Below, in pieces: positions 1 through 44,733 of a stretch of DNA of 44,733 nucleotides. Origin of the DNA: Candidatus Omnitrophota bacterium (GTDB lineage: Bacteria > Omnitrophota > Omnitrophia > Omnitrophales > Aquincolibacteriaceae); the NCBI GenBank assembly GCA_023247035.1, contig JAHFHG010000013.1:1-44733 (forward strand). The letters are read 5' to 3'. Every line of letters starts with the position of its first letter. Within the stretch, counting starts at the first letter, position 1. Made by a program: the position numbers and the translations under genes. Under the pieces are notes generated by a model. The model did no database searches. It had not been told where the DNA came from and saw only the letters and a list, made by a program, of their open reading frames with translations.

Positions 1-311
1 CGACCGATACAACACTTCTCAACAGCAACGTTAACGTCACCAACAGGAGCTCTAACCGAAAGAAGCACGTCCCCGATATTTGCAATTCTTGAAGGCTCCG
101 TGCACCACATGGCTTTAAGTGGAAACTTCATCCCGAAATCTTTACGGCCCTGGAAAAAAGGAGGACCACTACCATTCAAATTGTAGGTGGAAGAAGATGG
201 GGATTGCCCCATTAAAATATCACAAAAATCTGATAACTTTTGAATATTCCACCCCTCCGGAATTTCGCTGGTTTGTACTTTTAAAGATTTTGAATCTTGC
301 AGAGTTTTCAT
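1..311 (-). CDS. hsdS: Type I restriction specificity subunit HsdS, partial (3' end beyond window)
   Basis: The frame is open from an ATG at 311 to the window edge, giving about 103 residues of an HsdS N-terminus. The first target-recognition domain is visible: IPEGWNIQKLSDFCDILMGQ, then PPFFQGRKDFG, then IGDVLLSVRAPVGDVN, the usual order in HsdS TRD1. HsdS dictates the DNA target of the HsdM/HsdR complex. The ATG overlaps the stop codon of the RhuM-Doc gene (TGATG), so translation is probably coupled. The conserved repeats and second TRD lie outside the window, so the recognition sequence cannot be judged and intactness is unknown. Confidence 0.95.
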   Translation of the reverse strand, partial: MKTLQDSKSLKVQTSEIPEGWNIQKLSDFCDILMGQSPSSSTYNLNGSGPPFFQGRKDFGMKFPLKAMWCTEPSRIANIGDVLLSVRAPVGDVNVAVEKCCIG

Positions 312-1300
312 CAGTTGTTCTTATTAATCAAATTCACGATTACCTTTGCGATGATATCTTTCTCACCCGGATCGCTTTCGGCAATTAAGAGTGTGAGGGC
401 CACGAGGGCGTTGTCCGCGATGCGTTTGGTCCCGCCTTGTCGGTAAAGAAGCCCGTTCTTTTCCAGAAACCAGAGAAAAATCGAGGCGGCGATGCGCTTG
501 TTGCCATCGACAAAAGAATGATTTTTGACGATGAAGTAAAGCAGATGGGCGGCTTTTTCTTCAATGCTCGGGTAAAGATCCTTACCCCCGAACGTTTGAT
601 AAATAGAAACTACTGAACTTTTAAACGATTCATCCTTTTGCCGGCCAAAAAGCGTGGAGCCGCCGAATTTCTTTTGAAGTTCACGAACCGCTTTGACGGC
701 GGTTTCATGTGAAATTTTGAATTTTTCTTCTTTCGAGGTTTGCGAGATTTTAAGCTGGCCGTGGTCGTAATCATCCAGCAGTCCGAGGGCGTAACTGTAA
801 TCACGGATCACTTCAATGAGACCCAAGGCTTCTTTGTGCTCAATCTCCTTGCGATCCTTGATGCTTCCGATTAGTTTGATGGCCTCCTGGATATCCTTGA
901 GCCGCCGGGTCTGTTCCGCCAACCGCCGTTCATTAAGGGTAAAACCTTCGATTAAATGTTTTTTAAGCACCTGCGTTGCCCAAATGCGAAATTGAGTGGC
1001 GCGGGTAGAATTCACTCTGTACCCCACGGAAATGATCACATCCAGGCTATAGAGTTTGACTGGTTTATCCGAATGAGCAATGTGCATTTTTTGCACATTG
1101 CTTTTCTCATTTAATTCATGCGATTTAAATATATTGGAGATATGTTTTGTGATCACGCTTCTGTCGGTTGCAAAAAGCCGTGCGACATCGGCCTGCGTTA
1201 ACCACACGGTCTCATGTTCCAGTTGAACCTCAAGCCGGATCTTTTTATCCTTGGTCCGGTAAATAGCAATTTCGCCTTTCGAGGATTCTTCAGATTTCAT
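311..1300 (-). CDS. RhuM-family protein with C-terminal Doc/Fic domain, inside the hsd operon
   Basis: A 329-residue protein. Residues about 1-130 match the RhuM (virulence protein) family, with a helix-turn-helix-like [22 protein letters not shown] and the family's [17 protein letters not shown] stretch. Residues about 180-329 carry a Fic/Doc fold with HSFVDGNKR at 261-269. The Lys after GN is the Doc (death-on-curing) form rather than the AMPylating HxFx(D/E)GNGR form, so a kinase-like modification of a cellular target is possible, by analogy with Doc and EF-Tu. It overlaps the hsdM stop by 11 bases and hsdS by a TGATG junction, so it is an integral operon member. RhuM/Fic genes often sit between hsdM and hsdS; their role there is unknown. 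No Phd-like antitoxin gene is visible next to it. Confidence 0.85.
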
Positions 1301-2879
1301 ACCCCAGTCCCTTCAGATTTTTTTGGATTTCTCCTTCGAGCTCACGTGATTCCCTAAACTGTGCAGAAAGTTCCGAAGTCAATCGTTTCATTTTCTCTTC
1401 AAAGACTTCCGGATCTTCCTCCTGCGCTTCGGTGCCTACGTAGCGGCCTGGAGTAAGAATGTGTCCGTGTTTTTTGATTTCTTCCAGGGCGGCTGATTTG
1501 CAAAACCCGGCAATGTCTTTGTAGGCACCTGGATTCCCGCTTTCGCGGGAATGACGACCCTGTGGAGTTCCCCGCCAGGAATGATACGTCCCGGCAATCT
1601 TCGAAATTTCTTCATCGGTCAGCTCGCGATGGCGGCGGTCGATCATGGCCCCCATGTTGCGGGCATCGATAAAAAGGGTTTCACCGCGGCGATCTCGATG
1701 TTTGTGATTTTTCTTATCGCGTGCCACAAACCAAAGGCATACAGGAATCATCGTGTTGTAAAAAAGCTGAGACGGCAAAGCAATCATGCAATCCACAAGA
1801 TCCACCTCGACAATTTTCTTCCGGATCTCCCCTTCGCCGGATGTGTTGGAGGACATTGACCCGTTGGCCATTACAAAACCGGTCGTGCCGGTAGGCGAGA
1901 GATGGTAAATAAAATGCTGAATCCATGCAAAGTTGGCATTACCGACTGGAGGCGTGCCGTATTTCCAGCGGGGGTCTTCTCTTAACATCTCACCTTTCCA
2001 ATCGCTGTCATTGAAGGGCGGGTTAGCAATGACAAAATCCGCTTTCAAGTCTTTGTGAGCATCTTTTAAGAAACTGCCTTCGTTATTCCAGGCAATGTTG
2101 GCGTCAATGCCGCGGATCGCAAGATTCATTTTGCAAAGACGCCAGGTGGTTTGATTGGATTCCTGGCCATAAATTGAAATATCCCCGATCCGCCCGCCAT
2201 GCGCCTCGGCAAACTTTTCACTTTGTACGAACATTCCACCCGAACCGCAGCAGGGATCAAACACCCGGCCTTTGTAGGGCTCGAGCACTTCGACGAGAAG
2301 TTTTACGACACAACGTGCCGTATAAAACTGCCCGCCCTTTTTGCCTTCTGCATCTGCAAACTGACCAAGGAAATACTCGTAAACACGTCCCAAAATATCT
2401 TTGCTTCTGTTTTCTCTGTCACCGAGGCCGATCGTACCGATCAAATCAATCAACTCTCCCACCCGCTGTTTATCGAGAGCTGGGCGGGCATAATTTTTGG
2501 AGAGAACACCTTTGAGCGTCGCGTTATCTTTTTCAATTTCGTCCATGGCATCGTCAATGAGTTTGCCGATTGCAGGCTGCTTTGCATTTTTCTGCAAGTA
2601 ATCCCAGCGTGCTTTCTTGGGAACGTAGAAAATATTCTCGCCTCTGTATTCGTCTGGATCTTCAGCATCAGCGCCTTTGGTTTTGGAGAGCTTGTCATAA
2701 AGTTCCTTGAAAGCATCCGAAATGTACTTCAGAAAAATAAGGCCGAGCACAACGTGCTTATACTCAGCGGCGTCCATATTATTTCGAAGCTTATCCGCCA
2801 CCTTCCAAAGCTTTTCTTCAAAACCCAGGTTTGCACCGTTTAAGGCTTTTGATCTTCGTTCTTCTTTTGTTTTTGTCAT
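1290..2879 (-). CDS. hsdM: Type I restriction-modification N6-adenine methyltransferase HsdM
   Basis: A 529-residue protein, the usual HsdM length. The N-terminal HsdM bundle (about residues 20-160) is followed by the SAM-binding motif DPCCGSGG (208-215) and the catalytic NPPFN (286-290), so the enzyme looks active as an adenine methyltransferase. HsdM works with HsdS to protect host sites. Residues about 438-450 ([13 protein letters not shown]) are an in-frame insertion encoded by a REP-like palindrome, placed just before the conserved [13 protein letters not shown] block. No hsdR is visible; it may lie beyond the left edge. The gene follows the ImmA-like fragment by only a few bases, suggesting one transcript from the XRE promoter. 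Confidence 0.96.
1533..1552. repeat. REP-like palindrome inserted within the hsdM coding sequence
   Basis: A perfect 8-bp inverted repeat, ATTCCCGC and GCGGGAAT, separated by TTTC and flanked by GTCAT- and CCAGG-type ends. This is the widespread dispersed palindrome that is often mistranslated as a SFPRKRES or RHSRESGNP peptide. Here it lies inside a real gene and keeps the frame, adding about 13 residues to HsdM. Confidence 0.85.
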
Positions 2880-2884
2880 CGATT

Positions 2885-3070
2885 TTAATCCTCTAATTCC
2901 AATGCCTCTTGAAGCCCAGGCATAGGAATAATGTTGATTCCGAACTTGAACTCAAGAATTTCCTCGATGGGAATAGGAATCTCACGGGAAGGATAGTGTT
3001 GTTCAAGAAACTGTGCAGCAATTTCCCTTAGACGGTCATACGGCAGGTGAGGAACAGAAATCTCGCTCAA
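2885..3070 (-). CDS. ImmA/IrrE-type metallopeptidase N-terminal fragment
   Basis: Only 61 residues. The sequence ([37 protein letters not shown]) matches the N-terminal segment of ImmA/IrrE-family proteins, which normally continue to an HExxH zinc protease domain. Here a TAA stop follows [10 protein letters not shown], and hsdM begins 5 bases later, so the catalytic part is missing. The start codon overlaps the stop of the upstream XRE gene (ATGA), as in intact XRE-ImmA pairs. Either the protease was deleted when the hsd genes came to lie downstream, or the short form still serves as a partner of the regulator. Protease activity is excluded by length. Confidence 0.75.
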
Positions 3071-3435
3071 TCACTATGCCCTTTAATTTTGCGGACCAGT
3101 TTGTTTAATTTTTCATCCGAGACTTTTTTGCCCCGGAGAGTACGAAAAAGAATTGGCAGCTTTTCGACTACCCGTTCATCACTCAAAATATCCTGCGGGA
3201 TTTTTCCTGCTTCCGCGGCAGCAAGGTCAAAAAACTGGTACCAATCGTCTGTTCCCTCTTTCAGTCCCAAAAGCTTGGCATATTCCTCAAGCTTCTCGTG
3301 TTGAGGCGGTGGAAACAAGCCTCGTTCAAGTTTGCTGATATTCCCGGGATCCAGCTCATTATCCAGACAAAACTGCCGCAGGGTCTTTCCTAAGGCTATT
3401 CGCTTAGATTTAAAGAACCCACCGAATTGTCCCAT
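3067..3435 (-). CDS. XRE-family transcriptional regulator of the hsd operon
   Basis: A 122-residue protein starting at the ATG at 3435, chosen because a strong AGGGGG ribosome site lies 8 bases upstream; a longer frame would read through the promoter. Residues about 8-65 form a Cro/C1-type helix-turn-helix (RIALGKTLRQFCLDNELDPG, then NISKLERGLFPPP). The C-terminal part is helical and basic. It is the first gene of the run leading through the ImmA fragment to hsdM, rhuM-doc and hsdS. Inverted GTTGTAAT elements overlap its promoter, so it probably represses itself and sets timing of restriction-modification expression, as controller proteins do in other systems. The last inference is untested. 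Confidence 0.85.
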   Translation of the reverse strand: MGQFGGFFKSKRIALGKTLRQFCLDNELDPGNISKLERGLFPPPQHEKLEEYAKLLGLKEGTDDWYQFFDLAAAEAGKIPQDILSDERVVEKLPILFRTLRGKKVSDEKLNKLVRKIKGHSD

Positions 3436-3458
3436 GGTCGTATCCCCCTCTCTGTTCT

Positions 3459-3498
3459 GTTGTAATAAATATACCACATGTTGTAATCATATTACAAC
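3459..3498 (-). promoter_or_regulatory. Promoter with overlapping operator for the XRE-hsd operon
   Basis: On the minus strand a TTGTAA -35 (3492-3497) and a TATATT -10 (3468-3473) are 18 bases apart. The octamer GTTGTAAT occurs at 3480-3487 with its perfect inverse ATTACAAC at 3491-3498, and again as a direct copy at 3459-3466. The two direct copies start 21 bases apart, two helical turns. The palindrome covers the -35 region and the extra half-site covers the -10 region, the arrangement expected for an autoregulated XRE repressor. Confidence 0.7.
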
Positions 3499-3599
3499 CC
3501 CTATTTCCGACTTTTTTACAAGGGGGCCTTCAGTCTGAATTTTTCGGTTTCTTAACGGCGGTTTAACGGCATCCTGTCGGCAGTGCTTTTCGGGAAATC

Positions 3600-3638
3600 A
3601 AAAAAATGCCGCGGCTCAAGCTCTTGAGCTACGGCATT
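3600..3638 (-). terminator. Rho-independent terminator of the tmRNA gene
   Basis: Read on the minus strand, ATGCCG and GCTCAAG arms pair with CTTGAGC and CGGCAT around a 2-base loop and a small internal mismatch, and a run of seven T follows directly (3606-3600). It lies about 95 bases beyond the tmRNA 3' end. Confidence 0.8.
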
Positions 3639-3751
3639 GTATCATTTGGGCTTTTGACCCGGATTAGCTCACCTTCGACATAGAGATAACTCTCTACGTC
3701 ATAGTCATCATCCGGTTTGCCCCGAAAATGTGGAGGTGGGGGGAATTGCAC
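3629..3751 (-). other. Short open frame overlapping the tmRNA 3' end (40 codons)
   Basis: From a GTG at 3751 the frame encodes VQFPPPPHFR, then an acidic GKPDDDYDVESYLYVEGEL, and stops in the terminator hairpin. The first ten residues are simply the tmRNA acceptor and T-arm read as protein and are not evidence of a gene. The following 25 or so residues have strikingly protein-like composition for spacer DNA. They could be the tail of an older gene next to ssrA, a real microprotein, or chance. No ribosome site supports the GTG start. Confidence 0.25.
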
Positions 3752-4126
3752 CCCCGTCCAAGAGATCTACCTTAAAAGGATATCCATGCTCAGCCCGTGA
3801 TTTAATTTTATCCTTAAAACTCCCACGAGCGGGATTCCCAAGGACGAGCCCTCTAAAGTCTTAGTCTCCGGCCCGAAGGCTAACCGGAAACGCAGCCTGT
3901 TCATGTCGTCACAGGCGCCTAACAGGCGGTCAGCGCCGTGACGTCGCTGTCAATTAAGCAGCGATGGGAAGACCCGCAAAGCTGGGAACCGAAACCGGCC
4001 CCGCAGCTCTGTTGGTCCAGCTGAGTTTGTCAGCATTTGTGTTTTGCCAGGTGTTTTTAGAGGCCGCCTGACAACCTCTGCATGCTCCCTCTACGATAAA
4101 TTCCCATGTCGAAACTATTCACCCCC
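3731..4126 (-). ncRNA. ssrA: Transfer-messenger RNA (tmRNA)
   Basis: A one-piece tmRNA of about 396 bases. The 5' end GGGGGTGAATAGTTTCGAC is the conserved start, and its GGGGGTG pairs with CACCTCC at the 3' end before discriminator A (3731). The T-arm GGGGG-TGCAATT-CCCCC is present. CCA is not encoded (CAT follows), so it must be added. The tag frame appears to begin at GCT GAC AAA CTC and ends at GCT GCT TAA, giving about 26 residues that start ADKLSW and end GLPIAA. Most tags are 8-12 residues, so this one is long. The role is rescue of stalled ribosomes and tagging for proteolysis. Confidence 0.93.
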
Positions 4127-4176
4127 ATGCCAAAGATCGAAAATACGGCTCGCGGCAGCAGCCTCAAGCCGGACAA

Positions 4177-4206
4177 ATTATATCATCTCTTCCGGGGCGC
4201 CCTCAA
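4177..4206 (-). promoter_or_regulatory. Candidate promoter of the tmRNA gene
   Basis: On the minus strand TTGAGG (4201-4206) and TATAAT (4177-4182) are separated by 18 bases, and the -10 has an upstream TG (extended form). Transcription would start near 4170, leaving a 5' leader of about 45 bases to be trimmed by RNase P. A weaker second option, TTGAGG/TATTTT, lies at 4140-4167. Confidence 0.6.
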
Positions 4207-4624
4207 CTGCAGATTCTTGCCGCATTTTGAGACTTATTGGAAGGAAGAGAACGTGGCGTTTGAGGAAGTTGATTTGGCAAAATGACGCAAAAGTGTATCG
4301 GGAAAAGATATTGATCAATCATAAGTGTGATGACCCCGCCGTCGAAGAGCCAAGAGCACAACACGTTTTGCAGATTCGTCGATGTCGTAGAGAATGGCCG
4401 GTCGCCTTCACGGATGCGGAAGCGGGCGCATATCTTTACCAAATCGAAAATTTTCTTAACAATCGCCCCAGAAAATGCTTAAATGATCAAACGCCAAAAA
4501 AAGTCTGCCTCACCTTAAATAGATGCGCTTACTGGATAAGCATGAGAAAAACTTTAAGATGCCGTCTGTGGGAAAATAGCTGGAGGGCGATGATCGAGCA
4601 TGATAATTTAGAGAAAATAAGTTT
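4207..4624. other. Gene-poor scar between tmRNA promoter and membrane-protein gene
   Basis: About 420 bases without an intact gene. One frame stays open across it but shows protein similarity only in the IS30-like stretch at 4431-4505. I see no terminal inverted repeats or target duplication that would delimit an insertion sequence. Confidence 0.6.
4431..4505 (+). pseudogene. IS30-family transposase C-terminal remnant
   Basis: Twenty-five codons read YLYQIENFLNNRPRKCLN followed by DQTPKKV. This matches the very conserved end of the IS30 transposase catalytic domain, where an LNNRPRKCLxxxTPYEV-type sequence carries the last glutamate region. No DDE core is visible upstream and the frame degenerates on both sides, so this is a relic. 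It marks past insertion between ssrA and the following AT-rich gene. Confidence 0.75.
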
Positions 4625-6115
4625 ATGAATTCCAAACAGGAAGAATTTATTCTTGAAAATAGGGGGCGCTATTCCGCTTCTGAATTGGCGCAAAAGCTGA
4701 GTCTCAAGGAAAGAGAAATCAAACGATTTCTCAAAAGGCAACAAAAAATAAAGTCCGCTTCAGTCATTCCATTGCCTCCCCAGGTAAAACCTAAATTTCT
4801 TTTCTGGGTATTTCCGCTGCTTATCATTCTGGGCTTTCTGATTTATTCTAACACCTTTGATGCTGAATTTCATTATGACGATTTCCACAATATTGTTGAA
4901 AATTCCGCCGTTCATAATTTGTTGCGACCCGATCTTGTTTGGCAAAGCCACAAGGATCGATTTCTTACTTACCTTTCATTTGCCCTTAATTATCAATTCG
5001 GAAAAACTGAAGTTTGGGGTTACCATTTAATCAATATTCTCATTCACATTGCGGCAAGTTTAAGCGTTTATCTTTTTACAATATTGCTTTTTTGCACTCC
5101 CCGATTAGCCGTTCAATCCTTGCATTTGAATCCGAATAGAATTGCGCTGGCCGCCGCTCTTTTATTTTTGTGCCATCCTATTCAGATTCAAGCCGTTACC
5201 TATATTGTCCAGCGCGCCGCATCGTTAGCGACTTTTTTTTATCTTAGTGCTTGTATTTTGTACCTCTGGTCACGATTTAAGCCGGCCCCGAAACGATATT
5301 GGAGCGCAGTCGCTGTTACGGTCGCCGCAATGTTTGCGAAGCAAACCGCCTTTACTCTGCCTTTGGCACTTATTCTTCTTGAATATTTCTTCTTTCCTTG
5401 CAGTTATTATCCTTTAATGAAACGCTTACGATTTCTTTTTCCTTTCTTAGTGACAATGGCCATTCCTCTTGGGATACGCTCCTCCTGGGTCGCAGAGGCA
5501 GCGGCAAGAGGTGAAGTGGCACAACTTGCCGAAACTGATTTGATTACACCTTTTAATTATCTGACAACTCAATTTAGCGTCATTGTCACCTATCTTCGTC
5601 TTGTATTTTGGCCAACCGGCTTTTCGATTTATCACGCTTTTCCCCTATTGGGGTTCTGGAAACTTCGCACTATTTTATCTCTCGCACTTCTTTTATTGAT
5701 TGCCTTAACTGGATTCTTAATAAGAAAAAAACAGCCTTTGGTTGCGTTTGGCATCTCCTGGTTTTTCTTGACCTTAAGCGTCGAGTCCAGCTTCCTTCCA
5801 ATTCGCCACCTTATCTTTGAACATCGGATTTACCTGCCAATGGTAGGAGTTTGTTTGGTATTTGCGACCTTAGCGGTGCAAATTTTAAAGAATCAGAAAA
5901 TTTTTGCGGGTCTTTTTATGATACTCATTATTACTCTTTCGACTATGACTTACCGTAGAAATTTCGTTTGGAAGACGGACGCAAGCTTGTGGGAAGATGC
6001 CGCTTCGAAATACAGCACCTCTAATCGACGTCTATTTGTTGGGGAAGACGGACGGGGCGCTATGGAGCGAACGGAAGACAAACCCTTTGCTGAATGGGAG
6101 CACGACGCCCAATAA
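4625..6115 (+). CDS. Multi-pass membrane protein, TMTC/GT-C glycosyltransferase-like, probably truncated
   Basis: A 496-residue protein. Residues 1-45 look like a small helical DNA-binding-like segment (SASELAQKLSLKEREIKRFL). From about residue 55 it has around ten membrane helices with signatures of TMTC-like proteins: FHYDDFHNIVENSAV after the first helix, LTYLSFALNYQ and WGYHLINILIHI. Relatives with this N-terminus usually carry C-terminal TPR repeats after the last helix (SLWEDAASKYS). Here the sequence turns unrelated and acidic at about residue 460 and stops, so the TPR part seems lost. It is visibly richer in A+T than its neighbours and lies next to an IS30 relic, which suggests acquisition and later truncation. 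Sugar-transfer activity is a family inference only. Confidence 0.7.
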   Translation: MNSKQEEFILENRGRYSASELAQKLSLKEREIKRFLKRQQKIKSASVIPLPPQVKPKFLFWVFPLLIILGFLIYSNTFDAEFHYDDFHNIVENSAVHNLLRPDLVWQSHKDRFLTYLSFALNYQFGKTEVWGYHLINILIHIAASLSVYLFTILLFCTPRLAVQSLHLNPNRIALAAALLFLCHPIQIQAVTYIVQRAASLATFFYLSACILYLWSRFKPAPKRYWSAVAVTVAAMFAKQTAFTLPLALILLEYFFFPCSYYPLMKRLRFLFPFLVTMAIPLGIRSSWVAEAAARGEVAQLAETDLITPFNYLTTQFSVIVTYLRLVFWPTGFSIYHAFPLLGFWKLRTILSLALLLLIALTGFLIRKKQPLVAFGISWFFLTLSVESSFLPIRHLIFEHRIYLPMVGVCLVFATLAVQILKNQKIFAGLFMILIITLSTMTYRRNFVWKTDASLWEDAASKYSTSNRRLFVGEDGRGAMERTEDKPFAEWEHDAQ

Positions 6116-6162
6116 AATAAAAATGAGCCGCTCAGATTTGGCAACAAAACTCGACCGTAGCG

Positions 6163-7101
6163 TTATAAAGGTAGTTGTCGAAGCCGCGCCAGAATCAGCT
6201 GGACCATTGAAGCTATTTGTTCCTCCCCGGCCCGCCAAGTAAACCACTCGATCCCTTTTTCCCTTCGAAACCAGGTTGTTTGGCGCTTCGCCAAACGGCG
6301 GGTATTGAGTTTGATTCTCTCCTTGGCTTGCTCCAAAGAAATTTCGCCTTTCAAAGCCATCCTCAATTCCTTGTAGCCGACGGCTTGGGCGGCGGTCTTT
6401 GAAAGCCGTTTTCCCGAAAGCCGCTTCACTTCTTCGACAAATCCTTTTTCGAACATTTCATCGACTCTTTTCTCGATTTGAGAATAGAGTTCCTGCCGGT
6501 CTTTCGACAAACCGATAAGAAGGGGACGGTATCCCAGCTCTTCCAGCGATTTTTGCTTGTGCGAATGCCAAACCGAGGCTTTACGTCCCGATAATTTAAG
6601 CACTTCTAACGCGCGGATAATTCTTTTTTTATCTTTCGGATGAATTTCTTTGGCTCTTTGAGGATCCAAATCTTGAAGCCGCCGATAAACAAATTCCAAT
6701 CCTTTCTCTTCCACTTGCTTTTCCAGCTGCTTGCGAATGCGGGGGTCGCCTCCCGGCTGGCTCGAGATTCCCCGCAGAAGAACCCTGATATAAAAGCCGG
6801 TTCCTCCAACGACAATGGGAAGGTGACCGCGGGCTGTAATTTCTTTGATTGCCTTTAAAGCGAGCTTGCGGAAATCGTAAGCGGAAAACGTGCGCCCGGG
6901 TGAAAGAATACTCAGCAAATGGTGCGGGACGTTTTTTTGCTTGTCGGGCGAAAGCTTGGCCGTCCCAATGTCCATTCCTTTATAGACCTGCATCGAGTCG
7001 GCGGAAACAATTTCCCCGCCTAGGCGAAGGGCGAGTTCGACAGCGAGGGTCGATTTGCCGGAAGCGGTCGGGCCAACAATAAAAAGGACGTCCGGTTTCA
7101 C
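6163..7101 (-). CDS. miaA: tRNA dimethylallyltransferase MiaA
   Basis: A 312-residue protein of normal MiaA length. It transfers a dimethylallyl group to A37 of tRNAs reading U-starting codons. The P-loop GPTASGKSTL is at about residues 10-19, followed by EIVSADSMQVYKGMDIGTAK, the substrate-binding signature, and VVGGTGFYIRVLL near residue 100. The RRLAKRQTTWFRRE stretch near the C-terminus is the usual tRNA-contact motif. Its ATG overlaps the argS stop codon (ATGA), making it the last gene of the argS run. The 3' end abuts the truncated membrane-protein region, and no clear terminator was found in the short gap. Confidence 0.97.
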   Translation of the reverse strand: MKPDVLFIVGPTASGKSTLAVELALRLGGEIVSADSMQVYKGMDIGTAKLSPDKQKNVPHHLLSILSPGRTFSAYDFRKLALKAIKEITARGHLPIVVGGTGFYIRVLLRGISSQPGGDPRIRKQLEKQVEEKGLEFVYRRLQDLDPQRAKEIHPKDKKRIIRALEVLKLSGRKASVWHSHKQKSLEELGYRPLLIGLSKDRQELYSQIEKRVDEMFEKGFVEEVKRLSGKRLSKTAAQAVGYKELRMALKGEISLEQAKERIKLNTRRLAKRQTTWFRREKGIEWFTWRAGEEQIASMVQLILARLRQLPL

Positions 7102-8759
7102 ATCGAATCGGGGTGGGAAATTCCAAGGAGTGTGAGGCCGTTACGCAAAACAATCCGCGCGGCGTCGGCTAAAAAAAGCCTGGCTTTCGTGAGTTCCTGA
7201 TTTTCAGTCACCACGCGGTGGAGCGTGTAAAACTTGTGAAAGCTGGCGGCCAAATCGCGAAGATAGTCGCTCAAACGGTACGGCTCCAAGGCCTCGCTGG
7301 CGCGGATCAGGGCTTTCGGAAATTCGCCAATGAGTTTGATCAAATCCGTTTCTTCAGGAGCGGCAAGCAATTTCACGTCCGCTTCCGGCGATACCGGAAT
7401 ATCCGCAAACTTGAGCAGACCCGCAATCCGGGCGTGCGCGTACTGGAGATAATAAACGGGATTTTCCTGGGATTTTTCCTTGGCGAGGTCGAGATCAAAA
7501 TCCAGATGGCTTTCGATTTTCCGCATCACGAAAAAAAACCGCGCGGCATCCGGCCCCACTTCCTTCACCAGCTCTTCGAGGGTCACAAACTCTCCGGCGC
7601 GCGTGGACATCCGCACCGGCTCGCCTTTCCGGTAAAGGGTCGTAAGCTGGATGATCCGGATTTCAATTTGATCCGCCGCGTAGCCTAACGCCTGGCAGGC
7701 CGCCTTCAAGCGCGCAATATAGCCGTGATGATCCGGACCCCAAAAGTTGATGAGCCGGTTAAATCCCCTCTTGAATTTTCCCCGGTGGTAGGCGATGTCC
7801 GGCGCGAGATAAGTGTATTCGCCCGTCGCCTTGCGAAGGACGCGGTCTTTATCGTCCCCGAAATCCGTGGAGCGGAACCACAACGCGCCGTCCTTTTCGT
7901 AGAGATAACCCTTTTGCTCCAGCTGCTGAAGGGCCGCGTCGACGGCCTTTGTCTCGTAAAGTTTCGTCTCATTGGAATAAGCATCGAAGGAGACATCGAT
8001 ATCCGCCAAATCTTTTCGAATGCCGGACATGATTTCTCCCGCCGCAAATTTGCGGCAGAACTCAACCGCCTTCTCGGGATCCTCACGAAGCAAGCTGTCT
8101 TTCTTCATTTCAATAAGTTTTCCGGCGATATCCAGCAGATAAGATCCCTGATAGCCGTCTTCCGGAAGCGCGGCGGGCTGGCCGAGACGCTCGCGGTACC
8201 GGGCCCACAAACTTTCCCCCAATAACCGCATTTGCCGGCCCGCATCGTTAAGATAATATTCCTTCTCCACCGTGTGGCCGGCCGCCTCCAAAATCCGCGC
8301 GAGCGAATCGCCGACCGCCGCCTGCCTTCCGTGCGCAATGGTCAGGGGCCCTGTCGGATTGGCACTCACAAACTCCAAAAGCACTTTCCAGCCTTTACCG
8401 AAATCCGAACAGCCGTAACGCTCGCCTTGGTTGAAAACTTCATAGAGAATTCCCCCGAGCGCGGCCTTCGAGAGATAGAAATTCAGGAAGCCTCCGCCGG
8501 CGATTTCAATTTTATCGATCGGAATTGAAAAATTTTTATTTTCCGTTTCCAAAAGGGAGCGGAATTCATCGGCGATCTGCCGGGGCCGCGTCCGGACATA
8601 TTTCGCTAATTTGAAGGCGATGTTGGAGGCCAGGTCTCCGTGCGCGGAATTTTTTGTGACGACAAGTTCAAATTCAAATGGGCTCGGAAGCTCCGCTCCC
8701 TTGGACTGGGCATATCGCATCAAGGCGGTCCGGATCAACTCTTCTAAAATATTTTTCAT
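7098..8759 (-). CDS. argS: Arginyl-tRNA synthetase
   Basis: A 553-residue class I synthetase charging tRNA-Arg. The N-terminal Arg-tRNA synthetase domain (about 1-90) precedes the catalytic core with FVSANPTGPLTIAHGR, where AHGR is the HIGH motif, and WGPDHHGYIARLKAA. The second signature loop reads VRMSTRAG, the common non-KMSK variant of ArgRS. A DALR anticodon-binding domain follows, starting near YLQYAHARI and ending ARIVLRNGLTLLGI. The length fits the family. It is separated from rsfS by about 40 bases and coupled to miaA by an ATGA overlap. Confidence 0.97.
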   Translation of the reverse strand: MKNILEELIRTALMRYAQSKGAELPSPFEFELVVTKNSAHGDLASNIAFKLAKYVRTRPRQIADEFRSLLETENKNFSIPIDKIEIAGGGFLNFYLSKAALGGILYEVFNQGERYGCSDFGKGWKVLLEFVSANPTGPLTIAHGRQAAVGDSLARILEAAGHTVEKEYYLNDAGRQMRLLGESLWARYRERLGQPAALPEDGYQGSYLLDIAGKLIEMKKDSLLREDPEKAVEFCRKFAAGEIMSGIRKDLADIDVSFDAYSNETKLYETKAVDAALQQLEQKGYLYEKDGALWFRSTDFGDDKDRVLRKATGEYTYLAPDIAYHRGKFKRGFNRLINFWGPDHHGYIARLKAACQALGYAADQIEIRIIQLTTLYRKGEPVRMSTRAGEFVTLEELVKEVGPDAARFFFVMRKIESHLDFDLDLAKEKSQENPVYYLQYAHARIAGLLKFADIPVSPEADVKLLAAPEETDLIKLIGEFPKALIRASEALEPYRLSDYLRDLAASFHKFYTLHRVVTENQELTKARLFLADAARIVLRNGLTLLGISHPDSM

Positions 8760-8801
8760 GATCGGAGTATTTGCTTTGGAGGTCTCAGGCCGGGTCTGCT
8801 T

Positions 8802-9137
8802 TCACAAATGAGTCACGGCGTCGTCCCAGAGGCGCTCGAGGTTATAGAATTCGCGGATCTCGCGGTAGAAAACGTGCGCAATAACCGCCCCGAAATCAAG
8901 CAGGACCCAATGCCCGCTCGGCAGGCCCTCAACGTGCCAGAGCCGCACTTTTTTCTCCTTCATCACGTCGATAATGTTCTCGGCAATCGCGCGGACGTGG
9001 CGGTCTGAATTGCCGTGGGTGATCACGAAATAATGGGCAAGGCTGGTCTGTTTGGCGACATCCAAAACAACTAGGCCTTCCGCTTTTTTGTCGGCGGCGG
9101 CGTCACGCACAAGTTGAGCAATCGCTTTAGGCTGCAA
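8802..9137 (-). CDS. rsfS: Ribosomal silencing factor RsfS
   Basis: A 111-residue Iojap/RsfS protein. It binds ribosomal protein uL14 and blocks subunit joining when nutrients are scarce. The sequence has the typical core AEGLVVLDVAKQTSLAHYFV, GNSDRHVRAIAENI, WHVEGLPSGHWVLLDFG and VIAHVFYREIREFYNLERLW. The best start is a TTG at 9137, because no ATG or good ribosome site precedes the conserved core; a GTG lies ten codons further in. In many bacteria rsfS follows nadD, but here it sits between the nucleotidyltransferase module and argS. Confidence 0.94.
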   Translation of the reverse strand: MQPKAIAQLVRDAAADKKAEGLVVLDVAKQTSLAHYFVITHGNSDRHVRAIAENIIDVMKEKKVRLWHVEGLPSGHWVLLDFGAVIAHVFYREIREFYNLERLWDDAVTHL

Positions 9138-9158
9138 TCGGGTTCACCCGTCTAAAAA

Positions 9159-9320
9159 TCATTTCATCCGCCTCAACTGAAGATAAACAAAACGCGCCTT
9201 TCGGGGAAGATAATGGGAAGAAAATTCATTCATCCGGCGCAGCCATTCTAATTTTTTTTTCGGGGAAATCTTCATAAAGCGTTTCAATCGCTCTTCCTCC
9301 GTTTCCCAGCAAAATTTCAT
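9159..9320 (-). CDS. Small basic helical protein paired with the nucleotidyltransferase (53 aa)
   Basis: A short gene whose ATG (9318-9320) overlaps the TGA of the nucleotidyltransferase gene (ATGA). It encodes MKFCWETEEERLKRFMKIS followed by PKKKLEWLRRMNEFSSHYLP and a basic tail ending LRRMK. The KISPKKKLEWLRRMNEF block resembles small partner proteins often encoded beside DUF6036-type nucleotidyltransferases, where a helix ends in an E/NxF motif. A role as co-factor, antidote or partner of the enzyme is inferred from coupling. It lacks a known catalytic motif. The strict overlap and protein-like composition make it a convincing gene despite its size. Confidence 0.7.
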   Translation of the reverse strand: MKFCWETEEERLKRFMKISPKKKLEWLRRMNEFSSHYLPRKARFVYLQLRRMK

Positions 9321-9820
9321 TTTGACCGCCTCAGTTTCTTAATTTTTTTGAGCTGCGCCACGTCCAGCCGGTCAATCTCACGGCCCGTGCCTCGCTTCAT
9401 TTGAATGAGATGCTCAATTGAAATTAAAGGCAGCAGGATACCGTCAATTTTTATTTTTTTAGTTTGCTTGCTGGCCGCTGCATAAGAAACAGGAGAGTCG
9501 ATGATAATATCAACCTCTTCGAGCTCACGGCCCTTGAAAAAGTTAAAGGCCTTCATGTGCTTATTACGTATCCAATCCTTCCGGATTTCAGCATCGGCGA
9601 TTCCCATAGGATCCACAGGCTGCCTGACCTGGTAGCCGCGATTCCTTAAAATCGATACGATTTTGGCAAGGTTCTCGTCGCTCATTTCCACAAGAATATC
9701 CAAATCTGCCGTAGCCCTCAAAGCGCCGTGAAGATTGAGCGCGATTCCTCCCACTAAAACATATTTGACTTTTGCTTTCTGGAAAGCCCGCAGAATCTCT
9801 TCGTAAATGATCACGGGCAA
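9317..9820 (-). CDS. Nucleotidyltransferase-fold protein (AbiEii/DUF6036-like)
   Basis: A 167-residue protein with a minimal nucleotidyltransferase fold. VLVGGIALNLHGALRATADLDILV (about residues 21-44) holds the GG plus DxD-type active-site signature, and EEVDIIIDSP near residue 105 supplies the third acidic residue. SIEHLIQMKRGTGREIDRLDVAQL near the C-terminus is typical of AbiEii-like and DUF6036 proteins. Members of this superfamily act in toxin-antitoxin modules or modify tRNA; the substrate here is unknown. The start may be TTG at 9820 or GTG at 9814, since AAGGAG lies 4 or 10 bases upstream respectively. The 3' end is coupled to the 53-residue gene and the 5' end overlaps ogt. Confidence 0.85.
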   Translation of the reverse strand: MPVIIYEEILRAFQKAKVKYVLVGGIALNLHGALRATADLDILVEMSDENLAKIVSILRNRGYQVRQPVDPMGIADAEIRKDWIRNKHMKAFNFFKGRELEEVDIIIDSPVSYAAASKQTKKIKIDGILLPLISIEHLIQMKRGTGREIDRLDVAQLKKIKKLRRSK

Positions 9821-10368
9821 ACGACTCCTTTGTCAAGCGGCGTTTTTCCATTTTCCGGGCGGCCTTCCAATCCGAGCAATCTTTTTTTCCATTCAATCCC
9901 CGGGGAGTAACCGCCCAATCGGCCTCCCGAGCGCAGGACGCGGTGGCAGGGCAAAAAAATGGGCAGCCGGTTCTTTCGCATGACTCCGCCGACAGCCCGG
10001 GCCGCGCGGGGAAATCCAGCTTTGGCCGCAAGGGCGGAATAACTGAGTGAATCTCCCCACTCGACCTTCTTCAGCGTATGGAGCACCTTGCGTTCAAAGG
10101 AGGTCAGCCCTTTTAAATCCACGGCAAGCGAAGCAAATGAAACCGGCTTGCCCTGCAAATATTGAAGCAGCAAATCGCGGCCTTGCGAAAGAATTTTTTG
10201 CTGCCTTGGAAGCGGCCTTCTTCGCGTAAGCTTATAAAATTTTTTGGGAGAAGGAAATTCAACCCGGCAAAGCCCCCGAGGCGTTGCTTCCAAACCAAAT
10301 TTTCCGAAAGGAGTATTGACAATCAAACGTGCCGGATTTTTTCCTTCAGGGTTTTTATTTTTCGTCAT
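9811..10368 (-). CDS. ogt: Methylated-DNA-protein cysteine methyltransferase (Ogt-type)
   Basis: A 185-residue suicide repair protein that removes alkyl groups from O6-alkylguanine. The active-site PCHRV is at 140-144 with acceptor Cys141, and the DNA-binding helix reads GFPRAARAVGGVMRKN (118-133). The GGYSPGIEWKKRLLGLEG tail is typical of the domain. The usual Asn-Pro before the active site reads RLPIFLPCHRV here, a small deviation. The N-terminal half is divergent and ribonuclease-like, as in Ogt/AGT proteins. The gene overlaps ald by 14 bases and the nucleotidyltransferase by 10. Confidence 0.93.
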   Translation of the reverse strand: MTKNKNPEGKNPARLIVNTPFGKFGLEATPRGLCRVEFPSPKKFYKLTRRRPLPRQQKILSQGRDLLLQYLQGKPVSFASLAVDLKGLTSFERKVLHTLKKVEWGDSLSYSALAAKAGFPRAARAVGGVMRKNRLPIFLPCHRVLRSGGRLGGYSPGIEWKKRLLGLEGRPENGKTPLDKGVVCP

Positions 10369-11497
10369 CAGGGCATCCTTTCTCTGATGGAATCTTCATC
10401 CTGCCGCCTTGAATATTGACGGCTTGCTCAAGTTCAGGATATTCCCGAAAGGCCTGCGCCAAGCCTTGGGCTAAAGCCCGCGAATACGGCAAGCTCTTTT
10501 CCGATAAAATCCGCGAGGCGGTTTGGCCGGCAAGCGAAGGAATATTTGGAACTGTAAAATGGAGATTCCCTAGAGTATCCAAATCGACGGGATCTTCGTA
10601 AGTCATCGCTTTCGATTCGGGAAAATTTCCTCCCTGGTCAATGGAAACGTCCATGAGGATTTTTTTCTTTGAAGCGCTGATCCTCTTTAACGTTTCAGCC
10701 GTCATGACCTGTTCCGCGCGCAGGCCTTTGGAATGCGCGCAGCCGATTAAAATATCCGCCTCTTCCAAAATAGTGGAAATGGATTCGTCGGGAGAAAAAA
10801 CGAAAAGCTTCCTGGCCCGAAGCGCTTGGCGCCGCTCCTCATTTTTTTCCACGACGATCACTTTCTTTCCCAAGCCCAGACTGGCCTCCATTGCTTTTTG
10901 TCCCGCCCTTCCGCCGCCGAAGATAACCACCCGTCCGGGTTTGCTGGGTATCGCTTGAAGCGAGGGATAGTCTCTTGCGATAGTTTCCAAATTTCGGAGC
11001 AGATCTTGACGATTCATCGAGATGACGCGCTCAATTCCCTCGGAATGAAAAAAAGAGCCGTAAGCCGCCGCCAATCCGCCCGCAATCTCGCTCATCGGGG
11101 CAAGCAGCGGCAGCTCTCCGTTTTTTTCGAGCGTCTCGTAGCCGATCGCCGTCACTTTATTTTGAGTTAAAACGCGGACAAGTTCGCTCTGTTCCGGCGA
11201 GGCAAGGTGAAGGAAACAAAATAAAACCTGCCCGCTCCGCAAAAGAGAATATTCCGCTGGAAGCGGCTCTTTGACCTTTTGAAGGATTTCGGACTTTTCA
11301 AAAACCGCCGCATGATCGGGCAAAATGACGGCGCCATTCTGCCGGTAATCCTCGTCCGGAAAGCCCGACCCCCGCCCTGCTCCTTTTTCGACAAAAATTG
11401 AAATCCCCTCGCGATGAAGAATCCCGGCCGCTTCAGGCGTAAGGGCCACACGTTTTTCAAGCGTCTTGATCTCTTTGGGAATTCCGATGCTCAGCAT
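10355..11497 (-). CDS. ald: Alanine dehydrogenase / PNT-family oxidoreductase
   Basis: A 380-residue enzyme expected to interconvert L-alanine and pyruvate with NAD. The N-terminus GIPKEIKTLEKRVALTPEAA is the family signature, and K-E-P in VKEPLPAEYSLL marks the substrate region. The nucleotide-binding loop VVIFGGGRAGQKA lies near residues 190-202. MDVSIDQGGNFPES and FTVPNIPSLAGQTASRILS match the conserved C-terminal segments. The Asn-Ile-Pro stretch is typical of Ald, but saccharopine dehydrogenase or transhydrogenase subunit functions cannot be excluded from sequence alone. It lies between nadE and ogt with very short spacing. Confidence 0.85.
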   Translation of the reverse strand: MLSIGIPKEIKTLEKRVALTPEAAGILHREGISIFVEKGAGRGSGFPDEDYRQNGAVILPDHAAVFEKSEILQKVKEPLPAEYSLLRSGQVLFCFLHLASPEQSELVRVLTQNKVTAIGYETLEKNGELPLLAPMSEIAGGLAAAYGSFFHSEGIERVISMNRQDLLRNLETIARDYPSLQAIPSKPGRVVIFGGGRAGQKAMEASLGLGKKVIVVEKNEERRQALRARKLFVFSPDESISTILEEADILIGCAHSKGLRAEQVMTAETLKRISASKKKILMDVSIDQGGNFPESKAMTYEDPVDLDTLGNLHFTVPNIPSLAGQTASRILSEKSLPYSRALAQGLAQAFREYPELEQAVNIQGGRMKIPSEKGCPDDEK

Positions 11498-11509
11498 AAA
11501 AACGCAGAA

Positions 11510-13177
11510 TCAATTGCAAAAACGGTTGGTGATCGGCATCCGCCGCCCGAACCAAGCCTTTTCCGTGACGCGAAGAATGGGAGGAGTTTGCCGGCGCTTG
11601 TATTCATTATGATCCACGCATCGAATGACGTTTACAATCATCCGTCTGGAAACGCGCCGCTTCCCGAGAACCTCGATCATCTCCTCGCAGCTTTTGTTTT
11701 TTTCAATGTACAAATGGAGAATCTCGTCCAGGATTTCGTAAGGAGGCAGCGTGTCTTCATCTTTTTGATCGGGACGCAGCTCCGCGGACGGGGCCTTCGC
11801 CAAAATATTTTCAGGAATCACCGCGCGCTGATGATTCCGGTACCACGCGAGCCGGTAAACATCCGTTTTATAAACATCCCCGATCACGGCCAGCCCTCCG
11901 GCCATATCGCCGTAAAGGGTGCAATATCCCATTGCTAATTCGGACTTGTTGCCGGTGGTAAGAAGCAGCCTTCCTTCGTCGTTTGAAACAAACATCAATT
12001 CCACTCCGCGAAGCCTGGCCTGCAGATTTTCCATGGCCAGGGTGACGGTTCCGGCCGGAGAAATTTTTTTTCCGGATTTTTGTTTGCGGCAGGCTTTAAG
12101 GAAAGACTCGTACTTTTCGCGGATCGGACGGATACGAAACTCAATGCCGAGCCGGCGGGCCAATTCTTGGGAATCCTCCCAGCTTCCGCGGGACGAATAA
12201 GCCCCCGGCATACTTACGCCCAGCGCAGATTCCGGACCCAGGGCATCGCACGCCAAAACAGCGACAAGCGCCGAATCGATTCCTCCACTCAGGCCGATGA
12301 CCACCTTTTTGAAACCATTTTTAGAGCAATAATCGCGGACGCCAAGAACAAGCGCCCGGTAAACCTCTTCCGGCTTGCTCGTTGAAGAAGGAAGCGGGAC
12401 CATCGCGGGCACTTTTTCGTCCGCAAGCCAGTCGAAAAAGAAAAGGCCTTCCTGAAAAGCAGGGGCGCGGAAGAGCGCGCGGCCTTGGGCATCGACAAAA
12501 AGACTGCGGCCGTCGAAAATCAAATCGTCCTGGCCTCCGACTTGATTGACATAAAGAATGGGAAAACCGTAGCGGGTCGTTTGCCTTTTCAAAAGAGCGT
12601 CTCTCGCTTCCGCGACCCCACGATAATACGGCGAAGCGGAAATATTCACGACAAAATCGGCGCGCTTGCGGGCGAGATCCGCCAAGGGCTTTACCCGGTA
12701 AGCGTCGTCCCAGATATCTTCGCAAATCGTCAGGCCGGCCCGCCGCTTCCTCCAGGGGATCACTTCGCTCTGAGCGCCCGGTTCAAAAAAAATATCCTCG
12801 AGAAAAACATCATAAGTCGGCAAAAGTCTTTTATCCTGTTTCGCGATCCGTTTCCCTCCGCGGAACCAAACCATCGAATTACGGCTGCGCCCGCCCGGCT
12901 TGCTTCCCCGGTCAATGAATCCGAGGACTGCCGTGATTTTTTTCCCCCGCGTTGAGCGAACAATTTTTTCGAGCCTTTGCAGCTCTTCCTCGATGAAGGC
13001 CTTTTTATTCGCAAGGTCCCACACCGGATAACCTGCAAGCGAGCACTCGGGAAATACAATCAAATCCGCCTTTTCCCGTTCCGCGCGTTGAATGGAATCC
13101 AAAATTTTGCGCGCATTTCCGCGCAGATCACCCACCGTCGGATTGATTTGAGCGATTGCAAATCGTATTTTTTCCAT
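11510..13177 (-). CDS. nadE: Glutamine-dependent NAD+ synthetase
   Basis: A 555-residue two-domain enzyme that makes NAD+ from deamido-NAD using glutamine and ATP. The N-terminal nitrilase-type glutaminase has the Glu in FPECSLAGYP, the Lys in KQDKRLLPTYDVF and the nucleophilic Cys in LTICEDIWDD. The C-terminal synthetase domain has the P-loop GLSGGIDSALVAVLA and TGNKSELAMGY. All catalytic residues are visible and the length matches the bacterial two-domain type. It starts 20 bases downstream of tRNA-Ala on the same strand, so the tRNA may be processed from a shared transcript. Confidence 0.97.
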   Translation of the reverse strand: MEKIRFAIAQINPTVGDLRGNARKILDSIQRAEREKADLIVFPECSLAGYPVWDLANKKAFIEEELQRLEKIVRSTRGKKITAVLGFIDRGSKPGGRSRNSMVWFRGGKRIAKQDKRLLPTYDVFLEDIFFEPGAQSEVIPWRKRRAGLTICEDIWDDAYRVKPLADLARKRADFVVNISASPYYRGVAEARDALLKRQTTRYGFPILYVNQVGGQDDLIFDGRSLFVDAQGRALFRAPAFQEGLFFFDWLADEKVPAMVPLPSSTSKPEEVYRALVLGVRDYCSKNGFKKVVIGLSGGIDSALVAVLACDALGPESALGVSMPGAYSSRGSWEDSQELARRLGIEFRIRPIREKYESFLKACRKQKSGKKISPAGTVTLAMENLQARLRGVELMFVSNDEGRLLLTTGNKSELAMGYCTLYGDMAGGLAVIGDVYKTDVYRLAWYRNHQRAVIPENILAKAPSAELRPDQKDEDTLPPYEILDEILHLYIEKNKSCEEMIEVLGKRRVSRRMIVNVIRCVDHNEYKRRQTPPILRVTEKAWFGRRMPITNRFCN

Positions 13178-13196
13178 AAGATTTTGATTTAAAATC

Positions 13197-13272
13197 TGGT
13201 GGACCCGGCCGGGATCGAACCGGCGGCCTCCACAATGCGAATGTGGCGCTCTCCCAGCTGAGCTACGGGCCC
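13197..13272 (-). tRNA. tRNA-Ala (anticodon CGC)
   Basis: A 76-base cloverleaf. The acceptor arms are GGGCCCG and CGGGTCC, the D-arm is GCTCAGCTGGGAGAGC, and the anticodon stem CCACA/TGTGG holds the loop TTCGCAT with anticodon CGC. The T-arm is GCCGG-TTCGATC-CCGGC. Discriminator A and the CCA end are encoded (13200-13197). Confidence 0.97.
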
Positions 13273-13509
13273 CTAAAGGATATTACTATTTATAGCTGGC
13301 CTTTGGCAGATTTTTCGGACGTTATTGTAATAGATTTTCCCCTAAAGCTAAAATTTTTATACTCTCTCTCTTCTTATAAAAGCGCCGTGCCTTGAGATTG
13401 GAAAGTATACTCATCCTATGGATTGGGGATCAATCAAAATCTGATTCTTTATAATGCCTTTTTCTATCCTTAAGCGCGGCCTTCGGACGGAAAAGGCGGC
13501 CCTCTCGAC

Positions 13510-13524
13510 CAGCGCCGGGCGCTG
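13510..13524. promoter_or_regulatory. Palindrome upstream of the operon promoter
   Basis: CAGCGCC-G-GGCGCTG is a perfect 7-bp inverted repeat. It is centred about 25 bases before the -35 box, and a smaller inverted repeat, GGCAG-G-CTGCC (13531-13541), directly abuts that box. Both are placed where an activator or repressor could bind. The factor is unknown. Confidence 0.4.
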
Positions 13525-13541
13525 ATTTGAGGCAGGCTGCC

Positions 13542-13569
13542 TTGACAAAACATTACGGCGTGTTACCTT
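13542..13569 (+). promoter_or_regulatory. Promoter of the TPR/ATP-grasp operon
   Basis: A perfect TTGACA -35 (13542-13547), a 16-base spacer and TACCTT as -10 (13564-13569) preceded by TGT, an extended -10. It would start transcription near 13577 and leave a leader of about 325 bases that contains the riboswitch. Confidence 0.6.
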
Positions 13570-13604
13570 TTCATTAAGAACTTAGAAAAATACGAGTCGA
13601 AAAA

Positions 13605-13625
13605 CCTGCCGAATTTTTCGGCGGG
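13605..13625 (+). promoter_or_regulatory. Leader hairpin before the riboswitch
   Basis: CCTGCCGAA pairs with TTCGGCGGG (one G-T pair) across a 3-base loop. Just after it, CCCGCC at about 13628-13633 can pair either with the preceding GGCGGG or with the GGCGGG at 13643-13648, which overlaps the 5' strand of riboswitch helix P1. This could set up competing folds. Confidence 0.45.
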
Positions 13626-13638
13626 TTCCCGCCAAAAA

Positions 13639-13733
13639 CTGTGGCGGGGAGGCAAACCCGGGGGAACCCGGGGACGCAAAACTGACAGACCTCAAATCCG
13701 TAAAGGAAAAGGTGGCTGAGTTGCCGAAATCAG
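13639..13733 (+). ncRNA. GEMM-I (cyclic-di-GMP-I) riboswitch aptamer
   Basis: The core GGCAAACC (13651-13658) is followed by a CCCGGG stem closed by a GGAA tetraloop (GNRA type), then GGGACGCAAA (13671-13680). This is the conserved left half of the GEMM-I motif. The right half has TGGCTGAGTTGCCG (13713-13726) in place of the consensus TAGCCAGGTTACCG, a tetraloop-receptor arm. ACT after GCAAA pairs with AGT before TGCCG, replacing the usual GCC/GGT pairing, a compensatory change. An ACCT/AGGT stem lies inside that arm. CTG-GGC at the 5' end can pair with GCC-CAG at the 3' end as P1. By alignment the ligand-contacting G before GCAAACC is kept, favouring c-di-GMP over cGAMP. The call is by eye, without a covariance search. 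Confidence 0.8.
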
Positions 13734-13761
13734 AGTTTCAACAAACCAATGATGCAGACTA

Positions 13762-13783
13762 CAGCGCTCCCAGCGGGGCGCTG
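13762..13783 (+). promoter_or_regulatory. GC-rich hairpin between aptamer and terminator
   Basis: CAGCGC and CCC pair with GGG and GCGCTG around a short AGC loop. It has no T tract. It sits where an antiterminator or a folding switch would be expected and repeats the CAGCGC/GCGCTG arms of the palindrome upstream of the promoter. Confidence 0.5.
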
Positions 13784-13827
13784 AATACCCTGTCCCTTCA
13801 GTGGAAAGAGACGGGGTATTTTTTTTC
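13784..13827 (+). terminator. Rho-independent terminator of the riboswitch expression platform
   Basis: AATACCCTGTCCCTT pairs with AAAGAGACGGGGTATT (about 14 pairs with one mismatch and one G-T) and is followed by a run of T (13819-13826). It ends 75 bases before the start codon of the TPR gene and is not preceded by any gene on this strand. It is therefore most simply read as the switchable terminator of the c-di-GMP riboswitch. Confidence 0.85.
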
Positions 13828-13902
13828 CCTTCGGCTCAACCCATTCTTAAGATTTTCAACCCAAAAACATTTCAATTCACAATACTCTAGGAGGAATTGC
13901 CA

Positions 13903-16410
13903 ATGAGATTCGACGAAATTTTCTTTAACGCCAAAACTTGCTTTGCTTCGGTGGCGGTCGCTTCGGTTGTCTTCGTGGGCGGCCTTATTTTGCTTCCCCT
14001 TACGTCCACTTCTCAACAAAGCTCCGCACAAGGCGTCTCGTTTTCTGCCGAGGCCTGGGATCGTTATTACGACAAAGAATTTGATCAAGCCGTCCAGCTG
14101 TTCACCAAAGAAATCGAGGTCCATCCGGACTGGTCGGATCCCTACGACGGTTTGGGCTGGGCTCTCCTGCAAAAGGGAGATTTTCGGAACGCCGCGGAGA
14201 ATTTCAAGAAGGCGCTTGAGATCTACGCTTACTACACGAGTTCTCTGACCGGAATGGCGGAAGTGAATGCCTGGAAATACCGCCCGTTTAATCGCGCCTG
14301 GGCTCTTTATTATGCCGGCGATTTCGACAAGGCGATCGCAATCTTTAATGAAATCCTTTCTGAAAAGGAGGAACGGCTTCCCCCAAACGAGTTCTGGCGA
14401 GTCCATTTGGGCGCCGGCTGGTCTCATTTCGCGAAGAAAGACTCCGCCGCGGCGATCCAGCACTTCACGGAGGCCTTGAAGCTCCAGAAGGACAGCATTG
14501 ATGCTTTGAAAGGCTTGGGAGTTTCCTATTTTGAAAAAGGAGATCTCGACGCGGCCTTGAAGAATCTCGAAAAATCTTTGTCGATCCAGACCTATCAGCC
14601 GGAGGTCCAGAGCAAGATCGGCTGGATCTATCACGAAAAGGGAGATTTCGAGAATGCTCTCAAAGAATTTGAGAAGGCGAAGCGTTTAAACCCTTATCTT
14701 GTCGAACCCTATAAAGGAATGGCCTGGACCCACCATAAGATGAACAATGATCAAAAGGCCAAGGAGTTTTTCATCACTGCAATCTCGATCTATCCTTTTG
14801 TGGCCGATGAGCGCCTGAAAGGCATTTTGCAGAGCCGCAAGGATTGGAATGATCTCTATGGAACCATCGGCTGGAGTTATTACACCAATGGTTATTACAA
14901 AAATGCCGTCGAGGCGTTCCAAGAAGCTGTCCAAATTCTGGGTGAAGATGCGGGAATCTTGAGAGGTCTGGGATATGCCCATTCGAAACTGGGGCAACAC
15001 GATCAAGCTGCCGCGTTCCTCAAGAAATCCTTCGATAAAGATCCGAATCTTGTGCCGGTCGGCGAGTACGTCTCCATTCCGGGAACCATCGCAACTTATT
15101 GGATCCGAAGCGACGCGCAGTCGACCTTGGCATGGACGCTTTATTACCAAAAGCGGTATGGAGATGCGATTAAAGAATTCAAATCCGTCATCAAAAGGCA
15201 CCCGGATTGGGTCGACGCCCGGGACGGGCTGGGCTGGGCTCACTTTATGGCCAAAGATCTTCAAAAAGCGGAGGCGGACTTTAAAGAGGCGCTCGGCATC
15301 GATCCGAGTTACGCAGACGCTCTGAACGGACTGACTGCCATTAATCAAACCAAATATGGAAAGTCAGGTCTTGGGTGGAGCTATTATTATCAGGGCAATT
15401 ACATCGGCGCCCTGGAGCAGTTTAAATACACGCTCAAGGAAGAACGGTCAAGCCTCTCCAAAGAGAAGCTTTTATTGATCCACAGCGGAATGGGCTGGGC
15501 CCATTTCAGGCTCGGCGCATTCAGCAATGCTGAAAAGGAATTCCGCTCGGTTTTGGAAGAAGATTCAAACCATGTGGATGCGCTCGTCGGCATGGGTTAT
15601 GTGATGTTCGAACGCAAATCCTTCTCCGATGCGAAGTCGTATCTGAACAAGGCCCTGGGAATCGATCCCAACCATTATGATGCGCTCCGGAGCTTGGGAT
15701 GGACGCATTTAGAAACCAATGACTACGCCAATGCGATCGAATCGTTTAAGAAGGCGATTGCAATCAATGGTTATCTGGTCGATCCCTACTACGGGATGGG
15801 GCTTGCCTATTTTAAAAGCGGCAATCTCCCGGAGGCGAAGTCGACCTTCAGCACGGCCATTGACATTTACCCGGATTATGTCCTGACCGAAAAGTTCGAG
15901 AAAATCCTGGAAAGCCAAAGCGATTGGATCGATCTCTACAGCCGTCTGGGGTGGAGCTATTATTACAAGGGAGTCTACAACAAGGCTTCCGATATGTTTG
16001 CCAAGATCCTGGAAAAAAATCCTGCCTCAAAGGACGGCCTGCTCGGCCTGGGGTCCATTCATTTTCAACAGGGCGATTTCAAAGCCACGGTTCAAAAGCT
16101 CGAACCCTTGTTGTCGGAAATGCCCGCCGAGGAAAAAGGCTGGCTCAAGTGGAGCCACGTCTTGTCCAATCTCGGATGGAGTTATTTCTACCTCGGAAAT
16201 TACGATAAGGCGATGGCGCACTTTGAAGATCTCCTCGCCATCCACAAAGATGAAGATATTTATGCCGACCCCTATAGCGGGATAGGTTGGATTCTGCTCA
16301 AAAAGGGAGACAGCAAAGGCGCGCGGGTGAATTTTATGAAGGCTGTCGAGTTACTGCCCGGCTATATCAGCGCCTTGAACGGTCTGGCTGAAGTCGATCG
16401 GATCGGGTGA
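13903..16410 (+). CDS. Large TPR-repeat protein with N-terminal membrane anchor or signal, riboswitch controlled
   Basis: An 835-residue protein starting at the ATG at 13903, with AGGAGG 8 bases upstream. A TTG six bases earlier is less likely. Residues about 10-40 form a hydrophobic segment (FASVAVASVVFVGGLILLPL), so the rest is probably outside the cytoplasm. The remainder is TPR repeats, about 20, marked by GLGWxxxxKGDFxxA. They form a larger unit of about 355-360 residues: HPDWSDPYDGLGW at about 74 recurs as HPDWVDARDGLGW at about 433, and KDWNDLYGTIGWSYY at about 313 recurs as SDWIDLYSRLGWSYY. A partial third copy ends the protein. TPR scaffolds organise multi-protein complexes such as exopolymer synthases. 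The next gene begins 3 bases after its stop. Confidence 0.9.
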   Translation: MRFDEIFFNAKTCFASVAVASVVFVGGLILLPLTSTSQQSSAQGVSFSAEAWDRYYDKEFDQAVQLFTKEIEVHPDWSDPYDGLGWALLQKGDFRNAAENFKKALEIYAYYTSSLTGMAEVNAWKYRPFNRAWALYYAGDFDKAIAIFNEILSEKEERLPPNEFWRVHLGAGWSHFAKKDSAAAIQHFTEALKLQKDSIDALKGLGVSYFEKGDLDAALKNLEKSLSIQTYQPEVQSKIGWIYHEKGDFENALKEFEKAKRLNPYLVEPYKGMAWTHHKMNNDQKAKEFFITAISIYPFVADERLKGILQSRKDWNDLYGTIGWSYYTNGYYKNAVEAFQEAVQILGEDAGILRGLGYAHSKLGQHDQAAAFLKKSFDKDPNLVPVGEYVSIPGTIATYWIRSDAQSTLAWTLYYQKRYGDAIKEFKSVIKRHPDWVDARDGLGWAHFMAKDLQKAEADFKEALGIDPSYADALNGLTAINQTKYGKSGLGWSYYYQGNYIGALEQFKYTLKEERSSLSKEKLLLIHSGMGWAHFRLGAFSNAEKEFRSVLEEDSNHVDALVGMGYVMFERKSFSDAKSYLNKALGIDPNHYDALRSLGWTHLETNDYANAIESFKKAIAINGYLVDPYYGMGLAYFKSGNLPEAKSTFSTAIDIYPDYVLTEKFEKILESQSDWIDLYSRLGWSYYYKGVYNKASDMFAKILEKNPASKDGLLGLGSIHFQQGDFKATVQKLEPLLSEMPAEEKGWLKWSHVLSNLGWSYFYLGNYDKAMAHFEDLLAIHKDEDIYADPYSGIGWILLKKGDSKGARVNFMKAVELLPGYISALNGLAEVDRIG

Positions 16411-16413
16411 TTT

Positions 16414-16782
16414 ATGAAGGCTAAAACGGTCCAGCCCGGAACTCCGGAAAATTTGGAGACCGTGGTCGAGCGCTTTCAAAAACAGGACAGTGAAGTCGGC
16501 ATGGAGGACTTCAGGGATCTCGTCATTCGGATCCCCGGAAACATTACGGCCGAAGTCCCGGAGGATAAGAATGGTTTCCTTTTCGATACGAATACGGGGC
16601 GTGTTTACGCGCTCAACCGGACCGCCTCGTTCCTCTTCGGCAAGATCCGCCAGGAACTGTCCCTTTCGGAGATCCTCAAACAATTGACGCAGCGTTACGA
16701 CGTCAATGAGGCGATCGCGATATCCGATCTCCAGGATTTTCTTTATCAGCTCAAAGAATTAGGCGTAGGGTCGGAAGAATGA
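16414..16782 (+). CDS. PqqD-like protein (RiPP recognition element fold)
   Basis: A 122-residue protein. From about residue 45 it matches the PqqD family: EDKNGFLFDTNTGRVYALNRTASFLFGKI is the antiparallel sheet plus first helix, and LSLSEILKQLTQRYDV and DLQDFLYQLKELGV supply the remaining helices. PqqD-type domains (RREs) bind leader peptides of ribosomal peptide substrates and deliver them to modifying enzymes. The first 45 residues are an extra, polar N-terminal extension. It lies directly between the TPR gene and two ATP-grasp ligases, and its stop overlaps the first ligase start (ATGA). No radical-SAM partner, usual for PqqD, is nearby. Binding of a peptide is a family inference. Confidence 0.82.
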   Translation: MKAKTVQPGTPENLETVVERFQKQDSEVGMEDFRDLVIRIPGNITAEVPEDKNGFLFDTNTGRVYALNRTASFLFGKIRQELSLSEILKQLTQRYDVNEAIAISDLQDFLYQLKELGVGSEE

Positions 16783-17870
16783 TTCGCTGTAATGTGGCTT
16801 GCACAGGTTTGGATTCCGCGGAAAATCCCTATCCCGGGCTCAGTGTTTTGAAGAGCATTAAGGAGTCCGGAGAATTTGCGGGAAAAACAATCGTTCTGAC
16901 CTACGACGGCCTTTGCACGGGCCTGTACCAGCACGACCTCGTCGACGAGGTCTATTTGGTGCCCTACCCGTCGGAGCCCGAAGAATATTTGTTTACGCGA
17001 ATCGCAGAGATTCACCGGAAGGCCAAGATCGATGTCATTATCCCCTGCCTGGACTCTGAAATTGCAACGTACGCGCGCTTGAGTTCCCGGCTGCAAAGCC
17101 TCGGAATTCATGTCCTGGTCCCCCGGGAAAGCTCCGTCAAAGCCCGTTCCAAGATCTTTTTGCCGGAATTCTGCAAGGAAAATGAAATTGATTTTCCCAA
17201 AAGCTACCTGATTAACGATCCTAATGAAATCGAAAAGCACGCCGCCGAGCTGCATTATCCGTTACTGCTCAAGGGTTCGATCATCGATGCGGTCAAGGTC
17301 GAGAATCCCACGGAGGCGCATGTTTTCTTTCACCGCCTGGCCAATGAATGGGGATTGCCTTTAATTATTCAAGAACAGCTGGACGGCGAAGAATATGACG
17401 TGGCCGTGCTGGCCGACCGGAACAGTCAGGTTATCGCCCGAGTAGCGATGCGGAAGATGGGTTTGACGAAAGCGGGAAAAGCCTTAGCCGGCGTGACGGT
17501 CGACAGCAAAGAATTTGACGGCCTTGTTGAAAAGGTCGTGAAAGCGTTGAAGTGGCAAGGCCCGCTGGAACTGGAACTCATGAAAAATTCCGATTTGAAT
17601 AAGACCTATTTGATCGAGATCAACTCACGATTTCCTACTTGGGTGTCTGCGACCTTAGGCTGCAATTTGAATCTTCCCCTGCTGAATCTCAAACTCGCCT
17701 TGGGCGAAACCCTGACGCCCCAGCTTGCTTACAAAAAAGGCGTCATGTTTATCCGCGTGATTGGAGATACCTATTGCAATTTCAGTTACTTGGCTCAGCT
17801 CAACCTCAAAGGGGAAATCGATTGGGCTCAAGCCAAAAGCAAAAATAAAAACCTGATGGAGGCTGCATGA
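16779..17870 (+). CDS. ATP-grasp ligase 1 of the operon
   Basis: A 363-residue ATP-grasp enzyme in the carbamoyl-phosphate-synthase/PylC-like branch. The N-terminal Rossmann-like domain (NVACTGLDSAENPYPGLSVL) is followed by the ATP-grasp fold with Lys165 in YPLLLKGS, IIQEQLDGEEYDVAVLAD near 196-213, and the metal-binding E280-I-N282-S-R284. All key residues are present, so the enzyme should activate a carboxylate as an acyl phosphate and join it to an amine or thiol. Its start overlaps the PqqD-like gene and its end overlaps ligase 2. The two ligases share the GPLExExxKxSD and TGLxxxENPxPG segments and look like a tandem duplication. The substrate is unknown. Confidence 0.85.
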   Translation: MIRCNVACTGLDSAENPYPGLSVLKSIKESGEFAGKTIVLTYDGLCTGLYQHDLVDEVYLVPYPSEPEEYLFTRIAEIHRKAKIDVIIPCLDSEIATYARLSSRLQSLGIHVLVPRESSVKARSKIFLPEFCKENEIDFPKSYLINDPNEIEKHAAELHYPLLLKGSIIDAVKVENPTEAHVFFHRLANEWGLPLIIQEQLDGEEYDVAVLADRNSQVIARVAMRKMGLTKAGKALAGVTVDSKEFDGLVEKVVKALKWQGPLELELMKNSDLNKTYLIEINSRFPTWVSATLGCNLNLPLLNLKLALGETLTPQLAYKKGVMFIRVIGDTYCNFSYLAQLNLKGEIDWAQAKSKNKNLMEAA

Positions 17871-18946
17871 GCCGGATGAAATTCAATGTCGCCGTCACCG
17901 GATTAAGCGCGGGCGAAAATCCCTGTCCGGGAATCGGAGTGATCCGAAGCTTGAAACAGGAAGCGGGTGAGAACATCCGGATTATCGGTTTAACTTACGG
18001 GCTTCTAAACGGAGGGGTCTACCTGGATCAACTGGTGGACGAGGTCTATTCGGTTCCGTTTCCTCAGGACGACGAGGAAAAATATTTGTCGCGGATACGC
18101 GAGATTGTAAAAAAGACAAAGATTCATGCCTTCCTCCCTAATTTGGATTTTGAGATTCCTGTCCTATCGGGCTTAGAAGCCGATTTAAAGGATTTGGGAA
18201 TCCACCTCCTCCTTCCCTCAGAGACTACGCTGGAGCTGTGCAAAAAAGAGAAACTTCCGCGATTAGGCGAACTTGCGGGAATTAATGTCCCCTTTACCGT
18301 CGTCTTATGGGATCGAAGAGAGATCGTCAGCAGCGCCTCCTATTTCACTTATCCGTTCCTTTTGAAAGCCGCGACCGGGGATGGAGCCTTCGTCTATTCT
18401 TTGGAGGAAGCCATCGTCTTCGCCAATCGCCTGTCAGCCAATTGGGGATGGCCTTTGATCATGCAGCAATATATCAAGGGCGACGAATTTTCCGTGGCCG
18501 CCCTTGCGGACCGCCGGCATGAAGTAGTCGGGGGCGTCTGCATGAAAAAAATTCTCAAATCGAAAAATGGAAATACCTGGATCGGAAGCACCATAAAAGA
18601 TGACAATTTGATTAAACTCGTCCGGAAAATTATCAAAAAGACGAAATGGGAAGGCCCTCTCGAAATGGAATTCATCAAAGATTCCGATACCCGAGGCTAT
18701 TTTCTGATCGAAATCAATCCGCGCTTCCCGAGCTGGATTGAACTGGTCTCCAAGGCCGAATGCAATCTTCCTATGGCCGCGGTCAAGATCGCGCTCTCCC
18801 AAACGGTGAAACCTTTTTTAAGCTATCGGACGGGCATCTTATTCGCCCGAAGCGGAATGTACACAACCTGTGATGTAACCCGCTTAGGCCAACTCGCAAC
18901 AAAGGAGGAACTTATTTACCATGGCAACAACCATCAAAAAAACTGA
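17867..18946 (+). CDS. ATP-grasp ligase 2 of the operon (paralogue of ligase 1)
   Basis: A 359-residue ATP-grasp enzyme. The N-terminus NVAVTGLSAGENPCPGIGVI mirrors ligase 1. ATP contacts are Lys167 in YPFLLKAAT, a glycine loop ATGDGAF absent from ligase 1, IMQQYIKGDEFSVAALAD near 198-215 and the metal site E282-I-N284-P-R286. Active residues are intact. Divergence from ligase 1 around the loop suggests a second, different condensation rather than redundancy. Its ATG overlaps the ligase 1 stop, and its 3' end overlaps the decarboxylase gene by 26 bases, including that gene's ribosome site (AGGAGG at 18903). Function is limited to carboxylate-amine/thiol ligation by family. Confidence 0.85.
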   Translation: MSRMKFNVAVTGLSAGENPCPGIGVIRSLKQEAGENIRIIGLTYGLLNGGVYLDQLVDEVYSVPFPQDDEEKYLSRIREIVKKTKIHAFLPNLDFEIPVLSGLEADLKDLGIHLLLPSETTLELCKKEKLPRLGELAGINVPFTVVLWDRREIVSSASYFTYPFLLKAATGDGAFVYSLEEAIVFANRLSANWGWPLIMQQYIKGDEFSVAALADRRHEVVGGVCMKKILKSKNGNTWIGSTIKDDNLIKLVRKIIKKTKWEGPLEMEFIKDSDTRGYFLIEINPRFPSWIELVSKAECNLPMAAVKIALSQTVKPFLSYRTGILFARSGMYTTCDVTRLGQLATKEELIYHGNNHQKN

Positions 18947-20408
18947 GATTCAGGATCCGCTTTCTTTAGAAGCGAACTCTAAAGAAGCGAACTCTAAAAA
19001 AAGACGAAACGGCAAGGTTCCGGTTCAGGGGCAGGAGGAACGAAAAAAAACGGTCAATCACCGCCTGACCTATGAAAAGCCCCTCATCACGATGCACTCC
19101 CTGGGGGCAACGAACAAGTATACGGGACGGGCCCTCAGTTCGATTACCTGCCCGGAGATTGACGGTGTCAATGTCGCCCGGCTGGTAAGCAAATTCGGCT
19201 CGCCTTTGTACGTGGTCTCGGAGGAAAATCTACGGAGCAAATACAAGGAATTCATTCAAGCCCTCCGCTCCTTATATCCCGAGTCTTATATCGCCTATTC
19301 CTATAAGACCAATTATCTGTCCGGGATTTGCAGCATTCTTCATCAAGAGGGAGCTTGGGCGGAAGTCGTTTCCGGCCTGGAATACGAAATGGCGCTGGAG
19401 ATGGGAATTGATCCTGCGAAAATCGTCTTCAACGGGACGCATAAGACATCGGATGATTTGATCCGGGCGATTAAGGGAAACTCGATGCTCCATATCGATT
19501 CCTTTAATGAAATTTACCAGCTTGAAAGCCTGGCGATCTCCAAAGGCAGGCCCGCAAATGTCGCCATAAGAGTCAATATGAATGTGGGTTATCCTCCCTG
19601 GAATAAATTCGGCTTCAACCTGGAATCCGGGCAAGCCTTTGAGGCCTGCCGGCGGATTGTTTCGTCGGGCTCCTTAAGACTCAACGGCCTGCATTGCCAC
19701 GTGGGAACTTATATCGCCGATAGCGGCCTTTACCACCAGGCGATCACGAAGCTGATTGATTTTGCTCTGAAACTCGAGAAGGATTTGAATATCCAAATTG
19801 AGTATCTCGATTTAGGCGGAGGGTATGCTTCCGCAAATACCCTGCATTCCCAATTCTTGAGCGGGGCCGCCATCATCCCGACCTTGGAGCAATATGCCAA
19901 CGCCCTCTGCCAGCCCCTTCGCAAAAGGGCGGGTGAATTCAAACGAAAGCCGAGGCTCATCTTGGAACCGGGCCGCGCGCTCGTCGACGAGGCCGTTTCC
20001 CTGGTCACGACCGTGGTAGCGACCAAACGTTTTGCGGATGGAAGGAAAGCGATCATCATCGACGCCGGGGTCAACATTCTCCCGACGGCCTACTGGTTCA
20101 AGCATGAGATTGCCTCAACGCAGGATATCGGCTCCCCGTTAGAGACGGTCAATGTCTATGGCCCCTTGTGTATGCAGATCGATGTGATCCGGACCGAGGT
20201 CAGGCTCCCGCCTTTTCAAAAAGGGCACGTCCTCGTCATCAAAAATGTGGGGGCCTACAACATCACCCAATCGATGCAGTTTATTTATGCCCGGCCTGCT
20301 GTGGTATTGATTCATAACGGAAAGGCCGATTATCTGAGGCTGCCGGAGAGCGCAAAAGATTTTCGCCATCTGGAGGTTATTCCCGACCATCTGCAAGTTA
20401 AGAAATAA
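18921..20408 (+). CDS. Fold-III PLP-dependent decarboxylase, LysA-like, with N-terminal extension
   Basis: A 495-residue protein, longer than typical diaminopimelate decarboxylase (about 420). The first 75 or so residues are a lysine-rich extension containing a doubled EANSK unit. The barrel follows: PLP Lys129 in AYSYKTNY, HCHVGT at 258-263, the LGGGY phosphate site at 298-302 and EPGR at 349-352. The C-terminal domain gives Cys417 in GPLCMQIDV and Tyr446 in GAYNITQ. In diaminopimelate decarboxylase the Cys is followed by Glu (CES); here it is CMQ, hinting at a different substrate. Related BtrK decarboxylates an amino acid tethered to a carrier after ATP-grasp loading, a possible precedent. 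The ribosome site is 12 bases from the ATG. Confidence 0.88.
   Translation: MATTIKKTEIQDPLSLEANSKEANSKKRRNGKVPVQGQEERKKTVNHRLTYEKPLITMHSLGATNKYTGRALSSITCPEIDGVNVARLVSKFGSPLYVVSEENLRSKYKEFIQALRSLYPESYIAYSYKTNYLSGICSILHQEGAWAEVVSGLEYEMALEMGIDPAKIVFNGTHKTSDDLIRAIKGNSMLHIDSFNEIYQLESLAISKGRPANVAIRVNMNVGYPPWNKFGFNLESGQAFEACRRIVSSGSLRLNGLHCHVGTYIADSGLYHQAITKLIDFALKLEKDLNIQIEYLDLGGGYASANTLHSQFLSGAAIIPTLEQYANALCQPLRKRAGEFKRKPRLILEPGRALVDEAVSLVTTVVATKRFADGRKAIIIDAGVNILPTAYWFKHEIASTQDIGSPLETVNVYGPLCMQIDVIRTEVRLPPFQKGHVLVIKNVGAYNITQSMQFIYARPAVVLIHNGKADYLRLPESAKDFRHLEVIPDHLQVKK
18969..18998 (+). repeat. Tandem 15-bp duplication in the decarboxylase extension
   Basis: GAAGCGAACTCTAAA occurs twice head to tail, encoding a repeated EANSK. 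The perfect identity implies a recent event in a segment that tolerates length change. Confidence 0.9.
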
Positions 20409-20413
20409 TTTCT

Positions 20414-21505
20414 ATGGACCCTTGGGCTGGCTGGAATGACCTGGCGCGTAAGAAACCGTTTTTCCGTTTTGCCGATACCCTTGCCAAAGGATACGCCCAA
20501 GTCCTCTTCTGTCTCCATCCCGGCACGGGTCTTTTTCTTGCCGGAGCCATTTTTTACATTTCACCCGCCATCGGATCGCTCACCCTGTTGGGAGTTGTCT
20601 ATTCCACACTGACTGCCTTTCTCGTTCGCGCCAGGGCTCTGCATATTGATTCAGGCGTCTACGGCTTCAATGGCGTGGTCTTAGGAGTGGCCTGGGGATG
20701 GTTTTTTAAATTGAAACCAGCTTCCGTGGTGTTGCTCATTCTGGCCGCGATTCTTTCCTCCCTCTTGATGAAATTTTTAAGCGGCCTGAGCGCGCGAACG
20801 AGAACCAACGTTCCCGTTTTCAGCCTTCCTTCTCTTTTATTGATCTGGAGCCTCCTCCTGGGGCTTCATACATTCTTTCCCCGCACGGACCTCCTCGGCC
20901 CTGATCAACGGATGGAAGAATACTTTCAGGATTTCCAAAATCATTTCCTGGCCCTGAGGAATTATTTCACCGGGTGGATGTTTTTCTCAACCTTTCAACG
21001 GCACCTCGTGGCAATAGCCCTTATCCTCTTCGGGGTCTATCTTCACTCGTGGATTTCGGCCGGCGCTGCCGGAATTTCTTTTCTGCTCACCCTCGCGATG
21101 ATCTTAGGATTGGGCGGGATCGGCGAGATTGTGAACATAGAATTCTACCTCTACAACACAATCCCCTGCGCCATTGCTTTGGGCGGTATCTTTCTGGTGC
21201 TAAACCGCAGGGCCGTCGCTTTGACCGTACTCGGGGTCGTCCTCGTCGGCCTTCTGACATTTGCCGGAATCAAGTATTTCCCCTTCCCCGCTTTTGTCGC
21301 GCCCTTTAATTTTATCACGATCCTCTTGATCGCAGGGGTGAAGGCAGGGACTTTCGCTAGAAAATATGGCCTTCATGCCGTTCCCATGGAACTGATTTCC
21401 ACTCCCCAAATGGGAATTCAATGGTACCAGGGAGAGCGTTACGCCGTCCGTTTTTGGCAGGAAATCAGCAATCCTTCGGCGAAAATTATAGGGAGGAAAG
21501 GTTGA
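20414..21505 (+). CDS. Urea-transporter-family membrane protein
   Basis: A 363-residue integral membrane protein with about ten helices. It shows the two-fold UT architecture: HPGTGLFLAGAIFYISP and SGVYGFNGVVLGVAWG in the first half, and IEFYLYNTIPCAIALGG and VAPFNFITILLI in the second. The LP-box-like SLPSLLLIW is also present. UT proteins are channels for urea or similar amides. No urease or urea-generating enzyme is seen in the window, so the role may be to move a small amide made by the operon. It starts 5 bases after the decarboxylase stop, with a weak ribosome site, and its TGA overlaps the TTG start of the sirtuin gene. Confidence 0.85.
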   Translation: MDPWAGWNDLARKKPFFRFADTLAKGYAQVLFCLHPGTGLFLAGAIFYISPAIGSLTLLGVVYSTLTAFLVRARALHIDSGVYGFNGVVLGVAWGWFFKLKPASVVLLILAAILSSLLMKFLSGLSARTRTNVPVFSLPSLLLIWSLLLGLHTFFPRTDLLGPDQRMEEYFQDFQNHFLALRNYFTGWMFFSTFQRHLVAIALILFGVYLHSWISAGAAGISFLLTLAMILGLGGIGEIVNIEFYLYNTIPCAIALGGIFLVLNRRAVALTVLGVVLVGLLTFAGIKYFPFPAFVAPFNFITILLIAGVKAGTFARKYGLHAVPMELISTPQMGIQWYQGERYAVRFWQEISNPSAKIIGRKG

Positions 21506-22305
21506 AAAAGGAAAAGGTTTCGGGAAAAAATAAGTTTGAGCAAGCCGGGCGGATGATCTTGTCTGCGGAGAAGATCGTCGCTTTTACGGGGGCCGGAACT
21601 TCCACCGACTCGGGGATTCCCGATTATCGCGGAATCGGCCGGGATTATTGGACAAAGTATGATCTGAAAGATTTTACTTTTCACCAGTTTCTGGCCAGCG
21701 AGGCGGCAAGAAAAGAGTGCTGGCGGATGGAGCAAGAATTCTACGAACTGGTCCTCAGATCGGAGCCCAACGATATCCATTACGCCTTGGCGGAACTCGA
21801 GCGCGCGGGAAAGCTCCTGTCCATTATCACCCAGAACGTTGACGGCCTGCATCAGAAATCGGGCAATTCGCCGGAAAAGGTCATCGAAATCCACGGGAGT
21901 ATTTTTACGGTCAGCTGTTTGCAATGCTTTAAGAAATACTCGCGCGAAGAAATCTACCAAAGGATCAAAAGCGGAATCGATGTCCCGTATTGCGCCTTTT
22001 GCTACGGAATTTTGAAATCCGACACGATTTCCTTCAGCCAGCCGCTCCTGCCGGAGATTTGCGCGAGGTCGCTCGGAACGACCCTGCAAAGCGATTTATT
22101 TATCGTCATCGGCTCCTCACTTCTGGTTCAGCCCGCAGCCTATCTGGTGACGAAGGCAAAGGAGGCCGGAGCGAAAGTGATCATCCTCAATTTCAGCCCG
22201 ACTCCTTATGACTTTTGCGCCGATCTGGTGATCTATGAAAACGCGTGCCGTGCAATGGTTGAGATCATGAAGGATCTCCATACGCGAAGCGGGTCAAGCC
22301 GATGA
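21502..22305 (+). CDS. Sir2-family NAD-dependent deacylase
   Basis: A 267-residue sirtuin if started at the TTG at 21502, which overlaps the transporter stop and has GGGAGG five bases upstream. Motifs are complete: GAGTS at 30-34, GIPDYRG, TQNVDGLH at 110-117, catalytic His131 in IHGS, zinc cysteines at 139, 142, 164 and 167, and GSSLLVQPA. It removes acyl groups from lysine using NAD. In this operon it could reverse or regulate a lysine-linked modification, or tune an acyl-CoA-dependent enzyme. That link is inferred only from co-transcription. Its stop overlaps the reductase start (ATGA). Confidence 0.93.
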   Translation: MKKEKVSGKNKFEQAGRMILSAEKIVAFTGAGTSTDSGIPDYRGIGRDYWTKYDLKDFTFHQFLASEAARKECWRMEQEFYELVLRSEPNDIHYALAELERAGKLLSIITQNVDGLHQKSGNSPEKVIEIHGSIFTVSCLQCFKKYSREEIYQRIKSGIDVPYCAFCYGILKSDTISFSQPLLPEICARSLGTTLQSDLFIVIGSSLLVQPAAYLVTKAKEAGAKVIILNFSPTPYDFCADLVIYENACRAMVEIMKDLHTRSGSSR

Positions 22306-23264
22306 AATACGGCCGGATCCCACGCACCGATTTAGAGGTCTCCTGCCTGGGTTTGGGAACCTGGGTCTTCGGCGGCGACGTTTGGGGCGGGGCGGAGGAA
22401 AAGGAATCTCTGAACGCCATTCAGACCGCGCTGGATCAGGGTATAAACTTTATCGATACGGCTCCGATTTACGGCGACGGCCTGGCCGAGAGTATCGTCG
22501 GCAAGGCCATCAAGGCAAAGCCCGGCAAAGTGATTCTCGCAACGAAATGCGGTTTAAGGCGCCGCGGTAACGGAACGATCAAACTCGACCTCTCTCCTGT
22601 CGCCATTCGCGGTGAAATTGACGAGTCCCTCAGACGGCTTGGGGTTGAGCAGATTGATTTATACCAATGCCACTGGCCCGATCCCAACACTCCGATTGAA
22701 ATGACCTTAGAAGCATTGCTGCAAATCCAGGCGGAAGGAAAAATCCGGCATATCGGCGTTTCCAATTTCGATCGCGGACTTCTTGAAAAGGCTTCCGCTT
22801 CTGCGAAGATCGTCACGCTCCAGCGGCATTATTCGCTCCTCGAACGAACTGTCGAAGCTGAGGTTCTAACGTATTGCCGGCAGAATGCGGTCGGTTTTCT
22901 GGCTTATGGATCGCTGGGGGGCGGGATTCTTTCGGGGAAATACCGTTCGCCGAAGCGATTCAACCCGGAAGACGCGAGAAACTTTTTCTATAAATTTTAT
23001 GAGGGCGAGGGCTTTAAACGAACCCAAAAATTAATCCAACGGCTCGGCGCGTTCGGACATCCCATCCATGAAGCCGCCCTGAATTGGGTCCGGCAGCAAC
23101 CGGGAGTGACAAGCGTCCTTGTGGGGTGCCGGAATTCAGAACAAGTGAAAGCAAATCTCCTCGCTCTGGACTGGGATTTATCGGCTCAGGAGTTGGATCG
23201 AATATCCTCCAGGGAGAAGGAAAAAAAACTAAGCGGCGTCGAGCTTGGCAAGCCCCGCCAATGA
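22302..23264 (+). CDS. Aldo/keto reductase
   Basis: A 320-residue NADP-dependent oxidoreductase. The catalytic tetrad is visible: Asp in FIDTAPIYGDG with the following Tyr, Lys in ILATKCG, and His in YQCHWPD. The C-terminal GVTSVLVGCRNSEQVKANL is the usual cofactor-binding end, and the length fits the family. It closes the plus-strand operon. The substrate is not predictable; an aldehyde formed after decarboxylation or deamination is one option. Its last 36 bases overlap the 3' end of the TPR lipoprotein gene on the other strand. Confidence 0.92.
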   Translation: MKYGRIPRTDLEVSCLGLGTWVFGGDVWGGAEEKESLNAIQTALDQGINFIDTAPIYGDGLAESIVGKAIKAKPGKVILATKCGLRRRGNGTIKLDLSPVAIRGEIDESLRRLGVEQIDLYQCHWPDPNTPIEMTLEALLQIQAEGKIRHIGVSNFDRGLLEKASASAKIVTLQRHYSLLERTVEAEVLTYCRQNAVGFLAYGSLGGGILSGKYRSPKRFNPEDARNFFYKFYEGEGFKRTQKLIQRLGAFGHPIHEAALNWVRQQPGVTSVLVGCRNSEQVKANLLALDWDLSAQELDRISSREKEKKLSGVELGKPRQ

Positions 23265-24140
23265 GTTTGCAAAATTCGGGTCAAGGGCGATGGCCTTGTT
23301 GAACATTTTGCGGGCTTTTGAGAACTTCTTATTATTTTTAACGCTCCCCTTTTTCACTTCGCCGACCGAGTAAAAATAACTCCAGCCGATCTTATCGTAA
23401 ACCTCAGGAGTCGCAGCGTAATGGAGCGCCCTTTTGTAAACAGGAATGGCCTTGTCATATTTCTTGAGAGCAAAGAGGCTGTCTCCCAGCTTCATACGCG
23501 CGTCGTTCCAATCAGGGTGAAAAAGAACCGCGGTCTTAAAATGACGGATCGCTTTGGGGTAATCTTCCCGGGCGAAGTTCAGATAACCCAGCCCGCGGTG
23601 CGCCTCAGGCTCGGTTTTGACGCCCCCCGCAGATTGATACCCCATTCCCTTTCTTAATGAATTCTCAAAATAGCGCTCCGCCTTCGTGACATCATTTTTG
23701 CGGAAACTGGCCCACCCAAGCCCCGCGTAGGCGTCCGCGGAATGGCGGTTCACTTTGAGGGCTTTTTGAAAAAAAGAAATCGCCGTGTCGTAATTGAGTT
23801 TCTTAAAATTGCCCCACCCCTGCCCGGTATAGGCTTCCACGGCCTTGGGATGCTCGGCGGCGAGCTTCTCAAATGTTGCCAGCGCCTTGTCGTACTGATC
23901 CAGTTTGAAATAGGTCCACCCGGCCATCGTTAGAGATGCCTCATTGTCCGGATCTTTCTGAAGCGCCTTTTCGAGATATTCGGCCGCTTTTTTGAAGTCA
24001 TTCTTCCCAAAATAATAGCTGGCAAGCGAGGAATAATTTTTCCCGATTAAACTTGCGCAGCCGGGGAGAATCCCCAGCGTCAATAGGATAAAAAGACAAG
24101 ATCTAAAAAATCGCCGGCCGCCCATTGCTGTGTCGTTCAT
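23229..24140 (-). CDS. TPR-repeat lipoprotein
   Basis: A 303-residue protein starting at the ATG at 24140 with GAGGA upstream; a longer frame would enter the porin gene. Residues about 10-28 form a signal peptide with lipobox LPGC, so it should be acylated and likely sits in the outer membrane facing the periplasm. About seven TPR units follow, rich in GW pairs (GWTYFKLDQYDKA, GWGNFKKLNYDTA, GLGWASFRKNDVTKA). They resemble the repeats of the 835-residue TPR protein, and both proteins end in a similar SLAGLAKLDAA / ALNGLAEVDRIG segment. It is co-directional with and 16 bases after the porin gene. AlgK is a TPR lipoprotein partnering a porin in alginate export, a structural precedent only. Confidence 0.88.
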   Translation of the reverse strand: MNDTAMGGRRFFRSCLFILLTLGILPGCASLIGKNYSSLASYYFGKNDFKKAAEYLEKALQKDPDNEASLTMAGWTYFKLDQYDKALATFEKLAAEHPKAVEAYTGQGWGNFKKLNYDTAISFFQKALKVNRHSADAYAGLGWASFRKNDVTKAERYFENSLRKGMGYQSAGGVKTEPEAHRGLGYLNFAREDYPKAIRHFKTAVLFHPDWNDARMKLGDSLFALKKYDKAIPVYKRALHYAATPEVYDKIGWSYFYSVGEVKKGSVKNNKKFSKARKMFNKAIALDPNFANSLAGLAKLDAA

Positions 24141-24156
24141 GGTCAGATCCTCATCT

Positions 24157-25716
24157 TCAGAAGCTGATGTCCAAGCCCGCTTCGAGCTGATAGGCCACGT
24201 CGGCCTTTCCATCCCTGCGCGGGGTCGGAGCAAAAATATTTGTGGAAGAATTGTCTCCTCGGCGCTGCTTGTAGTAACGCCCAGGAATAAAGTAGCCGCT
24301 CAAAACACTCAATTTGATATGCTTTGTCAATTCGTAACTAATGAAAAAATCAATCTCATTGCCCAGATCCTTGGGAAATTTTGAAATCTGCCCAAGGTCG
24401 TTGCGTCCAAATCCCGCCTCTTTGGAACGCAGGTACCAATAATCGATGCCGACATAAATTTTATCATAAGGGGTAAAATCAAAACCCGTCGTATAGGCGT
24501 AGAGATTCTCAAAAAGAAAAGGATCGCCGAAAGTGCCCGGCCTTTGAACGCCGAAATTGGCCGCGTACCCTCCCGCCATCGCAACGAAGGGGCCGAATTG
24601 CTTCGGGTAGTGGCTGTCCGTAAGATTTTTATTGTTCGGCGAGAAAACACTAAATGCGCGATTCTTCTTTCCGGGGAGAGTCGGCGAAGCAAAGTTAGTC
24701 TCATCCAGGCGGTTGCCTGAGGTCACAAGCCATTTGAACTTGGGTTTAAAACTGCCTAGGTTCACGCTAACATCGGAAATGTAAAGATAGCCCTCGTGTT
24801 TGACGTCGCCGGTGCTTGAAAAACCCGCCCCAAAATTCCGCGCCGCTTCAAAGCCAAAACTGAATCTGCCGAAATTGAGATTAAGATAAAGCCCCGGGGT
24901 GATCAAGGCTTCACTATCGACTACTTTAGTGAAGGCATTCGCCCTATTCGGCGTTGATGTCCAATCCGCAAGCCAGCCGATGTAAGGCTGGAACCGATGT
25001 TCGAGATTTTTGCCGAATTTCAAATTCAGATCGGCGGCCTGAAAGAAAGCATCGGTGTCGTTGTACCGGTTCACTTTGTCAAAGTCGATGACTTTCCCCA
25101 GATGGATCCGGTTATTGATATCTTCAGCCTCCCAATGAAGGTTCCAATCGACGCGCTCACCTTTACGAGCAAGTGTAAAACCGTAGTTTTCGTACTTTCC
25201 GCCCATCACCATCCGATTGCCGATTTCTCTGCCGTAAGGGAACAGCCCCACTTTCAAAGTGTAGCTGCGGGTTCGATTCAAAGGAATTTCCGCCCACAAT
25301 TCCCTGACGCGCGGAAACATATCGGTGTAGCGATAATAATGGTACTGTCCAAAAATTGTTTCAATCGAACGGCTCCCCCACAAAGGCGAGTCATAATCCG
25401 CGCGGCCTCTTCTTTCGATAAAGCCATAAACCTCGACGCCGGAGATATGCCGTATGTCGATCGTAAAGTCGTAGACATAACCCAAGTATTGAACCTCGTC
25501 CGCGCCCTTATTACGATCCAGGTCGACTGTGTTTCCAAGGAGGTTATAGGAAGTGCGGAGGTGAGTGCCGAAGTGAAAGGCCCAGTCGTGTAATTTTTTG
25601 GTATAGTCGTCGGCGGCGCTGGGAGAAATATCCTTCAGATACGCTTCCGCAAAGGACGGGGCCGGAAATAGGATAACGCTAAGGAGAAACAGGACTGCCG
25701 GGAAGGTGGCTCTCAT
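24157..25716 (-). CDS. Outer-membrane beta-barrel protein (alginate-export-like porin)
   Basis: A 519-residue protein starting at the ATG at 25716 (GAGG 8 bases upstream). Residues 1-24 are a signal peptide (ATFPAVLFLLSVILFPAPSFA). The rest alternates polar and hydrophobic residues with many aromatic girdle positions (YHYYRYTDMFPRVRELWAEI, GLYLNLNFGRFSFGFEAAR) and ends LEAGLDISF with terminal Phe, as expected for a BAM-assembled barrel. The RELWAEIPL and KVGLFPYGREIG segments resemble the alginate-export/porin superfamily. Transport substrate is unknown. It has its own promoter and is followed by the TPR lipoprotein, convergent to the ATP-grasp operon. Confidence 0.8.
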   Translation of the reverse strand: MRATFPAVLFLLSVILFPAPSFAEAYLKDISPSAADDYTKKLHDWAFHFGTHLRTSYNLLGNTVDLDRNKGADEVQYLGYVYDFTIDIRHISGVEVYGFIERRGRADYDSPLWGSRSIETIFGQYHYYRYTDMFPRVRELWAEIPLNRTRSYTLKVGLFPYGREIGNRMVMGGKYENYGFTLARKGERVDWNLHWEAEDINNRIHLGKVIDFDKVNRYNDTDAFFQAADLNLKFGKNLEHRFQPYIGWLADWTSTPNRANAFTKVVDSEALITPGLYLNLNFGRFSFGFEAARNFGAGFSSTGDVKHEGYLYISDVSVNLGSFKPKFKWLVTSGNRLDETNFASPTLPGKKNRAFSVFSPNNKNLTDSHYPKQFGPFVAMAGGYAANFGVQRPGTFGDPFLFENLYAYTTGFDFTPYDKIYVGIDYWYLRSKEAGFGRNDLGQISKFPKDLGNEIDFFISYELTKHIKLSVLSGYFIPGRYYKQRRGDNSSTNIFAPTPRRDGKADVAYQLEAGLDISF

Positions 25717-25866
25717 TGTGAAACCTCTTAATGATGTCGTCATGCAGCGGCTCATTGTTGAGTTGGGTTCTTTCTGTCGGACATTTATCGTCGCGCCGTC
25801 TTTTTTCTTTAATCCACGCATTTTCCAAATTTCTTCCGGCTTTGGCCTGAGCTATAAATGATGTGC

Positions 25867-25896
25867 ATGATATAAAAAATTTTCTATCGCTGTCAA
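25867..25896 (-). promoter_or_regulatory. Promoter of the porin-lipoprotein pair
   Basis: On the minus strand a perfect TTGACA (25891-25896) is followed after 18 bases by TATCAT (25867-25872); TATATC gives a 16-base alternative. The spacer and surroundings are strongly AT-rich. The leader to the porin ATG is about 145 bases. Confidence 0.7.
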
Positions 25897-25981
25897 ATGT
25901 TTTTTAAATTTACGAATTGACTCAAATTGAACATTCTCCGAAAGCTTGCGGGCAACGATAATCCCTGCGGCTGTCTTCGGC

Positions 25982-26845
25982 TTATTCGGCGGGGGTTGTC
26001 TTCCGAATGATGCGGATCGCGTGAATCAACGCCTCAAACACTTGATCTTGGCCGAGCTCATTGAATATTTCATGATAAAAATTTTCGAAAATTTTCATTT
26101 CTTTGACCGGCGCGCTTAACTTTTCAAAGAACCCCCGGGTCTTTTGCGGGTCGACAACTTTTTCTAACCCTGCCGCCAGAATAAATACAGGAAACGGCAG
26201 CGTCACGCTTTCCAATCTTTCCAGATGTTTCATGTATAAGATCTCTTCCGAAAGAAGCCGGGCAGACATTTTTCTCTTAATCAGCGGGTCCTTTTTGTAA
26301 TCCTTGACCTCCTCAGGATTATGCGTCAAATGGGGCGGGTAAACGGGATTCCGGTAAAGGAATTTCGGGGCCCAAGCGCTCAAAAAATCATTCAATTTCA
26401 GCAAAAAACCGGGGACGGTGAGTCCCAAACATGGAGAAGAAAGGATGAGGCCTTGAAGTCGCGCGGGAAACCGGATCGCCCAATGGGCTGCCGCCAGCCC
26501 GCCCATACTGTGTCCCAAAAGGATGATGTTTCGGCCGATCCTGTGTTTGGATTGTAAAAAATCGAAAAAGGCGGAGACGTCTTCAAGATATTCCTCGAAA
26601 GAGTCAACGTAAACTTCATCGCCCTCCGAACGTCCGTGCCCGCGGAAATCAAACGCCGCGATTCCCAGTTCTTCGTTCTGCAGAAATTTGGCGAACTTTT
26701 CATAGCGGCCCGAATGCTCTCCGTGACCGTGCAGAATGACAAGGATCGTTTTGCCGGGCCAATCCTCCGGAGGCAAATAAAGGCGGTATAAAAGTTTCTT
26801 GGCGTCAAAACTAAGAAAAGTCCCCTGCTCATACCGGAGGGCCAT
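25982..26845 (-). CDS. Alpha/beta hydrolase, monoacylglycerol-lipase-like
   Basis: A 287-residue serine hydrolase. LHGHGEHSGRYEKFA is the oxyanion loop of the monoglyceride lipase group, FRGHGRSEG follows, and the nucleophile elbow is GHSMGG near residue 113. The Asp-containing GLEKVVDP and the His of FENFYHEIFNE complete the triad. The start is the ATG at 26845, four bases after the stop of the acyl-CoA synthetase gene, so both are probably co-translated. Releasing fatty acids from glycerides would feed the synthetase directly, consistent with the neighbours. Confidence 0.88.
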   Translation of the reverse strand: MALRYEQGTFLSFDAKKLLYRLYLPPEDWPGKTILVILHGHGEHSGRYEKFAKFLQNEELGIAAFDFRGHGRSEGDEVYVDSFEEYLEDVSAFFDFLQSKHRIGRNIILLGHSMGGLAAAHWAIRFPARLQGLILSSPCLGLTVPGFLLKLNDFLSAWAPKFLYRNPVYPPHLTHNPEEVKDYKKDPLIKRKMSARLLSEEILYMKHLERLESVTLPFPVFILAAGLEKVVDPQKTRGFFEKLSAPVKEMKIFENFYHEIFNELGQDQVFEALIHAIRIIRKTTPAE

Positions 26846-26848
26846 CAA

Positions 26849-28723
26849 TTAAGGCTTGCGCTGCAATTGTTCCGGCAGCTTCGGCGCGGGCGCGGCGGCG
26901 CGGCGGTAAAGCGCTTCGATCAAATCAGCGTACTTGCTCATGACCTGTTTGCGTTTGATTTTCAAGGTGGGGGTCAAGTCGCCGGATTCAATGCTCAATT
27001 CCTTTTCAAGGAAGCAGAAATGTTTGATCTGTTCATAGGCGGCAAGGGGCTGCATCCTTTGGCGCAGCCGATCTTCGACCCACTGATAAAAAAGCGGGTG
27101 TTTTAAGAGTTCGGCCCAGCTTGAATATTCAAGCTGATGATCCCGGGCGAAACGCTCCGCCTCGCTCCGGTTAGGGACGATCAAAGCGACCAGATAATTC
27201 CGTTTATCGCCGATGACCACGACCTGCGAAAAGAGCCTGTCGGACATCAGGAGATTTTCAATATTTTGAGGCGCGATATTCTTGCCTCCGGAAGTGACGA
27301 TAATATCTTTTTTGCGGTCCGTAATTTTTAAGAAACCGTCCTTATCGAATGCCCCGATATCTCCGGTGTAAAACCAGCCGTCCCGAATCGCTTCTTGGGT
27401 GGCGGCCTCATTCTTATAGTAGCCCGCCATAACGCAAGGGCCCCGCGTGAGGATTTCTCCGTCTTCGGCGATTTTCACTTCCGCGCAGGAAAGCGGTTTC
27501 CCGACGGTCCCGAAACGGAAATCATCCGGAGCGTTAACGGAAATTACGGGCGAAGTCTCGGTCAAACCGTATCCTTCCAAGATAAGGACGCCGGCGGCAT
27601 AAAAAAATTCGGCCAATTCCTTGGCTAACGGCGCTCCCCCGGAAATAAAAACGCGGATTCTTCCGCCGAGCTGGCACTTGATCTTGTTCAAGACCAGCGC
27701 CTTGGCAAAAAAATAAAAAACGGAAAACACGAACCCCGCTTTTTTTCTTTGCGTTTTATTCTGCGCGTGCTGCCGGGCCGCGCCCATTGCCCACTCGAAT
27801 ATCTTTCTTTTAAAAGGAGGAAAGGATTCCACATTTTCCGTGATTTTTGCGTAAATCTTTTCATAAAAACGCGGGACAGCCGCAGCCACCGTCGGCTTGA
27901 CCGCCAAAATATCCCGCGGCACGGTTTGCATATTTTCCGCATAGGCGATGATCGCCCCGTGGAAAATCATAAAATAATATCCGGCCAAACGTTCAAAGAC
28001 GTGGCAAAGCGGCAAAAACGACAAGGCAATATCTTCCTCGGAAACGCGGATCCGCTCACTGGCGGCTAAATAATTGCAGATGAAATTGCGGTGGGTCAGC
28101 ATCACCCCTTTCGGAGGGCCGGTAGTCCCCGAGGTATAAATGACCGTCGCGACGTCCTCAGGTTTAACTTGCGAAATCCGTTGAGAATAAAGATCTGAAT
28201 TATTCATCTCCTCACAGCGACCGAGTTCGAAAAGCCTTTCAAGACTCATCACCTTCTCCGCACTCTGAATGACCGGGTCAAATACAATCACCCGGCGGAT
28301 TTTTTGATTTGAAAACAGGATAGGCTTCAGCCGCTCAAGGTGCTCATGACACGAGACGAACAAGACTTCGAGCTCCGCGTTTTCAACAATATAAGCTACG
28401 TCCTGAACGGAAGAAGTGGGATAAATCGGGACGACCGCCGCGCCCAAACTTAACGCCCCCAGATCCGCAACGGTCCATTCCGGCCGGTTTTCTGAGAGCA
28501 GCCCTATCCGGTCGCCCTGCCGGACGCCCAAAGAGTGAAGCCCAAGGGCCGCATTCTTGACAAGATAAGCCCAGCGATTCCAACTCAGGGAGGTATACTG
28601 CTTGGGGCCTTGGGAAGGATAAAAAAGAAGGGCTGTTTTTTGGCCGTAGCGCTTGACTCGATCAAGAAAAACCTGAATCAGCGTCCGGTCTCGTTCAAAA
28701 GGATTTTCTTCGTGGAATGTCAT
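26849..28723 (-). CDS. Long-chain fatty acid-CoA ligase (AMP-forming)
   Basis: A 624-residue adenylate-forming enzyme of the bacterial FadD15-like type. The P-loop TVIYTSGTTGPPKGVMLTH and GYGLTETSPVISVN are present, followed by the WFYTGDIGAFDKDGFLKITDRKKDI hinge and ITDRKKDIIVTSGGKNIAP with the KNI AMP contact. The catalytic C-terminal Lys is in LKIKRKQVMSKY. It converts fatty acids into acyl-CoA. It heads the pair with the lipase-like hydrolase; upstream is a short gap and the coiled-coil protein gene. Confidence 0.94.
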   Translation of the reverse strand: MTFHEENPFERDRTLIQVFLDRVKRYGQKTALLFYPSQGPKQYTSLSWNRWAYLVKNAALGLHSLGVRQGDRIGLLSENRPEWTVADLGALSLGAAVVPIYPTSSVQDVAYIVENAELEVLFVSCHEHLERLKPILFSNQKIRRVIVFDPVIQSAEKVMSLERLFELGRCEEMNNSDLYSQRISQVKPEDVATVIYTSGTTGPPKGVMLTHRNFICNYLAASERIRVSEEDIALSFLPLCHVFERLAGYYFMIFHGAIIAYAENMQTVPRDILAVKPTVAAAVPRFYEKIYAKITENVESFPPFKRKIFEWAMGAARQHAQNKTQRKKAGFVFSVFYFFAKALVLNKIKCQLGGRIRVFISGGAPLAKELAEFFYAAGVLILEGYGLTETSPVISVNAPDDFRFGTVGKPLSCAEVKIAEDGEILTRGPCVMAGYYKNEAATQEAIRDGWFYTGDIGAFDKDGFLKITDRKKDIIVTSGGKNIAPQNIENLLMSDRLFSQVVVIGDKRNYLVALIVPNRSEAERFARDHQLEYSSWAELLKHPLFYQWVEDRLRQRMQPLAAYEQIKHFCFLEKELSIESGDLTPTLKIKRKQVMSKYADLIEALYRRAAAPAPKLPEQLQRKP

Positions 28724-28776
28724 TGGATATTTAGATTAGAGCGCGCGCTCGAAACTCGAAAAAAAGTTGCTCCGCC

Positions 28777-29484
28777 TCACGAAGAATTCCGTCTGACCTC
28801 TTCAATTCTGGGCGTGGGCGTGCTTTGCGCCTGCCGGATAGGCTGGCTCAAAAAGCGTGCGTTCTCTTGCTGGCGCAATACTTCTTGGGACCGGCGGATA
28901 CTGTCCTGGCGCAGAATCTCTTGAGCATTTGCCGCTGTCCAATGAATGGGTTGAACGACGGGAATTTCGGGCTTTCTCAAAAGCATTTGCTGATTTTTAA
29001 CCTGCTCGCTTAAACGCAGAACCTCCGCAGCCTGGCGCGGATTATTAGCCTGAAGCATCGCGTTTAGTCGAATCGTTTCCTGGACTTGCCGTTGAATCTG
29101 AAGCACCCCAAAGTCTTGCGTTTGCCGCAGGATTTTCTGCTGCTCGGCGGCACGCCGCGCTGCCTCTGTTGTCAATCGCCGCTGCCGTTCCCGCTCCTTG
29201 TTTTCTTTTTGCAGCTGCGCCGGCGTTTTCTTTTCTTTCTCCAAAAAACCGGCTTGTCTGTCTTGACTTTCCGCCCTAGATTCGTCCGTTTCTTCTGGTT
29301 TCCGCTGCCGGATCGAGGCGGAAACGGGCAATGGGCTCGTATCCTCTTGAATATCACCTGAGAGATTTTCAGCCCCGTCTTGTTCGGCCGGCTCTTGTTT
29401 CTTCTGATCCCAAGGCCAGGTAAAGGCCGACGTCAGGAGAGCCGCTAGAAAAATAAGCGCTGAAACTTTCTTAGGGCTCATCAA
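28777..29484 (-). CDS. Exported Gln/Arg-rich coiled-coil protein, unknown function
   Basis: A 235-residue protein not recognised. Residues 1-22 form a signal peptide (VSALIFLAALLTSAFTWPW). Residues about 25-90 are low-complexity and acidic, and about 90-200 are long amphipathic helix rich in Gln, Arg and Glu (KERERQRRLTTEAARRAAEQ), predicted coiled coil. No catalytic motif or transmembrane segment follows. It interrupts the lipid-metabolism genes and has its own candidate -10 box, so it may be unrelated to them. Confidence 0.6.
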   Translation of the reverse strand: MMSPKKVSALIFLAALLTSAFTWPWDQKKQEPAEQDGAENLSGDIQEDTSPLPVSASIRQRKPEETDESRAESQDRQAGFLEKEKKTPAQLQKENKERERQRRLTTEAARRAAEQQKILRQTQDFGVLQIQRQVQETIRLNAMLQANNPRQAAEVLRLSEQVKNQQMLLRKPEIPVVQPIHWTAANAQEILRQDSIRRSQEVLRQQENARFLSQPIRQAQSTPTPRIEEVRRNSS

Positions 29485-29501
29485 AGCACCTCACAACCCT
29501 C

Positions 29502-29507
29502 ATTATA
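29502..29507 (-). promoter_or_regulatory. Candidate -10 box for the coiled-coil protein gene
   Basis: A perfect TATAAT on the minus strand about 18 bases before the ATG at 29484, with GAGG between. No good -35 is visible at the expected distance, so this is weak. Confidence 0.35.
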
Positions 29508-29542
29508 CTTGATACTCAAAAATATTGCTCTTGCTTGACCGG

Positions 29543-30328
29543 TCATTGATCCTGAAACTTGGGCTGCCTTTTTTCAAGAAAAGCCCGGACGCCCTCTTTC
29601 ATATCCTGGCTTTGGGCCGTTTTGCCGAACATTTCGGCTTCATAGGCGAGCCCTTCCGATAAATCCTTCTTGATCCCTTCCCGCATTGCCTCTTCAGCGC
29701 AATTTAACGCCACGCGGCTCTTGGAAGCGATTTTTTTAGCCAGGCCCATCGTCTGTTTAAGGAGTTCCCCGTCGGGGACCACGCGATTGACCAGGCCGAT
29801 CCGCAGCGCCTCTTGGGCCGTGATCACATCGCCGGTCAGAATAAGTTCTCTGGCCTTTGCGAGGCCGGCCAGGCGTGCGAGGCGCTGGGTGCCGCCAAAG
29901 CCGGGGATGATCCCCAAATTGATTTCAGGCTGGCCGAATTTAGCCCGTTCGGAAGCGATCCGGATATGAAAGGCCATAATCAACTCGTTGCCTCCTCCCA
30001 CGCAAATCCCGTGAATGGCCACGAGCGAAATTTTTTTTGAGCGCTCAATTTGATTCAAAACAGCTTGGCCGTCCAAAGCAAGCCTCAGGGCCTGCTCCGG
30101 CGAGCTGATTTGCGAGATTTCTTTGATATCGGCTCCGGCGATAAAGGCGTTCGTGCCGGCCGCAGTGAAAACAATCACCTTGACCCGCGAATCCTTTTCT
30201 AAATTCCCGAACACCCCTTTTAACTCTCCCATCACCTGGGAGGTCAGGATATTGACCGGCGGATGATCCAGCGTCACGACCGCGATTTGATCTTCAATGT
30301 TGACTTTCAAAAATTGAGGCTCTCCCAT
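29543..30328 (-). CDS. Enoyl-CoA hydratase / crotonase family protein
   Basis: A 261-residue crotonase. The oxyanion-hole segments are AFIAGADIKEI and HGICVGGGNELIMA, and both catalytic glutamate positions are filled (GGGNELIMAF, FGQPEINLGIIPGFGG). The length and the EGVRAFLEKRQPKF ending are typical. It hydrates enoyl-CoA to 3-hydroxyacyl-CoA, the step before the neighbouring dehydrogenase. It follows that gene by about 35 bases on the same strand. Confidence 0.93.
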   Translation of the reverse strand: MGEPQFLKVNIEDQIAVVTLDHPPVNILTSQVMGELKGVFGNLEKDSRVKVIVFTAAGTNAFIAGADIKEISQISSPEQALRLALDGQAVLNQIERSKKISLVAIHGICVGGGNELIMAFHIRIASERAKFGQPEINLGIIPGFGGTQRLARLAGLAKARELILTGDVITAQEALRIGLVNRVVPDGELLKQTMGLAKKIASKSRVALNCAEEAMREGIKKDLSEGLAYEAEMFGKTAQSQDMKEGVRAFLEKRQPKFQDQ

Positions 30329-30361
30329 TCCTTTTCCTCTTCCTTAAATTACAGGGTTCGA

Positions 30362-31579
30362 TTACGCCGTATATTCGAAAAATCCACGGCCGCTTTTTTT
30401 CCCTAAAAATTTCGCGCCGACCATCCGTTTCAAGCGCGGGGACGGCCAAAAACGCTCGCCGTGTTCGAGGCGCAACTTCTGAAGGGTTTCCAGGATATGA
30501 TCCAGCCCGATTTCATCCGCATACTTCAAAAGCCCGCCTTTGGACTGCGGGAATCCTATCCCGGCCAGCATGGCAATGTCAATATCCTGGGCCTTGGCCA
30601 CCTGCTCTTCCAAGCAGTAAGCCGCCTCGTTGATCATCGGAAAAATCAGGCGTTCGGCCGAAAATGGCGCGCCTTTCCTTTTTGTCCGCGCCTGAACGTC
30701 ACGGATCAATTCGGGAAGGATATCCTTTTTGTCGGCCGAATAAGAGTAAATTCCTGCGCCGGTCTTGACGCCAAAATATTTTCGGTTATAAAGCAGATCC
30801 CAAATCCCGGCCGGTTTCATACGATTTCCGAACGAATCCAATAAAACCTTTGTGGCATCACAGCAAATGTCGATGCCGAGCTGGTCAACCAGCGTCAAAG
30901 GCCCCATCGGCAGTCCAAAATCCCGGGCGGCGGCGTCAATCGCTTCGCGCGGGGCCGATTCTTCCTGGAGGCAGTAAGCCGCTTCATTCAGGTAAGGCAA
31001 CAAAAGCCGATTCACGAGAAATCCGGCGCATTCGTTGACCCGAACCGGGATTTTCCTTAAAGATTCACTGAAGCTCATGACATCGTCGGCGGTTTCCGGG
31101 GAAGTCGCAAGGCCCGGAATCACTTCGATCAATTTCATGACCGAGGCGGGATAAAAAAAATGCATCCCTATAAATTTTTCAGGGCGGCGGGTGGCGGCGG
31201 CCATTTCGGAGATCGAAAGGGCGGAGGTATTGCTTGCAAAAATAGTCCCTTCAGAAACGCAGCGCTCGAGCTCCCCAAAGACCTGCTTCTTGAGCTCCAT
31301 TTTTTCCGGGACCGCCTCGATGACAATGTCCACGTCTTTGAAATCCTCGTAACGCGTGGTTCCCGTGACAAGCGACAATTTGGAAGCCATTTCCTCGGCG
31401 GTCATCTTGCCTTTATCCACCCGCCTTTTATAAATATTCCGTATCCGTTCAAGCCCCTTCTGGACCAGCTCTTCGGAAATATCTTTAAGAAAAACAGGAA
31501 GCCCTGCGTAGGTAATGACCTGTGCAATTTCAGCGCCCATCGTTCCCGCGCCGACCACTCCGGCTTTGTAGATATACAT
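30362..31579 (-). CDS. 3-hydroxyacyl-CoA dehydrogenase with duplicated C-terminal domain
   Basis: A 405-residue protein from the ATG at 31579 (AGGA upstream); an upstream frame extension is basic and unlikely. The NAD site GVVGAGTMGAEIAQ opens the Rossmann domain. HFFYPASVMKLIEVIPG and NECAGFLVNRLLLPYLNEAA carry the catalytic His and Asn region. Two 3HCDH C-terminal domains follow (LPMGPLTLVDQLGID and FPQSKGGLLKYADEIGLD). This is the domain layout of the FadB/FadJ C-terminal half without the hydratase, which is encoded next door. It oxidises 3-hydroxyacyl-CoA to 3-ketoacyl-CoA. Confidence 0.93.
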   Translation of the reverse strand: MYIYKAGVVGAGTMGAEIAQVITYAGLPVFLKDISEELVQKGLERIRNIYKRRVDKGKMTAEEMASKLSLVTGTTRYEDFKDVDIVIEAVPEKMELKKQVFGELERCVSEGTIFASNTSALSISEMAAATRRPEKFIGMHFFYPASVMKLIEVIPGLATSPETADDVMSFSESLRKIPVRVNECAGFLVNRLLLPYLNEAAYCLQEESAPREAIDAAARDFGLPMGPLTLVDQLGIDICCDATKVLLDSFGNRMKPAGIWDLLYNRKYFGVKTGAGIYSYSADKKDILPELIRDVQARTKRKGAPFSAERLIFPMINEAAYCLEEQVAKAQDIDIAMLAGIGFPQSKGGLLKYADEIGLDHILETLQKLRLEHGERFWPSPRLKRMVGAKFLGKKSGRGFFEYTA

Positions 31580-31599
31580 TTTAACTTCCTGACCCCTCG

Positions 31600-32787
31600 T
31601 TATTTTCTTTCCAGGACAAGTGTCCCGCCGAGCCCTCCGCCGACGCACATCGAAACCAGGCCGAGAGCGAGATTCCTTTTTTTCATTTCATAAAGCAGCG
31701 TGACCACAACGCGCGTCCCCGTCGCGCCCACGGGATGACCGAGCGCGATAGCCCCTCCGTTGACATTGACAATCTCCCGGTTCAGCTTCATTGATTTTTC
31801 AACCGCGAGGTATTGGCCCGCGAAGGCTTCGTTAATTTCCAGAAGCTGAATGTCTTTAAGCTCGCACTTGGCCTTCTTAAGCGCAATCGGGGTGGAATGA
31901 GCCGGGCCGATCCCCATTCGTTCCGGCTCGACTCCGGCAAATCCGTATCCCCGAACCGTCCCAAGGATCTCAAGGCCGAACGTTTTTGCTCTTTCGCGCG
32001 TCGTCACCAGGACCGCAGCGGCCCCGTCTGAAATAGGGCACGAATTGCCCGCGGTCACGCTGCCTTTTTCTTTAAACATCGGAGGGTATTGCGAGAGCGT
32101 TTGAACATTCAAGGCGGGATTGGGGCCTTCATCTTGTACAAAACTTTCCGGCGGCAGGTCTTTTCCAAATACTTTTTTGGGGATCATAATTTTGACAATT
32201 TCATCTTTGAATCTGCCCTCGCGGGCTGCACGGAAAGCGCGCTGGTGGGATAGGACGGCGAATTCATCCTGATCCTTCCTTGAAATTTGGAATTCCTCGA
32301 CAAGATTTTCCGCGGTCATTCCCATAATCAGGCCGGAAACCGGATCGGTCAGGCCTTCCCAAATCGTATCGATCAAGGCCGAATGCCTGAGGCGCTTTCC
32401 GAACCGGAGGTCACGATTGACAAAAGGAGAGGAAGACATCACCTCAACGCCGCCGGCGATGACCAGTTCGGCATCCCCTGCGGCAATCGTTTGACAGGCG
32501 CTGACAATGGCTTGGAGACCCGAGGCGCAGTTCCTTCCGACGGTGTAGGCCGTCACCTCTTTGGGCAGTCCGGCCATCAGGGCAATCACCCGGGCCGCGT
32601 TGGCGGCATCCGATTGCTGGCCGACACAGCCAAAAATGACCTCGCCAACGGCCTTCGGATCTATTTTAGTTCTTTCCAGAAGGGCGCGGACGATAAGCTC
32701 GCCTAATTTTTGATTGGTAAATTCCTTTAGGGCGCCTCCTAAGTTTCCAAGCGGAGAACGCACAGCGCCGGCAATGACAAGTTCCAC
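31600..32787 (-). CDS. Acetyl-CoA acetyltransferase (thiolase)
   Basis: A 395-residue thiolase. Nucleophile Cys87 lies in VGRNCASGLQA, the His in GHPVGATGTRV and the second Cys in SMCVGGGLGGTL. NEAFAGQYLAV is also conserved. The start is GTG at 32787 with GGAG upstream. It cleaves 3-ketoacyl-CoA or, in reverse, condenses two acetyl-CoA. With the dehydrogenase, hydratase and acyl-CoA ligase it forms most of a beta-oxidation or acetoacetyl-CoA route, but an acyl-CoA dehydrogenase is not in the window. Confidence 0.95.
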   Translation of the reverse strand: MELVIAGAVRSPLGNLGGALKEFTNQKLGELIVRALLERTKIDPKAVGEVIFGCVGQQSDAANAARVIALMAGLPKEVTAYTVGRNCASGLQAIVSACQTIAAGDAELVIAGGVEVMSSSPFVNRDLRFGKRLRHSALIDTIWEGLTDPVSGLIMGMTAENLVEEFQISRKDQDEFAVLSHQRAFRAAREGRFKDEIVKIMIPKKVFGKDLPPESFVQDEGPNPALNVQTLSQYPPMFKEKGSVTAGNSCPISDGAAAVLVTTRERAKTFGLEILGTVRGYGFAGVEPERMGIGPAHSTPIALKKAKCELKDIQLLEINEAFAGQYLAVEKSMKLNREIVNVNGGAIALGHPVGATGTRVVVTLLYEMKKRNLALGLVSMCVGGGLGGTLVLERK

Positions 32788-32854
32788 GATTCAACTCCAA
32801 GTTTGAAAGATTTTGTTAATGAGAAATTCAGATTATCCGGTAACTTTTTTACCG

Positions 32855-34894
32855 CTATTCCGCCAGCAGCCGTTTAATTTCCTCAAGCTGCTCCAGCGTT
32901 CTTTCTTCGCCGACCTTGATAAATTTATCCGGAGAGTAAAATTCCGCCCAATGCGCCTCGCGGACAATGGGATGAATCATCACATCCGCCCGCGCGCCGG
33001 AAGACTCCGCCATTTCATATTCCATAAACTGAATCGTGCTCATGATCACATTGAAAATATTAACGGCATAGCGGTCGTAGACTTTATCTAACCCTTGGTT
33101 TACCAGCCGGTTCCAAATATTTTGCCGGGCCAGATTCTGCTTGCGCTGAAGACGGCTTGCTTCCCGTATCTTATTTCTTTCGATACGATCCTTAGGACCG
33201 GGCAAAACATTGACGGCAATAATTTTTTTGATGCCCATCGAAGTCAAGACATGGATGGGTAAAGGATCAATGACCCCGCCGTCGATCAGGTGCCGGCCCT
33301 GGTAAAAAAACGGCCGGAAGATTCCCGGAATCGAGATGCTTGCCCGGATGGCGTCTACCACGCTGCCCGAATCCAGGACGATTTCTTCGGAGGTAAAAAG
33401 ATCGGTCGTTACAATCTTAACAGGCATTTTCAGGTCCTGAAAAGTTTTATTTCCTAAATAGGATTCCATGAACCGGGCGACCTGATGGCCTTTGAAAAAT
33501 CCGTGATGCGCGATGGACATGTCCTGAAATCCGAGAAGCTTGAAAAAACCGCTGCGTTTATCAATCGACCGGCAAAGGTCAACAAGCTCTGCGGCACAAT
33601 AGCCCGAAGCCCAGAGCGCCCCGATCAGAGCGCCGATACTGGAGCCTGCCACGACATCCACTCCAATGCCTTCGCGCTCTAAAACCTGAAGCACGCCGAT
33701 GTGTGCAAGCCCATACGCAGCGCCGCTTCCCAGCACAAGCCCGACCAGAACACCCGAAAGCTCCTTGGCAAGGTAAGTTAATGTGGCTTCGTAATGTTCC
33801 TTCTGAGCGGTCCGCGAGGGTAGAAATGAGAAGATGCGGAATCCCAGCAGCGTTTCTTCTCCATCCAAAGGAACTGTTTTTTTGCCTTCGACCTCAGGGA
33901 CAATGATTTTGATCTCATTGATGCTGAATCCGAAACCCTGCTGGAATTCTTTAGCCGCCGCGGCGGTTTCAGCCAACTCGACCGACGAGGCGCCCGAATA
34001 AATATAAACGGCGTCCGACTGCTTGAGCGCCTTAAAAGTCGCGTCATTAATCACGCCGGGGAATCGAAGGAGCAGGTATTCATACCGGTAAGTCAAGAAG
34101 GTCAAGAGCCCCATGATTTTTTTTTCATCTTTATCCCTTTCGTTCATGGGAACGTGCAAATAATGGAACCCGCCCGTTGAAGGGTGCTTCGCCAGATGAT
34201 CTTTTAGATCCGCATCCAAAACGGAGTTTGAGCTTCGATTGAAAAACTCAAAGCTTGGAAGAGATGAAATCTGGAACTCCTCCCGGACCAGCGGGTCGGA
34301 CGGGGAAATAAAATCCACAAGGATCACTTTTCTCTTGGTCTGCTGGGCGAGGGCATTGGAGAAATCCAGCCAAAAACGCAGAGACGCCGGAGAAATCTCT
34401 TTAGAAAAAAGGGTGACGATTTTGACTTCGTGCTTGGAATGGGCGTCGACGCTGCGGGTCAGGCGATGGCCGAGCGAGCGGTTTAAATGCAGGGAAATCG
34501 AAGGCATCTCATTGACGAACCTGAGGAAATCTTCCTTTTCAAGCTTCAGGACCAATCCGTCATGTTTGGCTTCGATCGAGGCGCTGTGGGTGCGGCCGGT
34601 CAAAAGGGAGGTCTCGCCGAAATGATCCCCCCGGTAAAAATAAATCAACGTCTCTTCAGTTTTTCCCGGCCGGGCCTTTATAAAAAGCCGGAACCGACCC
34701 GAAACTACGACATAAAAAGCGTCCGCCGGCGTTCCTTCTTCATAAACGAGGTCCCCTCTTTTGTATTCGATGATGCGGACTTTTTTTTCGATCAGCCGCT
34801 GCTCCGAGGCCGTAAGCGAAGCAAAGATGGGGATCTCTTCTAAGGAATATTCTTTCGCGGGATCGATCTTGCGTCCAAATTGGAATAAAGCCAC
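32855..34894 (-). CDS. Patatin-like phospholipase with cyclic-nucleotide-binding domain (NTE type)
   Basis: A 679-residue protein in three parts. Residues about 20-145 are a CAP/CRP-type cNMP-binding domain (FYVVVSGRFRLFI, GDHFGETSLLTGRTHSASIEA). About 155-370 is a Rossmann-like segment resembling a degenerate ParA/MinD-type domain without a clear P-loop. About 385-600 is a patatin domain with oxyanion loop GSGAAYGLAHIGVL, nucleophile Ser in GSSIGA and Asp in IDGGVIDPLP. The C-terminus is basic and charged. Neuropathy-target-esterase-like enzymes hydrolyse (lyso)phospholipids at membranes. Nucleotide control is plausible but unproven. It lies between glpK and the thiolase. Confidence 0.9.
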   Translation of the reverse strand: MALFQFGRKIDPAKEYSLEEIPIFASLTASEQRLIEKKVRIIEYKRGDLVYEEGTPADAFYVVVSGRFRLFIKARPGKTEETLIYFYRGDHFGETSLLTGRTHSASIEAKHDGLVLKLEKEDFLRFVNEMPSISLHLNRSLGHRLTRSVDAHSKHEVKIVTLFSKEISPASLRFWLDFSNALAQQTKRKVILVDFISPSDPLVREEFQISSLPSFEFFNRSSNSVLDADLKDHLAKHPSTGGFHYLHVPMNERDKDEKKIMGLLTFLTYRYEYLLLRFPGVINDATFKALKQSDAVYIYSGASSVELAETAAAAKEFQQGFGFSINEIKIIVPEVEGKKTVPLDGEETLLGFRIFSFLPSRTAQKEHYEATLTYLAKELSGVLVGLVLGSGAAYGLAHIGVLQVLEREGIGVDVVAGSSIGALIGALWASGYCAAELVDLCRSIDKRSGFFKLLGFQDMSIAHHGFFKGHQVARFMESYLGNKTFQDLKMPVKIVTTDLFTSEEIVLDSGSVVDAIRASISIPGIFRPFFYQGRHLIDGGVIDPLPIHVLTSMGIKKIIAVNVLPGPKDRIERNKIREASRLQRKQNLARQNIWNRLVNQGLDKVYDRYAVNIFNVIMSTIQFMEYEMAESSGARADVMIHPIVREAHWAEFYSPDKFIKVGEERTLEQLEEIKRLLAE

Positions 34895-34913
34895 AGCTAT
34901 TTATCGGCAGGAT

Positions 34914-36404
34914 TTAAAATTTTGCAAGCAACCGGTTCATTTCGCTTTTCCATTTCGCGCGCAGGCCTTTTATTTTCGGCCGGCTCATCCGGGGCAGGAA
35001 CCGGTCGAAACTGAATTTTTCATCGATTGATTTTAAAGAGGGCCAGAGGCCGAGGGCCTTTCCCGCGAGCTTTGCCGCGCCCCAGGCAGTCGCCTCCGAA
35101 ACGCGCGATACCCAAATCGGGATGCCTAAAAGGTCGGCTTGAAATTGCATCAGAAATTTATTTTGGGTGGCGCCGCCGTCGACTTTCAAGGCGCGGATGG
35201 GAATCCGGGTTTGATCCTTGATCCGTTCCACCACGTCAGCCGTTTGGTAGGCAATCGACTCGAGGGCCGCTCTGACGATATGGGCGCGGCGGGTCCCCCG
35301 CGTAAGCCCCGAGATGATTCCGCGCACTTGAGGATTCCAATAAGGGGAACCCAATCCTGTAAAAGCGGGAATGAGAATAACGCCTCCGGAGTCTTTGACG
35401 CTTTTTGCCAACGACTCGGTCTGCTTGGCATCTTTAAAAAACTCCAAGCCGTCGCGGAGCCACTGGACCACAGCGCCGGCAATAAATACCGAGCCTTCAA
35501 AGGCGTAAGCGCTTTTCCCCTCTTCATCGCAGCAGAGCGTCGCAAGCACGCCGAAGGGCGGTTTCTTAAAAGCGCTCCCTAAATTAATCATGATAAAGCA
35601 GCCCGTTCCATAAGTATTCTTGACCTGTCCCGGGCCGTAACAGGCTTGGCCGTAAAGAGCGGCCTGCTGGTCTCCCATGATCGAAAGGACAGGGATGCCG
35701 GGCGGGAGGAATCCCTGCGCGGCGGTCTGTCCGAAAAAAGAGCCCGAATCCTGGGCCTTAGGCAAGATCGCCGGAGGAATGTCCAAAATCCGAAGCAGCC
35801 GGTCGTCCCAGTGTCTTTTTCTGATATTAAAAAGCAAGGTTCTCGAAGCGTTGGTATAATCCGTCGCGTGGCTTTTTCCCCCTGTTAATTTCCACAGAAG
35901 CCAGGAATCGATCGTGCCGAAAAGGATCTGCCCCCGCCGCGCTCTCCGGCGGGCGCCCGGCACGTGATCAAGCAGCCAGCGGATCTTCGTCCCCGAAAAA
36001 TAAGGATCCAAAACCAGGCCCGTCTTTTCTCGAAACTCATTTTCGTGTCCTTCCCTTTTGAGTCGCCGGCAAAATTCCGAAGTTCTGCGATCTTGCCAGA
36101 CAATAGCCCTGTGGACAGGCCTTCCGGTTGTTTTATCCCAAAGGAGAGTTGTTTCGCGCTGATTGCTCATTCCAATAGCGGCGATCTGCCGGGCAGGGAT
36201 CCTCGATCGTTCAATCGCCTCACGCATGACCTGAAGTGTCGATTGCCAGATTTTCTGCGGGTCGTGCTCCACCCAGCCGGGGGTCGGAAAATATTGCTTG
36301 AATTCACGGTAGGCGGAGGCTAGAAGGTTTGCCTTCCGATCATAGAGAAGGGCGCGCGTTCCCGTCGTTCCCTGATCAATGGCCATGACAACTTTTTGCT
36401 TCAT
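34914..36404 (-). CDS. glpK: Glycerol kinase
   Basis: A 496-residue FGGY kinase from the ATG at 36404, the length of typical GlpK. AIDQGTTGTRALLYD is the ATP site; glycerol contacts include SNQRETTLLWD, IVWQDRRT and GDQQAALYGQ. NTYGTGCFIMIN and ALKVDGGATQNKFLMQFQADLL are the C-terminal signatures. It phosphorylates glycerol to glycerol-3-phosphate. With the lipase-like hydrolase, phospholipase and fatty-acid genes nearby, it suggests use of glycerides or phospholipids, both backbone and acyl chains. Confidence 0.95.
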   Translation of the reverse strand: MKQKVVMAIDQGTTGTRALLYDRKANLLASAYREFKQYFPTPGWVEHDPQKIWQSTLQVMREAIERSRIPARQIAAIGMSNQRETTLLWDKTTGRPVHRAIVWQDRRTSEFCRRLKREGHENEFREKTGLVLDPYFSGTKIRWLLDHVPGARRRARRGQILFGTIDSWLLWKLTGGKSHATDYTNASRTLLFNIRKRHWDDRLLRILDIPPAILPKAQDSGSFFGQTAAQGFLPPGIPVLSIMGDQQAALYGQACYGPGQVKNTYGTGCFIMINLGSAFKKPPFGVLATLCCDEEGKSAYAFEGSVFIAGAVVQWLRDGLEFFKDAKQTESLAKSVKDSGGVILIPAFTGLGSPYWNPQVRGIISGLTRGTRRAHIVRAALESIAYQTADVVERIKDQTRIPIRALKVDGGATQNKFLMQFQADLLGIPIWVSRVSEATAWGAAKLAGKALGLWPSLKSIDEKFSFDRFLPRMSRPKIKGLRAKWKSEMNRLLAKF

Positions 36405-36477
36405 GCTGATTGAATGAATGAAGGGCAGGCTCTGTCGCAAGTGGCGTGAATATCTAGACGGTCTGCAAAGGAAAAAA

Positions 36478-36870
36478 CTAACTTACTTCAGAGATTTCTT
36501 CGGGATCGCTGTAATCATTGATCTTTGTTTCCAGCCAATGATTATAAGCGTAGTCCAAAACTCGAAACTTGTCGACCGGATCCATCATCAGGAACCGGAC
36601 TCCGTGATCAAATCCCTGGTTTTCTCCCTCGGAAGCGTGAGACCACATGATTTTAGCGGCCGTGTGCACCGGCTTGGCGTCATCGGGGATGTTAATCTCC
36701 AAATCGAGCACGGTTCCTTCTTTTAACTCCAAATTGGAGTTCATCTTAAGACCTTCGCGCGATAAATCTTTGCTCAGGCTGACACCTTTAACTTCCAGCT
36801 CTCCGGGAGACTGATACTTAATAGTCATATACGCATCAAAACGTTTAAATTTTCTTTTTTCTTTTTCCAT
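36478..36870 (-). CDS. PilZ-domain protein 1
   Basis: A 130-residue single-domain PilZ protein. The N-terminal KEKRKFKRFDAYMTIKYQ holds the Arg/Lys c-di-GMP motif in weakened form, and SLSKDLSREGLKMNSN matches the D/NxSxxG motif. TVLDLEINIPDDAKPVHTAAKIMW is the PilZ barrel. PilZ proteins bind c-di-GMP, but the missing canonical RxxxR makes binding here uncertain. It has a strong AAGGAGG ribosome site and its own promoter at 36981-37009. Confidence 0.82.
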   Translation of the reverse strand: MEKEKRKFKRFDAYMTIKYQSPGELEVKGVSLSKDLSREGLKMNSNLELKEGTVLDLEINIPDDAKPVHTAAKIMWSHASEGENQGFDHGVRFLMMDPVDKFRVLDYAYNHWLETKINDYSDPEEISEVS

Positions 36871-36980
36871 TTGATACCTCCTTATCCTCGCGGGGGGTTA
36901 ATGTTTCATTGGGAGGTTAAAGACTTTCATAACTTGTTAAAATAACTGGATATACGGAAACAATGCTTAGTTTTGTTCCA

Positions 36981-37009
36981 AATATAGCACAGGGTCTTGG
37001 GAATTACAA
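36981..37009 (-). promoter_or_regulatory. Promoter of PilZ gene 1
   Basis: Minus-strand TTGTAA (37004-37009), a 17-base spacer and TATATT (36981-36986). The predicted leader of about 100 bases has no structure I can assign. Confidence 0.6.
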
Positions 37010-37027
37010 TAGCCGGGAGTAACTTTT

Positions 37028-37525
37028 TTAACGGTAGTTGGTGAACTGAATTGGAATATCGGGAGGCTGGGAGTTCAACAGGGTAATGACCCCCTGTAAA
37101 TCATCTTTACTCTTTGAACTCACACGGATTTGGTCTCCCTGAATGGCCGCCTGAACTTTAATTTTACTTTCTTTGATTGTTTTAACGATCTCTTTGGCCT
37201 TCTCCGAGGAAATCCCTTGGACCAAATCAATTTCCTGCCGCAGGGTGCCTTCAAAGGCCTTTTCAGGAGTCTGGAACTTTAACCCTTTTAAGGGTACTTT
37301 CCGAGAGGCCATTCTTGTCCTTAATATATCCTGGACGTTGCGCAGTTTTAAATCATCATCGGCAATGATCCGGATTTTATTCTCCGTCTTCAGGAGCTCG
37401 ATAGAGCTCTTGCTGCCCTTAAAATCAAACCGGGACTTCATCTCCTTGAGGGCTTGATTGACGGCATTGTCCACTTCTTGCAGGTCGATTTGGGAAACAA
37501 TATCAAAGGAAAATTGTTGCGCCAT
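37028..37525 (-). CDS. yajQ: YajQ-family nucleotide-binding protein
   Basis: A 165-residue YajQ protein. FSFDIVSQIDLQEVDNAVNQ, SRFDFKGSKS and the closing NSQPPDIPIQFTNYR are hallmark segments at the expected positions and length. Two RNP-like folds are arranged head to tail. Xanthomonas and Pseudomonas homologues bind c-di-GMP and alter gene expression; whether this one does is not visible from sequence. It sits between the two PilZ genes on the same strand. Confidence 0.94.
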   Translation of the reverse strand: MAQQFSFDIVSQIDLQEVDNAVNQALKEMKSRFDFKGSKSSIELLKTENKIRIIADDDLKLRNVQDILRTRMASRKVPLKGLKFQTPEKAFEGTLRQEIDLVQGISSEKAKEIVKTIKESKIKVQAAIQGDQIRVSSKSKDDLQGVITLLNSQPPDIPIQFTNYR

Positions 37526-37548
37526 AAGTTTAAACCGAGGCCGAAGGA

Positions 37549-37935
37549 TTAGCCCTGTGCTTTCAAATCAGCGTGCTCTTGAATAAGCCGGCGAAGGGCC
37601 CCATCGGCTTCTTCGCTAAGGTTGACAAACTCAATTCCAATGTCATAAGACGGCTTTGTCTCTTTGGCATCCTTCTTTGTAGGAATAATCCAGACCACTT
37701 TTCCTGTGCAGTCAATAGGGGGAAGCGGGTCATTCAACTGCAAGCGCAAACGGCAGGTTGAAAAACGCTCTAGCGGTTTAGGAAGCAGGATACAAACTCC
37801 GCCCGTCCCGAGATTTTCTGTCACAGCGGAAATAGGATTTCCTCTTTCCGGATGGACGACAATCTCACAACGGACGCTCATCCGGGGAAATTTTCTTTTA
37901 TTAAAGCCATCCCACATTTCTACGACCCACGTCAA
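37549..37935 (-). CDS. PilZ-domain protein 2
   Basis: A 128-residue PilZ protein if started at TTG 37935, or 122 residues from the ATG at 37917; neither has a clear ribosome site. FNKRKFPRMSVRCEIVVHP has a plausible RxxxR (RMSVR), and TENLGTGGVCILLP stands in for D/NxSxxG. The barrel continues with CRLRLQLNDPLPPIDCTGKVVW. It probably binds c-di-GMP better than PilZ protein 1, judging by the Arg spacing. It is 24 bases upstream of yajQ on the same strand. Confidence 0.82.
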   Translation of the reverse strand: MTWVVEMWDGFNKRKFPRMSVRCEIVVHPERGNPISAVTENLGTGGVCILLPKPLERFSTCRLRLQLNDPLPPIDCTGKVVWIIPTKKDAKETKPSYDIGIEFVNLSEEADGALRRLIQEHADLKAQG

Positions 37936-37940
37936 TGAGC

Positions 37941-37954
37941 GCGCAATATTGCGC
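37941..37954. promoter_or_regulatory. Perfect palindrome upstream of PilZ gene 2
   Basis: GCGCAATATTGCGC is a perfect 14-base palindrome with no spacer, 6 bases from the TTG start. It could be an operator or chance; no promoter boxes were recognised around it. Confidence 0.35.
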
Positions 37955-38039
37955 CTGTTTGCCGGCGCGGCGGGAACAGGCTGAGAGGCAACGTGCGGCG
38001 CGAATTGATCCGCCGCGATTTGTGGCGGATATCACCCAG

Positions 38040-39266
38040 CTAAAGCGATCGAATGAAAGCATCCTTAAAAGACTTCGCAATCTCACGCTTCCTGAACTCT
38101 ATCAGCGTTTCTTGAGCTTCACGATGAGTTTTAAAACTGCCCATAAAAACACAGTAGTAAGCCCTTCCTCCCGGGCGGTTCAGCGGGCGGACAAAAGCCC
38201 GCAAATGTTCCTGCTTTAATCGGGAAGCTAATTTTTGGGAATCTTCTTGAATTGCAAACGTTGCGACTTGAATCACAATTCCCTTCTGCCCAGCCTCTTC
38301 CAACTCCCCGGCAAGGGACGCTTGAGAGGAAGGCGGATTGGCCGGCAACGGGAGCGGCACGGGCAGTCCGGCGCTTTTTTGTTCTTGCTGTTTTGCCGCA
38401 CCCTGATCCTTATCTTCCTTTGCCTTTGAGACGGGAGGTTCGTTTTGCAGCCCGCCGGATTCCGCTCCCTGATGGGGAGATTGGGGCTCCGCGATGGGCG
38501 GAAGTCCCGCCAGGGAAGGTAAAATGGGCGGATAAATTTTAGGCTTCCGAGGCCTATCGAGCTTAGCAGCCGGACGCGGCGGCTCTTTCATTGCCGCCTC
38601 TCGCTTCATATTCAAGGTGTGGATTCCAAAAAAAACCCCGGCCAACAGCCCTAACGCCGTGATCCAATACGCCGCGCGCCGCACGCTCGGTTTTCTAAAA
38701 TCCAGGGATAAAAAGAGCCGAATGCATCCAACGCCCGCCATTTGAAGAAGCTGAATCCCCATTCGAATCAAAAAAACGATCGCGGATAAAATAGAGGATA
38801 AAATTCCCCCCGGAAGAAATCGCATTTTGCCGCTTGCGGATTTTTCTTTCTCTCGGGACAAAGCATCCGTCCTCATCTTTTTTTCCAGGCCGGCATTTTC
38901 CTGTTTCACCCAGCGCGAAATTTTTTCCTGTTGGCTGGATACCTTCTCGTCCCCGGAAGATCCCGGCAAAGCGGAAGGATTGCCCGATAAGTTAAGGCCG
39001 TTCGAATTTCTTTTATTCTGACTCTGCGGGGAGGACGATGAAAAATGAGCTGGCGTCGAGGAGGGCGAGGGAGCGCTCGCCGGTTGACCTTGGATCGTAA
39101 TTTTAGGCTCTGCGCCGGATAAATGTTTGAGAACCGCCGGGCTGTCCCGCTCCTCGGAAACAACGCCTTCGGGACGGAGGTGGCCGTAAAGTTTACTTTG
39201 AATTTCTTTTTCTGTAAGCGCCCTCAGCGGCTCGCCTGGTTTTTTTTTATTTCCAAACAGAGGCAT
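38040..39266 (-). CDS. SPOR-domain membrane protein 1
   Basis: A 408-residue protein. Residues 1-150 are polar, Ser/Pro-rich and probably disordered. Two hydrophobic stretches follow (GGILSSILSAIVFLIRMGIQ; AYWITALGLLAGVFFGIHTL), then a Pro-rich linker and a C-terminal SPOR domain (about 330-405: VIQVATFAIQEDSQKLASRL, RAYYCVFMGSFKTHREAQET). SPOR domains bind denuded peptidoglycan glycan strands at division septa. The topology implies a cytoplasmic head and a periplasmic SPOR tail. It follows the GNAT gene by 7 bases. Confidence 0.88.
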   Translation of the reverse strand: MPLFGNKKKPGEPLRALTEKEIQSKLYGHLRPEGVVSEERDSPAVLKHLSGAEPKITIQGQPASAPSPSSTPAHFSSSSPQSQNKRNSNGLNLSGNPSALPGSSGDEKVSSQQEKISRWVKQENAGLEKKMRTDALSREKEKSASGKMRFLPGGILSSILSAIVFLIRMGIQLLQMAGVGCIRLFLSLDFRKPSVRRAAYWITALGLLAGVFFGIHTLNMKREAAMKEPPRPAAKLDRPRKPKIYPPILPSLAGLPPIAEPQSPHQGAESGGLQNEPPVSKAKEDKDQGAAKQQEQKSAGLPVPLPLPANPPSSQASLAGELEEAGQKGIVIQVATFAIQEDSQKLASRLKQEHLRAFVRPLNRPGGRAYYCVFMGSFKTHREAQETLIEFRKREIAKSFKDAFIRSL

Positions 39267-39273
39267 CGGGGCC

Positions 39274-39759
39274 CTAATTTTTTGACCGGTTCATTCCGTT
39301 GCGGATAAAAAATGCGAATTTCATGAGTTCGACTTCCCTGAGCTTGATCTTTGCCCGCTGCACAAACCCCTTTTTCTGGCAAGCCTTGATCGCGCCTTCC
39401 ATTTGAGAAGTTGTCTTAAAAATAACTTCGTCATAACCCACTTCGTCACAAAACTGAAGGGCGTGCTCAATAAGTTTCAGGCCGATCTGTTGCCTCCGGT
39501 AAGGAGTCGCCACAAAGAGGCGGCGCAACAGGGCGACGCGTTCGTCTTCTTTTTTAATCCCGACCGTGCCGATGATTTTATTTCCATTGATGGCCACAAA
39601 AAAAGCCTCGCCGAATCCTCCATAGGAATGCGGGATATTTTCAAGATCCCCCGTAGGATAAGCGGATTGCGAATCTGAAAACTCCGCGTTCATGATCTGG
39701 GAGATCAATTCCTTAACCGGAGTCCCGTCTTCAGGAAGACAGCGTCGTATGCTCATCAT
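39274..39759 (-). CDS. GNAT-family N-acetyltransferase
   Basis: A 161-residue acetyltransferase. The central IIGTVGIKKEDERVALLRRLFV and ATPYRRQQIGLKLIEHAL segments supply the acetyl-CoA pyrophosphate loop in the form RRQQIG (Q/RxxGxG/A). The substrate is unknown. Its ATG overlaps the stop of the small basic protein gene (ATGA), so the two are translationally coupled. Confidence 0.88.
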   Translation of the reverse strand: MMSIRRCLPEDGTPVKELISQIMNAEFSDSQSAYPTGDLENIPHSYGGFGEAFFVAINGNKIIGTVGIKKEDERVALLRRLFVATPYRRQQIGLKLIEHALQFCDEVGYDEVIFKTTSQMEGAIKACQKKGFVQRAKIKLREVELMKFAFFIRNGMNRSKN

Positions 39760-40091
39760 TTTTTCGGTTTCTCAGCCTTTGCGGCTGCGCCCGTTTTCGG
39801 AGCCGATCCAGAACCCTTTGCAGCCTTAGGGGCCTCGGCTTTCACGCCTGCAGCCGGAGCGGCGGCCGTCCCCGCAGCCGGGGCAGCGCCCGGGACCGCT
39901 GCTTCCGTAGCGACGTCTTTGGATTTCTTCACCTTGATCTTCATCGATTTAACCTTCGGAAGGCCGAAGATGGAAGATCGATCCTGCCATTTGCTTTGCT
40001 CTTGAAGTTTTTTGATCCGCTCAAAACGTTTAAGCACGTTTCGATGCTTTACGCCAACACTGTCAACCCTAAGACTTGGATGTTGCGACAT
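39756..40091 (-). CDS. Small basic protein of the PVC-superphylum type, with Ala/Pro/Lys-rich tail
   Basis: A 111-residue protein. Residues 1-50 (SQHPSLRVDSVGVKHRNVLK, RFERIKKLQEQSKW, SSIFGLPKVKSMKIK) match a short basic protein conserved across Planctomycetes, Verrucomicrobia, Chlamydiae and Lentisphaerae, where the whole protein is only about 50-70 residues. The remaining 50 residues are low-complexity Ala, Pro, Gly and Lys, resembling histone-H1-like or ribosome-associated tails. Its function is unknown; high basicity suggests RNA or DNA binding. It is the strongest taxonomic marker in the window. Confidence 0.8.
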   Translation of the reverse strand: MSQHPSLRVDSVGVKHRNVLKRFERIKKLQEQSKWQDRSSIFGLPKVKSMKIKVKKSKDVATEAAVPGAAPAAGTAAAPAAGVKAEAPKAAKGSGSAPKTGAAAKAEKPKK

Positions 40092-40166
40092 TGCCTTTAG
40101 CCTCTCTTTGACTGAAATGGCCCCTCAAACTGAATTCGCTTTCCTGGCCTTTTAAAAAACTGCGTA

Positions 40167-40172
40167 ATTATA
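40167..40172 (-). promoter_or_regulatory. Extended -10 promoter of the small basic protein operon
   Basis: GGGTATAAT on the minus strand with a weak TAGCCA at the -35 distance of 17. Transcription would start near 40160, about 70 bases before the small basic protein ATG, and could serve the following GNAT and SPOR genes. Confidence 0.5.
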
Positions 40173-40337
40173 CCCATCCTTCGGTTATTTGGCTAGATGA
40201 AAATCATAGGGAGCGATTTGGGATAAGACTCGAGAAGCTTGATTCGAAAACAGCTAAAACATTAAAGGCGCTGGCGCTGCGCGGTTTTAGAAGATTTCCC
40301 TAAGTGAAGCGTGAAACTCAGGCAGCCTCAATTTTTT

Positions 40338-41006
40338 TCAAGCCGCCAGCCTTACATAAGCATCCGGAGGTGCGATCCCGCGCATTTTCAAGTGTCTCAA
40401 GCTGTCCAGCGCCTTTTGACGGGATTCAAAAGAATCCACACAAACCTGCCAAAACTTGCCTGCAGGAATAAGGAAGGCCTTCAGGCCTTTTTCGGCAAAC
40501 TTTTTCAAGGCGTTCTCGGCGGAGGCTGAGGAGGTAAAAGTGATGACCTGAATCGTATATTTGTTGGCCGGGCCTTTCGGGATCCACTTTTCGGCATTGA
40601 CCGGCACAGGGAGCCGGGAAACGGAAGGCAAGGCTTCTGGTGAAGACGGCCGGGGAAACGGGTTGAAATTTTCAAGACTGGGAAGCTGTCCCGGCGGGAC
40701 GATTGCGGCTTGAGGATCTCGGCGGTCTAATTCCGCCTCCTCGTGCTGAGCTTTTAGAAAAACTTTCCGGCTGAGTTCCTGAATCATAATTTCCCGTTTG
40801 GCACGCTCTGCTTTTAATTCGGCCATTGCGTACCGTTTGCCGGTTTCCACGCCAAAGGAGAAAACCAGGACATAAACGATAAGCAGCAGGATAAAGGCGA
40901 CGATGACCTGATCCAAGCGGAATGAAAACCGGCGGCGTTCCAGAAAACCTATTTTTTGAATCGGCGCGGTTTCAATGGCGGATCCCCCGAACAAATCCTT
41001 TTGCAT
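40338..41006 (-). CDS. SPOR-domain membrane protein 2
   Basis: A 222-residue bitopic protein. A cytoplasmic head of about 30 residues precedes one helix (VIVAFILLLIVYVLVFSFGV), then a charged coiled coil (KRYAMAELKAERAKREIMIQ) and a Pro-rich linker. The C-terminal SPOR domain (about 145-220) reads YTIQVITFTSSASAENALKK and FWQVCVDSFESRQKALDSL. It probably binds septal peptidoglycan. It lies after the GH1 gene on the same strand. Confidence 0.87.
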   Translation of the reverse strand: MQKDLFGGSAIETAPIQKIGFLERRRFSFRLDQVIVAFILLLIVYVLVFSFGVETGKRYAMAELKAERAKREIMIQELSRKVFLKAQHEEAELDRRDPQAAIVPPGQLPSLENFNPFPRPSSPEALPSVSRLPVPVNAEKWIPKGPANKYTIQVITFTSSASAENALKKFAEKGLKAFLIPAGKFWQVCVDSFESRQKALDSLRHLKMRGIAPPDAYVRLAA

Positions 41007-41039
41007 AAATTCCTCCCCATTTATAAAGCCTATTTAAAA

Positions 41040-42335
41040 TTATTTCTTTTCAAATTCGCTCATTATCTTTCGGCAGTTTTCCGTCAATACCTGAGCGCTT
41101 TCCTTGATTTTTCGCGACTGATTTTTGTAATCCACCTCGACGATGCCGAACCTCGGGTCGAAACCGTGCGCCCATTCGAAATTGTCCAGCAGGGACCAAT
41201 AAAAATAGCCCAGGACCGGCACGCCGTGTTTCATCGCGCGCCGGAGCGCTCCCAAATGATCGAGAATAAAACGGCTGCGCTGCCCGTCATCCTGAGTGGC
41301 GATCCCATTTTCCGTGATCATAATCGGGAGATGATAACGATTTAATCTTAAAAGCACCTCGTAAAGGCCTTCGGGATGGACCTCCCAGCCCATCATCGAA
41401 AGTTCCTTGACCTCCTTTTGATGGTGGGCTTTATCGCAGCTGACGCCGAGGCTATTTTCACCGAACCAGCTTGAAAAACGGATGAAATCGCGGGTGTAAT
41501 AATTCATCCCGATAAAGTCAAGGCTCTTGCGGCCCGACAGGAATTCGGAGTAGATCCCGGGGAAAAAAAGAAAACCGCTGGTGGCCGCGTTTAAAAAAAG
41601 CTCGTTGAAAAACCAGCTCCGTGAAAAAACCGCCCAACGGTCTTTGAAAGAGCCCGGACGGCAAGGAGTAAAATGGCCGACATGGGCCGCTACCGAAACC
41701 CAGACCTCGGTTTTCAAGGCCGTTTCATAAATATGATGGATCGTTCGGTAGGCTTCGACGTGCGCCTGAAGCTGGTGGCGCAATACTTTCATCGAGGCGC
41801 GGTAGGATTTTATGCCCGGAGGCCACAGGCCGGCAAAAAACGAGTGGTAAAGATAAACCAGCGGTTCGTTAATCGTAATCCAAAAACGAACCCACTTGCC
41901 ATAAGCCGTGGCGGCCCGGCTCACGTAACGGTTGAAATAAAAGGAGGCCTTTTCGCTTAACCACCCGCCCTGATCGGCAAACCACTGGGGATTGGTAAAG
42001 TGGTGCAGAGTAACGATGGGCTCTATTTTGCGGGCATGAAGTTCCTTGAAAATTTCCTCATAATACTTAAAGGCCTCGTCGTCCCACACACCTTCCTGAG
42101 GCTCGAACCGGCTCCACTCGAGTGAGAATCGGTACGCGTTGTGTCCGAGTTTGGAGATTAAATCGATATCCTCGCGGAAGCGCCGGAAGTGATCGCAGGC
42201 GAGGCCGGAAGCCTCTTTTAATTTCCCCGTCTGTTCCCAGGCCCACCAATCGTTAGCGCTGTTATTGCCCTCAATTTGGTGAGAGCTCGTGGCGGTTCCC
42301 CAAAAAAAAGGCAATCCCGCGGACAAGGGCTTCAT
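41040..42335 (-). CDS. Glycoside hydrolase family 1 (beta-glucosidase-like)
   Basis: A 431-residue GH1 enzyme. FFWGTATSSHQIEG is the N-terminal signature. The acid/base Glu is in WITINEPLVYLY and the nucleophile Glu in IMITENGIA, so it should be active with retaining chemistry. HNAYRFSLEWSRFEP and YFYWSLLDNFEWAHGFDPRFGI are conserved substrate-binding segments. No signal peptide is seen, so it acts in the cytoplasm on beta-linked disaccharides or glycosides. It begins 18 bases after the end of lepB. Confidence 0.94.
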   Translation of the reverse strand: MKPLSAGLPFFWGTATSSHQIEGNNSANDWWAWEQTGKLKEASGLACDHFRRFREDIDLISKLGHNAYRFSLEWSRFEPQEGVWDDEAFKYYEEIFKELHARKIEPIVTLHHFTNPQWFADQGGWLSEKASFYFNRYVSRAATAYGKWVRFWITINEPLVYLYHSFFAGLWPPGIKSYRASMKVLRHQLQAHVEAYRTIHHIYETALKTEVWVSVAAHVGHFTPCRPGSFKDRWAVFSRSWFFNELFLNAATSGFLFFPGIYSEFLSGRKSLDFIGMNYYTRDFIRFSSWFGENSLGVSCDKAHHQKEVKELSMMGWEVHPEGLYEVLLRLNRYHLPIMITENGIATQDDGQRSRFILDHLGALRRAMKHGVPVLGYFYWSLLDNFEWAHGFDPRFGIVEVDYKNQSRKIKESAQVLTENCRKIMSEFEKK

Positions 42336-42353
42336 GCCTTTATTTTCGCCCGT

Positions 42354-42989
42354 TTATTTAACGAGCTTAACGCGCTTTGGAGGCCACCAAATAAAAAACG
42401 CCTTTCCGATCATATTTTTCTTCGGGACAAATCCCCAGTTCCGGCTGTCCGAAGACTGCGCGGAATTGTCCCCCAGGACGAAATAACGCTCCGCCGGGAC
42501 TTCGATTCTAAGCCCCTCCTTGGCAAACTCCCAATCCTCCCGATTGTAATAGTAGTGGTCTCCAAAAGGAGAGCCTTCCAGAGTCTTCCCGTTGACAATC
42601 AATTTGCCGTCCCGGATTTCAACATGATCGCCCGGAAGGCCGGCCAGACGTTTCACGAAATCCTTTTTTTTGTCTAAAGGATATTTAAAAACCACGATAT
42701 CCCCGCGCGCGGGAGAATGAAAACGGTAGGAAAGCTTATCGACAAAAATCCGGTCTCCTTCCAAAAAGGTGGGACGCATCGAACCGGTTGGGATCTTATA
42801 AGGGCCCAGCAGGAAAGTGCGTATCAGGAGGGCCAGCACGGCGGCGATAAGAAAAGGCTCGCCCCAGTTTTTCCATTTGTCATAAAACCATTCCTTGCGC
42901 CGCGCGCGAAAAAATTTCCACTCCTGGGCAAGCTTATGACGGTAAAAATAGGCGCCGATCATCACCGCAAGAGGAATGAGCAGTTTCAT
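42354..42989 (-). CDS. lepB: Signal peptidase I
   Basis: A 211-residue protein from the ATG at 42989, which overlaps the lepA stop (ATGA). A long extension of the frame would lie inside lepA and is rejected. Two N-terminal hydrophobic stretches ([32 protein letters not shown]) anchor it. The catalytic Ser is in [16 protein letters not shown] and the Lys in [14 protein letters not shown], with [14 protein letters not shown] as the last conserved box. It cleaves Sec and Tat signal peptides. The lepA-lepB order is common in bacteria. Confidence 0.94.
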
Positions 42990-44733
42990 TGATCCATCCT
43001 CAGGATGGTGATAAAGGCCTCTTGAGGCAAATCGATTTTCCCGATCTTTTTCATGCGTTTCTTCCCTTCCTTTTGTTTTTCCCAAAGTTTGCGTTTGCGG
43101 GTGATATCCCCGCCGTAACATTTCCCGGTTACATTTTTCTTTAAAGGGCCGATCGATTCGCGCGCGATAATTTTGCTTCCGACAGCCGCCTGGATCACCA
43201 CTTCGAAGAGCTGCCTCGGGATCACTTCTTTTAATTTTTCGGCCAGCACCTTTCCCCGGTTGTAGGCCTTTTCCTTAAAAACAATGCTGGAAAGCGCGTC
43301 CACCGCTTCGCCGTTGATGAGGATGTCCAGTTTCACCAGATCGGAAGGCTGATACCCGATAAAATCATAATTCAAGGAACCGTAGCCCGCCGTCATTGAT
43401 TTTATTTTGTCATAAAAATCCATCACCACCTCGGCGAAGGGAATTTCGTAGACCAGGACCACGCGCTGGGCATCCAAGTACTCCGTGCTTTTATAAATGC
43501 CGCGCCTCTCTTGGCACAACTGCATCATCGGCCCGGTGCTTGCGGTAGGGATCAGAAGATTCGCAAGAATATAAGGCTCTTCGATCCTCTCGATCGACTG
43601 CGCAGGCGGCAATTTTGTGGGATTCTCAAGCGCGGTTGTTTTTCCTTTTTGATCAACGACCCGGTACACCACAGTAGGCGCGGTAATAATCAATTCCAGG
43701 CCGAACTCGCGCTCCAATCGCTCCTTGGCAATCTCCATATGAAGAAGCCCCAAAAATCCGCAGCGGAATCCGTATCCCAGCGAGACCGAAGTCTCGGGCT
43801 CATAAATAAAAGAGGCGTCGTTGAGCCGGAGTTTTCCCAGCGCGTCGCGGAGCGAAGTAAAATCCTTTGTATTGATGGGATAAAGCCCGCAGAAAACCAT
43901 CGGCTTTACTTCGCGGTATCCTTCAAGGGGCTTGGGGGCAGGATTTTCGACAAGCGTTACCGTGTCGCCGATTTTGACCTCCAAAACCTCCTTGATATTG
44001 GCGGCGACATACCCCACCTCGCCGACCCCAAGCTCGGATACGGGTTCCGGATGAGGATTAAAAATTCCAAGTTCCTCAACCTCGTATTGATTGCCGCCGG
44101 CCATCATCATGAAACAGCTGGCTTTTTTAATCAAGCCGTCAAAAACGCGGATATAGGCGATCACGCCTTGATAAACATCATATTTGGAATCAAAGATTAA
44201 TGCTTTCAGCGGCTGGCCCAAATCTCCCTTGGGCGCGGGAATCCGTTCAATAATGGCGCTGAGGATTTCTTCCGTGCCCTGCCCCGTTTTAGCGCTGGAA
44301 AGAATAATCTCCTCCTCTTTGACGCCCAAAAAATCTCTCACTTCCTTTTTCACCTTTTCCGGATCGGCAATGGGAAGATCAATCTTCGTCACCACCGGAA
44401 TAATCACCAGATTGCGTTCCATCGCGAGGTAGAGATTGCTGACGGTCTGCGCCTGGATTCCCTGCCCTGCGTCAACGAGCAGCAGCGCGCCTTCACAGGC
44501 CGCAAGGCTTTTTGAAACCTCGTAAGTAAAATCTACGTGCCCCGGCGTATCAATCAAATTAAGGATATAATCTTTATGTTTGATCCGCACGGCGCGGGCC
44601 TTGATCGTAATTCCCCGCTCGCGCTCCAAATCCATATCGTCCAGGATCTGCTCGCGAAATTCACGCTTTGAAATCGCTCCCGTATCCAGAAGCAGCCGGT
44701 CCGCGAGGGTCGATTTTCCGTGGTCGATATGGG
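42986..44733 (-). CDS. lepA: Elongation factor 4 (LepA), N-terminus beyond window
   Basis: The frame is open to the right edge, giving about 581 residues; only the first 15-20 are missing. [14 protein letters not shown] (P-loop) at the edge, [21 protein letters not shown] and VTKIDLP are the GTPase motifs. The LepA-specific C-terminal domain includes [20 protein letters not shown] and [20 protein letters not shown]. LepA is a ribosome-associated GTPase that promotes correct translation or assembly under stress. Its TGA overlaps the lepB ATG. Confidence 0.98.

Follow-up and report, generated by a model that had tools for sequence, protein, structure and literature searches.

What is a lipidated TPR protein doing beside a probable outer-membrane barrel, tail-to-tail with an operon of eight genes? 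This arrangement occurs in a MAG of Candidatus Omnitrophota, a phylum without cultured members that 'has not been isolated' (PMC10066038). The TPR-plus-barrel export systems in PMC9734138 are all for polysaccharides and under c-di-GMP control, and the original prediction for this locus was of an AlgK/AlgE-like pair that exports the product of the convergent operon. Here we analyse the window, that is the whole stretch of 44,733 nucleotides of contig JAHFHG010000013.1, which comes from an assembly of 1.85 Mb in 64 contigs. The lipoprotein gene, the barrel gene and the operon are referred to below as the cassette.

Layout of the cassette

The features of the cassette are given in Table 1. Both ORFs of the pair are intact on the minus strand, each with an ATG start, and they probably form a bicistron. 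The LPGC lipobox and the barrel with C-terminal Phe 16 bases upstream of the lipoprotein, both named in the original prediction, are present as described. The lipoprotein gene and the convergent aldo/keto-reductase gene share 36 bp at their 3' ends.

Table 1. Features of the cassette, with coordinates in the window
Feature	Position	Strand	Remarks
c-di-GMP-I riboswitch aptamer	13641..13728	+	RF01051, 60.6 bits against gathering 35; 64.6 bits in second genome
Intrinsic-terminator hairpin 3' of aptamer	13786..13826	+	sequence and pairing conserved in second genome
Large periplasmic GW-TPR protein, 835 aa	13903..16410	+	N-terminal signal sequence
PqqD-family protein	16414..16782	+	PF05402, 49 bits
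ATP-grasp ligase 1	16779..17870	+	ATPgrasp_Ter; PylC-like N-terminal domain, below cut-off
ATP-grasp ligase 2	17867..18946	+	40% identical to ATP-grasp ligase 1
LysA-fold PLP decarboxylase	18921..20408	+	nearest solved relative N-citrylornithine decarboxylase
Decarboxylase residues 48-71, RLTYEKPLITMHSLGATNKYTGRA	19062..19133	+	24/24 identical in second genome; YxxPxI motif
Urea-transporter family channel	20414..21505	+	PF03253, E 9e-40
SIR2-family NAD-dependent deacylase	21511..22305	+	start chosen from second genome's length
Aldo/keto reductase	22302..23264	+	3' end overlaps lipoprotein 3' end
TPR lipoprotein, 303 aa	23229..24140	-	lipobox LPGC at residues 25-28, seven TPRs, GW-rich
Gap, barrel stop to lipoprotein start, 16 bp	24141..24156	-	51 bp in second genome
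Probable outer-membrane beta-barrel, 519 aa	24157..25716	-	signal peptide, C-terminal Phe; divergent Alginate_exp (PF13372) relative
Sigma-70-like promoter of pair, TTGACA-18-TATCAT	25867..25896	-	11/12 match

A tRNA-integrated island was considered and rejected: the tRNA-Ala(CGC) gene at 13197-13272 has its 3' end pointing away from the cassette, and the repeats show no flanking pair. Elsewhere in the window (3728-4126 and 311-4628), a tmRNA gene adjoins a transposase-like fragment, an HsdM-like methylase gene and a RhuM-like gene, which are possibly an element integrated at the tmRNA.

The lipoprotein and the barrel

The seven repeats of the lipoprotein match PF07719 (E 5e-38) and are canonical TPRs, with no match to Sel1 repeats (PF08238) at E <= 0.006. 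It contains four GW dipeptides where its composition predicts 0.4, and the large TPR protein of the operon contains 12 where 1.9 would be expected, whereas the other TPR proteins of the genome that were compared have 0-1. The GW-rich likeness of the two proteins, which had been predicted, is thereby borne out, and the large TPR protein is also the best match of the lipoprotein among the compared TPR proteins of the genome. AlphaFold2 models the lipoprotein as a confident TPR superhelix (pLDDT 86.8), for which the best 50 Foldseek matches include consensus TPR proteins, OGT and APC/C subunits; AlgK is not among these 50. Against named TPR families, the lipoprotein scores far below the cut-offs.

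The 519-aa protein is probably an outer-membrane barrel, to judge from its signal peptide (MRATFPAVLFLLSVILFPAPSFA), its C-terminal Phe (...GLDISF), its nine strong alternating hydrophobic stretches (3.1 +/- 1.7 in shuffles) and its similarity to PF13372. Matches to this Pfam family were obtained in 14/15 members of the barrel family at E <= 0.1, the best at 9e-9. Comparison by hhalign of the barrel family with clear Omnitrophota PF13372 proteins gave 94% probability and an E-value of 1e-7, aligned over 166 columns only, which places the window barrel in the same superfamily as the Omnitrophota Alginate_exp barrels; unlike them, it belongs to a separate subfamily and scores 18.5 bits, below the gathering cut-off of 25.2. 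The barrel-family profile found no match in the PDB, and the AlphaFold2 model built from a two-sequence alignment has a pLDDT of 26.6.

PF13372 proteins occur in 27/58 related genomes. One such barrel, in another Omnitrophota genome, adjoins a multihaem c-type cytochrome gene, which suggests that the family is used for other things than alginate export; because of this neighbour, the name Alginate_exp says little about alginate. Relatives of the window barrel itself, with 33-40% identity, are found in 13 more genomes, and none of them adjoins the lipoprotein or the operon. In one taxonomic family they adjoin V-ATPase genes, a gene whose product has a tRNA-binding domain, and further housekeeping genes; in another, they adjoin genes for an OmpA-like lipoprotein and for a membrane protein that has TPRs at its C-terminus. 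On its own, the barrel family is older and more widespread than the linkage of lipoprotein and operon. Since these relatives stand without lipoprotein or operon, the barrel is a recruit from a family of outer-membrane proteins in Omnitrophota.

Co-occurrence and age of the cassette

The closest relative lies on contig JACQQR010000035.1, also from a Candidatus Omnitrophota MAG, where the barrel is 64-65% identical. The two cassette-bearing genomes belong to one order and to different families. All ten genes have identical order and orientation in both. A search of 145 related genomes found the lipoprotein (E <= 1e-15) and, at high score, ATP-grasp ligase 1 in these same two only; the decarboxylase was likewise confined to them among 384 genomes searched. 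Co-occurrence with the ATP-grasp operon, which the original prediction had named as its check, is thus what we observe: the pair is present only with the operon, in 2/2 genomes, and in none of the other ~143. Under random membership this coincidence would have a chance of ~1 in 10,000, a figure that is indicative only, the genomes being related and the genes adjacent.

Where residues are conserved, identity between the two copies at four-fold synonymous sites is 18-48% in each gene, the pair included, whereas at second codon positions it is 74-91%, again with the pair included. Four-fold sites so near saturation, together with second positions so well kept, point to purifying selection on all ten genes over a long time. 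Of the window genes beyond the cassette, those tested have no match on the second contig; there the cassette is flanked by genes for an ABC-2 transporter and an OGFr protein at one end, and by radical-SAM, methyltransferase and FAD-oxidase genes at the other end. Recent transfer as the cause of the synteny is ruled out by the saturated synonymous sites. Because synonymous divergence is near saturation and the flanks differ, the linkage of pair and operon is old and probably functional; as the cassette is present in two genomes only, this conserved linkage amounts to one comparison.

These results bear on the view that the pair is merely a neighbour of the operon, an outer-membrane porin and a TPR assembly helper that came to lie beside it by chance. 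Such a view accords with the separate promoter-like site of the pair, with the 13 genomes in which the barrel family occurs without the operon, and with the two genomes from which the cassette is known. However, the linkage has outlasted synonymous saturation and the change of all flanks, the lipoprotein is found nowhere else in 145 genomes, and an unusual GW-TPR type is common to the lipoprotein and the first gene of the operon. We regard adjacency by chance as unlikely.

Comparison with known export systems

Synthase-dependent exopolysaccharide secretion was judged by the five features given in PMC9734138. The outer-membrane-linked TPR protein is present (lipobox and seven TPRs, with localisation predicted), the barrel is likely, and the remaining three are absent from the cassette. 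No membrane-embedded glycosyltransferase is encoded among the cassette genes. The genome has GT2 matches outside the cassette; a single such locus was read, and it has no export partners. No PilZ or other c-di-GMP-binding synthase regulator was found in the cassette, which has a predicted riboswitch upstream of the operon instead, and no polymer-modifying enzyme (SGNH, epimerase, lyase or polysaccharide deacetylase) was found there by Pfam. Two short TIGR02266-like (PilZ-type) proteins, below the cut-off, are encoded in the window at 36478-36870 and 37549-37935, 11-12 kb from the pair.

The pair resembles AlgK/AlgE (PMC9734138) in that a lipidated outer-membrane TPR protein is encoded beside a separate barrel of ~500 aa, and in that the window barrel is distantly related to PF13372. 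It differs in its canonical GW-TPRs without the Sel1-type repeats that we took as the AlgK marker (PMC4594306), in a barrel below the Pfam cut-off whose relatives lie beside V-ATPase and housekeeping genes, and in a cassette that has no synthase, modifying enzyme or PilZ partner and whose convergent operon seems geared to the chemistry of small molecules or peptides. BcsC, PgaA and PelB also combine a TPR part with an outer-membrane barrel, but there TPR and porin are fused, whereas here they are two proteins, and the lipoprotein scores far below the family cut-offs (29 of 858 bits for BcsC, 25.5 of 366.65 for PgaA). The best NCBIfam match of the lipoprotein is the PEP-CTERM/XrtA TPR lipoprotein PrsT (TIGR02917), likewise a lipidated TPR protein, yet the score is 83.7 bits against a cut-off of 312.2, and the cassette has no exosortase-type locus.

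It could still be that the lipoprotein is an AlgK and the barrel an AlgE of a true exopolysaccharide system with its synthase encoded elsewhere. One bicistron for a lipidated TPR protein and a barrel, the distant PF13372 relationship, the c-di-GMP link of the operon and the GT2 proteins of the genome would all fit. We judge this improbable, given the missing glycosyltransferase, PilZ regulator, and SGNH or epimerase gene of the cassette, the search results for Sel1 repeats and AlgK, the barrel profile without PDB match, and the GT2 locus without such partners. Architecturally, the pair may function in the manner of AlgK/AlgE, and on present analysis we do not assign it as a member. What had been predicted stands in one part: co-occurrence, saturated synonymous divergence and differing flanks argue that the pair belongs with the operon, but not that it performs polysaccharide export of the AlgK/AlgE type.

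The convergent operon and its decarboxylase

The PqqD-like protein, two ATP-grasps, LysA-fold decarboxylase and urea-channel protein of the operon suggest a small amide or peptide-like product. The nearest NCBIfam entry to the PqqD-family protein is a lasso PqqD chaperone, below the cut-off. Plasmid relatives of the ATP-grasp have 25-27% identity only, with none covering most of the query beyond 80%, and no phage families were found. Our literature search found no paper on PqqD, ATP-grasp and decarboxylase clusters, and none on a c-di-GMP riboswitch with TPR and ATP-grasp genes. On another contig of the same genome (2-2916, at the contig end), genes for a TPR protein, a PqqD-family protein and radical SAM proteins lie side by side; a TPR gene adjoining a PqqD gene may be a recurring theme.

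BtrK, a relative of the decarboxylase, acts on a carrier-bound amino acid that is loaded by an ATP-grasp enzyme. The operon decarboxylase was rejected as the housekeeping DAP decarboxylase lysA, scoring 257 bits, below the cut-off of 297.9; the true lysA is elsewhere in the genome (495 bits). Its best solved relative, N-citrylornithine decarboxylase (7e-62), represents a class acting on conjugated substrates (PMC7857480), and its further relatives MccE and BtrK act on other modified substrates (PMC8503589). Between the two genomes, the decarboxylase has diverged over most of its N-terminal extension, but not at residues 48-71, which contain YEKPLI. This fits the motif [Y/W]xxPx[L/V/I/F/A] recognised by lasso-type RREs (PMC13381572). 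The motif alone appears in 2% of shuffles of the stretch, and the 24-residue identity is the stronger point. From its sequence, the invariant YxxP block looks like a recognition tag for the operon's PqqD-like protein.

Control of transcription

A link to c-di-GMP had been anticipated, and the operon is indeed preceded in both genomes by a predicted c-di-GMP-I riboswitch, a match above gathering with the conserved aptamer fold. What c-di-GMP would regulate is the operon's transcription rather than a synthase. We also considered shared control of pair and operon and rejected it: their upstream regions have no noteworthy motif in common, and there is no riboswitch close to the barrel gene. The pair lies outside the control of the riboswitch and behind a separate promoter-like site; sigma-70-like sites in the region are no more numerous than in shuffles. 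A weaker match to the c-di-GMP-I riboswitch (46.9 bits) lies on another contig of the same genome (942-1080), immediately 5' of the gene (1087-1713) for a transglutaminase-like protease; this gene is convergent with surface-polysaccharide genes.

Discussion

We propose, with a probability of about 0.5, that the pair serves a ten-gene cassette as its outer-membrane station, the lipoprotein docking on the barrel so as to direct the operon's compound through it. A small amide or peptide-like compound would be made by the cytoplasmic enzymes of the operon. Two GW-TPR proteins, the large one in the periplasm and the lipidated one beneath the outer membrane, would form a scaffold, and the lipoprotein, docked on the barrel, would pass the compound through, more likely outward as export than inward as uptake. 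This reading is drawn from the occurrence of pair and operon in the same genomes, the kept gene order, the differing flanks and the purifying selection, and from the GW-TPR type common to the lipoprotein and the large TPR protein. The aptamer and terminator present in both genomes and a decarboxylase distinct from lysA speak for it as well. Counting against a station are the barrel relatives without lipoprotein and the riboswitch that does not control the pair.

The direction of transport is where a serious rival enters. The barrel might let in a small amide, either a urea-like one or a fragment of a peptide, which the urea channel would take inward for the operon enzymes, the TPR lipoprotein anchoring or assembling the barrel. 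The sole inner-membrane transporter of the cassette is the urea-channel family protein, of a passive channel type, no export pump is encoded there, and the barrel relatives stand alone like ordinary porins, all of which would suit uptake. Most operon enzymes, however, look biosynthetic (ligases) and not catabolic, no result here points to a substrate, and to our knowledge general porins usually need no dedicated TPR lipoprotein. Uptake is accordingly a possibility that we rate well below an outer-membrane station. Whichever the direction, what the pair carries across the outer membrane is probably a small product of the operon or else its substrate, and this cargo is probably not a polysaccharide.

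A fuller picture, which we offer tentatively, is of a self-contained Omnitrophota surface system switched by c-di-GMP, with the PqqD-like protein recruiting the YxxP-tagged decarboxylase and the two ATP-grasps, a new amide- or peptide-like product, and a GW-TPR scaffold that hands it over to the lipoprotein-barrel pair. The cassette is compact enough for testing in a laboratory host. If the pair serves the PqqD/ATP-grasp/decarboxylase pathway, the same outer-membrane architecture that is used for polysaccharides would handle another class of product too.
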